Below are positions 1 to 64,000 of a stretch of 64,000 nucleotides of DNA, piece after piece (within the stretch, counting starts at the first letter, position 1; the number at the start of each line of letters is the position of its first letter). Source of the stretch: Hydractinia symbiolongicarpus (Eukaryota > Cnidaria > Hydrozoa > Anthoathecata > Hydractiniidae); contig NC_079883.1 of NCBI RefSeq assembly GCF_029227915.1, positions 25,110,001 to 25,174,000 on the forward strand, given 5' to 3'. The notes beneath the pieces were generated by a model. The model made no database searches. It saw only the letters and a program-made list of their open reading frames with translations, and had not been told where the DNA came from. Position numbers and translations under genes: made by a program.

Positions 1-1115
1 TTTATATATCACTGTAGATGAATTCCAGTGTGACGTATTTGTTTACTTTTCAGTGGTTATGGCATTTGCGTAGCAGAAAAAAATATACTAGCTAAGGTCT
101 AATATAGCATTTATTATTAAGGAAATATTGTTGGGGTTTTCAACTATTTTTAAGTGTAGCCTTTCTGATTTATCAGAAAGTCCTAACTATATTTATATGT
201 AAAGAAATTGACTTAAAATAAGCTTACTTCACCTAATGTTTCTATGTTTTTTCCTGCCATGCAGATGCCAGAGCCAAAAGAGCTTACCACAGAAAATATA
301 AACAGAGGAATCTTGGTAAGACAAGAACAATAGGCATACATGTGCTCGCATTCCTTAGGCAGAAAAAATATAACAGATAACCGTGGTTAAAGAATTAAAT
401 AATCTATAAAAAAAAGTTTTTTTGCTAAACATTAATGAACCTTTTTTATGAGGATAGTTATAATAACCGTTTTTCCCTATTGGTTTTGCTTTTTACTTAC
501 TGTATAAGAATGCGTACTCATGTACAAAAATCTACAAACGTTTATAAACTTTTGTATATAAATATTGTCAAGTTAATATCTCCGAACAGCTATATATCAG
601 CTAACTTGATAACAAGTAAAGTGCATTGTGAATGATAATATGATATCATTAATTAGCTCTAAAACCAATAAATAATGTTGCTGTTTTTGGGCAAATAGTA
701 ACTAAATGTTAATTTTTTGTACAATGCTCAATTGGCAAAATAAATAAGTAAAAACATTTTTAACCTTTGTGCCTTGCCTGGTAAATACAGACTCAAAACT
801 ACTTAATGATGTCATGCATAATTAATGATACTTCTAAGTCCAAAATCCTAAGAAGCAATATGCAAATTTCAAATTCCTAGACAACATTTCAAGCTCCTTT
901 ATATGAAATTCACTTTTTTTTTCATGGGAGGTTAGTTGGGCATAATGTTATTTTTGCACATGGTTGACAATTGTTTAATATTCTTATAAAAACCATTGTA
1001 CAATCAGTGACAATGCTACATTATAATGATAGTGTGTTTATAATGTTATGTTTTCACATTATATGCTGCATTACTGCCTTTAACATTGTTTTATTCCCTA
1101 AATTTAGAATAAAAA
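1..1115 (+). other. DPY30 upstream region, possible 5' UTR exon
   Basis: No coding region is recognised here. A possible small exon lies at 265-315: it is preceded by a pyrimidine-rich stretch ending in cag and followed by gtaag. Its 17 open codons, joined to the next acceptor (exon start 1108), do not run in the DPY30 frame, so at most it would be a 5' UTR exon with a short upstream frame. The acceptor at 1106-1107 sits only 8 bases before the DPY30 start codon, which would also suit a trans-splice acceptor if the species uses spliced leaders. Otherwise the stretch is AT-rich and featureless. Confidence 0.35.
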
Positions 1116-4100
1116 ATGTCGTCAGAAGAACCAATGCAGGTTGCAACAGCTGAGGAGGGTAAGAAAAATTTCCCCGAAAAGTAGCAATCTAAAAATTGTT
1201 TGCATAATGCTTAACTCTGATATGAGACCCAAACATTGTTGTACTTTTAGTATATGTGACCCAAACAACACTTAGCTTGCCACAACCATAGAAAAGCTTT
1301 GATACATCCTAAACATGACTTCTTTATGACAAAACTGCCCTAAAGCTTTTGTAAGAATTTTCAACACTGTCATAACTTATTCATCAAATTTTGTGCAAAT
1401 CAAGAAATTGCTCTCTTGAAATTGTATATACAAATTGTGTGTATATACGTTTTTTTTAATGTTTCAGTCAGTGTGAAAGTCAAGCTGAAGTAGACTGATT
1501 CTGCACTGAATAGACTGCGTTTGGACTGTAGTAGGGATCAGTGATCAGTGATGATCAGCCATTACAGTTTTATTTTACCACAAAAGAAAATATTTTTTAA
1601 TCTTCCTCTGCCTCTTTTTTTTAATATTTTTTTTCTGTGCTGCATAATTATAATACTTACTGAGTTTTCATATTCATCTATTAGGGCATTTGTATGCAAA
1701 ATATTAAGGTTCCACACGTCGCTATTACTTAAAACAACCCCTAAAAATTTCTATGAAGTGCTTTTAAAGGGGCTATGGAACGGCTGTTGGTTTTCAACTT
1801 TAGTGACTTACACAAAAGTCGAGCTGGAGGCGAAGAAAAACAAAAATGGCTATTTTTCCAGCATGTATGTAATTTACAGACTTGAACATATCTTGCTGAA
1901 ATATTTCTTTGTAATATACTTTTCGAAAAAAATATTGAACCAGCGAGCAAAGTGCGCTGATCTGTTCATTGGGCAACTCGTGTTTGCCGGATTTTTAATA
2001 TGTGCGCGGGATTTGCGGAATGTGAGCATTTTAACCGGTTCGTAGCCCCTTTAATCAGGAAAATATATTAACCTTCGTTAGGATTATCCTTAGGACTTAA
2101 AACTTCTAAGACAACTTAATCACGTCAAAGGGAATTCTACTTAGAATTTTGGTGACATGATTAATCTGATAACCTTATTTTTTCGGATTTTACTTGAAAA
2201 TCAGAGGAAAGGATTTTTAGGCTATTTTTTAACCTTTATTTGTGCAAACTATAATAAAACTGGAAAATATGCTAAATAACTTTTATTTAGCTTTTAGAAA
2301 CTTTAAACAGATTGTAAAAATTCCTTTTAAATTGTAAGTAATTGAATTTTAAGCCAATAGTGTTGTATTAGACAATAAATAGTGGTGTATTAGACAATAA
2401 ATAGTGGTATATTATGATGATGTCACAAAAAATTGCTGACATCACCAAATATTTATTGCTGCTATTTTGTTTCTTTCGTGATGACTTACATGTGCCAAGT
2501 TTGATTCAATATGGACCAGTCTGTTAAAAGTTATCAAGCCGATTAGAGTTAATATATTTTAAGGCTTCAAAATTTCAATTTAGTTAAATGCACAGACAGC
2601 TGCAAAAAGACACAAAAAACTTTTTTACACCCATTTTCATCATCATCATCATTCATCATTCTCGGCTTCACGTCCGTTTTCCATTCTAGCATGGGTTGGA
2701 CGGGGTATATTAATGACCCTCTTCCAATCTGATCTAGACTGTGTTAGATCTAAACTCACCTTCCTCTGTATCAAGTTTTTCCTTATAACCTCCTGCCAAG
2801 TCTTTCTCGGTCTGACTCTGGGCTTTGCCCTAGGAATTATCAAGTCTCTACACTTTCTTACCCAATTATCCCCCTCCATTCTTTCCAAGTGCCCCAGCCA
2901 ATTCAATTTTCTTATCTGGATAACATCTTTAATTCTACGGATACTTAGCCTGCTTCTTAGCTCATCTGAACTCTTTCTGTCTCTCAAACTAGCGTTACAC
3001 ATCCACCTAACCATTCTTATATCATTCCTTTCTAAACGGTCAAGATCTTCCTGCTTCACTGCCCATGTCTCACTACCGTACAACATAACACTTCTTACAC
3101 AGGCCTCATACAACCTACCTTTTAACTCAATTGACAAGACTCTGCTAGTCAACAAAGGAAATAACTCTCTGAACTTTTTCCAAGCAGAACCTATCCTGCA
3201 AGTAACACTTCTTCCAAAAGAACGCTTTGCCTCAAAATAATACGTAGGGTTACTCTAAAAATAAGGATAGGGTTCCTATTAACCTAATAATGGGGGGGGG
3301 GTCATTTACATTTTTAGATTTCATCATTTTTATTTTTGACATGCATGTTTTATTAGATTCACAAAAGACGATACATGTTTCATTAGATTCACAAAAGACG
3401 TGACCTCCTGTTTTTGAAACTCATTTTCCACTTGTCTTACTACTGTCAACAGTTACAGACGGAGTGCATTTTCTTAACTTTCTAGGGATTAGAATACCAC
3501 GTCGCTGATGAATTTTGGGTTAATTATGATTTTTAGGCCTGAGCGTCTGTAGAAGTTAAATGTTAGCTTTTTCAATGTGTTTTTCAATGGGTGTGTCAGT
3601 GTGCATATCTTATTTCAAAATATTACACAATTGATCAGGATCTCAATGTGTTTTCATCATAATTTGTTTCTGTTGTGGCACGACAATTTATTGTAAATAC
3701 TTCACTCTTTTTAATTGGCATTCTTCTACTGTTTAAGCAAGATGGTGATAACTTTGTGATGCTATATATTACAGTAGTTCTTACTTCTGCAGTCCACCCT
3801 AAAGAATTCCTATTTTGCACAAAAAAAATATTTTTTTAGTACAGCCTACACCTGAAGCAGCTGAAGTTAAAGATGAACCAATTGCAACAATTGAAGACAC
3901 ACCTGTAGTCAGTACACCACAGACTGTGAATACGCTACTTGTGAGCACCCCACCTCCAAGTACTACGCCAGTCAGTACGCCTGCCTTGACAGAAAATATA
4001 AAGGTAGTAACAAAATTGTCAAATTGTATACTGGATTATTACTCTTGTTTCATGAACGTGTATTACGTGAAAAACAATTTTTACACTACTTTTATTCTAA

Positions 4101-5127
4101 TGAGATATTTATTGCATCTTTGTCCAAATCTTAATTTTAACTTTAAACATTGCCTTCCCTTAAAGCACCCGGTTACTCTCCATACTTTGGCATAACCTTT
4201 TTTCTTGCACAAAGTAACCCATAGTGCTTTTAATTTAGAAAATCATTAGCGAAGAAAAAGAAGCTGTAAATAAACCTAAAGCAAAATCTGATGTGCAATC
4301 CTTGCCCACGAGACAGTATCTTGACCACTCAGTTGTTCCTATTCTTCTACAGGCTTTGACAGCTCTCTCCAAAGAAAGGTAAGAAGAGGGAACATTCATC
4401 TAAGTTCTCACAATTTTGTGCCGGAAAAAGTCAGGAATATTTGGTTAAAATGGTCAATCAAGAATAATTCTTTAAATGATTGTCAGGATTAAGTTTTAGA
4501 ATATTTCTCTAAGAAATTTTGCAAGCTGTTTTGTCAAAATGAATTTAATCAAATTTACAGTATTAGAAGTATAATTCAAGGTTCCAAGAGTTTTAATTTC
4601 GGGAGAAAATAGCTGAAATAATGTAGGAAATGTCAGGAATTTTAGTCAAAAAAAATCTCAGGAATATCAGAAAAATAAGAAGTTGATATTGAGTCTACAT
4701 CCTGACGTTTATTTTTAATAACTTGTAAATTTTCTGCGTCGACGGAAGATGTCGGGCTTTGTTTTAAACATTTTAAAACTTGTCAATGTTAAAACCAGGA
4801 ATCTGTCAAAAAGTCAGGAATATCAGAACTTTCTTTCATATGTCAGGGAAACGTCGGGAAATTTATAGGTTGAAATAGTTCATTAAAATTACTTCATTTT
4901 TTAAGTGCTGGAGAATGAGAGAAATCTACAGACTTATAGTAAAATTTTCAGGAAAATAAGAAGTCAATAATATAAGTTGACACCCGGTGAGTATAAGGCA
5001 ACTTTTTATGCCATTTGTGGCGAAACCGTTGTGCATATACCGTCATCATTTTTTTAGGCCTGCAGATCCGATTGACTTTGTTGCAGCGTACCTGATGAAG
5101 AATAAACATTTGTACCAACAGTCTTGA
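1116..5127 (+). CDS. DPY30: DPY30, core subunit of SET1/MLL H3K4 methyltransferase complexes
   Basis: Four coding exons, 1116-1158, 3840-4003, 4239-4378 and 5058-5127, have GT-AG borders and matching phases and give 138 aa. The N-terminal part (about residues 1-89) is acidic and rich in Thr, Pro and Val, unlike the short vertebrate N-terminus. The C-terminal part (about 90-131) carries the Dpy-30 dimerisation motif: SLPTRQYLD, then VVPILLQALTALSKER, then RPADPIDFVAAYLMKNK. In known family members this two-helix bundle dimerises and binds ASH2L in the nucleus, boosting H3K4 methylation. It is slightly longer than the human protein because of the N-terminal tail. The start at 1116 lies just after a splice acceptor; the stop is TGA at 5125. 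The gene is convergent with the CDYL-like gene. The 2.7-kb first intron holds a MITE and a LINE fragment. The family call is near certain; the first exon is less sure. Confidence 0.93.
1764..2054. mobile_element. MITE with TTAA target-site duplication
   Basis: A roughly 283-bp element (1768-2050) is flanked on both sides by TTAA. Its ends are inverted copies, AGGGGCTATGGAACGG on the left and the complement of CCGGTTCGTAGCCCCT on the right, differing at a few positions. The interior is GC-richer than the surrounding intron. The open frames inside show no protein similarity I recognise. TTAA duplications are typical of piggyBac and Kolobok transposons; which group mobilised this copy is inference. 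It lies in the first coding intron of DPY30. Confidence 0.75.
2638..3240 (-). mobile_element. 5'-truncated non-LTR retrotransposon, C-terminal end of reverse transcriptase
   Basis: On the minus strand an open frame from about 3238 to 2649 encodes the C-terminal part of a LINE endonuclease/reverse transcriptase ORF2. The typical blocks are an AWKKFRELFPLLTSR-like segment, then LYEACVRSVMLYGSETWAV, then RNDIRMVRWMCN, then LNWLGHLERM. The stop at 2649 is followed at once by a run of ATG repeats (CAT on the plus strand, 2638-2650), a common type of LINE 3' tail. No catalytic YADD region or endonuclease is present, so this is a dead fragment produced by incomplete target-primed insertion, lying antisense in the DPY30 intron. 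The frame is still open, so the insertion is fairly recent. Confidence 0.9.
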
Positions 5128-6955
5128 CAAGAGGACATTACGTGATCTCGTTTTCATGTCGTTCATTAATTAAAATTTGTTAAAATTTTGCGAAGAGACT
5201 TGAGAAAGAGACATTTTTTAAGGATGTGTTGTAAATATGCTTTATATGTGCGAAAAAATATCCTTTTAGCAAGGGTAGCAAACTGGTATTTTTTAATTCG
5301 AAGGATATATTATAAAAGCGCCTCCTTCAATGAGTTAAATTGTTTTAAAATTTTCTGTGATCTAAAGGTATTTTTTCAGCATCTGTAAAATAGCGGTTTG
5401 AAAATGTCTAAATAACACATGCTTAGAAATTCAGATGTAGAGTTCTTCGAGATGTTTTGAATAATGATATACGTACATAGATGATATTGCACGATACGCA
5501 CCCATCTACTTTACACGGGTACGTGGCGTGGCGGGTGCTTAATACAAGGACGGGTTTTTTTTCTACAGGAATCTGTTGAACAAATTCACGATTCGATAAA
5601 GAATCCACAGACTTTTTTTCAACTAATGTTAAATTCCTCAAACAAACACATTGCATCAACCTCGATTCCAAGGCTTTTCATCTCGCCATCCTCTTATAAA
5701 AGAGACAAGGGCGGCTCGAAGTTGACATTGCATCTTTGGCGCAATAAGACTGCGAACGCTCGGTCTTCCTCCTTGCCCTTTCAAGACCTTTGTTCTTGAT
5801 GTTTTATTGTTTACATCTTTTTTAAAATACAGCTCATTTACAACAGTTTTAATCAAAATATCTAATTATTTTGCAGAATATTCAAATGTCCTCGTTAAAA
5901 CACGCAACCAGCAAGTTTATTCCCGAGAAAATTTCTTAAAGAAGGGCTGATTTACACTTTGGTGCAAACAAAGAAAAAGAACACCTTGGACGAAAGCATA
6001 AAGAGTTGTGAAAGTTTACATCTACGTTTGCAGCATAATTTTTGTACTATGAACAAGAAAACGCTAGAAAATCTTTCAAAAATAAACTCGTAGAAAAAGT
6101 TATTTTTAAAACATTCGTTTTTTAATGATAAAAAGAATGACTACATAAATGATTTGTTTACCATCAATCCCGCTATAGCGTGGTTAATTCTAAAATTTCA
6201 GACTCTTGCCTTACTACCTTTTTTGAGCATGCTTTTTAAAGGTAAAGAATGTGCCAGGGTGGTTGAAAAAGGCAAGCAAACCCGGGAACGAAGTCGCTGC
6301 GGCAAACCTAAAGAAAACGTCATGGTTTTGAATGATACTTTTATCAAGACATGCCTAAAGTCCGCATACACTTTCTTCTAAGAAGTCGCATTAACGTTTA
6401 CATGTAGCCAGTGAAGCGTGACCGGCAAAAGAATGTTCTACTTACCAAGCTTTCGATAAACAATACAAACGAAATATGCATTGAAAACAGAAGCTTTATG
6501 TTGTTTAACGTAACTTAGTAAACGCAGCCGCTAAGAACAGGAAACTTACTGTAAAACGAATATGTACAATCTTTTCTTTGATCACTATCTTACCTAATAT
6601 TTTCATAAGTTAATCGTTAAAAAACAGTTCCTAAGAGCTCTGTTTACAACCAGAACTGCAGAATATTAACATGACAAGCTAGACAAGAAAGCATAAAAAG
6701 CATCAATTCCTAACCAACTAAAAGCGACCACGCTACTTCAAACATTCAATAAATAAAAAAATATATAAAATGTAAAAAAAAATGACTTGTATAAACAATT
6801 ATAAACAGAATAATGATCAAATCTAAAATTTGGAACAATTAATTATGCGAACACAATTTGCGAACACAGGTTGCTAAAAATAACGGAAACTTCACAAGTT
6901 TTGTCATCGCGCAGCTATTTTCATTTTGAAAAAATAATCGCAAAATTTAATTCGG
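5128..6955. other. convergent intergenic region
   Basis: This lies between the 3' ends of DPY30 and the CDYL-like gene and holds both 3' UTRs. Short open frames occur (for example 5423-5856 on the minus strand) but show no domain, signal peptide or repeat of recognisable kind. The stretch 5480-5780 is GC-richer than its surroundings and looks like a decayed dispersed repeat. No RNA gene is seen. Confidence 0.5.
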
Positions 6956-9900
6956 CTAAACAAAGGTGTTCGATTCGATCGATTTTAGATATGAAGCTAA
7001 ATCGGCCATGCATTGCCTAGTCAGTTCTTTCTCTATACGCACTTTTTCCTCCAGTGTCTCTACTTCCGATTTTGAAATAACACTTGCTTCATTCGAATTG
7101 GCGTGACTAAAAGTATTCTGGCACGGGATAGAGCTGCCTTCATCTTCGTTGCTTAAAGACTGGCTACGTCCACGATATTTCAATTCGATTCTACTGTTGT
7201 TCTTCATGTGACGTACGCTATTCTTTAACCGCTGCGACAACACGCGGTTGTTATAAGAACTGTCCATTAAAATTTGATCTATCGAGCTCACGACCGGACG
7301 ACAACGTTCTCCCATGATGCGAGCTTCGTTGCTTTCTGTCAGTCCCATAAGTCGCGGGAAAACAAAATTTTGATAGCTCTCCGATGCGCCTTGGTCGTCC
7401 GTTGTGCTATCATCCGTGCTATTTACAGCGCACTTGATCGACGTTGTCTTTAACCCTTTCTTCTTTTTTTTACCCCTTGTCGGTGTTCCGGTTACTGCTT
7501 CAGTACTTCTCTGGAAAAATCAAATACATTATGTAAAAGTTACTGTTGGTAATAATAAACAAGTCAGGGAGCTTGGAAGAACAACTAAGAGAAACGTTTG
7601 TTATTGAACCAATTCTGAGAAAACAATGAGAAGAGAGAGAAGCAAGTTTTTTTACTAAGAAAGTTCTACGCAAATCTACCAAAAAGTTAATGGCTGCTGA
7701 TGAAAGCAACGACGCGTGGCACAATGCTTGTGATATATTTACAAAACACTTACCTCGTCAAAGACCATATCAAATAAGGACAACAGTGAAGCTGGCAAAC
7801 CAATGGCCGTCTTCTTAATGACTGCGACAATGGGTTTATTAAAATTACGAATTGTCTGAACTAAGTACCTAAAACGTAAATAAACAACTTAAAAGATACA
7901 ATAAGCTCAAATTTCATTCATTCGTGCCTACACACACATATACTCGCATGTGTAATCAATTCAGAAAGGATTTAATTGTCGAAAATCAAATATTGAGACA
8001 TGTGTAATTATAACGACTTTTTTAAAAGAAAATACATCACATTACATAGTGGCAAAAATTATTTCTACGTGTGATTGACAATTATATTGCTTGTTTCTTT
8101 TTTCCGTATATTTGTTTGGTTAATAAAAAAATATATACATAACAAAAACAAGTTAAACTCTAAGAAGACATGGTATAGTTGTTTACAGCAAACAAAGGGC
8201 ACTGCAAAAAAGTTCATAAAAAGTGCATTTTTAATGATATTTATACACAGTATATATAAACTTTTTAAGGCAGGTACACCACTGTGAAGAGGTGTTTTGG
8301 AATAAATAAATAAAACAAAATTTGACAGGAAAAAAATTGTTGTAAATAAAATTTGGTAAAATTGGTAGAATTTAATTTGATGGAGAAGACAAACAGAGTA
8401 ACATTTGGCAGATAACAAAAAAACTTTCTTAAAAAAAATGGTATCCACAATTGTAAAGTTTTCAAAATTACAATTTTTCTCACACATAGAATTGACAATG
8501 TTATCAGGCCATTCCTTGAGACGAGTGCGATCGCACGCGCACTCGCCTGCACACTCGTAAAAAGATTTACGAGTGCTTTTAATCGCACTCGTGAATTTTT
8601 CTTTTTCTAAAATATTATAAAGCGATGAAAAAGGCTATTACGCTGGTTACATAACATTCATTTCTTTGTTATTGATTTCATCGTCACAGAGAATACTGCG
8701 AGAAGAGTGCCCACTCATGCAAGATAAATATAACCAGAACATGGGAGAGGTTAGTTGTCCTGTACCTTAATACAGCTTTCGGACGAATGTTCTCATGATG
8801 TAATACCAAAGAAAAAACATGTTGAATAAAGTTTAAAAAATCTTTTTAAAAGGGGAAAGAGAAATCAAAAATGTCTAATGCCAAAAACATATAGCGAATC
8901 TGCCAACACATCATCGCGTTTAACGTTGTTTCAACCTTGCACTTGTGGTTAATACGTTTTACCATGGTTTTACAAAATTCATTTCTGTACAGCTTAAATA
9001 ACATATAACGTTTAAACGAATAACGTTTATAACGAATATTCACTTGCAAATATTCACATCGCACTTGTAAATTTTGTTTACAAGTGCGATATTTCGCACA
9101 CCATAGCACTTGAAATTAGGAATTGCAGAAAAACACACAGTTTTTATATACACTGTAAGGGCATCAATTATTTGTAAAAAATTTTGGCAAAACTAAGTTT
9201 TTGCAATATTTACCTGAAATTTACAGAAATAATTTTGCAGATAACAAAGAGTCACTAGATTTACTAGAACCAAATAGCATTTTGCATTTATAAAAAGGTT
9301 TTTTAAATGAACAACAACAAACTAAAAACCTTACCTTAGTAGGCTGATATCTTGTTCATATTTTTTTACTTCGATGGACGAGGAGTTCTTTAATAATTTA
9401 TCAAAAATACTATTTAACGCAAAAAAATCTTCTAAACCAGCGATAATAACAACATCACAATTATCATCAACAGCACTGTCTTCTAGAATAGTAATTAACT
9501 TCTCACATGTCTTTGTGTTAAAATGATCATCTGTTTTCTTACTTGTTGTATCAAACATTTTTTTGTTAAGACGTTTCAAGTAAACATGAACAAATCCGCC
9601 ATCTTTTTTTGAGACAATTTCCTTTGTTGTTTCGTAAGGATATAGTTTTAAGTGCTTTGAAGACATAACACATTGACAAAGCTCGTTTAAATCAGATGTT
9701 AGAAGCAAGTCAGAATTGCATGATATTTGCTCAATGCTTGGACAAAGAAATGTGTTTGTTGACTTAACTGGAGATAAAACATCAACACTATTTTGTTTTA
9801 AGCAATGTTCGGTTTCATGATTTAGCTGTTTGGAAAAAGAAGTTTTGAAAAAAACATCATCATCACAATCCTCAGATTCTACATCAGTGTCAGAAGTAAT

Positions 9901-11487
9901 AGAAGAATTGCAGTCAGACATCACTGTTCTTTTCTTAATACTTTGTGATAAAGTAAAACCTAACCGATTTATAATGGATTGCTCTTGATCTGAATGCTCA
10001 AAGAACAACTGTATATTTTTAAACAAAGCTGAATCATCCATGTTTTCATTTATCCAATTACTAGTACCGTTCTTAAATAACACAAGAAATTCATTAACAC
10101 CATTAAGGCATCTGTAACCCAATATAGTCTGAATGGTTTTATCAAACTGTTTACCAATAGCTTTCTTAGAAGTAACTGTTTTTTTCTTCCTTTTTTTAAT
10201 TTTTTTTAGCTGGACTTCTTTTGTGGGACTTTTACATAATTCAATTTTAGAAATACTATCACTTGGAGGCAAAAGTATTGGTAACTCCTTTACTGTTGCA
10301 CCACCATCGGTCACATTTTCTTCAATCTTGGGTAATTCTACACAGTTTTTAGTGCCGGTTATGTCACATTTATCAGCAAGTTCTTCTTCTGATGTATTAT
10401 TCACAGCACATGTTTGCAACAGTGGCCTTTCCTTACTTTGAACATAAACATCTAAGTAGTGCAATATAGGTCCTTTAGGCCTAGGTTTTCTTCCACACTT
10501 TTTCTTTACCTTACCAGACAATGTTAAATTACTTTTTACAGGTGCCAGATTTTCCCTTTTGATTTTGCGTTTCAGCTCAGGAGAAAATGATTCTGGGCGT
10601 TTTCTACAACGCTTCCTAGAAGAAGCGCAAAGATTAAACTCACTACAAGATTCTATAAGTTTTTGAAATTGACTTGTTCTTTTCCTTTTCTTGTGATGAT
10701 GTCCAACTTTATTATCACTATTAGATTCATCAAATTTACTTTCATATGTACAGTTTAAATCTTCACTTTTTAAATCCTCCAATGTTGAGTCTTCTTCACC
10801 TTTGCCTTCCTTAAATGAATCAGAAATCCCTTGACAAGTATTAATATTTTTATCAAGTACAATTTCCTCCCCAGCACTACCTAAATTATTTGTAATACTG
10901 CCATAAACTACTTCTTCTTTTATCAAAATATTGCTTTTTAAGTTCTTTACAAACTTGTCATCTGTTTCCACATCGTATTTAGTTAAATTAACACCGCCAT
11001 TTTGAAAATTACAAAGTTTGCCATCGTCAAGATCTGATACCATTCCATTGGGTACAAACGTATTCGAAACGGTAAATCCTTCTAATTTATCATTCGATCG
11101 AATGCAGTTAGAATCGATAATATCCATTCCTAACTTTCCATTTAAAATATCTAAAGCACTATCTATGATGGAACGGGCGGTGCCGTTCGAAGTTACTTCT
11201 TTAGCGCAGCTTTGAGAAACTTTTCTTGTTTTTAATTTCGACTCGCTGTTACATCTTTTATTTTTTGTATGCATTTTAATTATAGAATTATTAACTTTTT
11301 TAATGTATATTTTTTTTCCTAGGTGTGCATGATCTGATGAAGTTCTTCGACGTCTAAAAAGATTCCCTGCACTTAATCGACCGCTCGATCGTGTCTCATA
11401 AAACTTTGTGTTTTGAACAAAAGATTCCTTTTCTCGCGTTGTTTTTCCACATTCACACGAAGCAGTACGACTTTGTAACCGAGTCAT
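6956..11487 (-). CDS. CDYL-like chromatin protein: chromodomain-like segment plus degenerate crotonase fold
   Basis: Three exons on the minus strand, 11487-9335, 7868-7754 and 7510-6956, have GT-AG borders and compatible phases and give 940 aa. Residues 1-440 are low-complexity and basic, with an AT-hook-like GRKPRPKGP near 332 and several Lys/Arg clusters suited to a nuclear protein. Residues about 447-500 resemble a chromodomain (FLVLFKNGTSNWINENM). From about 616 the chain resembles the enoyl-CoA hydratase-like domain of CDYL proteins: a GFVHVYLKRLN strand, then KPIVAVIKKTAIGLPASLLSLFD across the first splice, then FPRLMGLTESNEARIMGERC. The central active-site loop between these last two blocks is replaced by a Lys/Ser/Thr-rich linker, so hydratase activity is unlikely. 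CDYL relatives act as chromatin corepressor scaffolds. Start chosen: first ATG of the long frame (11487). An unrelated chromodomain protein is possible but less likely. Confidence 0.68.
8552..8575. repeat. perfect hairpin, 10-bp arms
   Basis: CACTCGTAAA at 8552-8561 pairs with TTTACGAGTG at 8566-8575 across a 4-base loop. The flanks repeat the GAGTGCGA and TCGCACTC words, suggesting a small decayed palindromic element. Confidence 0.7.
9060..9088. repeat. perfect hairpin, 12-bp arms
   Basis: CGCACTTGTAAA at 9060-9071 pairs with TTTACAAGTGCG at 9077-9088 across a 5-base loop. The arms are one base away from the CACTCGTAAA arms at 8552, so both may come from one element family. Confidence 0.75.
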
Positions 11488-12187
11488 CTTGTAACCAATA
11501 AATCAAACAAAATTTTATAATAATTCTCTTCTCAAGGGAATAAATACTTCTTAGTTTTTACCAAAATAAAATTTATAAATTAATCTTTACAGCTTTAATT
11601 TCGCTCGAAGTGTTCATCATAACGAATCAGCCATTTTGAATAACAGAGGAAAACCAAATCGACTCCAGTTCAGCCATTGTTCTCCCACAGCATTTTAGGG
11701 GGATGAACGCATTATTTAATCTATCTAAACTCTGATAATTTTTTTTTAAATAACAATTTTGTTTAAGTTAGTTGAAGCAAATAAATTTTTTAGTATTTTT
11801 GGTTTTAAATTTGTTTAGTTTAATCAAAATTTCGTATTATCGTGGATTTTACTACAGTTCTACCCCCTGACGGTAGAATTATGTTTAAACGTTAGCATGT
11901 GGAACTGCCGCAAAGATCACAATGGAGCACGAGCTAACAACAATACATTTATTTAAAAAGACAGATAAAAAAGCAACAAAAAATTTAAATGTACGTAAAC
12001 ACGAAAGTATCCCCACAGACATTATTTTTAGTACGTTATAGAAAGAGACTTGACGGCGGCATTATAGTTGTTGTTATTATTGTTGTAATTGCCCACAGTC
12101 TTACCACATGTTTTTTTAGTCATATTTTAAGCCCGCCAACTATTCGTACCATGTGAAGCTTTTTAATTAAATTTTAGTCAGTCGATG

Positions 12188-12260
12188 GGTCGGTAGCTTA
12201 TTTGGTAAAACGTTCCAATCGTTGACCACGCGTAAGGTCGTTATCTAGTATAAATCACAA
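12188..12260 (+). mobile_element. degenerate tRNA-derived SINE head
   Basis: The stretch GGGTCGGTAGCTTATTTGG matches the 5' part and A box of a tRNA, followed at the right distance by a poor B box (GGTCGTTATCTAG). The anticodon arm does not pair well, so it is not a functional tRNA. It is followed by non-tRNA sequence, as in a SINE. Confidence 0.45.
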
Positions 12261-13242
12261 GTGACATAAAATTTCCTTTTGCTGTAGCTATATATATTTT
12301 ATCCTTCACACATAAATTTTTTTTCAGGTACTATTTCCTAAAAACTAATATTATATCGAATTTTGTCTGTCCGGGTCTAGGTTTTACGTTAGGATCTGCC
12401 ACTTTAAGCAGCATTTGTGCTTATTTATGTGGATGTTTAACATTTTTTTTATTTGCCTTTCACAATCCTATTTCTTATAAGATAACATTTAGCTACATGG
12501 ATAAGGATAAAAAGGACTTTTCAGGTTAAAAAAGGAACATAAAGCAATCTTCTTTGTTGACCTCATAAAAAAATCAAAATCATGTGAAAAGTTGTCTATC
12601 TTTACTCAGCAAAGTTTTTCTCCAAATATACTTCAGGATTTTTTCTCTTTTCAAAGAGCTTAGCTAGCTGCCCCCTGTAAAAAACAAGTTGATTTCGTAC
12701 AAAAGAGCTTTAAAAAATTGTCTATAAATCAAAAAACAATTTTAAAAAATTGGTGAGGCATACCTGTATTGTGTAGAACTTAAAACACTGATCAAAATAA
12801 TGTATAGGTCATGTGGTTTGATCACTGGTTATAAGGATATGAGAGTTTAAAAAATTTTGCTGATGTCAGCAATTCCTGCTTGATAGGAAATTTTTTTTTG
12901 AGAAATTTTTCTCTTGAACCACAAGAAAATGTATAGGATCATGTACTTTTAACAAACAATTAAAGAAGTATAGGGGTTTAGGGATTCTTGATGAACTTCG
13001 GGAAGTTGGTCCCATTTTGGTTCTAGCCTGTCCCTAGTCACACATGCAGTGGATAACATCAGTTATTTCCACTAGTTTCCAAGTTATTTAGCTGTAAACT
13101 TAGAAGTGCAATGCAATGCCATTGACGTCAGTCTTGAAGGAGTTTATGTTGTAACATAACATCAATAAAGTTGACAAAATTAAACATTGTTTAGGCTACA
13201 TCAAAGTAAAATGAGCATCTCCTGGTCGTAGACAGACACAGC

Positions 13243-13416
13243 TTTCGTATTAAAATAATAGAAACATTAAGCCATGCATTAATTAGCATAATATCAAAAT
13301 TTCTAAGTCAAAAATCTTGAAAAGCAATCTTTCGTATTAAAATAATAGAAACATTAAGCCATGCATTAATTAGCATAATATCAAAATTTCTAAGTCAAAA
13401 ATCTTGAAAAGCAATC
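13243..13416. repeat. tandem duplication, 2 x 87 bp
   Basis: The 87-bp unit beginning TTTCGTATTAAAATAATAG at 13243 is repeated without visible change from 13330. The near identity implies a recent duplication upstream of MNAT1. Confidence 0.9.
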
Positions 13417-14239
13417 AAGATTTGTCAAGTATATAAAGATTCGTGGACAGTCTATGAAACTATATATTGTTTTTTGCAGGAGGTAGGCTTATTATAAATT
13501 TCATATTTATAGGTCACAAATTTTTAAACAGAGCAAGCCACCTGTATAAACGAAACAAACTAAAAAAACTATAAATTAGAACATTAGGAAAGGCGTATTA
13601 AAATTCTGTCTCTTTTTGATTATTTATTATGGTATGACAAAAGTGTATAATAAAAATAATTGAAAAACAGCCAAAACATAGGACCTTTAGAAACCCTGGT
13701 TGGTCATATGGGCAATTGATGAATACTTTTATGGCTATATACTTAATAATCAAAAGGAAGTTGGAAAAAAGTCAATGCACAATGTGATTTTGGTAAATTG
13801 CAGAAAATTATGCTGATTACTATAAAATAATTCTTTTATAATAATCAAATGTTATTTCTTAAGTCTGTCATATAGATCTGCCTTACCATTTTTTGTGTTT
13901 GCAGCTATTCCCAACTGCATTGTCTTAACATGAATTTTTTTTACATATGATAGAAAATAAAAAAGTTGCTTAACAATTCTTTCGAATTTTTTAACCTCTT
14001 TCAATGTGAATATTTTACGTGATGTGTAAATAACGGCTCCTACCAACACCATTTTTTTCCTTAGAATCCTTAATTTATATATCACTAAAAAAATTACATT
14101 TGTATCCTTAATAACTGCTGACTGAAAAAATTTGCACACAATTATTATCATTTAGAAACACTCTACCTTACCATTTAAAGAATATTTTGTTTTTTTTAGA
14201 CAATGAAAAGAAAGTTATGTTATATTATATTGATCCAAT

Positions 14240-17200
14240 ATGGATGAACAGAGTTGCCCAAGATGTAAAACCACAACATATAGAAACAAAAATCTGAAAC
14301 TACTGGTAAATGTTTGTGGACATAAGTTGTAAGTACCCTGTAGAACCAAAATAATATGTTAATAAGCAATAACAAGTTTGGTCTATTGTGTAAGTATAAA
14401 CTTTCTTTCACAAGTTTAATCTTCAGTCTGTGCATGTTGTCTTTCAGTTTTCAACCTCAATTTTCCTTGTTATTTTCCTGTGAGTTTCAAAACGTTCGTG
14501 TTTTTTATGCAAATTGAAGTTTCTCTTTGGCTGTCCTTCTTAGGTTTTTTTGCCAACTGTGTTCAACTATGTCTACAAAGACAAAACACAAAATAAATAA
14601 ATGTACACTATAGTCCAAATGTAACATTCCGCAATGCACAATTCGCATAAATAATTACTTTTATAATAAACCATTATCAAAAGAAATTAATTACATTGCA
14701 GGAAATTGAAAGAATCAGGGACACTTATTGTCTTAATATTACGTCTTATGCTGTTTCCCACAACCCTAAAGATAGACTAAATGGTAAGAATCGGTACTTC
14801 AAGTGCACATCAATTTGTAAGCATTATAAAACTTTGACATGTGTTCTCTCAACTGCTGTGTAACACTCTTCTACAATATATACTATAGATAATTTATGTA
14901 CTGATAATAGAGCGGGAAATCTTCACCACAGAGTCCAAAACAAAGTTTCCTTTGTTATATATGTATATATAAACTTTTTAAACAATGTGCACATGGGACT
15001 TTGTATGTCTTCTATTTCTTCTAAATCTATCCTTTCTTTTAAAAGATATATACAATGTGTTTTGCCAAAAACAATTAATGGAAAACACAGTTATATATTT
15101 AAAATTATTAACATCTTTGCAGTAAAAATTTTCTTCAGAATTAAAGCTTATTCCTGCATAATAAATGCTAAGTACAATCTAGAAACAAAATTTAATTAGC
15201 ATAAGTATATATTCTGTACAGCGTACTAAACCACAACTATACATTTGAAGTTTCTAAATAAGTTTCAGTGCTAGGCCTGTTTTTGCATGATTATTGTGCT
15301 TCATTGTGCTTGATCTATTTACTAATTGCATTTCAAGTGTTTTAATGACTGGATATTGACCAACTCCTTCAGCTCTGTTTGTCAAATCCTGCAATTCTTC
15401 AAGTTAAAAAACATTGTGATTTCTCACAAATTTCTTAGGAATGAAGAAAATTCTTCTTTTTTACTGTTTCAGGTCACAAATAAGAAGAGGTTACCATTCG
15501 CCTTGTATTTCGTATTATATTTGTCACAGACCTCTGTTTGAAACTCAAGTGTGTTCAGAAGAACCTTTCTGCAGATTAATAATTGTGGCAACAACTGTCA
15601 TTTTTTTATATGTATATCTTTATTTGCAACTTAGTGTCAATCGCTAATGTACATTTTAATTCTCCTTGTAGAAAGCTCTTGTAGAAATAATTAAACCTCT
15701 ATAATGCTGAAGCATATTGTGCACACACAAATCCCCCATACAGGGAGCCATTTTTGAAGAAATTTTTTTTGCAAGCACTTTGAGAATTTAAGTGGAAATC
15801 GACAATATAGGTAGGAGTAATATAATTTTAGGTGGGATCTTGTTTCAAACACTGCTGCATATAGGTCGGATTTGGGTGACTTTCAGTATAATTGCAGGGT
15901 TTTTTTAAAAATAGTACTCTCCTTTTACAGAATGTGCAGCTTATTCGCACCTTCGTAATATTTTTTGGTAGTGAGTGTTGACCTTTGGCATTTTAGGTGA
16001 GGTGATTTTAGTAGGTGGGAGTTCTCACCACTCTGAGAATATGTGAAGTCGTGGTTTGCACTTTATTATTTTGTTTCTTAGATGCCAGACATGTGTCGAT
16101 GTATTGTTTTCGAGACCTTCTGCTGCCTGTCTACAGTGCAATACTCCTTTGAGAAGGAGTGATTTTAGAGTGCAGCAATTTGAAGATGCCAGTGTTGAAC
16201 GAGAAGTGGATATACGAAAAAAAATTGTTAAAATGTAAGGATTTTATGTTTTCTTAGTTCCCAAACACCATTCACATAAGTAAACTTTCAGGTTATCTTT
16301 TGATATTTAAAAAAATACCTTAAAATATATCATTTGTTGTATAAGCTTCTGTAAATTATATTTGCATTTCTTGACTATTTAGTATACATGTGAATCTTTT
16401 ATTATGTAGATATAATAAAAGATGTGAAGATTTTGACTCACTACGATCATACAATGACTATCTTGAAGAAGTCGAAACAATAAGTGAGTTAATAGTTTTA
16501 CAAACGCAGTTTTTCCCTATTTGCGACTATACATGTAAAGAGTTAATATAGTCTTTTTGGAGTTTGCAAATGTACTAAAATCCATCATGGCAGCAGAGGT
16601 GTTGATAGCGAACTGCTATGTTCAGACTGTAATTTTGTGTCTGTGATTACTTATGATGTCATGTGTCCTTTTTTGTCTTTTTTGATGCTTTATAGTTTAC
16701 CACTCTAATTTTATTCAATTTGTTATAAAAATGCTATTTTAAAATTCAGTGTTTTACCAAGAAAAATAAATAAATGGAATCAAACTGATATTGAAAACCA
16801 GATTAATTTTTACTTTTTTAGTTTTCAATTTGGCCAACAAAACGAGTGTAGAGGAGACCAAGAAGAAGGTGGAATTGTATAAAAGAGAGAACGAAAAGAT
16901 TATTCGGAAAAACAACTCAAAATTAGTGAGTATGATATTACTAGCTAACTATTTACATTCCTTTGCTGTGTGTGTTTTGTACTTTGGTTGTTGTTGTGGC
17001 AGTGGTGGTATTGCTGTTTGTGATGGTGATGGTGGTATCGGTGGTGGTGATGGTGGTATTTGCAGTGGTTGTTGGGAGGGAGATGGAAATAGTGGTTGTG
17101 AAGGTGATGGTGCTGATTTTTATATTGGTGATAGGCATGGCGGTGGTGGTGTTTGGTGGTGTTGATGGCAATGGTTGTGGTATACTGGTATCAGTGGTGA

Positions 17201-19013
17201 TGTTGGTGGTAGTGTTTAATTATGTCAGACTGATGGAAAACTGGCTTTGTTAAGAAAATTAGAAAAATCGAAAGAATATTTTCTTTTTAATTATTTAACC
17301 TGTTTAAGCAAAAAAAAAATGTTTAGAATATATAGTATATAAGTTGCTAATATTCAAATGTTCCCGAGTGTAGGGATTTTAAATCCTGTGTTTTTGTTTT
17401 TGAAATTAAATAATCTTTGGTGTTCTTTGGTGTTTTAGAATCAAGAAGAAGCTCTTTTGAAGGCAACCCTTGAAACAGAGAAATTAAACGCGGAGGAAAA
17501 ACGAAAACAACTTTTGTTGGAAGAAAAGGATTTGCTAACGCAGAAACGAAAAGACAAGGAAAGCCTGATCAACGATCTGGTGCGTGCACTTTATTTCATC
17601 ATTATATCAAATGAAAGTTTGATTATTTAGTTTGTTGATATACCGACTGGGAGCTACCTATTTATTTCCGATGATACACTGGTAATTTTCTCACAAGCAC
17701 ATCTGTACTGAGTGGTTTCAGATCACGGAATTAATTTTCGCGGTTTACAAAGATAATGAGTTTGCTGGCAATTTTTTCGAAAGATACGGTAATGGCGTTC
17801 CCTGCTGCTGATGTCGCATTGTACGAATAACAAGAATAATCAAAAAAGTAAAACTCATCTAATACCACCGTTTTTTATAGATAACAAGGGGCCAGGAACA
17901 TTCTGTAAGATAGCTTAGACTATTTTAATTTTTGTGCTATATAGATCTATGCAAATGCCCCAGCTGAGGAAGTGATAGCTCGCCACCTGCATGTCAAACG
18001 GCAACAGGAACAAGAGGAGCTCGAAAAGAAATCATTCTTCTTTTCAGAAAAGAACAAATTGAAGGTGAATAGTTAACTTAAGCTCTTAGATAAAATATCA
18101 TAGTTCTAGTTGTTGACAAACTAGAAATAGTATTTTATCAGGCTTTCTTTCTATTTCATTTTCTTTGGTTGTAAGAAATCTGTTTAATATTGTCGATGAA
18201 GCACGCTTTATATACCGGAATTATTCTCGTTTATTAGGTATATGACAACCCTAATATTTTTTCTAGAATATGACTCAATTGTCGAATAAGCCAATCATCG
18301 AAGCGCCTCTATTTGAGTATAAACCACCTAAAATGGAATGGTATGGACCAAGTCCGCCTGAGAGTGAGGCCGTCGAGATAAATGGGTGAGTAAAATATTC
18401 TACCTATTCGCGCAAAGCTAAAGAAATCATAATTTGCTGTGAAAGTAAAGTACTAAGGCAAAATGAAAAATAATGGCTGGATGGATGTTCAGTGTACTTA
18501 CTTTAAGGACGTGTTTAGTATATAGGAGTATCTGTTCTTCATTCGGGCTACCTCAATGTTAATGGTTTTCGCTAGTAGATATTTTGGCGGGTCAAAAAAA
18601 TTACATTATGCCGGTTTTAATGTTTAAAAAAAATTCCGCGGGTTTTAATTATCGCGACTGACGTGAAAATGTCATATATGATCTTTTTAAAGGAGGGTAC
18701 CTAAATTTCGCGAATTCAGTCAAAATCTCAAAAAGTGCAAAAATTAATACCCGCGAAAATTAGTCACTTTAATGTAATTTGCGAATATACTCTTTTTTAT
18801 ATAAGAATACCCAAATCGTAACCCCTGCTGGTTAGACAATAGACCTAAAACCAGTCTGACATATTCGTAAGCAATTAACTTTAACATGTTTTTTTTTTAA
18901 GCTACTTAAATCACATACGAGCTGCATCGGAATCCGAAAAAGCTGGTGGATATTCGGAATCGATTGCTTGCCGTAGAGCTATACAAGAAGCCTTTGATTG
19001 TTTGTTTTTGTGA
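14240..19013 (+). CDS. MNAT1: MAT1, RING-finger assembly factor of the CDK-activating kinase (TFIIH)
   Basis: Eight exons, 14240-14328, 16082-16234, 16410-16483, 16822-16925, 17439-17579, 17945-18064, 18267-18385 and 18902-19013, join in phase to 303 aa, close to the 309 aa of the human protein. A C3HC4 RING sits at about residues 6-50: CPRC, then CGH, then CQTC, then CLQC. It is followed by the MAT1-type block [13 protein letters not shown] and [16 protein letters not shown]. Residues about 105-200 are charged coiled coil. The C-terminus holds the YGPSPPE and [10 protein letters not shown] blocks and the final [17 protein letters not shown] segment, which in known proteins contacts CDK7 and cyclin H. 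The product should stabilise CAK in the nucleus. Start: first ATG, two codons before the first family-specific residues. The first intron is 1.75 kb. A poly(A) signal follows at 19139. Confidence 0.96.
14329..16081 (+). other. first intron of MNAT1
   Basis: AT-rich intron of 1.75 kb with no recognisable nested gene. Several short open frames (for example 14987-15199 and 15326-15647) carry no domain or conserved motif and have intron-like base composition. Confidence 0.7.
16976..17222 (+). repeat. imperfect TGGTGG/TGATGG microsatellite in an MNAT1 intron
   Basis: About 245 bp of G/T-rich DNA made of TGGTGG, TGATGG and TGTTGG words, lying 50 bp past a splice donor. It opens long frames on both strands that are only the repeat in translation (Gly/Val-rich or Thr/Ile-rich). 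Confidence 0.9.
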
Positions 19014-19138
19014 GCTAAAGTTGCGGTTGCGGTACAATGTCAAGTATGAACGAAGTTGACATCTCAAAGTCGTATTTACATAATACTCTTTCTGGATGCT
19101 ATATTGATGTTAAAGGATGGTCATTTGTTGTTATAGAC

Positions 19139-19144
19139 AATAAA
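19139..19144 (+). terminator. MNAT1 polyadenylation signal
   Basis: Canonical AATAAA 126 bp past the MNAT1 stop, followed by T-rich and GT-rich sequence. It is the first such hexamer in the 3' flank. Confidence 0.6.
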
Positions 19145-20019
19145 ACGAGACTTTTTTTGTTTTACGAACTGTTAATATCAATTTATAAACGCTTAAAAAA
19201 TCTTATACATATTTATTCATGTTTAAGTTGTTGGCCGCGGTTTAAATGTAGCAGATCTCGTTCTCTTTGTTGTCACGTGTTCACTGAGTACTCAGGACAG
19301 ATAGACTGCTTTGCTCGTAAATATTAATTAGCGAGAGAGCAGTGGAAGAGCGTAATTAAATGCCATTACTCCTGTTTGATTTCACACCTCAATGGGTCTG
19401 CATAAACCTGCGCCATTTCAAAAACATTTTGCGCCTTTTTGTTTATCATGCGCCAAATCGATAAAAACAGTTTTCGCATTTTTGTTGGTAAAATACACAT
19501 ATCTCCATAAAGGCTTGTCAATTTACATAGAAGTGTCTATATCAACGCAGCACAGGAATTATCAATATTGCCATAAATTGCATTTGCTTAAAGGTCTAGG
19601 TTTAAAAAAAAAAATAAGTGCGCACATTTGTTGCATAATATTCTACGCAAGAAACTACACGGCTGAATTAACTGTTCGAGAAAGCGGTCACTTCGGTTCA
19701 TTTAGTGTGCACAAATTTGTGTTTTCAAGTCTTGCGACCAGGTGAACTTGTATCATTTAAGCTGCGAAGCGAGTAAGCAATGAACATGGTTGTTCGTAAA
19801 AACACTTCATTCGCGAAATGTGTTACATAAACACAAAGTTTCAACAGATATCGCATATTTGACATTTTACTTCTCGAACAAGAAAACGAAACAGAAAAAT
19901 ACTGAGTTCAGCAACGTTTTATATTATTGCAAGTAAAAAAGTTAATAATTATCAATATGATGGACCAGGTGTTACCAGGATACGCAGAGGTAAGTTTTGC
20001 GAAATTATTAAAACTAGTC

Positions 20020-20146
20020 GTTAGCCAGTGGAAAATCCACGGGTTCGCCCGTCCTTTTTATACCGCATTGCGTGCTTCTCGCTATTGCGCAGCTAAGCTA
20101 CCATTGTGCGTGACAGACAGACGTATACGGGTATTATAATATAGAT
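20020..20146. mobile_element. dispersed non-autonomous element, copy 1
   Basis: The element begins near a palindrome GTGGAAAATCCAC and ends CGTATACGGGTATTATAATATAG. The reverse complement of 55985-56105 matches it along most of its length, and 60898-60940 matches its right end in reverse. No coding capacity is seen. The superfamily is not clear. Confidence 0.65.
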
Positions 20147-21586
20147 GAATTTTATTTTATCTACGTTCTACTTTTTTACCATAATGTTGAGCAGGTGTTG
20201 TTCTTTAAAGATTTTTTGATAAGCAGTCTTTGTGGAAAATAATGAAATACACAGCACTCCAAAAAGGTTAGGATGTTGCCAATGTTTTTGGGCACGGGAT
20301 CGTTTTAGAATGAGCTTGTTTATTATGTGAAATTATGTGAAAATGTTTACTGTCCTTAACCCCTGCGATGGAAGCTAAACCTTGCAAAAAAAACGAACAA
20401 AAACCTACTTTGTTTGAAGAAAAGAGCATTGGTTGTACCTTAACTTTTGTGTTTTTTTTTAATCTAATCAGAGGGTCATTGCGAGATAATAACCGTAGAA
20501 CCTAGGTGAAAACAACTCTTCCGAAGGGGGGGGGGGGAGGGGTAGCTAATGCATAGAAGAGTTATGACCTAAGCAGAGGGGCATAAGCTGTTTACATGAG
20601 GGGGTTATGTCCTTCCCCGTTATTATCCATTCTGGTTCAACTTAAGAATTTGAATAAAAAATTACCCAATGGAGCTCCCTTAGTAATTGTATTTAATATT
20701 CCCTTGACTTTCAAATCTAGTTTCCCGTCTTTTTTTATATTCGGGTGGGCCCTATATTCGAGATTTTGCGATACACAAGTTTTAATAAAAATGATATTTT
20801 TTTGTTTCACCCGTAATATTCTTTTGTCAATATCCTCATGTATACGCTTTTTTAATAGAAAAATCAGAAGAATACGAGCCTTAAATTACGCCGAAAAAAA
20901 ACAAAATAAAAACAAAGTCAGGCTCGGATCATTAAAAATCATTAAAAACTAAGAACTCGAGTTTGAATATTGCCATAAAATCAACGTAATTCGGAATGTA
21001 AAGTTTCTTCTCTCTCGAACCTTGGAGGATTCTTCCTAGCTGAAGAGGATGATACCTTTTTTTGTATTCGTTTTCTAGCCCCGCCTACAATAACAACGTA
21101 AAAATACTTCTATAGCTCGATTGAGTCCCATTAGCATCACAGACAATAAAAGAACAATTTTATTTTCGCGAATCGGCTAATTTCATATTTTTTTCCCCAA
21201 GAAATAATTTTTCTAGTTCGCGAGAAAAAAACACGGAACATTTTCAGGATATTCTTACCCTATTTTTACCTATTTGAAGGCCTCGATATTCTTAAAAAGT
21301 ATATTCTTATAAAAAGGCGTGTATGAGTATTATCAGGCTCCTTACTGTTCCTCGCGTTTACGGAAGCCATATTTCTTATTGAAAAAATTACTTTGAAAAT
21401 ACAACATCGAAAACTTTTTATTTATATTTGGAGACAGATTTATACAAACTCCGAACTCTATTAAAGCATAATAACTTGCCTCGGGTTTTTCGAGTTCCAT
21501 GAAGAAGTTCTAATTTTTATGAAATCTTTCATTGAAATCGGGAGAAATAACGTAATTCTTTAGAAAGCAACAAATTAACTAGCCAG

Positions 21587-21658
21587 GAGACCCAGCGTAA
21601 TTTTTCCTACCACCGGGAAATCGGAGTAGTTAAGGTGGGAAAAATTACGCTGGGTCTC
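21587..21658. repeat. inverted repeat with about 21-bp arms
   Basis: GAGACCCAGCGTAATTTTTC at 21587 is matched by its exact complement ending at 21658, with a loop of about 28 bases. A diverged relative of the left arm occurs at 31317-31365, so it is a dispersed foldback element. Confidence 0.8.
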
Positions 21659-22409
21659 AAACGATTTTTCTGCAGCCAAAATCTGGCTGCGCTTTTCTAT
21701 TAACTATTTCTATTGTTCTTTGCTCACGTGGTCCATGTCGGGAAAGCCCTTTTCATCCGAATATTCCAGATAAATTAAAATGGCCTTCGAAGCGATTAGT
21801 CATATTGTTCAATTTAAACTCGGGGTTTCCGCTGAGTCATTCGTTCGCGTCTAAGCTTTTGTTTGAGAGAAACTCATTTTATCAGCTCGAAGAAGAAAGC
21901 TTAGTAAACTAGGCTGCAAATTAATTAACCGTCAGAACTTGAGAAATATATTATTTAACATTGTACATACCAACCTCGTCCTAGGCCTCGTCCTGCTAAA
22001 TTATAGGCATAGATAAGCTCTGAGGAAGAAGTTGGGTAAACAAGATAGTTTTGTATTTGATGGGTTTGCATTTCTTCTTTAATTTTCTATTTTGCTCTAT
22101 TAGATTTATTGCTTCTCGATATTATACTTTCGGAAAAAAAATCAAATATGTAAGAGTATATACTAAAAGGCGGTTTCTGTTTGCTATAACATCTGAAGGA
22201 ATGCAAATATTAAAAACGCAAAAACAAATATCAACCAAGCACTATTTACGCATGCGCGTTTAAAAGTTGTTTCCACCTTGTGTTTTTTCTTTTCCTTTAG
22301 TTTGTTGTTGATTTGTTTCTTTTAAATGAAACACGACTGAAAATATGTATCACGAGTTTTTATAGATCTTATCGCCAGTAATTTTGAAGTTTCAACCAAA
22401 AAGGTATCG

Positions 22410-22525
22410 GATTTTAGGGGAGGGGGGCTTATTCGAAGAGGGTGAGAGCTTATTCGAGGAGAGTGGGGGCTAATTAAAAGAGGGCGAGGGCTAATTCAAA
22501 GAGGGCGATGAATTTTTCCAAAAGG
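22410..22525 (+). repeat. short tandem repeat, G-rich units of about 20 bp
   Basis: Five or six imperfect units of the form GAGGGNGAGGGCTTATTCGAAGA. It lies just beyond the 3' end of the first secreted gene. Confidence 0.75.
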
Positions 22526-22600
22526 GGGCTTGCAGTATTCTCCTAGGAATGAGAATTTAAGATACATTACAAGAAGAAGTGTTACCATACTGTTTCAAGT

Positions 22601-23104
22601 TTAAAAAAATTCTAAATTAATACATCGATTAAACATGCAGAACATGCTGCGTTTCCTTCCTTCACTGTGTTCCTCTTCAAGTTTCCAAAAATCTTTAGAC
22701 AGATTAAAATAGTTTCGATCTAAAATAAAAATCTTACAGCTACCATTTTTATTACGTTGGTAGAACTTTTTACAACACTTGTAATCTCGAACCCCGCAAA
22801 ACTCGAAAAGTTTAACATCGTCTCCAACACTCTTGCAAATGGCATTTCCGCGCGAATAATTTCGGTTGTTGGCGCCAATGCATTGTGGATTGTCAAAAGA
22901 GTATGCACATTTCATCAAGGGCGTCTTTATGGTAGACGTGTTAATGTAACCATGGTGACAGTAGGTGATTTTAAGACTTCCTTTATTATCCTTGTAACCG
23001 TATATGTGTCCGTTTGCGTCGAAACATTTTGATTTTCGTGATCGATAGTTGTGAGCACAAATATATCCAGTGAACACGATCAGACAGAAAAGTATGCCTT
23101 TCAT
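22601..23104 (-). CDS. secreted cysteine-rich precursor with C-terminal ring peptide, paralogue 1
   Basis: Single exon, 167 aa, not recognised as any named family. Residues 1-17 form a signal peptide. The mature body has nine cysteines (27, 49, 66, 75, 90, 103, 110, 111, 123) with family motifs CFDANGHIYGY, ITYCHHGY, AICKSVGDDVKLFEFC and a CC pair. Near the end GRKRS (149-153) is a likely prohormone-convertase site. After it comes a 14-residue tail with cysteines 156 and 161 (CMFNRC), ending LEFF. The same plan recurs at 24185 and 26674, all on the minus strand. If cut after Arg152 the tail would be released as a small cyclic peptide; it could instead stay disulfide-linked to the body. An NTS glycosylation site lies at 55. 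Role (peptide hormone, immune effector, venom component) unknown. Confidence 0.8.
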   Translation of the reverse strand: MKGILFCLIVFTGYICAHNYRSRKSKCFDANGHIYGYKDNKGSLKITYCHHGYINTSTIKTPLMKCAYSFDNPQCIGANNRNYSRGNAICKSVGDDVKLFEFCGVRDYKCCKKFYQRNKNGSCKIFILDRNYFNLSKDFWKLEEEHSEGRKRSMFCMFNRCINLEFF

Positions 23105-24184
23105 GGTTGGTTTGCTTCTTCAAGAAATCTATGAACCTTTTTTGTTGTCGCAGTTAATGAAAAATATGAAAAATAAATGGCGGGATCACCAATTTTTATG
23201 GGAAATGTTGTAAAATAAATCCCCGGAAATTGCTTTTTGGTAAACAAAAAAAGTTCAAAGCACTATCCTTGATGCACAAAGTTGTTCCTTAACAAGGCAA
23301 ATATTGTTCTTGTTTTATTTTTATTATGTCGACTAAAAATATTTCTAGTGTATTTTATTTCAATTTAAATCACATAGAATTTAATTGCCTTGTTTTTATT
23401 GATAAAGTATTTAAAGTTAAACGCCTACTTTGGAGTAACGAAAAATCGTTGGGTTGAAAGAAACTTGGGAAAATGTTTAGAAAAACAGGGGGAGGGGGCG
23501 GGGGCGGAGGGAAGGGGAGGGGAGGGGAGGGGGACAGAGGGGGTTAGAAAATATTCAAACATTAATAAAGACTAGAGTCTCCTAGAGTATACAAAAATTT
23601 CTTTCAAAACGCCCTGGAGACGAGGTTGTTTCAAGCAGTATGGATGAACAAATATACGACAAAAAAAAACTTATTTTATTTTCTTAAACCCCAAAAAACA
23701 ATTTGATGTCATAAGGTTATGCTGTGAGAAAAGAACATAGATTATGCAATAAAAGGGATGTAACAAAGTCCATTTAAGGAGGGTCGAGTTAATATTTATA
23801 AAATCGCCTTTTGTTGACCTGTTACACAAGAAAACTTTTTGCGTAGCATGGGTTCTTTGCGAAGAATATAGAAATACAATATATAACTGCGGTTCTTTCC
23901 CGAAGTTATAGAATATAATATTTATTGGGTTGTTGATAAATAAAACACAGGATAGTTCAAAATAATTTTTACTGTATATCTTTTTCAGCAAAAAAAAATT
24001 CTCATCAAATAAGTTTGTTTTTGAAAATGAAAAAAAAACAACAACAACAACAACAAAAATAAATATATTGCTTCAGCGCAATAAGCAAAAGTTATCCAGT
24101 ATTATTCAAAGTATTACGTTATCATTTTCTACTTGCTTTATACTGCGATTCTGAATTATAAAGTATATAGTTTCTTAAAACATC
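23105..24184. other. spacer between secreted paralogues 1 and 2
   Basis: Should contain the promoter of paralogue 1 near its right-hand start. It holds a strongly G-rich stretch at 23488-23545, a MITE-end fragment (CTGGAGACGAGGTTG, near 23612) and a CAA microsatellite near 24030-24055. No gene is seen; the minus-strand frame at 23671-23991 lacks any conserved feature. Confidence 0.5.
23488..23545 (+). other. G-run cluster, potential G-quadruplex
   Basis: About 58 bp with repeated runs of four to six G on the plus strand separated by one to three bases, in otherwise AT-rich DNA. It satisfies the usual G4 pattern several times over. It lies about 385 bp upstream of paralogue 1, on the template strand for that gene. 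Confidence 0.75.
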
Positions 24185-24670
24185 TCAAAAAAACTCTACA
24201 TCAGTGCATGAACCAAACATACAAATCACACTTCGTTTCCTTCGCTTTCTTCGTTTTTTCCTTTTATCATCATTATCAAACACATTATCATTTAACACAA
24301 ACAAACTGCAGCTACCAGATTGTCCGCTCGTATAAAAGTTTCGACAGCAGGAAGTTCTTAATCCACAAATTTCAAACAACGTAACGTTGTCTCCAACAGT
24401 TTTGCAAATTCCATAACCTGGCGAATAATACTTTCCGTTCTTAGCTAAACATTGCGTAGATCCACTCTGTTCTTCACAATACGCAGTTGGGTTTTCCACT
24501 TCAGATTTAGCAACGTATCCATTATGGCAATATTTTATCATGAAATCTTCTGAATTGAGTTCGTACTCATAGACATAGCCATTGGCATCGTTGCACGTGT
24601 CGTCGTCATCGCTTTTTAGACTGTAGATATAGAGTGAAATGTATATGGCGCATAAATATAATAACTTCAT
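24185..24670 (-). CDS. secreted cysteine-rich precursor with C-terminal ring peptide, paralogue 2
   Basis: Single exon, 161 aa. Signal peptide about 1-17, then an acidic stretch (DDDD). Body cysteines are at 26, 48, 65, 74, 89, 102, 108, 109 and 121, the first eight exactly where paralogue 3 has them. Motifs: CNDANGYVYEY, YCHNGYV, GICKTVGDNVTLFEIC. Residues 136-146 are an unbroken basic run (KRKKRRKRRKR), followed by Ser and a tail with cysteines 150 and 155 (CMFGSC) ending VEFF. This is the strongest cleavage signal of the three and matches the furin rule. The tail is the best-conserved part of the C-terminus, which argues that it is the product. An NVT site is present. Function unknown; call as a precursor is inference. 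Confidence 0.82.
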   Translation of the reverse strand: MKLLYLCAIYISLYIYSLKSDDDDTCNDANGYVYEYELNSEDFMIKYCHNGYVAKSEVENPTAYCEEQSGSTQCLAKNGKYYSPGYGICKTVGDNVTLFEICGLRTSCCRNFYTSGQSGSCSLFVLNDNVFDNDDKRKKRRKRRKRSVICMFGSCTDVEFF

Positions 24671-24987
24671 GATTACTGCTATTGAATGAACGTCTGATGT
24701 TACTAAATTGTAAAATTAAATGTATTTACTATTTATATATTTCTATTAGATGATAGGCAGTTATTTCCTTTCTTTAATGGTAGCTGTTCTTTTACTGTTT
24801 TTTTCGCGAACACCTGTTGCCCATAGCGTCCACTAAAGTTGTGAACTTGTTCTAAAGAGCGTGTAAGAAAGAGCAAAAGGGTTTAGAAGAAGTTCGCTGG
24901 TTTTTTTTTCAAAAAAAATTATTCTCGCGAAATAGTTGTACTTGTTAACCGCGTAAAACTTAGTTCCGCAAATATTTATACATATCT

Positions 24988-25109
24988 GATGCTTGCAACC
25001 TCGTCCCCAGGATCTTCTGACTCCTGAGCCGTTACAACCCAGCGGCCGACAATTTCGACGCTCTTATTCAAAAAAGCAAAACGACCTGGGAACAAGGTTG
25101 TGATGCTTG
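24988..25109. mobile_element. hAT-like MITE with 8-bp target duplication
   Basis: The 106-bp element (24996-25101) begins CAACCTCGTCCCCAGG and ends with the imperfect complement CCTGGGAACAAGGTTG. It is flanked on both sides by GATGCTTG, an exact 8-bp direct repeat. Eight-base duplications are typical of hAT transposons. Related ends occur at 21971, 23612, 25408 and 62776. Confidence 0.75.
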
Positions 25110-25407
25110 TCGGTTGAAGAATGAATTTATTTCTTTGCGACAATACAATTTTGGTTGTAATGGTAACAATGATTCTTAACACGTGCGCAGGATTATTAAC
25201 CTTTTGTTTGTTTTAATTTAGTTTATCGGCTAACAAGGTGTACAAGCGAGATATTACCGACGGATTTAAAACACTATGGAAATAATGATTTGCATTTTAT
25301 AAGCGCAGGTTCTCTTACTATGGTACCCATACTCTCATGTATTCCTACAACTTTCCGTGACGCGCGAAAAACGCCTTTCATTTCATATGTTGTACATATG
25401 TAAATAG

Positions 25408-25497
25408 CTAGCCTCGTCCCCAAGGTCTTTTGCCTTTTTGACATCTAGGCCGGCGACGGCTTTGACATAGGCAACAGACCCTGGGGACGAGGATGGT
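25408..25497. mobile_element. second hAT-like MITE of the same family
   Basis: The ends GCCTCGTCCCCAAGGTCTTT and the complement of GACCCTGGGGACGAGGATGG form an inverted repeat of roughly 25 bp. The flanking TAAATAGC and TAAATGGC may be an 8-bp duplication with one change. Confidence 0.65.
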
Positions 25498-26104
25498 AAA
25501 TGGCTTTACATAACTCTAGAATTACTGCTGTTTAGAATAGCGTGGAATTTGAACATTTTTTTTATTAATTCAAACTTTAACATTTTTTTGATATGTTGAC
25601 TTTATATTCGCGTTTTCTTTCTGTAACTTCAAGTTACGCCTATCATCTATTCTGTTGCACAGTATAAATTTTCTGGGAGGATATTTTTTTACGCCTTTTT
25701 TTCTTTCAAACATTAAGCACGTGAGTTCTGCCACAGCTACAGTTTGCTGCAGATGTTATGAAGATAGCAACACAACAATCTATTGTTTGATAATTCATTT
25801 TCACCGCCAATTAAAAATCAGGTAATTCCGTCAAATTTTCTTAACCACCAGATTTTTGCCCTCTTTTCTTCCCGCCAAAATTTCTTCCCTTAAGGTGTGT
25901 TCGTAGATATGAAGTTTTGCCACTTCTGTCCATTTTTGAAAATTTAACGGTAAAGAACAACTCCACACTTCAATATTAAGTGAGAGTTCTAATACATAAT
26001 TAAGGAACAAAACCTCACTCGTCCGAAATCTTTTTGTCCGATTAGATAGATGACAAAGAAAACATGTTAATATACGACTTGAATTTTCTCTACTAACGAA
26101 AAAA

Positions 26105-26195
26105 CGAGTAGTCATATGGTAGAGCGTTCGCTTCCAGCGACAAATATCGTGGGCTTAACCTCCGGCTAAGTCATGTCAGAGATCATAAAGTGTGA
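26105..26195 (+). mobile_element. 5'-truncated tRNA-derived SINE
   Basis: ATATGGTAGAGCGTTCGCTT resembles the D-arm and anticodon region of a tRNA, followed by a mutated B box (GGGCTTAACCTCC) and a non-tRNA tail. The first part of the tRNA fold is missing, so it is not a tRNA gene. Confidence 0.5.
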
Positions 26196-26673
26196 ATAAA
26201 TCCTTTTGCACAATAAGAGAAATACTGAAGCACATAAAAAAAACTATGTTGTATTTTTGAAGATTTCGTTAAAATTTTAGGAGAAAATGAAGGTACTCAT
26301 AAACAAGTCTTTCCTTTTCTTGATGTCAAATAATCTATATTTAGAATTACAGTGATTACTTAAATAAAATTAATTTGTGAGGTTTTTAAGGCATTTTATG
26401 AGCAGTGGCTAGGCTGGCACGGCTTCTGTAGCTTAAATGGCAACTTAAAATTGTAGGACCTAGGAACTAAGATCCCTTTGAAGGGCCCTGATTGATAATG
26501 TGTTCTGCACAGGCTATCCTGTGCAAATAACCGCGATAAGAATTTTATTATTTTATGCATAATTTAGGCGCATTCTTTCTTTTACACATAAAACTCTGCT
26601 GATTTTCTCTCATTTCTATTTAAACGCGGGAAATTTAAAACAAATGAAGTACGTATAGTTCCTTTCGAACAGT

Positions 26674-27141
26674 TTAAAAATATTCTATTTCGTCGCACTC
26701 TCCGTACATGCAATATATACTTCTTTGATTTCTTTCATCCGTTCCACTTGGCTTGAAAAATCTTTCCTCCATAACCACGATTTTGCAGCAGCTTTCTGAA
26801 TTCTCCGAAGTACCGCAACACGCATCCTCGAAAGCACAAAACCGAAAAATAGCAACTCTTTTATCTTTGCTTTTGCAAATTCCGTTTCCTGCTGGATACT
26901 CAAGCTGATTAGCGGCTGGACAAGTCGTTTTGTTTTCCATTTTGTAGCACATGACGCCAGGATTTTGAATTTGAGATGTATTGACATATCCGTTATGACA
27001 ATACGTGATAGAGAAAAGTTCTTCTGTTAAGTTGTATTGATAAATATGACCGTTTCGGTCGGTACAACTGATGTTGTTAATCGCAGCTGATAACGCAACA
27101 TAACCGGTGAAGTAAATGATAAACACGATGAGTTGTTTCAT
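26674..27141 (-). CDS. secreted cysteine-rich precursor with C-terminal ring peptide, paralogue 3
   Basis: Single exon, 155 aa. Signal peptide about 1-20. Body cysteines at 26, 48, 65, 74, 89, 102, 108 and 109, then 118 and 119, one more than in the other two copies. Motifs: CTDRNGHIYQYNL, ITYCHNGYVNTS, GICKSKDKRVAIFRFC. The cleavage site is reduced to RNQRS (137-141), which still fits R-x-x-R. The tail has cysteines 144 and 149 (CMYGEC) and ends IEYF. Four N-glycosylation sites (NIS, NLT, NTS, NKT) are visible. Body and tail have diverged in charge from the other copies (acidic ring residues), consistent with different targets. Not recognised as a named family. Confidence 0.8.
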   Translation of the reverse strand: MKQLIVFIIYFTGYVALSAAINNISCTDRNGHIYQYNLTEELFSITYCHNGYVNTSQIQNPGVMCYKMENKTTCPAANQLEYPAGNGICKSKDKRVAIFRFCAFEDACCGTSENSESCCKIVVMEERFFKPSGTDERNQRSIYCMYGECDEIEYF

Positions 27142-28955
27142 GACGACCTTCTTGTTTCAGCCTTACCACTTAAGAGTAAAAGACATCAGGTATAACTAAA
27201 CAAGGGATAACTTAAGCCTAGAATTCATGTTAATATTGGTGCAAAAATGCATATAGAAATCAGAAATGATTTATTATATAACGCCTTGTTTCCCAATATG
27301 AATATTTAAAAAAATGGGTGTATGGCTATCAACTTAAAATGAAAATAAAAACATTACTTATTATTGAAATTTATAAAGTAATAATGAAAAAAAAATAATA
27401 AATTATATTACAATATTCAAATATATGTTGAATGATTTATAGTAAGGCGCAGTCAATGGAAATTAGTGGTCTTAACGTCGCATTTTCTATCTTAAAAATT
27501 TTATCTTGTTATCCGTGGATGCATAAACTAGATGTATAAGGAGGTCTGAACGCTATGCGCTTCTCCTATTTTTCGTTTGCTAACGTGTTACAACAATATC
27601 GGGGAGTTAAATGTGAATCTTTTGTTGCAATTTTGAGTACTTATTTTAGATCACATACGTAAAGTTATGTTCTTGCAAGATTAATCAACAACAATTACTA
27701 CATTAGTAATTACATGATAGTGTTTTACGATTTTTATTATGTCCACGCTTATAACGTTCCTATTCTTATTAGTCTCGCCCAGACTCCCATTTTTTTAGCA
27801 ACGACATCTTCAGTGGTCAGTCTAATTAGTCATCTCGTACATCGCTTCTTTCCATTTCAGTTATGGTCTACTTTTTTCTTTTTCTTTCTTTTTTGCAGAA
27901 ACGCAACTAAGAAATACGTTAAAACAAAGAGTCTTCTTTTCAAAAGCGAACACGCATATTTTAGGCTAAGTTTATAAGCGGAGTACAGCTAGGTTTGCCA
28001 GCAGGTAGACATCTGAAAATGTTAATTCGACAACTGTGAATACAAAAATGTAGTCATAGTGTTAACAATAAGGCAGGGGCAATCAGACGATATTTTGTCT
28101 TATCATTAACCCTTTAAAACGAGCAAAATTTACGTACAATCTATGGTCTATATTTACAAAAAAGGTACAAAAAAGTACAAAAATTATTTAAAAAAAAAGA
28201 AAACAAAAAAGCCATTTCGAATTAGCAATGATACAATATTTTTTGAAGTTTATTTTCAACTTTATTAACATAATTTTTTCAGTTAAGATTTTCGTCAAGT
28301 ATTATACCAAGAAATTGCACAGAGCTTTCACGTTGAATTTAATTAGTTTTTAATTCTTTGTGTGGGAAAAAAAGAATGGTATCGTCTGCATACATAAGAA
28401 AAGGGTTGAGGTGTTAAAAACTCGAGATCGTAACGTTGTAATTTTAAAATAAGAATCAGAAAGCTTTCGATAGGTCCACAAATACTCTAAGCGTAAGAAG
28501 AGTTTTATCGAGGGTGGTAGAAAAATTTCCATTGCAAGTTGTAGAAGTAGATTGATTTTTGTGAAAAACAAACTGTTCATTAAACAGAATACCATTAGAA
28601 GAAATATGTTTATAAAGTCTATTGTATATTTTTCGTTTTAAAGTTTAGAGAAACACGGTAAAATGGAGATTGGTATATAATTGGTCTATAATTAGACTTC
28701 CGTTACTCGCACTTTTTTAATTTGTCTGGAAATTTTCCATATATTATTGACAGACTAAAAATGTAAAATAGAGGCGATTCAAATCGTAAACATTTTTAAA
28801 AATGTTAACGCTGATGATATCAAAGTCCTGGTGATTTGTTGGTTTTTAAGGATAAAAAAGCTACGCGTAATAACTTGATGAAAGTAAAACACTAGAATGC
28901 TTTATGGTGTAACATGTTTTCTATCCGATTTTAACCTGGGTTTTTTTATACGTAG
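27142..28955. other. intergenic region and bZIP 5' flank
   Basis: Upstream DNA of paralogue 3 and of the bZIP gene. No recognised intact gene. It contains a decayed reverse transcriptase (28240-28630) and AT-rich unique DNA. The bZIP gene probably has a 5' UTR exon here that I cannot place, because the exon at 28956 starts at an acceptor and is open for 12 codons before its first ATG. Confidence 0.5.
28240..28630 (-). pseudogene. decayed LINE reverse transcriptase
   Basis: Read on the minus strand, several frames in order show parts of a non-LTR reverse transcriptase: NEQFVFHKNQST, then RVFVDLSKAF, then YADDTILFF (catalytic box), then VQFLGIILDENLN. Stops and frame changes separate the blocks, so the copy is dead. 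The order and spacing fit a Jockey/CR1-type enzyme with internal losses. Confidence 0.85.
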
Positions 28956-28991
28956 GAATGTCGTCTTTTACATTCTGATCATGGACATAAC

Positions 28992-31900
28992 ATGATTGGG
29001 TATCCGATCGAACAAATTTCTCCAAACTATGAGATGAATCGCCATTATGGAGCCATGAAACACGAGCACTTGCCTTTTCCTGGTGACCATGACAATGTGT
29101 CTCTATATTTTGGCGGGAATCACAAGGAATTTGTAAGTTCTATTAAACTTAATAAAATAACCCTGATACGAAACTTCTTCTTTAAAGAAAGCCCAAGGGA
29201 TCAAGGTTGAGATAAACCTTAATCCCAGGGCCTGCAGCTTTTTTTTTATATCAAAAAATACTACATGGCCTGGGATCGAGATTGGTTCATAAAGTTGGAA
29301 TATTTTCCCGCATTTTTTATTAGTTCTCCTCCGTAAGTTTATTCTTATGTTTTATCTGCATTATTAGAGGGGTATTGAAGAAGGAGAGCGTCGGAAATTA
29401 AGAAGAGAACGCAATAAAGTAGCGGCTTCGAAATGTCGAAATAAACGAAAAGAACACGTGAGGTATTTGACAAAGGTAAACACTTATTACATTAATTTTG
29501 CACAACAACGCGCTTGTAAAGATTTATCGTCGCCCATATTTGTAATGCGAAAGTTTAAATTTTTTTCACTTTTGTGAAATAATGACCTCCACGATAAATA
29601 TCTTTTTGGACTCATCAACTCTCATATTATTATAAAAGTATAAAACAAGCCTAAGATTTTCCTCTAAAAAACAGCGGTAGCCAGCGCTCCCTAGTGTGAA
29701 ACGAATTGTTGGTTTTCTTGTATCCGTGTTCGTCGCATCGTTTACTATTAACTTTCACTAACAAATTTTGACTTTTAAACTTTTACTAATAAATTTAACT
29801 TCTAGCTATAGATATAACGCACAAACAAACTAGAAGGGTAGGTTTAGCAGGTATGTTTTTGATAATCTGCATGTAGGAAAGACAGAATAACGTTGGTTTA
29901 ACCTGGAACGTTTTTTCTATCTTAAAATAAATATAAAAGCTGTTATATTTACCTAACATATATTTTATCTCCACAACATTTGTTGTCAAAGATCTTTGTA
30001 CGACATGTGTTTCTAATAACGTCGTAACTGCGACTACTGTACAACAGTTGTGCTACTATTTGCAACAGCTGTGCGACTCTTCTGCGACTGTTTACGGCAG
30101 TTGTGCGACTCTTCTGCGACTATTTACGACAGTTGTGCGACTCTTCTGCGACTGTTTACGGCAGTTGTGTAACTCCTCTGCGACTGTTTACGACAGTTGT
30201 GTGACTCTTCTGCGACTGTTTGCGACAGCTGTGTGACTCTTCTGAAATGTTTACAACAGTTACTTAACAATTTTTATGTTCATTTTTGAAACAATGAGTT
30301 GCCGGATATTTTTTGCATCTTTTATTTGTGTTTTCCGAAATAATTGTTTAGAAAATCGCTGTAATTTATTGATTCTTAATAACTATTTAGTCTGGGAAAT
30401 TGGTAGAATTTTAACATTTAATTAAGGAATTATGAATGAACACCGTTAATTTTCGACGGGATTAATAATCTTAGATATTATCCATCCGCTGCTAAAAAAC
30501 TTTTACACAACCTTTCGATGAAGTCAATTCTTTAGCAACACAACAACCAGGCCAACGATTAAATTGGTTAGAAAAAATAATACGTAGGAAGCTTTGTAAA
30601 TATATGCAATTATTTTCTCCTGGCCAGAATAACAAAAGCCGCCTCAAAGATTGGATTTCACTTCTTTTTATGTAAATAAAATGTCTGAAAAAGATGTTAC
30701 TTGATGCGTAGTTACACAAGATAAACCGGTTTAACAGGGTTTTTTTACTTGTGTTTTAAAACAAAATTAAATGTCTTCTGTCACTTCTTCTGAGAAGAGA
30801 GACTTGGCGTGCGTGTGTTCAAGCTAGGACTGATCTATCGCTCGCAATACAAGAAATATAATGTCAGTTTCAAAATGTAGAAGTCTGGAGTTATTAAACG
30901 TAAAATCTTTGTGATTCAGTTGGTAAATTCGTTCGATAAAGAACATCGCAAAAATATATAATAGTATGCATCTATAGCTTGGTATAGACACTTCGTGTAG
31001 ATGTAAAAAATATAAATAAATGCACAAAGCTATTGAAATATATTTCACCATATTCACGTGATGACTGAGACCCAGATTGTTTTTTTTGTACTAGTAATTT
31101 CGAGTAATCGTAAGTAGAGCACAATTGTAATATCCTTGAATCGAAGAAAACTCAGTTAGCTAGTCCAACTTTTTCTTTATATTTTAACTCAATGCTTAAT
31201 AGGAAAGGAAAACCAACCCTTGTTGTCTAGACAGAAGTACTAAAAGAAATGATCACAGAAGGAAATTTAAAGTTTACTGAAAAAGCATAGACAAGGGTTA
31301 AGGAACAAGAGAATAACCAGGAGAGCCAGCGTGCTTATTCTTACCATTGGGAAACAGAGGAATATGGTGTAAACTCAATTTTAATATCATCCAGAAAAGC
31401 TTAGTTAACTAGTCACACAAGAGACAGGATAATGCGCTGAAAGAGTCGAAAAGAATACCTTGCGTTGTAAGACAAAATATGCCAGATTGACTGTTACGTT
31501 ATTAAACTAGCTACTAAAGCTTTACATGATAACTTTCGATTCACATTGTCATCTGACATTGTTTGTTCTTCAGTGGAATTTGAAAAACCGTCGCCATTTT
31601 TACCTTTATTTAAATCTCTTGGCACTATTATAATTACACTTTTCAGGAATAACTCAAACATTGCACAAAATAAAGTCCCTGACTTGCTAGCCTAGTTAAC
31701 TAAGTTTTTTTGAGAACATAACAATTTGGCTATTCTGCTTTCCCAGTGGTAAGATAAATTATGTTGGATATCTTGTTACTCGCTTGCGTTTTCTCCTTAT
31801 CATGTTTACGTTTGCAGCATTCTGGCCCTCGTAATATTTTAAATTGAAAAATTTGCCCTGCGTCCCGGGTCCCAACCTCTAGCTAAGAACTCTGGATCCG

Positions 31901-34900
31901 GTCCCCATTTTCCCGTATGCCATGTGATTTATCTTATTTTGCTCTTTGCTTGAGATTCTTTATATGAAAAATGCCTTTTATTAATATTATATTGGTGTAG
32001 AAGTTTTGTTGTTATAATTTTGTTATAAACTAAACGAAAGTCTGTGAGCAGTATAGTTTATTGAAATGGATGAATTCGTTCATTTACTAAATTATGACTT
32101 CGAATAATCCATCTGGAGTTTTGTTGGTATTGCGAAAACACAAACTTTCCATTAATGTTTGCATTAGCCTGGTACCACAACTTTCTTTATTTTTTGAACT
32201 TGAAGTTTCATTGTGACGCGTGTTGCTTATAACCCCCAGACCTCTGACGCAAATTGACAGGCAAAATAATGTAGGAAGTAAGCCGTGTACCAGTCTATTC
32301 TAAACTTTATTTTCAGGTAGAGGTATATTTTGATCTCGAAATAAAAAAAAGCTTGCATGTAGTTTACATTAGGAATATATATCAGTGAAAAGATGCTAGT
32401 AGCAACAGTACAAATGTTTTTAACCATAAAATTTGTTCACTTAAGGTCTGTTTCTTTTGCCTGTGGATTTTTTTGATTTTCCCGCGCATGCGCAAGAATC
32501 ACGTAAATTACTCATTGGCCTCAAATGAAAGACTAGTTGTCTACGATTTTTGAAACAGATATTGTTGCCTCATATTTAACAGAATATCTCGGAACATTTT
32601 CTAGAAAAAAATAGATCAGCATGTTCAGATATACCAAAGCGATCTGTAGAAAGATCCCCAAATCAATTATTACCGAAGGATTGCGCATGGAAGTAGAAGC
32701 AACTCCTTTTGACTATAAAAAAGCTATGCAACAACACAGCGCATACGTAAGTGCATTAAAAGACGCAGGTGTGCAAGTGACAGAGTTGGAAGCCGACGAA
32801 ACCACCCCGGATTGCGTCTTTGTAGAGGATACTGCAGTTGTAGTGGGTGAAACTGTCCTAATAACGAGACCTGGTGCTCCATCAAGAGAACCAGAATCTG
32901 CTGTCATAAAAAGATATTTTGAAGAAAACGAAATCAAAGATCTCTTTGAAATGAAAGCGCCTGCATCACTGGACGGTGGCGATGTCTTGTTCACTGGACA
33001 CGAATTTTTTGTTGGTTTAAGTAAACGGACAAACCAAGAAGGAGTGGATATGTTGCAATCTACTTTTTCAAAATACCCTGTCCATGGAATTCCATTATCT
33101 GGACACTTGCATTTGAAATCGTTCTTGTCCATGATTGACGATGACGTCATGGTGTGCGGCAGTAGTCAGCATGCCTCAGATGCTTTGAGGCAGGTCATGG
33201 AAAAAACCAAGCAGGTATACTCTGTGTTGCGTGTACCTGATGACGCAGCAGGAAATGCTGTCATAGTTAATGGTGTTCTCTTGTGTCGAATAAAAGAGGA
33301 ATTCCCTGATTCATACAAAGTTTTTGAGAAATTAACAATCCGAAAAGTTGGATTACATGGATCCGAGTTGAGCAAATTGGACGGTGCGTTGACATGCTGC
33401 TCCATACTGTACTAGTCTATCTCGGTCGATACCGTACTTTTTGGCAACCGAAATACATTTAATTTCTTCTTCTGATAATCCATTGCAATGCACGAATGTT
33501 TGTTTTCACGAGGGTAAAAATAAAATTAAAATAAATGAAATAATAACTCATTTTGATTATATCCTTTTTTTATAAATAAAGCAACTCCATTTTTGTTACT
33601 TTATAGTCGCTAAGGTTTAAGGTTACCTTTCTACGTGATTTTTAATCTCGTTTTACCAGTCCAATATTTCTATGATTGACTGCAAAATTTAAAATCTGCG
33701 TATTTTTCATTATTTAACTTGCTATATAAACTTATAGGTAACTTAACTTTTGTACTGGTACTTAAGTTGCTAAGCAAATGCTTTAAACTTAAATCAAGGT
33801 AGCTTAGCAGAAAGTGAAAAAATCCAAAATTATCAAAAAACCCACTAAAATTTACAGGTGTAGACAATATTTGATTTAATGTCAAATTTTTACCTGAATA
33901 TCCACAATCATGAACAAATTATAAAGTACTCCTGCTTTTAGTTGTTTTAGAGTTGCGCATTTTGAATTTGTCTTACTTGTTCAATTGTCAATGCTCACTT
34001 GTCAATATTTATTTGTCAATGTTCACTTGTCAATGTTCACAGCTGACTTAGGTTAGGATTTACGGTTATTCGGTTTAATACGTACTCCTGATACATACTA
34101 ATTATTGCTGACGTCAATTCTTTCCGAATTGCGGATTTTTATAGGCCCTGACGTGATAATTCATTGTGCGGGTACGTTACAGAATACCACTAGTACATTT
34201 TAAACGCTCTTTACACCTGCTTATGTGTGCGCGAAAGTAGACTGTAAACTGCAAAATAGTTGAATTTCCGCCCCCAAAGGCGTAGGAAATTCTTTAAAAC
34301 CATCGTTTTTTTCTTTCGGAGCATTTTTTGAGAAAAAATCGACCCTGGGATTTCACGTTCCTCCGTCACAGATTTAAACTTTGTACCCAAGCTCCCTAAC
34401 TACTGGGAAGTCATCTAAATGACGTTTTAGGCCAAAATTGGTATTTGTTTTCGACAAAATTTGGCACAGTTAACAAAAAAAGTATGCTGAACATAATGGT
34501 GATATAGTAATTTTTGTTTGCGTTTGTTGTAAGATATAATGTCACTTGTGTGCTTCATGCACCAAACCTCTTTGAATGTTTGGTGCATAATACAACGAAT
34601 TAGCAGGTTGTCATCAAATATTTTGGTAGCGAGCGGAAATTCTTAGAGCCCCCAGGGCTTCTTGTTACCATTTAATTCTCTTGGCCATGTTTAAAAAAAT
34701 GACAAAAAAACTGCCTTTGTTTTGTTAATTTCCTCACGATTGCATAATAAATAATTATAGAGTTTAAAATCAGAAAAAGAAGTTCCATAAATTGGTATAA
34801 ACTTGTATCTACTGTTTGTACTACAGTTTCTTAAAGAACGAATACAGTGGTGTATAAACAGATCTAGCGGTAAAAAAATCACGCTATTTAATATTTATAA

Positions 34901-37900
34901 CGGCGAATTCAGTGATGCAGAAAATTAGGGAAAACGTTAAAATTGATACTGGCGCGTGTTTATAGTTGATTAAATGTCATGCCAGTGTTTTTTAAGTATT
35001 AAGACCAATTTTCTGCATTTTAAAGCTACACATGAAAAAGGCTAGACTAACTAGACTAATAAAAGCATATTTTGGATTATAAGCATTTGTGTGTCAATGG
35101 TGGAATTTTTCTCGCGATAGACACAAGTAATAACTTTAGGAAATATTTTTGACAGTTCATCGACAAGGCAAAATGCCCTGTGAACGAGGTTGACGAAGTA
35201 CAGTATTAATTGGATAAGACGATTACATTATATTTATCTCTTTTTAAATTTTATCTTTATTCACTGTGGTCTTCCATTAAGCACGTATTTATAGAGCCTG
35301 TAACTCGTCCTCCAGTGCAGTTTTCTCCAGCCAACTCAGTTGGGGAGGGCCAATACAGTGAAAAAATGTTTTTCATGAATCCAAAAGAACTCAAACTTCT
35401 AATAATTAATTCTCTTTAGTTACTACCTTGAGGGAATAAATTTGCGTAAGAAGAAGAATAATCTTTGCGTGTTGGCAAGTCCTAATATAAAAAAACATAA
35501 AATAAAGACTGATGAGTTAAAATTCACGTACTTTTTATATGTATTTCTAGGGAAATTAGCAGAGATAAAAATTCTGAATTTCACGAATTGCGAATTTTTC
35601 AATAATTCTCGAGGGAAAAAATTCCCGAAAATTTATTTCAGCGAAAATTTTTTTCCTAAAGGTACTTTTGGGACATTTCGCGTTAAATTATTTCTGCAAA
35701 ATTTTACGAATTTGAGTCAAAGATTTTTCCAAAATTCATTTTTTACATAACTCTTAAAAGCAACAGTCACGAGTTAAAAAAAGAGAGAAAAACAAAACAA
35801 AAAAACAAAGCAACACAACAACAACAACAAACAACAACAAACAACAACAAACAACAACAAACAAGACAAAACAGAACGTGCGTTGAAATACTCTTAAACT
35901 GTTTTAAATTTTCGTGAAACATTACAACTTAATTTTGTCACACAAAAAAATTCCCTTAAGCTATCTTTCCCACATTCATATTTAAAAACTGTTAGCCAAA
36001 GTGTTAAAAATATAAAAAAGATGTCGGCGCTCGTGAAGACTACACGCGGTAATGGTGTGACCATTCCAACTAAATGTTTATTCGCGTTTAGCGCTCTCAT
36101 TAAGATCATAAACACCGTTAACACCGGCCGTGTGAACAAGGCTTTAACACCAGAGTGCAAAATATGATAAGGTTATGGTTGGTTGAATTTGTTATGTTAT
36201 GCTTTGAAATAGTTGATTTTCTGGACTGATCTTATTTCTTTTTCTAATGAGCTTTCGTGCTGAAAAGCACAAGAAGCGTAACCATGAAATACTGCTAACT
36301 ATTTGTTTCAGCTTTAATGCATAATCAATGCACGCTTAACAAACGTTATTCAAAATTAAATTATGAGATTTAAAATTTAATTATGTATTGTTAAAAAAGA
36401 TAATAAGTCAATAAAAATATTTCCGTAAAGCATCAACAATAAAAGAACCATAAGAAAGAAACTTCTTGAGAGATACGTAAGTACAGCCATTCATAAAGAT
36501 GTTTCGCTACACAAAAGCCGTTTGCAGAAAAATACCCAAATCCATTGTGTCTGGAGGTCTACGAATGCAGAAAGAAAAAAAAGCATTGGATCATAACCTA
36601 GCCTTGAAGCAGCAACAGTCATACATCAATGCACTAACTAGTTTAGGTGTTAAGGTAACCGTATTAGAAGCTGATGAAGCAACACCAGATTGCGTTTTTG
36701 TTGAGGATACAGCCGTCGTGGTTGGTGAAACTGTTGTTATCACAAACTCAAGCATGCCTACAAGAAAATTAGAAATAATACCAATCAAGGAACACTTTGC
36801 TAAATATGAGAAAAACAAGAAGATTATACAAATGGAAAGTCCTGCTCAATTGGATGGAGGTGATGTTATATTTACAGGCCATGAATTTTTTGTTGGTCAG
36901 AGCAAGCGAACAAATGAATATGGATTGGAAACGTTACAGAAGGCATTTCCACAATATCCTGTGCATGGCATAAAAGTCACTCACACATTGCATCTGAAAA
37001 CAATAATGTCTGTAGTTGAAGAAGACATGCTAACGTGTGGAACTGAACCTCACGTTTCGGATGCTCTCGAAGAAGTCCTCACAAAAGCGACAAGAAAATA
37101 CAGTGTGTTAAGAGTACCCGATGAAGCAGCAGGAAATGTGGTACTGGTTAACGGTGCCATATTATGTCGGTCACAACAAGATTATCCTGACTCTTACAGA
37201 GAGTTTGAGAAACTGGCAATAAAAAAGATCGATCTTGATGGAACCGAGCTGGAAAAGGTTGATGGCTCTTTCACATGCTGCTCTTTGCTTTACAATTAAG
37301 CTTGATTGTATTATACTTACTCACTTGGAATAAAATTTCCGCATAAAAACGTAGCATCAGGGCTGGGATTGTTTTCGTAAATTGTTGCGTGGCATATATG
37401 AAACTTATAGGTAACCTGCTCTGTTTGTATAATTATAATTTGCTTTTTTAATATAGCAAAAGGAGAGCGTTTATTTTTAATGATAAATTGTTACAATTAA
37501 TAGTTTATTTAGAAAAAAGTAGAACAAAATATATTTTACCTCTACTGATGCGTTTTTTATTGTGTAGTTAAGGAATTTTTAACATTTCGGAAGTTGTGTT
37601 GGGAGGTGTGGACATGTGATGCACATGTGATGTACACATGTGATGCACACATGTGATGTACGAAATATGTCCGGAGTGCATAATACAAGCGAACATAACT
37701 GTATTGTCGTAACATTAACAAACTATAAACGATTACCTTTAGGGCATTAATTTTCGCGAGTTTTTTCAATTTCGCGAAAGTTAATTTCTGCGAAAATTAT
37801 TGGAAAAATTTCTATTCGGAGTTTCTTTGATGAACCCCTGCTATTTCTTAATTTTTTAAAGCAAAACCTAAAGTTGATGAAATGTGAAATCTTCAAGCTC

Positions 37901-40900
37901 CTGGGGTTCTTGTGCGATAATTGACATCTCCTTGAAACCGAGGTTGTCGGATTATGCACACACCAATTTAATAACGCTGAATATGAAAATATCAAAAAAA
38001 ATTTTGTTTTAAAAGACGATTTACACTTATTTCTTTCTTTTGGTTTACACTACATTAAAAATAAAAAATGTTCGGTGGTAAAGTCTTCGGCAAAAATACT
38101 TATTTTGTTTAAACCAAATATATTTAAACCATAAGAGGGAATTACAGCTAGAAATAGGTGTTTTTTTCAAAATAAATAAATAAATAAATAAATAAAGTAA
38201 AAGCACGAATGATTATTTCAAAAAATAAGGCTTTTATCCATCATTAAGATTAACATCATAAAACGTCATAAAACATAAACGAGGTGTTTCATTATTTTAT
38301 TAACATTATCTCATTATCAGATAATCGACTTTTAATTGTTTATTTATTATTTTGATTATTATAATTTGATAAATATCACATTGCGGGATATTTTAATTTT
38401 TATTGGTAACATTACTTGTTTACTTCTACTGACATCATATTTGCAGTTGTACTTTAATAACATTATCTCATTATCAGATAATCGACTTTTAATTGTTTAT
38501 TTATTATTTTGATTATTATAATTTGATAAATATCACATTGCGGGATATTTTAATTTTTACTGGTAACATTACTTGTTTACTTCTACTGACATCATATTTG
38601 CAGTTATAAAATCTTGCTAGTGTAACTTCATTTCCACTGTCTTTCAAATTTGATTACAGCACTTTGTGTCATTACTACTAATACTAGCTGAATACCCGTG
38701 GGGGAATCCACTGAATCTCTCATTAAACCGATGTAAGGGATACCAAACAAAAACATACAACACAGTAATATGAATTTTTAAAAGTCACAATTTGTATTAT
38801 TTAAGTTTATAACCACTAGAACAAAACGTCCAAAAAAATAAATATGTGCAGCAATAAAAAAATAACAATAAAAGAGAAAAAAACCCTGGGATTGAAGTTG
38901 CTCACAATCTGCGTTATATTTGTACCCGCTGAAACAGAACGCTTAAAAATATAAGCATGTCCAGCAACAAATAAAAATGCAAAAAGTTTAACAAAATCGA
39001 AGGTGGCTAACAAATCTGTTAAAACTATATACTTGCTTTGCCATACCCGAAATATAACAGGGAAAATGGTATACCAGACATTAAAAAAATCGATAAGTCA
39101 CACAAATAAGGTTATTGCAAAGTTTCCACAACGTACAGATTCTAATGCATCATACCAAATTAGCTATTTAGTCTATTGCATATAGCAACCTTCCCAATGC
39201 GCAAACGTGCAGTGCATGATAACAATGCAGTGTTTTCGAATTAAAGAATCGAATATTATTTTAAACGGTAACGTAACAGATGTAAACATTGATTTAACTT
39301 TGTTTACCTTAAGGTTTATTATAACGACATCAACCACTTCGTAGTGTTAAAAACAGCAACAACGAAAAAATACTTTCTACATTTTATATAAACTCTTCTC
39401 TATTATATACACGCTGTATTTTATAAGAATAGTGTTTTTTTTTTTTCGTTTCGGCCTTCATGTTCTTAGCTTTCCCTGGTGTACTTGCCCATTGTTTTGG
39501 AGAAAAAAAAGGTTCAAATTTTTATATTAAAAGAAACAACCAAGCTTAGACATCTTCTTAGGATATTCTGACCCATTGTTTCGAGTATATTCTTACAAAA
39601 AATGTTAAATATGTTCAGGCTAAAGACAAAACATATTTAACTTCATATTAAAGGGAAAGTTTAGCTGGAAGCGTGTAAACGGCTTAAAAACGTCGCTTTA
39701 CATTTTAGATTCTTATAAAAATTGTGTCAAAAGAAAACGTATTTAAGCTCAAGACGCAACAAGGAACTAAAAATTTAAAGGAAAAGCTGAGCTCTGAAAG
39801 TTAAAACGGTTAAAAAAAAACGTTACACACCTAAACTTATCTCTTTACCAGATAAACTAAACAACACACCTGCCTTTTTTTGGCTTTCTCAGTTAGTCTC
39901 TGGATAAAAGACCAATCAGTTTTTTACTTCGATTATTAAACTTCGCTTCATCCCAAAGAAAACAAAATGAAAATGTATAGCTAGCTACAATTGTCTGATA
40001 CATTTCCAATCAGTTCTCTTTTTGACGTTATATTATCGTACGTTTTTCTTCTTTATAACAAATATTTCTAGGAACAACATAAACTTTTTTTATTCTCGCT
40101 CGACATCAACAGTCGCTCTACAATGACAACAGTTTTGTTCTTTACTTCTTAGATTCGAATCATCATTCGAATTCGATAGTTTTTTTAAAAGAAAGCAACT
40201 TCGGTCCCAGAACACAAAAAAGATAGAAGAAGCAAATAAGCTTTTTTAATCTAACCTCGTGATGAGTAAACCTTGTTTGAAATAACTTTTTTCAGGATTA
40301 CTTTGAAAAAGAGACAACTTTCTTCGCTTCGGTTTTCATTTTTCAGTTAATAAACTTTGTTTCCGTGAGATACGGCGCGCACTTGGTGAACCGGGGGTAA
40401 AATTTAATTATTCTATCTTAAACGACCAGCGGGGCTTTTACAACAAAATAACAAATAAACCATTTGAAATTAAAATAAAAATTAGTTTTAATGAGTAAGG
40501 AAAAAGAGTTTTATTTAAAAAAAAAAATAAGAAAAGAGAATTAAATATTTATATAGTAACCCCCTGATTTGCGTTTTCTTTAACTTGGTAAATTTTAGCG
40601 TAACGCCACGTCGTAAGAAAATGACCTGTGATTTGTGTGACGTGGCCTCACCGTGCGCACACACACACAAGGCGTATTAATATATAGATTTATTTTTCGC
40701 TCAGATTCCATTTCGCCGAAACTTCATCTCCACGGCCATTAAAGCCTAAAAACACTGCTTGTTTTTGAAAAGATTATTTTTTTAGTCAAAGCACCACTTA
40801 AGCCGCTATTTTTACTGACATTTCATTACCACTGACATTTCATTGTCACTGACATTTCATTACCACTGACATTTCATTGTCACTGACATTTCATTACCAC

Positions 40901-43900
40901 TGACAATTCATTACCACTGACATTTCATTACCACTGACATTTCATTACCACTGACATTTCATTACCACTGACATTTCATTACCACTGACATTTCATTACC
41001 ACTAACATTTCATTACCACTGACATTTCATTGTCACTGACATTTCATTACCACTGACATTTCATTGTCACTGACATTTCATTACCACTGATAATCCATTG
41101 TCACTGATAATCCATTGTCACTGACATTTCATTACCACTGACATTTCATTACCACTGACATTTCATTTCACTGGCATTTCATTACCACTGACATTTCATT
41201 ACCACTGACATTTCATTACCACTGACATTTCATAACCACTGACATTTCATTACCACTGACATTTCATTGCCACTGACATTTCATTGCCACTGATATTTCA
41301 TTACCACTGACATTTCATTACCACTGACATTTCATTGTCACTGACATTTCATTACCACTGACATTTCATTGTCACTGACATTTCATTACCACTGACATTT
41401 CATTGTCACTGACATTTCATTACCACTGACATTTCATTACCACTGACATTTCATTACCACTGACATTTCATTACCACTGACATTTCATTACCACTGACAT
41501 TTCATTACCACTGACATTTCATTACCACTGACATTTCATTACCACTGACATTTCATTTCACTGGCATTTCATTACCACTGACATTTCATTACCACTGACA
41601 TTTCATTACCACTGACATTTCATTACCACTGACATTTCATAACCACTGACATTTCATTACCACTGACATTTCATTGCCACTGATATTTCATTACCACTGA
41701 CATTTCATTACCACTGACATTTCATTGTCACTGACATTTCATTACCACTGACATTTCATTGTCACTGACATTTCATTACCACTGACATTTCATTGTCACT
41801 GACATTTCATTGTCACTGACATTTCATTACCACTGACATTTCATTACCACTGACATTTCATTACCACTGACATTTCATTACCACTGACATTTCATTACCA
41901 CTGACATTTCATTACCACTGACATTTCATTACCACTGACATTTCATTACCACTGACATTTCATTACCACTGACATTTCATTACCACTGACATTTCATTAC
42001 CACTGACATTTCATTACCACTGACATTTCATTACCACTGACATTTCATTACCACTGACATTTCATTACCACTGACATTTCATTGTCACTGACATTTCATT
42101 ACCACTGACATTTCATTACCACTGACATTTCATTACCACTGACATTTCATTGTCACTGACATTTCATTACCACTGACATTTCATTACCACTGACATTTCA
42201 TTACCACTGACATTTCATTACCACTGACATTCTATTTTCATTGACATTTCATTGTCACTGACATTTCATTACCACTGACATTTCATTGCCACTGACATTT
42301 CATTACCACTGACATTTCATTGTCACTGACATTTCATTACCACTGACATTTCATTACCACTGACATTTCATTACCACTGACATTTCATTACCACTGACAT
42401 TTCATTACCACTGACATTCTATTTTCATTGACATTTCATTACCACTGACATTTCATTACCACTGATAATCCATTGTCACTGACATTTCATTACCACTGAC
42501 ATTTCATTAACACTGACATTTCATTACCACTGACATTTCATTACCACTGACATTTCATTACCACTGACATTTCATTACCACTGACATTTCATTACCACTG
42601 ACATTTCATAACCACTGACATTTCATTACCACTGACATTTCATTGCCACTGACATTTCATTACCACTGACATTTCATTACCACTGACATTTCATTACCAC
42701 TGACATTTCATTACCACTGACATTTCATTACCACTGACATTTCATTACCACTGACATTCTATTTTTATTGACATTTCATTGTCACTGACATTTCATTACC
42801 ACTGACATTTCATTGCCACTGACATTTCATTACCACTGACATTTCATTGTCACTGACATTTCATTACCACTGACATTTCATTGCCACTGACATTTCATTA
42901 CCACTGACATTTCATTGTCACTGACATTTCATTACCACTGACATTTCATTACCACTGACATTTCATTACCACTGACATTTCATTACCACTGACATTTCAT
43001 TACCACTGACATTTCATTACCACTGACATTTCATTGGCACTGACATTTCATTGGCACTGACATTTCATTGTCACTGACATTTCATTACCACTGACATTTC
43101 ATTGGCACTGACATTTCATTGTCACTGACATTTCATTACCACTGATATTTCATTACCACTGACATTTCATTACCACTGACATTTCATTACCACTGACATT
43201 TCATTACCACTGACATTTCATTGGCACTGACATTTCATTGTCACTGACATTTCATTACCACTGACATTTCATTGTCACTGACATTTCATTACCACTTTGT
43301 GACATTTTGTCTCGACTGGTGTTTCATCCAAATATTATTCCATCTCTACTGACATACTATCTCCACTCATTTTTTCTGAAATTTAATTTTAACAGTTTTT
43401 AACCATAGTTGACATTGCATGTCTACTGACCTCCATACCAACAGCCATTTCATTATCACTGGTTTTGCATTACATTTCATTACAGTTCTATTGACAAAAT
43501 CGTCTTGACCGAAACTTTCTACTATTTCTATTAAGTTATTCCTTTATTCCTTTTTTACTGAATACTTTCATTTCAATTATTATTGAAATATTTGTTCTGA
43601 CACACTATTTTCTGCCACCAGAATTCCGCTTCTACTGGCATTTCACATCTCAATCTCAAGTGGAACTTCATTTTTATCGACACTCCATATATCCACTTAC
43701 ATTCAATTTTTACTAATATTCAATCTCCACTGAAAATTCTTTACGACCAACATTTTATTTCTAATATACCATCTCTACATACCATTTCATTTTCACGGAA
43801 TTTTTTCATTTGTTCTGATATACCATATCTTTGGATTTTCATTTTCACCCATATTCTATTTATAATGATATTTCATACCACTTACATTCTATTTTCATTG

Positions 43901-46900
43901 AGACTAAATCTTTATTTACATTCTATCTCCACTGGCCATTTTTATGGACTTTCCATTTGTAGTGATAGCTAGTTTACTTCTATCGACATTCCATTTTCAC
44001 TGACTTTCCATTTACATTGGTATTCCAACAGCCGTGACATTCCATTTTTTCAAACATTCTATTTGTATTGATATTCTATCTTCAATGACATCCATTTTTA
44101 TGAGTATACCATTTTTCAGAGATTCTATTTTCTAGGAAATTTTATTTTTCCAATTCCATTCTCGCTGACATTCTATTTCTCGGCATTCTTTTGCATGATA
44201 TTCCATCTCCACTAACAGTCCATTTCTGCGAACTTTCCATCTGTACTGCATTGCATTTTCACATACTTTATACGCACCAATATTCCTATTCACTTTAAAA
44301 TTCCTTTTGACGGACATGCCATTCTATTTTTGCGCATATTTCAGATATGCTAATTCAATCTTAATATAATGTAAGGAAACTCACATATTCTTTTCATTAA
44401 TTCACAACTTAAATTTCGCATTTACTCGGATTTAACTCCACCTAAAAATCTGCCAAATACAACACTTTGCTCAAAATTTCCAACGAAACTTTACATTTAT
44501 TCCCACCCCTTCGCCGCTGATATGCCAACATTTCATCAATACTGCAATCTTATTTTCAGCGATCATCCATTCTATTCTATTCTCATTTGTTGCAGTCGTT
44601 GTACCTCTACTGACAATTGATTTTATTCGTTATTCCATCTCAACTATTACTTCATCTTAATTAACATTCCATTAACACTAAAATTTTATTTAACCGACAT
44701 TCCATTCTCAGCGAAGTTTTTTTGTCTACCGTCATTTCATAGTTACTATCCCTCCTTACCACAAACATTTCATTTGTATTGATATTCCATCTCTACTGCC
44801 ATTCACTTTAAAGATGTCTCACTCTGATAACCGACATATCTCAAGTACCAGCTCCACTGACATATACTCTGTACTAAAATTTTATTCCCACTAACCTTCC
44901 ATTTCCACAACATTTCATCACTATTCATACTTTGCCATTCATATTACATTTTCTTCAATATTACATATTCAACAAACTTTGATTTTCAGTTTAAACCGAC
45001 ACTCCATCTCGACTTTAATTCCAGCTTAATTGGCATTCATTCACGGCTAAAATTTTATTTCCTTTAGCAATCCGTTATTACATTATCAACATTACATTTC
45101 TACTGACACTTTGGCACTGAAATTCTATTTTAAGGCATTTTATTTTTTGATGAATTTTCCTCTCAGTTCTCATTCCATCTCTACAGACCCATCAACAGCC
45201 ATTACAAAAACATTTTTGTCAACTTACAGTCTGTTCGTAATGTCTCCAATTATGTTTATAGTGAAAAATACATTTTCTTCTTAAATATGTTTCATCTCTG
45301 CTGTCATACCATCTCCACTAAGATCTTAGAAACATTTTACTTCCCCTGGCATATTACCTTTCTTAGCATTTTATTTCTACAAACAATCACAAGAAATTTT
45401 CATCAATTTTTCATCTTAACTATCATTTCACTCTTACTAGCACATAACACTCCACCTCTATTGACTCCTATTCCCAATGACATTCTACTTCGTCTCCCTC
45501 CTCCTTTCTAACGACAAATGGGCAATGACATTCCACCTCTACTCAACTATGTTTCTGTCTCTACTGACATTAAATCCCCATAAAATTTTGTTCCTGATAT
45601 TTTATTTCCACCAACGTGATTTTTTTTACCGTCAATCCATCTCTGCAGACATCCAAGCTCCATCAACATTCCATTTAACTTTGATAAATACTTTCTCCAC
45701 CGGAATTTTATTTCCAGACATTTAAATTCCATTAGCATTTTGTTTCCGCCGACATTGCATTTTGTTTGTGATTCTATTGTCATTTTTACATTACTGTAAT
45801 TTTATGTCCACAGATACCTCCACCCATTTTGATCTATACTGTTCTTCTACCACTGCTGACATTGCGATATTATCACTCAATTTCCATTTCATAGCAACAA
45901 ACATTTCTTTTTAATACTCATTATTAATATACTAAATTTACTGATGTTTCACCTCTAGCGAAAATTTATTCTATGACATTTCATCTGCAGCAAAATTGCT
46001 TTTTTTATAAATTTTATTTTCAATTTCCAGTGACATTTCATCTACTCTTACATTTTAATTGTACGGCAATTTTAACAACAGCCTTTTTTTCCGATTTCGA
46101 TAGGCATTTCGATCGAAATCAGAATCGGATCGTTTTTCCTCGTCATTTCATTTTCACTAGCATTTCAGATCAACAGCAATACCATTTTCACCGATATTGT
46201 ACCTTGAGGGAAAAACCTTTAACGGAAAGAAAATTTAGTATACAATTTTCACTAACTTTCCATCTCAATAGATATTTTTTCTCTAATCTGTTTCAATTTG
46301 TAGTTCATTCCATCTTCACTGAAACTTTATTTTCACTGTTATTCTGATTAAAAACTAATAAAATTCAGCTTATAATACAATACTTACCATACACGAATAT
46401 ATAATTACAAACTCTAGATTCAAAATCACTATTCACTAAAATCACTAAAAATTACTATTATCGTCAAAGAGGTCGAAAATAAACCTAAAATACTCACAAA
46501 AATATTTTGGCCCAAATTTACTTTGTTCGATAATGCTCGCTCCGGCATTTCTTTTACTTGATGTATAATCTTTCGATAAACATTCTCTGATGTGGACCTC
46601 GCTGATTTTTGTTATACAGTACATGCTTTTTTATAAGCAACGCCGAATTTATACAATAGCCCACAAATGATAAATACGTGATAAATGACAGTATGAATGG
46701 TATAATTACTTTAAAACGAAACCATTATCCCACAAATGTACCCAGAAAAAAGGGGGCTAAAGAAGTTTTGGGGACGCTTGTAGTTCTTTTCTAAGTAAGT
46801 AGCTAAACAATGTTTTGGAAAAGAATTTTATAAAAAAAAGAATACGTTTCACTCAACATTTTGCGTGTGTAAGATGAAAATCCAAAACTTATTATACGAC

Positions 46901-49900
46901 ATATTTCTTTGCGACCTAAATCGTAAATTTGCGACACGTTTTAAGGTCAATTTACAAAAATAAATCCAGAAAGTATGCACTATTGAGTTTAAATAAGATA
47001 TTTCTACCAATATTTATTCATTCCAGTCACAAAGTTGGTTTCTACAACAATGTCATTGACATTGACACCCTTTTGTCTCTATCAATTTTTTGTATATTCT
47101 TCGACACGTTATGTTCCTTGACATCAAAAGTTATCTTTGCTGCCATCGTAATACTACAACAAAATCCTCTTCATCAATCTTTTATTTTACATTCCACTTC
47201 TACCGAAATTTTATATGCACGAACATTTTTTTCAAACCAGCATGTTATTTCTATTAAGCTTAATCGTACTTCTGCTTCAATACAATTTTACCTTCATAGA
47301 TAATCCAATTTTACTGGCATAAGTCCATAGAGCGACAATTTTATGTCAATCCTCGTTCTATTTCTATTGACATTTCATTTTAATTTTCTTCGTATCTACC
47401 ACTCTATTCTATAATAAATTTTTCCCCATTCGTATTTCATTTCATTCAAATCCATTTCGACAAATATTTAACTCCATTGATATTCCATCTTCTTAGAATT
47501 TCATTGCTACTGACTTTTTACTACCACAAATATTTTATCGCCAGTTGTATCCCATCGCTAGTGACATTTCATCGCTCCTGGCGTCACATCGCTACTTATA
47601 TTTTACCGCAACATACATTTCATTTTTATAGAAATTTCATATCTACCGAATTTTATCGCTACTAACATTCCATTGCTACTGACATTTTATCCCTACTTGC
47701 ATTTCATATCTACGGACATTTTAATCTACAGACATTTAACATCTACTGAAATGTCATATCTACTGACTTTCATGGCTACATACATTTAATCGATACAGAC
47801 ATTCCATTTCTACAGTTATTCCATCTGTATAGACATTTCAGTTATCTCAGCAGACATTTCATTGCTACAGACGTATCATTGCTACAGACATTCCATTCCT
47901 ACAGACATTTTATTGCTACAGACAATTCATTGCTACACACATTCCATTGCTACAGACATTTTATTGCTACAGACATTTAATTGCAGCAGACATTTCATTG
48001 CTGCATACATTCCATTGCTACAGACATTTTATTGCTACAGACATGTCATTGCAGCAGACATTTCATCACTACTGACACTTTATCTCTAGACATTCCATTG
48101 CTACAGACATTCCATCTCTACAGACATTTCATTTGCTACAGACATTTCATTTGCTACAGACATTTCATTGTTACAGACATTTCATTGCTACAGACATCCC
48201 ATTGCTACAGACATTACATTGCTACAACCATTTTATTGCGACAGACATTTCATCGCAACAGACATTTCCTATCTACTGGCATTTCATCTCAACAGATATT
48301 TCATAACAACCAGCATTTCACTGATACTGACATTTATTCTCTATAGACATACCATCTTCACAACTATTTTCATGCTAATTACACTTCCTCGCTACAACAA
48401 ATTTTATTTCTACTGACATTCCGTCCCTACAATCATTTTATTGCTACTGACTTTTCATCGCAACAGAAATTTCCTATGTACTGGCATTTCATATCCACAG
48501 ACATTTCATCGGTACTGACATTTCATCGCTAGTGACATTTCATCTCAACAGACATTCCATCGCTACAAATATTTCATCGGTATTAACATTTCGTCGCAAC
48601 TGGCATTTCACTGCTACTGACATTCCATCTCTACAGACATTTTATTACTACTGCCATTCCTTCTCTAAAGACATTCCATCTTTACAGACGTTTCATATAT
48701 CTACTGACATTTCATACTGATATTTTATCGTGATTGAGATTTCATTGTTACTGGCAATTCATTTCTCCAGACATTCCATATGTATCAACATTCCATCTGT
48801 ACAGACGTTCCATTACTATTAACTATTCATCGCTACTGACAATCCATCATTACACACATTTTATTTCCACTGACATTCCATCTTTACTGTATTCATTTTT
48901 ATTGACATAGCTACATTTACATTTTATCGCTACTGACTTGTCATGTTTGCTGACCATCGTTAATGAACTGGTTATTGCTTTCGAAATTTCATCACTACAG
49001 CCATTTCAACGCTAGAAACATTTCATCGCTACAGACATTTCATCGCCACAGACATTCCATTTTAACAGACATTTTATCGCCACTGACATTCCATTGCTGC
49101 AGACATTTCATTGCTACAGACATTCTATCGTTACCGATATTCATTTAATCCCAAAATCATTTCGAGTGCATTTCTAAATTCATTTGCTTCAAATCTATCT
49201 CGAATGGGGCATTTGATGTTCATTTCTGTAGTGGTTTCCTTTGCACCAAACCTTGTTGAAATCTCTCTTCTATTTTACGTACATTCTACTTTTATGGATA
49301 TTGTAATAGGAGCCTTGCGTTACTACAATTTTACTCTGACACTATCCTTGCAGTTTAGTTCAACAACAATTTAAAATTATAACGCAGTTAATAGTCTATA
49401 CTACTTAAATACTTTTACTTAATAATATTAACTAATTATTTTTAAAAAATCGACAGTAGAAAATTGCAAACTAGTTGAAAATGCAAAATAAAAGGTTGGA
49501 AATGTAAAGTAAAACCTCAAGACGGATAGTTTTATTAGCCCCGGAAGATTTCTTAAAGACAATTTTATAAAGCGGATATCAATGCATGTTTTTTCTATCT
49601 ACCTTAAGAGAAAAAATTTGCAAAGGAAAAAAATATCGCTAAATTCTTGTAAAAAAATTTTTACAATTCGCGAAATTAAATTCTTGCAAGAAATCTGAAC
49701 GTTTCAAATTTGCGAAATTGAATTCTGTCGAAAAATCTTTTTTTTTTTGATTCGCGAAATTACATTTCCGCAAAATTTTCTTGCCTTAAGATATTTACAT
49801 CTTTTACAACCACAATTTGTTCAACAATCATTGTAGGTATTTTTGTTATGTAAAAAATGACTTTTCTTGACCTGAAAAAGAATAGTCCTGATCTGAGACA

Positions 49901-50624
49901 AAAAGAAACACAAAATATATGTATTATACATTTTAAAATATTGTAATTAGTACCTCTTAAAGCAGACACCTTTGTTAGCTGTGAGGTAAAAATAGAGAAA
50001 TTCCTACCTTCATGGTGAGAGAAAACATTTGTTCCACAGGTGTCTGCTTCAGAGAAGTTTAATTGCTAAAATGAATTAATTGGTTGATGGAAGATTGATT
50101 TCCACTGTTTGACTTGCACATAATGTAGTTTTGGACGTACTAATTTTTGTGCAAGAAACCTGAAAGTTAAATTTCCCAAGCATTTATCAAAGTCATCTTA
50201 AAGACGATTTTAATGAGTCAGATTTAGTGAAAAGCGTACATTCACGTTGTAAGATTTCCAGGTAAACTAGTACAAAAACAAACGTTCATAATATTTACTT
50301 TTTACCTAATGTTATTTCTAACCTACTGTAGCATAACTAACTCTTCTTTTAACCTACAAAGGAATTTAATATTCTGTAAAAAATGTGTTTCCTATTCTAC
50401 ACTAGAATTGTAATTTTTTTGCATGCTATATTTTCTCTATTGTCTTTTAGCTTTTTATGTCAATAAATTATTTGCTTGTTTTTTTCTAGGAGTCTGACGA
50501 CTTAGAAAACAAAAACAATGACCTACAGGATGAGATTTCTCTTTTACAAGCAGAAATCAAAGAACTCGAGACAATGCTTGACTCTCACCGTTGCAACATG
50601 AAAAGTGAAGGGACAACACCGTAG
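28992..50624 (+). CDS. small bZIP transcription factor of the FOS/ATF3/JDP2 group
   Basis: Exons 28956-29132 (coding from ATG 28992), 29368-29475 and 50490-50624, all phase 0, give 127 aa. Residues 48-83 are the basic region (RRERNKVAASKCRNKRKE), and leucines 81, 88, 95, 102 and 109 form an unbroken five-heptad zipper that crosses the last splice, strong proof that the distant exon belongs. The end (MLDSHRC) matches the ML-x2-HR-x2-C ending of FOS, ATF3 and JDP2. The 108-bp middle exon equals, as I recall, that of vertebrate FOS and ATF3. The product should dimerise with JUN-like partners at AP-1/CRE sites. It is short, with no clear activation domain, nearer JDP2 in size. The last intron is 21,014 bp and holds two DDAH genes and a satellite. 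A longer N-terminus from an upstream exon is possible. Confidence 0.9.
30040..30265 (+). repeat. 32-bp tandem repeat, about 7 units
   Basis: Units of the type TGCGACTCTTCTGCGACTGT followed by TTACGACAGTTG, drifting toward the right end. Each unit contains ACTGT and ACAGT words in inverted order, so single strands could fold. It translates into a 32-residue periodic frame, which is an artefact. Confidence 0.9.
32483..32494 (+). promoter_or_regulatory. NRF-1-type palindromic site upstream of DDAH copy 1
   Basis: CGCGCATGCGCA fits the NRF-1 consensus YGCGCAYGCGCR at every position and lies 126 bp before the start codon, in otherwise AT-rich DNA. Such sites are common in housekeeping promoters. 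Function here is inference. No equal site is seen before copy 2. Confidence 0.45.
32621..33415 (+). CDS. DDAH: dimethylarginine dimethylaminohydrolase, copy 1
   Basis: Single exon, 264 aa, slightly shorter than human DDAH1 (285 aa). DDAH hydrolyses asymmetric dimethylarginine and monomethylarginine to citrulline and a methylamine in the cytosol, relieving inhibition of nitric oxide synthase. Family signatures: [13 protein letters not shown] (62-74), [22 protein letters not shown] (117-138), the catalytic His in HLHLKS (about 164), and the catalytic Cys in LTCCSILY at the C-terminus (259 or 260). All key residues are present. It lies on the same strand inside the last bZIP intron and has its own AATAAA motifs near 33519-33535. 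Lack of introns suggests either a retrocopy origin or intron loss. The start MFRYTKA matches copy 2 and the family's usual start. Confidence 0.95.
   Translation: [264 protein letters not shown]
33416..36498 (+). other. spacer between the two DDAH genes
   Basis: No gene. It holds the copy-1 3' flank, a five-fold TTGTCAATGTTCAC repeat (33978-34040), a perfect foldback at 34556-34588, CAA-rich microsatellite (35815-35865) and a GC-richer stretch at 36020-36150 that may be a decayed element. The frame at 35442-35750 has no recognisable product. Confidence 0.55.
34556..34588. repeat. perfect foldback, 11-bp arms
   Basis: ATGCACCAAAC pairs with GTTTGGTGCAT across a loop of about 11 bases, in the spacer between the DDAH genes. 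Confidence 0.7.
36499..37299 (+). CDS. DDAH: dimethylarginine dimethylaminohydrolase, copy 2
   Basis: Single exon, 266 aa, about 60% identical to copy 1 by eye and collinear with it. Signatures: [13 protein letters not shown] (62-74), [23 protein letters not shown] (117-139), catalytic His in LHLKT (about 165), catalytic Cys in FTCCSLLYN (260 or 261). The substitutions are mostly surface-like and the active-site blocks are intact, so both copies should be enzymes. The divergence shows an old tandem duplication, not a recent one. The intron-free state is shared, so introns were absent before the duplication. AATAAA lies 30 bp past the stop. Different upstream DNA suggests separate control. Confidence 0.95.
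   Translation: [266 protein letters not shown]
37329..37334 (+). terminator. polyadenylation signal of DDAH copy 2
   Basis: AATAAA 30 bp beyond the stop codon. If used, transcripts end well inside the bZIP intron. Confidence 0.6.
38301..38605. repeat. tandem duplication, 2 x about 157 bp
   Basis: The unit starting TAACATTATCTCATTATCAG at 38301 recurs at 38458 with only rare changes (for example TTATTGG to TTACTGG). A recent duplication. Confidence 0.9.
40812..43297. repeat. 17-bp minisatellite, about 145 copies
   Basis: A 2.5-kb array of CATTACCACTGACATTT with variant units (CATTGTCACTGA, CATTGCCACTGA, CATTGGCACTGA and a short CATTTCACTGG form). The variants recur in blocks: the short form at 41171 and 41561 is 390 bp apart in the same context, and ACATTCTATTTT at 42228 and 42755 is about 527 bp apart, close to whole multiples of 17. 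This shows higher-order segmental duplication. The plus strand has little G. All six frames are closed by the unit itself. Confidence 0.97.
43298..46350. repeat. heavily decayed flank of the 17-bp satellite
   Basis: The core ACTGACATTYCATTTYTA can still be read again and again, but with substitutions and indels in nearly every unit (for example CTACTGACATTCCATTTC-like words). The strand keeps its pyrimidine bias and G poverty. Open frames here, rich in His, Phe, Thr and Ser, are by-products of the repeat. Confidence 0.8.
46351..47030. other. unique interruption in the satellite field
   Basis: About 680 bp without the satellite words, including GC-neutral unique DNA around 46740-46800. No gene seen. 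Confidence 0.5.
47031..49140. repeat. second satellite field with a re-homogenised GCTACAGACATTTCATT block
   Basis: A decayed version of the same 17-bp repeat. From about 47850 to 48330 and again near 49015-49125 the units agree better and share a new consensus, GCTACAGACATTTCATT, in which TAC-AGA replaces ACC-CTG. This looks like a later amplification from a mutated unit. Confidence 0.8.
49141..50489 (+). other. end of the giant bZIP intron
   Basis: AT-rich unique DNA ending in a pyrimidine tract (TGTTTTTTTCTAG) that forms the acceptor for the last bZIP exon. No gene is recognised. Confidence 0.6.
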
Positions 50625-53468
50625 ACTGACTAACCATTATTCAAGAACTTAATATTGACTATCATTTTTTTGACTAACGACTTTTTTGGAAAGACATCGT
50701 CTCCGCAGGAAGATTTTTAAGATCACCGCATAATTCAGAACCTAATTGGCCGTTCAACACGTAGAAAGGCTTATTTCCGGACCTTACAAATCTTCCGAAT
50801 GCGGAGTATCGCCATAACAACTGACTATACACCGACTATACACGTCTTCTCTTACGTTACTGTCACTGTACTCTTGGGTGATTGATACAAGGGGAGAGGA
50901 GGTGGTGCATTTTTAGTTTTCGCAATGTGCAAAAGCTTAGGCTTTAAGATTAATGTCAGAAAAAAATCATTTGAAACAACGAAAGAAATCCTAAATGACG
51001 TTTGAAAACTTTCTTTTCTCACATTCGCGCAAAAAAATTCCTTAGTGCGCGCGCTTAAGTCTTTTAAATCCTTTTTTAATGTCTTTTTTCCGTGCATATT
51101 TTCCACTTTGCAACAACACTAGCTTTAAACAGGCCAATACGCGTGAAAGAATTTTTTTCACTTACTTGAAAATTAGTAAAAGTGTTTTGCAAAATAAATT
51201 GCGCAATCATTCCCTCCCCTTCCATTTCCACCATAAGCTTTTGAAAAGACGACTAGACAAAACGTATGAACTAACAATCACTTACTTCTAAGGCGGAAAC
51301 TTTTAGCAAGGAATTGTTTTTCTATTGAGCAAAAACGTAAGGTTAATTGGTTACATTGTAAAAAGTATATTTTAAAAACTGTAACTTATCTTCATACATT
51401 CAAAATATAAAGAAAAAAACACATTTTCCAGGGCTGCCACTCTTTTTATAGAATCAAATTTGATGACATTTGATTGATGTTCAGTTTGATCTTTTTTTTC
51501 CACAAAAATTTGAAATATTTGAGGAGCTTTTTAATTTAATGTCACGAGTAAAGAATAAATTTTTGCTGTACCCGTGTAGCATTTCTATGTAGGAGGTAAA
51601 TATTAAATTAATTTCTGAGAATTAAGATACTACGAATTACGAATAATTTTCTTATCTTCGTCAATTTATTAATGAAAAAATATTATATTTTTACTAACTT
51701 TTTGACTTTTAATCTATTTCAACTTCTTTATAAATTTGCATTTTTATTCGGCTTATTTAGTAGACTTTTCTTTTCTTCAAATAACTTCCAAGAAAGTTCT
51801 ATATTTTGACTTGAGAGCCACTTCTCCATTTTCTGAGAATGCAAACAATTTGATAAACCAGTCTTATTAAGAGCTAATATAAACAGAACAAAAAATAAAA
51901 CGCTATATATATATATATATATATTGTATAACAATTGTCCTAACCAATAATAATTCTTTACGAACTGGAATTTATGAACTAATGACGTCATATTCCTAAA
52001 GCATAAAATATTTATGAGAAGTTTATTAAACAAGCCGGGTTTTCATAGGAAAATGGTACTATATGGAACTGCTTTCAACGAGTTTAACTAAATCATTGCC
52101 AACAAATACTTTTCCGAGGAATATCATTTTTTTTGAAAATCCGGCTACCTTAGAGTACAAATTTTTGCGATAAAAGCAGATTATTTCTAAATGTAATTTT
52201 GCGAATAGGGTATAAAACCCGCAAAATAAGTTTCTTTTCCTTTAAGATAAGCTAAAAATACGATAAAGTCATTTTTTTAACCAACTGGAGTTTCGTAGGA
52301 AGACAAACTGAACAGCTTTTTTGAAACATTGGAAGGGCAATATTTTTGAAATTAGAAATCCTATATGATGTCTCGCTCTCAAAAACTTTCGATTTTTTAA
52401 AAAGTTAAAACATCTAAATACCCTGATAACCTAATTATAACAATGTAATATAAATAATATAACAATGTAATCATTTTTATAATATTGTACTATAATCGAT
52501 AAAAAACCCGAATATATATATAATATATACCTCCCAACACCACAACGCAATGCTTTCTTTCGTTTTACATGTTCTGATTAAGATTAGAGCAATTCACAAG
52601 CTAAGCAAGTTTGCAACATAGCCTTTCAATCCTAATTAACGTCGGCATTCGAAAGCTTGCGACGCCCATAACACACCACGTCAAGGTTCACAAAATTGAA
52701 TAAGGGCCTTTTTATATGAGACCGGGAGACTCGGTCCACCGAGATATCCCGCATGACCGAGATCTCGGTATTTGCGAAAGAGCGCTGAATAATGAAACCG
52801 TGTTTATATGGTGCATATTCGTCTCGCCCTGGTTACGTCGGGAAACTCGGTCAACCGAGATCGCGGGCAAGTGAGCCGGGATCCCGGTTAAACGGGATGG
52901 ATATTTGTCCATGTAAACAGAAAAACCCGGTGGCTAAGTACGGAAAAAGTTTATGTAAGCTTTAGAAGAGCAAATAATTATCACTATTAATGCAAATCAA
53001 TGGATATATTTGTTTTTGTATCATAGTGTATTTGTAATAAAAAGACAACAAAATCAGGAAACATGCTTAAAACACCAGGTTTCACTGAAATTATAATTGA
53101 GAATGATCAAAATTAACTTTTTATCCTGTTTCAAGTGTGTGGGAGTTTTGTGTAAGTTTTTTTAAAAAAAGAAAAAAATATCCAAAATTCCCTTTAAGGT
53201 GTCTACTCGATTCCCATCCGTCAAATAGACCTTAGTGGCATAATACCTTATTCGTGCTTGTCAATTTTTCGCAGTGAAAAAAATTTCGAGCGTAATAATT
53301 TTCGCACAAGGTCAAATTTTAGTTTTTGCGCAGGTTTTGCGCGTATTTTCTGATTAAATTTCTACACTGGCGAACGCGAAGGCGCGAAATTGTGTACGAA
53401 TCTTGAAGCTTCTATTTGCTACACAAAGACATACTTGAGATATTGCATTCGCCGGAAAGATACTAGTT
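50625..53468. other. convergent intergenic region, bZIP 3' flank to mARC 3' end
   Basis: Contains the bZIP 3' UTR (an AATAAA lies near 51193), a TA microsatellite near 51905-51925 and a MITE-like GC-rich element (52700-52935). Short open frames carry no recognisable product. Confidence 0.5.
52700..52935. mobile_element. GC-rich palindromic MITE-like element
   Basis: A 235-bp block far GC-richer than its surroundings, crowded with ACTCGGT, ACCGAGAT and CCGGGATCCCGG words in both orientations. Both halves carry the same motifs in inverted order (GAGACTCGGTCCACCGAGAT and AAACTCGGTCAACCGAGATC). The outer ends, near TTTTTATATGAGACCGGG and CCATGTAAACAGAAAAACC, are only loosely inverted. No coding capacity. 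Confidence 0.6.
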
Positions 53469-56400
53469 TTATATCAGCTTATAAACCGGATCGCCAACAC
53501 GAATCTCTCCTTGCTTACGTACACCATAGTTAAATCCCAATACGGCCTCTCCCTTTAAAATAGGGTAGTCGTCACTGGCTGGACTCACCCTAAAGAAGAA
53601 AAACGTCACTAAAATATTTTGAACGGAGTACAACTTGGTCAAGTTAAAAATGAAAGCTTTGATTTCAGTACAGTTCTTTTCAAAATACACTGTTAAAAAT
53701 CTGAAATACTGATTTCTGCATTTTGGTGTGCTATTCATTCAGTTTCATCTTTTGGGTTCAGCCAAGATGTTTTTAAACTTTTAGGGATATTTTAAGGGAA
53801 ATTATAGGGCCCGACACTTGTTTATACTTTTAAAATACTTTTCGGTAACAAAGGTTACCCAACATATACATTAAATGTCGCCATTGTTGAAACTGATTCT
53901 CCTTCAAAAAATTTTTAAAAAACCCTCAAATTTACCTCAAGATCGTTGGTAATACATTTTTATCGAGTTCAGCAGTTGAGTTGTCAACAGCAACAGCAAC
54001 ACATCTACAAAGATGGTAAAACAAAGTTTGAATACTATAATATTTTACATGAAGAAAACCAGTAAATAGCATATATGTGAAATTATCCGAGTTATAATGA
54101 GATTTTTCAAACTATATCTTCTAGACAACACAGGTATAGGAAAATTTCTATGGTGCACAAGAAAACGTCTTCCTGAAAACGAAGCTTTCCTTTAGTCGTT
54201 ACTCATTTGAAACTACTCACCTAGGACAGGGGTAAAGTCCTTGAAGATGCGTCTCGCCAATCTGTATCAAGCCCCATTTATCCTTAAAATAAAAGTATAA
54301 AAGAAATGTCAGAGCAACAGAAGACTATTTTCTCTAAGGAAAGTTGTACGGAACAAATGTGCAAAAAAAAATGTGCAAAAACATTTTTTTTAAATATCAG
54401 TGCTTGCGAGAAGGCCAAATGCTGAACACAAACCTCTGCATGTGGCATGCATTTGGTAACCACAATATTAGGTCGAAAGCGGCTAACATCAACTTTTGAA
54501 TCCAAACTGAGATTTAACTCGGCAAGAGTCCCTTCTGACATGAGTAGGATGGGACAACTATCGGCAAACATAAGCTAAAAAAATAAAAATAAAGATGTGC
54601 TGAGCAATCTTGTGCGTCGCATCTTGTCTTTCAACATTAACCCCTTGTCAGCATCACATTTCGCATGCAACAAATGTTTCCATAGAAACAAAAACAAAAT
54701 GGTTTACTGTGTCGTTCTCGTTGCTGTAGTTGGCCACTTTGACATTATTATCATCAGAAAAGCGAGGTTTTCCACCCAATTGGAAACAAAACAATTGACA
54801 CCCCTTCACATTCAAATACTCTGCAAACCAATCGTCTGCCTCCTGAGATACATGAACACCAACGGCTGATTTTCGAAACACTCTAAATATAGATAGATTC
54901 AAGTGCTTTAAACAGAATTTTTTAGGTGTACCTGGAATAAAACAGATAAATTCGCAAGCAGAAACTTTTTGCAAATTTTATGCCTTTCCAAAAAAATTTT
55001 TTTATCTAATTCGCTATTTTTTTTTTTTTTTTTTTTTTTTAACTTTGATAAATTCTTTTTGTGGAATTTAGTAGCGTATAGATATCTTCAAAGAAAGAAA
55101 GAAAAATTGACCTCAAGAGCAGGTCTAGAAAATATTAGCTGTATTTATATGGAGGCAAACTAATTCTCTGAGACGAATAGTTTGTGTGAAAAATTATTGT
55201 TTCATAGTATAAATAAATACAATACAAAATCATTAGTCAATATACTTTGTCAATTTCGCCAAAATTAGTTCTAGCAAAAAACACTAGCTATATTTAGAAC
55301 TTTGGAAAAAATAATTTCCACGAAATTTTGATTTTTTTTTCCTCTTTTTAAAAACGATTTAATAACTTTTTTTCTTCCGATTTACCTAAAACTTCATATA
55401 CAATGCTCTGTGGACTAATTTGTGTATTTAAGTTCAGCTTTTTATTTTTCATATTAGGACTTAAAATTAGTTCTCACAAAACTTAAATTTTATTTTTGTA
55501 TTTCTCAGTAAAAATATGTCTATTTTTCTTCATTTGCAAAAGCTGCTACTTGTAAAAAAATATGCCTAAAAAATTCGTTAATTTTGATTTTGTAAAGGTT
55601 TCTCATGTTGAAGTAAGAATATATGATCCATTATATTAAAATAAAAAAAAAATGATAAGCTCTTGCTGACCACAACCAGACAAGAGACTAACTTTATCTC
55701 TCTTGAAAATTCTCCTTCTGTCATAAACAAAGGTAGCTTTAACAAAGGCATTCCATCCACTTGTAAAACAATCTCGTCCTCTGTTATTTTCTGATTTATC
55801 AACACAAGCTTTGGGTATCTCCGCAAAGTCATAAAAGTTCCAAATTTATTCACCAAAACAAATTGCCTGAAAGAAACAAACAATAAATAAATAAACAAAC
55901 AAAACAAGTAGCAAGTCATTTTTACGCTTTTTGTTGCAATTAACAAGCACAGAAAAAGGATAATGAACTATCAAGGATTAGTCCGTATATGTACGTCTGT
56001 CTGTCTGTCACGCAAAATGGTAGCTTAGCTAAGCAAGTAGCAAGACGCACGCAATGCGGTATAAGGAAGACGGGCGAACTCATGGATTTTTCTATGGGCC
56101 ATCAACTAGTAATATTGATTACCAATCTAATTAATGGCAATATTATTGTTTTCAGTGAAATGTTACCTTTTCTCATTGCACCGGGTGATTTTTAGGCAAG
56201 ATTTTCCTGCTGTAAGTTTGGCAAATATTTTATGTAGTAAAAATCTTAACAGTCAAATCAAATTTCACGAAAAGAAAGGTTTGTTTCAATTTGGCTGCAC
56301 TTCCACTATAGCGATATAGTGAAAAATGCAGTCAAATGCAAACCACCCTTCAGAAGTAAGGTAATTCAGAACTGCTGTTGACAAAGCACTAAAACGCTCC

Positions 56401-56705
56401 ACTAAAGCTGTGACTGAAAAATTTACAATATTCTACTAATTTATACAAAATATATTTAAATGTCCTTACCTGTCATGCTTTATTCCTAAATTAGTAACTT
56501 CAGCCGAGTTTAGTGGCATCCCTTTGCAAGATTTCACAGGAAATACATTAAGTGCGCTAACATATCCTACTAATTCTTTTCTACGTCTAGTTTTTGTTTG
56601 ATAAACAATGGATATTACTAAAATAGCCACAGTTATGACACATAAGACGATTAGATTTTCATTTCCAAAAGCAATAACTGATTCCATGTTCCATATATTT
56701 CTCAA
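53469..56705 (-). CDS. MTARC: mitochondrial amidoxime-reducing component (MOSC domain), mARC
   Basis: Seven minus-strand exons, 56705-56470, 55866-55693, 54882-54708, 54574-54434, 54282-54221, 54004-53936 and 53589-53469, join in phase to 325 aa, near the human length. Residues about 14-34 form one membrane segment (LIVLCVITVAILVISIV) followed by TRRRK, as in outer-mitochondrial-membrane mARC. Then come the MOSC_N block (GYVSALNVFPVKSCKG, LGIKHDR) and the MOSC core (LLMSEGTLAEL, VSRFRPNIVV). The molybdenum-binding Cys is expected at about 264 in YPCPRCVAVAVD, and the chain ends in GEIRVGDPVYKLI. mARC takes electrons from cytochrome b5 and reduces N-hydroxylated compounds. The second donor is GTTAGT, unusual but in phase. 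A second possible start lies six codons on. Confidence 0.93.
55985..56105. mobile_element. dispersed non-autonomous element, copy 2
   Basis: Its reverse complement matches 20020-20146 along most of its length (shared words include TATACCGCATTGCGTGC and GCGTGACAGACAGACGTA). It lies in the first intron of the mARC gene. Confidence 0.65.
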
Positions 56706-58544
56706 TGAATCACATATATTTTACCTGAAATAGATAAATCACAAAAATAACGTAACATATCATATTTAAAAAAGTATATTAAAACAGTAATGTGATACAA
56801 GATTAAAGCAAACAAGTTATGTTAAAAGATACCAGTGCTAGGTGGAATTCATTCTAATTATTAATTAGGTTGTGATATTATTTTTTAGGTTTAAACTTTA
56901 GCAACTATAAACTTTAAACGCTGTTAAATCTGTTTTTCATAAGGAACTATATTTTGTTGGTAAAAATGTCATCTGTCAATTTAGTTTTTGGTTGCCATTT
57001 TTACCTTGACTTATCATCGAAAATATGTCAAAATGTAATGGAATTGATTACAGAGAAATTCCATTTCCATTTCAGGCAAAAGTCAGAGCCAAAAGGAGTT
57101 ACTGCTGAAAACAAAACAAATAACGTCATGCAGGAATTCAAGCATATATAAAATAAATAAACTAATTTGCAATAAACATGAAGACTTTTGAAAACACTAT
57201 TACAACATTAAAAGCTTACCTATATGAAGTTATACATGTTTTTTTATAAGCATGGCATAAGGCTTAAATATGGTCATTCTTTATGCTAAGCATTATGTGA
57301 ACCATAAGAAAATGTTGCAAAGTTCTTAGGTTTTTTGTTTCGTGAACAGTTTTTCTTTTTATTCTGTATGTCAGTTAATCAGTATGTAATGAGATTTTAG
57401 TTGTAATTACAGATGTTTAAAATTCAACTTCAATACTTTTTTTCAAATAAGCATATATAGATATTTATATTTTGAGCCTACTCATGTGTTTTTCATAAGC
57501 ATATTCCAATGAATCTTTTTGCCATTAAGCATAACCTTATTATTTGTGAGAAATAATAAATCTTGCTTAAGAATTAATGGTGAGGTTACAAATCTTGATG
57601 CTTTACAAAATACTCCAATGCATCACCAAGCATGAAACAAGGCTGTTGCTGCTTTGTAAGCAACACAATTTAACAAAACTCGTATTTGTTTTTAACGGCT
57701 AAAATAATTATACAGAAACTAACTAATATAAAGAATCAATAAGCATAGAAAAACAAACAAATACAACAGGGTGGAAACACAGACACAAAGAAAACAGAAA
57801 AGGGGCTGGTCACATTAACCACAACTAAAATTTGATCAGCCCAAAAAGGGGTGTGGCAAAATGGCTGACCAAAACAAACTGGCACTATATAAATTATATA
57901 ATATCTAATAATAAATATATCTGGTAAGGTTTATGCCTAACTTTTGCAGTGCAGCAACAACAACAATGTGTTTGGTAAACACCAAGAATGACAAATACTT
58001 GGTCAACACCAAGAATGAACAAATATATATTTATATCCCTATATCCCTTGAGACATACCTAAGGCCATTACCATTATGTAAAGAACAAGGTAATGACAAT
58101 AAGCATGCCTCAATATATAACAGTCCAAGAAAAACAACTAAATAAAATGAATCAAAAAACCTTTATACACATAGACTCAGAACACTCATAAACATTAAAA
58201 CAGATACATGAACTTTACACATAACTTTACACATAAAAAACATAAACAAAACAAAGACTGTTTCAAAGGCAAACCCCCCAAAACAGCTGTTCTCCCTTTA
58301 ACTTACAAAAACCATTTTAAAATGTCATAAGGAAATACTACTGATAAAAGAATGCAGAAAAAGCAAATATAAGTTTTTTCTCTCTAAATTTTGTTTATTA
58401 ATGGCTTGAAGGTTCTTTGTCAGTTTTAAGATTTTTATTTCAATTTTTACAGTAGTCATAATATTTGTTTTCATTTTATTTATGTTCTCACTTTCATAAA
58501 AAGTTATTAACAAGGTCCCAACAGGTGTACATTCTTATTTTGTA
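56706..58544. other. mARC upstream region
   Basis: AT-rich DNA with no recognisable gene, RNA or repeat apart from short A-rich runs. The mARC promoter should lie in the first few hundred bases. Confidence 0.5.
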
Positions 58545-58899
58545 ATGATTATGATGACGATGTGCATATTTTACACGGCTAGCCTCACAAATTTCGAGGG
58601 ATATACCCTGCCTATTATTTCCAGCGTGGACCATGGCTTAGACAGGGAGTCCTTCCAAGGCCCCTCCTGGGAATTTAATGCTAGTTTTGAGCTACGCAGA
58701 TCCAATTTGGGTCAGCGCTCTACCAGACAATTCCCTGCAACATCCAACGTCCCACATAGTATGCCATCTCCCCAATTTCCCTCACATGCGTTGGGTTATG
58801 GTAACATTCACTCGCCCATATTGAATCGCCACCAAGAGGAATCGAACCCCAGTCTCCCGCAAAAATTGCAAGAGTTATAACCACTAAACTATGGCGCCA
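58545..58899 (-). mobile_element. tRNA-derived SINE
   Basis: Read on the minus strand it begins GGCGCCATAGTTTAGTGG (acceptor stem and A box) and continues to a perfect B box GGTTCGATTCC at the usual distance. About 270 bp of non-tRNA body follow, with a tail containing TTTGTGAGGCTAGCCGTG and CATCATAATC words. The acceptor stem almost pairs, but the anticodon arm is irregular. A second piece of the same tail lies in the opposite orientation near 60484-60525. Confidence 0.85.
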
Positions 58900-60967
58900 T
58901 AATATCTCTTGTAATATCTCCTAGTTTTAACTGCTAGAGCTCAAGTATCATTTTGGTTCCAGATGAGGTAGACAAAAATGTTTATAAACAAGTTAAAAAC
59001 AATATATCTGATCACCCAGGCTTTTCTTTTCTTAGAGCTAGAGCTTTCTGTGTCAACTGTGGAAATTATTTAACTGTAAATGAAAGGGTCCTAATAAAAA
59101 AATCATATTAGGTGTAAAGGCAAACAAGGGAATGGAAGCTTTAAAGGGACAAAGAGGGATTAACCACATCATATTTTTCACCCCTTTTGCGTAGCTATCA
59201 CGCCAAAAGAGCAACGGTTATCACAGTTAGGTCAGTAAATCTAGTGTTAGCTATAGTAAATACAGCTAGCTAAATGCTTGTACGTTTAAAACTCTATCCA
59301 AGTGACCTTTTCCTAAGTGATATTATGTCACTCACTCCACGTGCAAAACATTTCTCTTTCCGCGTTTTTCTGCAGGAACAAGTTTTTCCGCGTTTTTACA
59401 TAAACACGGTGTTTGGTAACCTTGGTTCCAGAACAACCCCATGGTCACACACTGGAACACGAATCCGGAACAACAGAAGGAATCCAGAACAACGGAAACA
59501 ACTCTGATAGAACTAACCCAGTAGGAATAACTGTCCAAATTTTATAAGAAATATGTCAGTTTAGGTAGCGTTTCAAATATTTAATTAGTTTTGGGGATAT
59601 ATTGTTAGAAAAATCATGCACAATACACCTAGTGCATTCTGTTCCTATTTTTTTCGCATAAAAAGTAACACAGCTACATTAAAATTATACATGCAGGTTA
59701 CGTTCCGCATACACAAGTACAAGTGTAGATTTGTACAGGTAGAATATATACGTATTATTCCGATACATGGATGAAGATGGTAGAGTAGAAGCATGGAGAT
59801 GGTAGAAGACTATGCAGTCTTCTCATCTTATAGTTCACTCAGCCATCATTAAAAGAGCTGCCAAATAGAAATTGACAAATAAAAATGAAAATAAAAATCT
59901 TAAATTAAATATATAGAAAAATATGAAAATTCAAAATATGTTCAGTATAGTACTATACCTTTTTATCCAACCGAGGCGTCGAGGTTGCCTCTTATGGGCA
60001 TATCTGTTAGTGTAGAATTCATAAAACCTATTCCTTTCTATTCTGTTTTGTGCATATTTCTCCGAGGTCTTAAATTCTGAACCTCGCAATTACCTTTCTT
60101 TAGCAAGGTAGTTTTACCTGTGTTCGATAGGCACAATGGAATGGTGAAGGGAATATTCGTAATGGACTTTTTGCAGCATTGTTTACGGAACTTTCTTAAC
60201 AAAGAACAGAAAACCATTGTCGTCGGAGACTTGCGTTGTTGTATCTTCGTCACGCCCAAAGATTTTTGTTTTCTCTCATCTCATATTAAAAAGGCAAAAA
60301 TCCCTGGCAACGAGAGTGGTATCTTTGTATAAACTCGCTCTATAATAGGTGATTTTGTTACTACTAGATGGGGCGTTGAGGAACATATTCATTTCTTGTG
60401 CCTTGTGATGTTGCCGCATATATCTGTCCTGACTACTGCTGACAAATTTGGTACTGTTTTTTTCCGCACTGTACCTTTTCGATATTTGTGAGGCTAGCCA
60501 TGTAAAATTAGCACATCTACTTATTTTGATCCCTAATAGAATCAAAGCTACCAAAAACCTGGCTACCTAGTGGGTCATTTAATTTTGTTTAGTAATAATG
60601 AAAAATTCCCCAAATGTATATTTCATTCGTGTTGTTTGCACATGAATGCATTTTCTGGTCTGTGAAATATGCCTATTACTACGTGCGTAGTTATCGTGCA
60701 AGTGTTCCGTACGAAATTGACCCGTTATACGAGGTTGGTCATTTTTCGCACTTGTACGAAGGTGGGCAATTTTGTACGAAGATGGGCAATTTTGTACAAA
60801 GATGGGCATTACAATTGCTGTACAAAAATTATGCAACGAATAATTTGGTTTAGAAATGAATATCTAAACATTGCTAATTACATTCAGTAAACATTATAAT
60901 ATCTATATTATAATACCCGAATACGTCTGTCTGTCATTGCTCCCACTTAAAACTTGATTCTTTTTAT
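58900..60967. other. repeat-rich intergenic stretch
   Basis: No gene recognised. Holds short GGAACAAC-type repeats (59420-59495), a SINE tail fragment (60484-60525), GTACGAAGRTGGGCAATTTT words in tandem (60750-60805) and an end of the dispersed element (60898-60940). Several open frames of 70-90 codons lie in these repeats. Confidence 0.5.
60484..60525 (+). mobile_element. SINE tail fragment
   Basis: ATTTGTGAGGCTAGCCATG and the following TAAAAT-GCACATC words match the 3' part of the SINE at 58545-58899 in the opposite orientation. Confidence 0.7.
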
Positions 60968-61410
60968 CCATACCAACTTCGTACGACTTCAAATACTATA
61001 TACGAGGTTGGGCCTATTTAACTTCTTCTATTTATTTGAATTTTTCTGATTCGAACCAACCTCATACAACCGAGATAACTTTGTACGAGGCTGGGCCTAC
61101 TTCACTTCTTCTACTTAGGTTGATTTTTTTTAACAATACCAACTTCGTACAATTTAAATAACTGTGCACGAGGTTGAGCCAACGTCACTTCTGCTACTTA
61201 ACTTGAATTTTTATGAACAATACCAACTTCGTACAACTGAGATAAATGTGTACTAGGTTGGGCCTACTTCACTTCTTCTACTTAACTTGAATTTTTTTTA
61301 ACAATACTTACTTCGTACAACTTAAATAACTTTGTACGAGGTTTGGTCAACGTCATTTTTTAACTTGAACTTTTCTGACTCGAACCAACTTCGTTCAACT
61401 TAAAATACCA
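60968..61410. repeat. tandem array of palindromic units, about 80 bp each
   Basis: Five or six units, each with CCAACTTCGTACAACTT, a short AT spacer, then TTTGTACGAGGTTGGGCC and a CTTCTTCTACTTAACTTG spacer. Within each unit the two motifs are inverted copies (TTCGTACAA and TTGTACGAGG), so every unit can fold. Related words occur at 60715-60805 and 62930-63020. Confidence 0.85.
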
Positions 61411-61614
61411 AGACACAGATGAGGACTACTATATATTATTATTATTATGGTCTTTACATCGATTTTTTTTTTTGTTTACTCTATCAATAATTTGTACCAA
61501 CAAAAACTGAACGCGGGTGAACGGATAATCTCCCTATATCAAATTCGCATGGGTACTTCATCCGGATGTAATTGGTGATGACTCCAGTTGATTCTGCAAT
61601 GTTCGACTCGTGCA
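61411..61614. other. spacer before the PHD fragment
   Basis: Short AT-rich stretch with an ATT microsatellite (61430-61448). Nothing else seen. Confidence 0.5.
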
Positions 61615-62061
61615 TCAGTTTTTGATAAAATTGAGGAGTTTTTTTGCCAGTATTTCGTTAAAAAATGCTTGATACTTGGTACCAGAACGTTTAATCAGAA
61701 GCAGAGGATTTACTTCAGGCAGCTTCGATTGTTGCACCAGGTAGTTCAGGGTACCGTTTTTGTATAATAATGGCAAAAACTCTCTCCTCCACTGCCTCTC
61801 TCCTTCTTCTTCGTCTTCTACTTTTTTCTCTATTAAAGGAAAGTAACCGTTGTTTGCAATATGTAAACATAGATTATAGGGTTTTACAGCCAATTTGGAG
61901 CATTTAAAATGACACCAGACAAGACAGCAATCGCATGGAATAATTGATCTTCCTTTTCCAATTTTTCGTCTGCAATGACTGCATTCCCACAAAGGCGCAT
62001 GTTTTTCTCCTGTATCGTTGCTGCCATTTTGCTGTATGCTTTTTGAAACAGAAATCTCTAA
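61615..62061 (-). CDS. PHD-finger fragment, probably transposon-derived
   Basis: An open minus-strand frame from 62061 to a stop at 61615 has no good ATG near its beginning, so it is an exon or a fragment. It encodes a PHD-like zinc-finger start: WECSHCRR, then IIPCDCCLVWCHFKCSKL. The final metal-binding pair of a full PHD is replaced by an acidic segment (EKKVEDEEEGE). A Leu/Lys-rich C-terminus follows. Such fingers occur at the ends of LINE and integrase-type transposon proteins. The integrase remnant 1 kb upstream on the same strand may be the rest of the same gene, but no splice can be shown. Confidence 0.5.
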   Translation of the reverse strand, partial: LEISVSKSIQQNGSNDTGEKHAPLWECSHCRRKIGKGRSIIPCDCCLVWCHFKCSKLAVKPYNLCLHIANNGYFPLIEKKVEDEEEGERQWRREFLPLLYKNGTLNYLVQQSKLPEVNPLLLIKRSGTKYQAFFNEILAKKLLNFIKN

Positions 62062-63033
62062 CTAGCGTTATATCAAGCAACTCATCCACCACAGTTTCTA
62101 ACACCTCTAATTGGACTAAGCTGTTTCCATACACAGATTCCTTAGCAATTTCCATTTGAGAATCGCCCTAAAAACGGATAATTTTTCGAGTTGACAATTG
62201 TATAACCTTCTTTCTTAAGAACCTAAGCTCACAAGAACATCTAGACCAAAGCCAGCCAAAAATTAAGAGCACCATATGACCATGCCGAGCCTGCAGTTTT
62301 CGTTTTATAGCACGTGGAACGTTGTATATTCTTCCACATAAAAATTCCACCATTGTTTTATAAGTCTATTCGGGTATTATTACGGAATTCCGTTTAGTCC
62401 TTTCAAATTCTAACTATTCCTGAAATTTTTCTTCCATGTACCTCTTTTCAGTCTCCATTGTGCTGAACATAAAAACACGCGTTAAAAGTTTTAATGTAAA
62501 TTTAAAAATATGTGTTCGAAAAAGCACTCGAAAAGGTCGAAATTTACCTACCTTTTCCTATCGAAATAACTTAAAAGGTTAGAAAAAATAATATATTGAA
62601 AGTTTTTGCGTTCTTCTCCGTTCTCACTCAATTATTAACAAAACCATACTTACAAAAACAGTTTCATACGAGTCACGGAAAGGCACTGAAGACAAGGGTG
62701 ATTTACAGGTTTTTTGCACGAAAATTCAATATAGCATAAAATTCATAAAGAAGTCGTCCAAATATAAAAAGCCTAACAGGTCCTGGGGACGAGGTTGATG
62801 AGATCCAGACAGGAGTCTAACCTGCTCGTCTCATTAGTATTTTTTCAAATAGTCATCCAGATCGTAAAACGAATGTATTCTTTTTGAAAAAGAAATTAAA
62901 GAAAAGTTTTATTTTTTGACAATATTCGCCGCTGTACGAAGATGGTCAGTTTTGTAGGAGGATGGTCACTCTTAGCGCTATCGCAAAAAAGCCCAACTTC
63001 GTACAGTGAATGAGGTCGTACGTACGATGGCCC
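62062..63033. other. region between PHD and integrase fragments
   Basis: No clear coding exon. A MITE end (CAGGTCCTGGGGACGAGGTT, 62776-62800) and the CTGTACGAAGATGGTCAG words (62937-63020) link it to repeats elsewhere in the window. Confidence 0.5.
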
Positions 63034-63770
63034 CTATGGCTCACTTCTCTTCTCAATAAAAACACTTCTCTTCTTAGTCAAAACACTTCTCTTCTGTATA
63101 AAACACTTCTCTTCTGTATAAAAACACTTCTTTTCTGTATAAAAAACTTCTCTTATATATCTTTTGACTGCACAAATTAAGGCGATATAATAATCAATAG
63201 CTTCATGAGCTGTATCTGGCTTAAGTTTGGAGAAACCCTCCATTGGAAGAACTGTTTCCGCAAATTCAATAAATTCAGGCTCATTATCGTGATCTGGTAC
63301 AGATAGTTCGCTAAACTCTTCTTTTTCATTAAGATCTAAAGTTTTAAAAAGACTTGCAACCATATAATTCTGGAACAAAGTACAATGTATCAGGACTTCC
63401 ACGGGGACCAGTAGCACCTTTGCTTGGTGCTAACAGATGTTGATTCCAACGAATCGCAAATTCATTAAGGTTCTTCCTGATCAAATCCATCAAGCAGCAG
63501 CGTACACATTCAGCAATGAGTGCATCACTAGCATCTAAAAATCCTAAGTCTGCAAGTTCTCTAAAAAATATCCTCCACCAACTTGGTCTGTCTTTTGAAA
63601 GTTGTGACCAAAAAGATTCGATTCTTTGATTAGCTGTTGATGTACCAACAATAAAACTGCCAGTGCCAGCATATTCGTCATTATACTGACATCTTAATGC
63701 AATCTCAACATCTTCCATAATACAGTTTTCAGTACCATCATCAGACCTTATTCTTGTTGAAAAAATATGT
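63034..63770 (-). pseudogene. frameshifted DDE integrase-core remnant
   Basis: From about 63770 leftward the minus strand encodes RSDDGTENCIM (the second catalytic Asp block), then GTSTANQRIESFWSQL (catalytic Glu), SWWRIFFRELADLG, AECVRCCLMDLI and WNQHLL. This is the integrase-core family found in animal transposons. In the run of Ts near 63355 the frame ends (GCKSF then stop) and continues one base off as KTLDLNEKEEFSEL, on to AIDYYIALICAVKRYI. The first catalytic Asp is missing from this end. The second frame runs on into the repeat array at 63040-63165. Two breaks make it a dead copy unless the T run is an assembly error. Confidence 0.75.
63040..63165. repeat. array of CACTTCTCTTCT units, left end
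   Basis: Six or seven copies of an AACACTTCTCTTCTGTATAA-type unit of 18-20 bp. The complement of this array lies at 63890-64000, on the other side of the integrase remnant. Confidence 0.85.
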
Positions 63771-63889
63771 CACATGGCGAGGGGACTGGTCCGGTGTAAA
63801 ATACCTCACAAAAGGTTAAAACCACGGACCAATGATGTAAAATTGCGGACCAGATTTTAGAATACCAGTTGTAAAGAGACACAAGCAGG

Positions 63890-64000
63890 GAAGTGTTAAG
63901 TGCAGAAGAGAAGTGTCAAAATACTAAAGAGAAGTGTCAAAATACAGAAGAGAAGTGTTTCTTTATATAGAAGAGAAGTGATTTTGATTTGGAAGAGAAG
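63890..64000. repeat. array of AGAAGAGAAGTG units, right end (cut by window edge)
   Basis: Five or six copies of AGAAGAGAAGTGTCAAAATAC-type units, the inverse of the left array. The series runs to the last base of the window and is incomplete. Confidence 0.85.

What the first reader, a model, noticed from the sequence alone, without database searches (positions are those of the whole stretch)
22601..27141. Three tandem secreted precursors, each ending in a cleavable six-residue disulfide-ring peptide
Three single-exon paralogues share a signal peptide, an eight-to-ten-cysteine body, a basic cleavage site (GRKRS, RKRRKRS or RNQRS) and a 14-residue tail with the ring CMFNRC, CMFGSC or CMYGEC, ending x-E-F/Y-F. 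The tail keeps C-M-F/Y-x-x-C and the final aromatic pair while the linker before it varies freely in length and charge. That is the pattern expected of a peptide precursor whose product is the tail. The ring size equals that of vasopressin/oxytocin (C-x4-C), but here the ring lies at the C-terminus after a cysteine-rich body, the reverse order, so shared origin is unlikely. I do not recognise the family. Possible roles: hormone or neuropeptide, immune effector, venom component.
Basis: partly seen in the sequence, partly recalled or inferred. Interest (0 to 1): 0.88.

Follow-up and report, generated by a model that had tools for sequence, protein, structure and literature searches.

The report
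Cyclic tail peptides with cysteine-rich carriers
Three neighbouring genes encode related proteins, matching no family in the libraries searched, that are predicted to be secreted and likely cut to free a small ring-shaped tail peptide, which would make them an unusual kind of animal peptide-messenger precursor.

Summary
Three single-ORF paralogues lie on the minus strand (22601-23104, 24185-24670, 26674-27141). Each has a hydrophobic N-terminus, a body with nine (two genes) or ten (third) cysteines, a variable linker, an Arg|Ser junction after basic residues, and a 15-residue tail S-x-x-C-M-F/Y-x-x-C-x-x-[LVI]-E-F/Y-F that ends the protein without an amidation glycine. No Pfam or NCBIfam model passed its cut-off and no PDB sequence matched. 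One near-orthologue per gene (90-93%) was found; tails differ at 1 of 45 positions. The body is constrained too (28 of 102 columns invariant; tail 6 of 15; linker 2 of 25), so 'the tail is the product and the rest is filler' is too simple. Best reading: a proprotein convertase would free a non-amidated cyclic peptide from a folded cysteine-rich partner, like vasopressin-neurophysin in reverse order, without detectable homology. Nine conserved body cysteines, an odd number, suggest a disulfide-linked dimer in two of the three. Cleavage, ring closure, receptor and expression are inferred. Structure models were too poor to use, the genome-wide search for more copies did not complete, and the phylum was not verified.

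The parts
22601..23104 (-). precursor gene p1, 167 aa, single ORF, TAA stop; 9 body Cys; linker ...EEEHSEGRKR; tail SMFCMFNRCINLEFF
   Evidence: near-orthologue P0003, 154 of 167 identical
22604..22648 (-). p1 tail, 15 residues after Arg152, ring CMFNRC
   Evidence: direct reading; 0 of 15 differences to P0003
24185..24670 (-). precursor gene p2, 161 aa, single ORF, TGA stop; 9 body Cys; linker ...RKKRRKRRKR; tail SVICMFGSCTDVEFF; TATA-like site 67-69 bases before ATG
   Evidence: near-orthologue P0001 at 93% identity
24188..24232 (-). p2 tail, 15 residues after Arg146, ring CMFGSC
   Evidence: direct reading; 1 of 15 differences to P0001
26674..27141 (-). precursor gene p3, 155 aa, single ORF, TAA stop; 10 body Cys; linker ...GTDERNQR; tail SIYCMYGECDEIEYF
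   Evidence: near-orthologue P0002, partial (59% of the query), 90% identity
26677..26721 (-). p3 tail, 15 residues after Arg140, ring CMYGEC
   Evidence: direct reading; 0 of 15 differences to P0002

Best explanation
Each gene encodes a protein that is predicted to be secreted and likely to be cut once by a proprotein convertase at Arg|Ser, which would free a 15-residue, non-amidated peptide predicted to close as a C-x4-C ring, while the conserved nine- or ten-cysteine body would fold on its own and likely serve as its carrier or co-secreted partner. Shown by sequence: the ORFs, their paralogy, the conserved cysteines, the basic/Arg-Ser junction, the fixed tail length and end, the lack of an amidation glycine, and constraint on both body and tail around a variable linker. 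Inferred: secretion, cleavage, ring closure, the carrier role and signalling through a receptor. In p1 and p2 the body has an odd number of cysteines, so if the tail ring closes on itself one body cysteine is left over, most simply for a disulfide-linked dimer; the extra cysteine of p3 could remove that need.
For: The only strongly hydrophobic stretch is at the N-terminus (maximum 15-residue Kyte-Doolittle mean 1.75-2.33 there, at most 1.23 after residue 30). Arg and Ser at the junction are invariant in the five sequences and the six. Paralogue dN is tail 0.29-0.47, body 0.53-0.67, linker 0.78-1.07, with dS saturated for the whole ORF; the tail is only 15 codons, so this ranking is rough. Tails of near-orthologue pairs differ at 1 of 45 positions. 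Linker lengths are 29, 25 and 21 while tail length stays 15. In Nematostella, mass spectrometry showed N-terminal peptide cuts at dibasic KR-x, RR-x and KK-x, and R-x-x-R cuts in some cases on the C-terminal side (PMC11087051, passages), so both junction types here are of kinds used in a cnidarian. A non-amidated cnidarian neuropeptide with activity has been reported (PMC12440616, passages). Cysteine-rich neurophysin, made in one precursor with its peptide and with a chaperone-like role, is established (PMC5818035, passages).
Against: The tail is not significantly more conserved than the body (p = 0.33 and 0.37). The p1 site lacks the P4 Arg of furin and the p3 site is not dibasic. One peptide copy per precursor and no amidation are unlike the cnidarian ring-peptide precursors described in the passages I saw. 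P0001 as predicted runs 20 residues past the tail (W then DVLQ...); this could be a TGA read as Trp by the gene caller, as the window's p2 ends in TGA and the next codons read DVL, but I could not see its DNA. No expression, peptide or receptor evidence. The models do not show where the tail sits (mean pLDDT 45 and 48).
Confidence: 0.5

Rival explanations
1. Two-chain protein: the linker is likely cut but the tail stays docked on, or disulfide-bonded to, the body, and the pair is the active product.
For: Body and tail are both constrained and the linker least; odd body Cys in p1 and p2 leaves one Cys that could hold a tail Cys.
Against: In p1 and p2 the total of 11 Cys stays odd in any pairing, so tethering does not resolve the odd Cys; a C-x4-C spacing suits a self-closed ring; p3 has an even total.
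Confidence: 0.2
2. The body is the product (for instance a matrix, immune or growth-factor-like protein, perhaps a dimer) and the tail is a C-terminal propeptide or inhibitor removed at maturation.
For: The body holds 28 of 102 invariant columns, including nine Cys in all three.
Against: Propeptides often drift (recalled), whereas the tail has the lowest dN of the four regions in all three paralogue pairs and 1 of 45 changes between near-orthologues.
Confidence: 0.17
3. No cut: the basic stretch is a surface patch and the tail is a structural hairpin of one folded protein.
For: The three basic sites differ in type; the first AlphaFold2 model draws the tail as two strands, though at block pLDDT 27-36.
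Against: Invariant Arg-Ser at a fixed distance from the end although the linker before it varies in length and charge.
Confidence: 0.1
4. Role rather than processing: the freed cyclic tail would be a venom or antimicrobial peptide, not a hormone or neuropeptide.
For: Tandem divergent paralogues and tail charges that differ (0, -2, -4) are compatible with effector diversification.
Against: Tails are neutral to acidic, unlike typical cationic antimicrobial peptides (recalled); between near-orthologues the tail hardly changes, with no sign of fast evolution.
Confidence: 0.2

Closest known systems
Vasopressin/oxytocin-neurophysin precursors
   Same: One C-x4-C ring peptide per precursor, cut at a basic site (recalled), made with a cysteine-rich domain that has a chaperone-like role (PMC5818035 passages).
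   Different: Order reversed (ring last), no amidation glycine, 9-10 instead of 14 body Cys (14 recalled), no Pfam or PDB sequence match.
Urotensin II / somatostatin / allatostatin-C type precursors
   Same: Disulfide-ring peptide after a basic site, at the end of the precursor (end position recalled); urotensin II also has a six-residue ring, CFWKYC (PMC3493602 passages), and a non-amidated end (recalled).
   Different: Their precursor bodies are not cysteine-rich (recalled); no W-K core here; no Pfam match.
Cubozoan FRamide cyclic peptides, CTGQMCWFRamide (PMC6402141 passages)
   Same: Likely C-x4-C ring in a cnidarian; Met inside the ring.
   Different: Seven similar copies in the Tripedalia precursor, ring at the N-terminus of the peptide, amidated.
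Clytia cyclic GPPCRWGCamide (PMC8638164 passages)
   Same: Probable cystine-ring peptide in a hydrozoan.
   Different: Five-residue ring, amidated, in a precursor with several RWGamide-type peptides.
Hydra LW-peptides (PMC12440616 passages)
   Same: Non-amidated peptides from a precursor with no homologues in other organisms by its authors' account.
   Different: Multiple putative peptides per precursor; whether they hold cysteine was not in the passages seen.

Membership tests
Vasopressin/oxytocin-neurophysin | Ring peptide directly after the signal peptide (recalled) | tested here: not met
   Ring is the last module in all three
Vasopressin/oxytocin-neurophysin | C-terminal amidation glycine (recalled) | tested here: not met
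   Tails end E-F/Y-F then stop
Vasopressin/oxytocin-neurophysin | Neurophysin domain | tested here: not met
   No neurophysin model in Pfam scans at E up to 10 (filters drop most above 0.1); no neurophysin chain in PDB sequence searches at E up to 10 with p2 and with the three-sequence profile. That both libraries hold neurophysin is recalled.
Urotensin II / somatostatin / allatostatin-C | Cyclic peptide at the C-terminus of the precursor after a basic site | tested here: met
   Direct reading; cleavage and ring closure untested
Urotensin II / somatostatin / allatostatin-C | Family core residues (e.g. W-K in the ring) | tested here: not met
   Rings are CMFNRC, CMFGSC, CMYGEC; no Pfam match
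Classical cnidarian amidated neuropeptide precursor | Several peptide copies with Gly-basic amidation sites | tested here: not met
   One tail per precursor and no Gly before the stop
Glycoprotein hormone / cystine-knot subunits | Cystine-knot sequence signature | tested here: not met
   11 Cys after the presumed signal in p1 and p2, as in GPH subunits (PMC6402141), but no Pfam cystine-knot match and no CxGxC (motif recalled; direct reading)
Secreted peptide precursor (general kind) | Signal peptide, no later membrane span | tested here: met
   Hydropathy only; no signal-peptide program on hand
Secreted peptide precursor (general kind) | Peptide actually released and oxidised | not testable with these tools
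   Needs peptidomics

The most novel reading that the evidence does not exclude
A mirror-image neurophysin: an animal lineage, possibly non-bilaterian, independently evolved a cysteine-rich carrier that is made in one chain with a C-x4-C ring hormone, but in reversed order and with a non-amidated peptide, the carrier working as a disulfide-linked dimer in two of three paralogues.
Probability: 0.2. Interest if true: 0.78.

Novelty: new variant of a known kind. Interest (0 to 1): 0.52.

Why it matters
If true, it adds a single-copy, non-amidated, ring-shaped peptide with its own conserved cysteine-rich partner to animal peptide signalling. Screens for C-terminal cleavage sites and amidation residues (as PMC12440616, passages, describes earlier ones) could miss it, since the tail ends at the stop codon with neither. 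It would also give a test of whether the carrier-plus-ring design of vasopressin precursors can arise more than once.

Tried and rejected
This tool needs shared five-residue words, so absence elsewhere does not show that the family is lineage-restricted. Viral contigs: 30 stretches matched a pattern, none a relative.

Weak Pfam/NCBIfam hits were taken as chance, all below curated cut-offs: NusG_II, CUB_CDCP1_2, AmiS_UreI (E 0.06-0.15), PRK09514.1 in p3 and its near-orthologue P0002 (E 0.048 and 0.023), and CUB_CDCP1_2, SoFic-like_C, bCoV_S1_N, STALD, BING4CT (E 0.004-0.27). PDB sequence search with p2: four hits at E 0.8-1.6, taken as chance; profile: none.

Papers: the motifs CMFNRC, CMFGSC, CMYGEC, KRSVICMF, RSMFCMF and RSIYCMY are in 0 papers of the library. 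Searches showed no such family in the titles and abstract starts listed (15 of 35, 15 of 52, 8 of 8, 6 of 6, 10 of 14, 12 of 30 and 8 of 138 papers seen). Eight papers were opened, all as passages only; PMC9545775 gave nothing on such a precursor in the 12 passages shown.
Full report
What is there. Three ORFs on the minus strand (p1 22601-23104, p2 24185-24670, p3 26674-27141) encode 167, 161 and 155 residues. They are paralogues of one another (tblastn E 8e-28 to 8e-35; no other match in the window below E 1), p1 and p3 at 40% and 36% identity to p2. Each has an in-frame stop 18 to 48 bases upstream of its ATG. p2 has a TATA-like site 67-69 bases before its ATG, p3 one at 139 bases, p1 none within 400 bases. 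A single exon is therefore plausible, though unproven. A random frame of this base composition would stay open for 155 codons with a probability of about 1e-5. For the whole ORF, synonymous change is saturated (pS 0.80-0.83) and replacement change is not (pN 0.39-0.44), so the ORFs are maintained as proteins.

Anatomy. The only strongly hydrophobic stretch is at the N-terminus, read as a signal peptide; no signal-peptide program was on hand. The body after it carries nine cysteines at the same alignment columns in all three, and p3 has a tenth next to the last. A linker of 29, 25 or 21 residues follows (my boundaries), ending in GRKR, RRKR or RNQR. Then come exactly 15 residues: S-x-x-C-M-[FY]-x-x-C-x-x-[LVI]-E-[FY]-F and the stop. 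There is no glycine before the stop, so no amidation would be expected. The tail pattern is found three times in the window, never in 30 mononucleotide shuffles in its strict form, and once in all 30 in a relaxed form; a looser form without the Arg also hit two unrelated frames.

Where the constraint lies. Invariant columns between the three paralogues: signal 4 of 19, body 28 of 102, linker 2 of 25, tail 6 of 15. Tail against body is not different (p = 0.37), tail against linker is (p = 0.036), body against linker is borderline (p = 0.063). Paralogue dN: tail 0.29-0.47, body 0.53-0.67, linker 0.78-1.07. Near-orthologues P0003, P0001 and P0002 (92, 93 and 90% identity; P0002 covers only 92 residues of p3) differ from p1, p2 and p3 at 1 of 45 tail positions, 19 of 264 body, 8 of 75 linker and 6 of 36 signal positions; tail against body p = 0.33. 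'Orthologue' is inferred from this closeness. So there are two conserved modules around a variable, cleavable linker.

Cysteine count. Body 9 plus tail 2 in p1 and p2; body 10 plus tail 2 in p3. An odd core cannot pair fully within one chain. If the tail ring closes on itself, p1 and p2 keep one free body cysteine, most simply used in a dimer; a tail tethered to the body would still leave an odd one. This is inference, with a plain gel test.

What it works like. The nearest design is vasopressin/oxytocin with neurophysin: a ring peptide and a cysteine-rich, chaperone-like domain in one chain (PMC5818035, passages). Here the order is reversed, the peptide is not amidated, and neither Pfam nor PDB sequence searches see neurophysin. 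A ring peptide after a basic site is also the plan of urotensin II and somatostatin/allatostatin-C (PMC3493602; PMC7536072; passages; their place at the precursor's end is recalled), but their core residues are absent here. Known cnidarian ring peptides, CTGQMCWFRamide (PMC6402141) and GPPCRWGCamide (PMC8638164), are amidated and come from precursors with several peptides. A non-amidated cnidarian neuropeptide with activity was reported in 2025 as the first to its authors' knowledge (PMC12440616). So it resembles these in design and is a member of none by the features tested.

Limits. No expression data. P0001 as predicted continues 20 residues past the tail, possibly a stop codon read as Trp by the gene caller, which I could not check. 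The structure models are too poor to place the tail, and fold comparisons of the second model are uninformative. The search of the window's own genome for further copies did not complete in 22 tries, so family size is unknown.

Verdict. A real, well-delimited, unrecognised family of predicted secreted precursors. Release of a cyclic tail peptide from a cysteine-rich partner is the best reading at about even odds.

Noticed in passing
window 32615-33415 and 36481-37299 (+): Two tandem single-ORF DDAH/arginine-deiminase-like genes (PF19420 E 7e-11 and 4e-16), a second small tandem family close to the precursor cluster.
   Followed up: partly
window 40814-43296 and 47553-49124: Satellite of about 146 copies of a 17-base unit ACTGACATTTCATTACC and a second, more decayed related array.
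   Followed up: no
window 9331-11502 (-): Stop-to-stop ORF of 723 residues with no Pfam match at E up to 0.01.
   Followed up: no
window 63344-63769 (-): Transposon-type integrase core fragment (PF24764 E 1e-12).
   Followed up: no
window 55578-55967 (-): ORF with a MOSC N-terminal domain (PF03476 E 3e-8), perhaps an exon of a larger gene.
   Followed up: no
window 21587-21658: 25-base inverted repeat (GAGACCCAGCG..., 96% complementary, 22 bases between the arms) about 1 kb from the p1 stop, perhaps a small transposable element.
   Followed up: no
P0001, residues 162-181: The predicted near-orthologue of p2 runs 20 residues past the tail, starting with Trp where p2 has TGA; both Trp of P0001 lie in that extension, which suggests that TGA was read as Trp.
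   Followed up: partly
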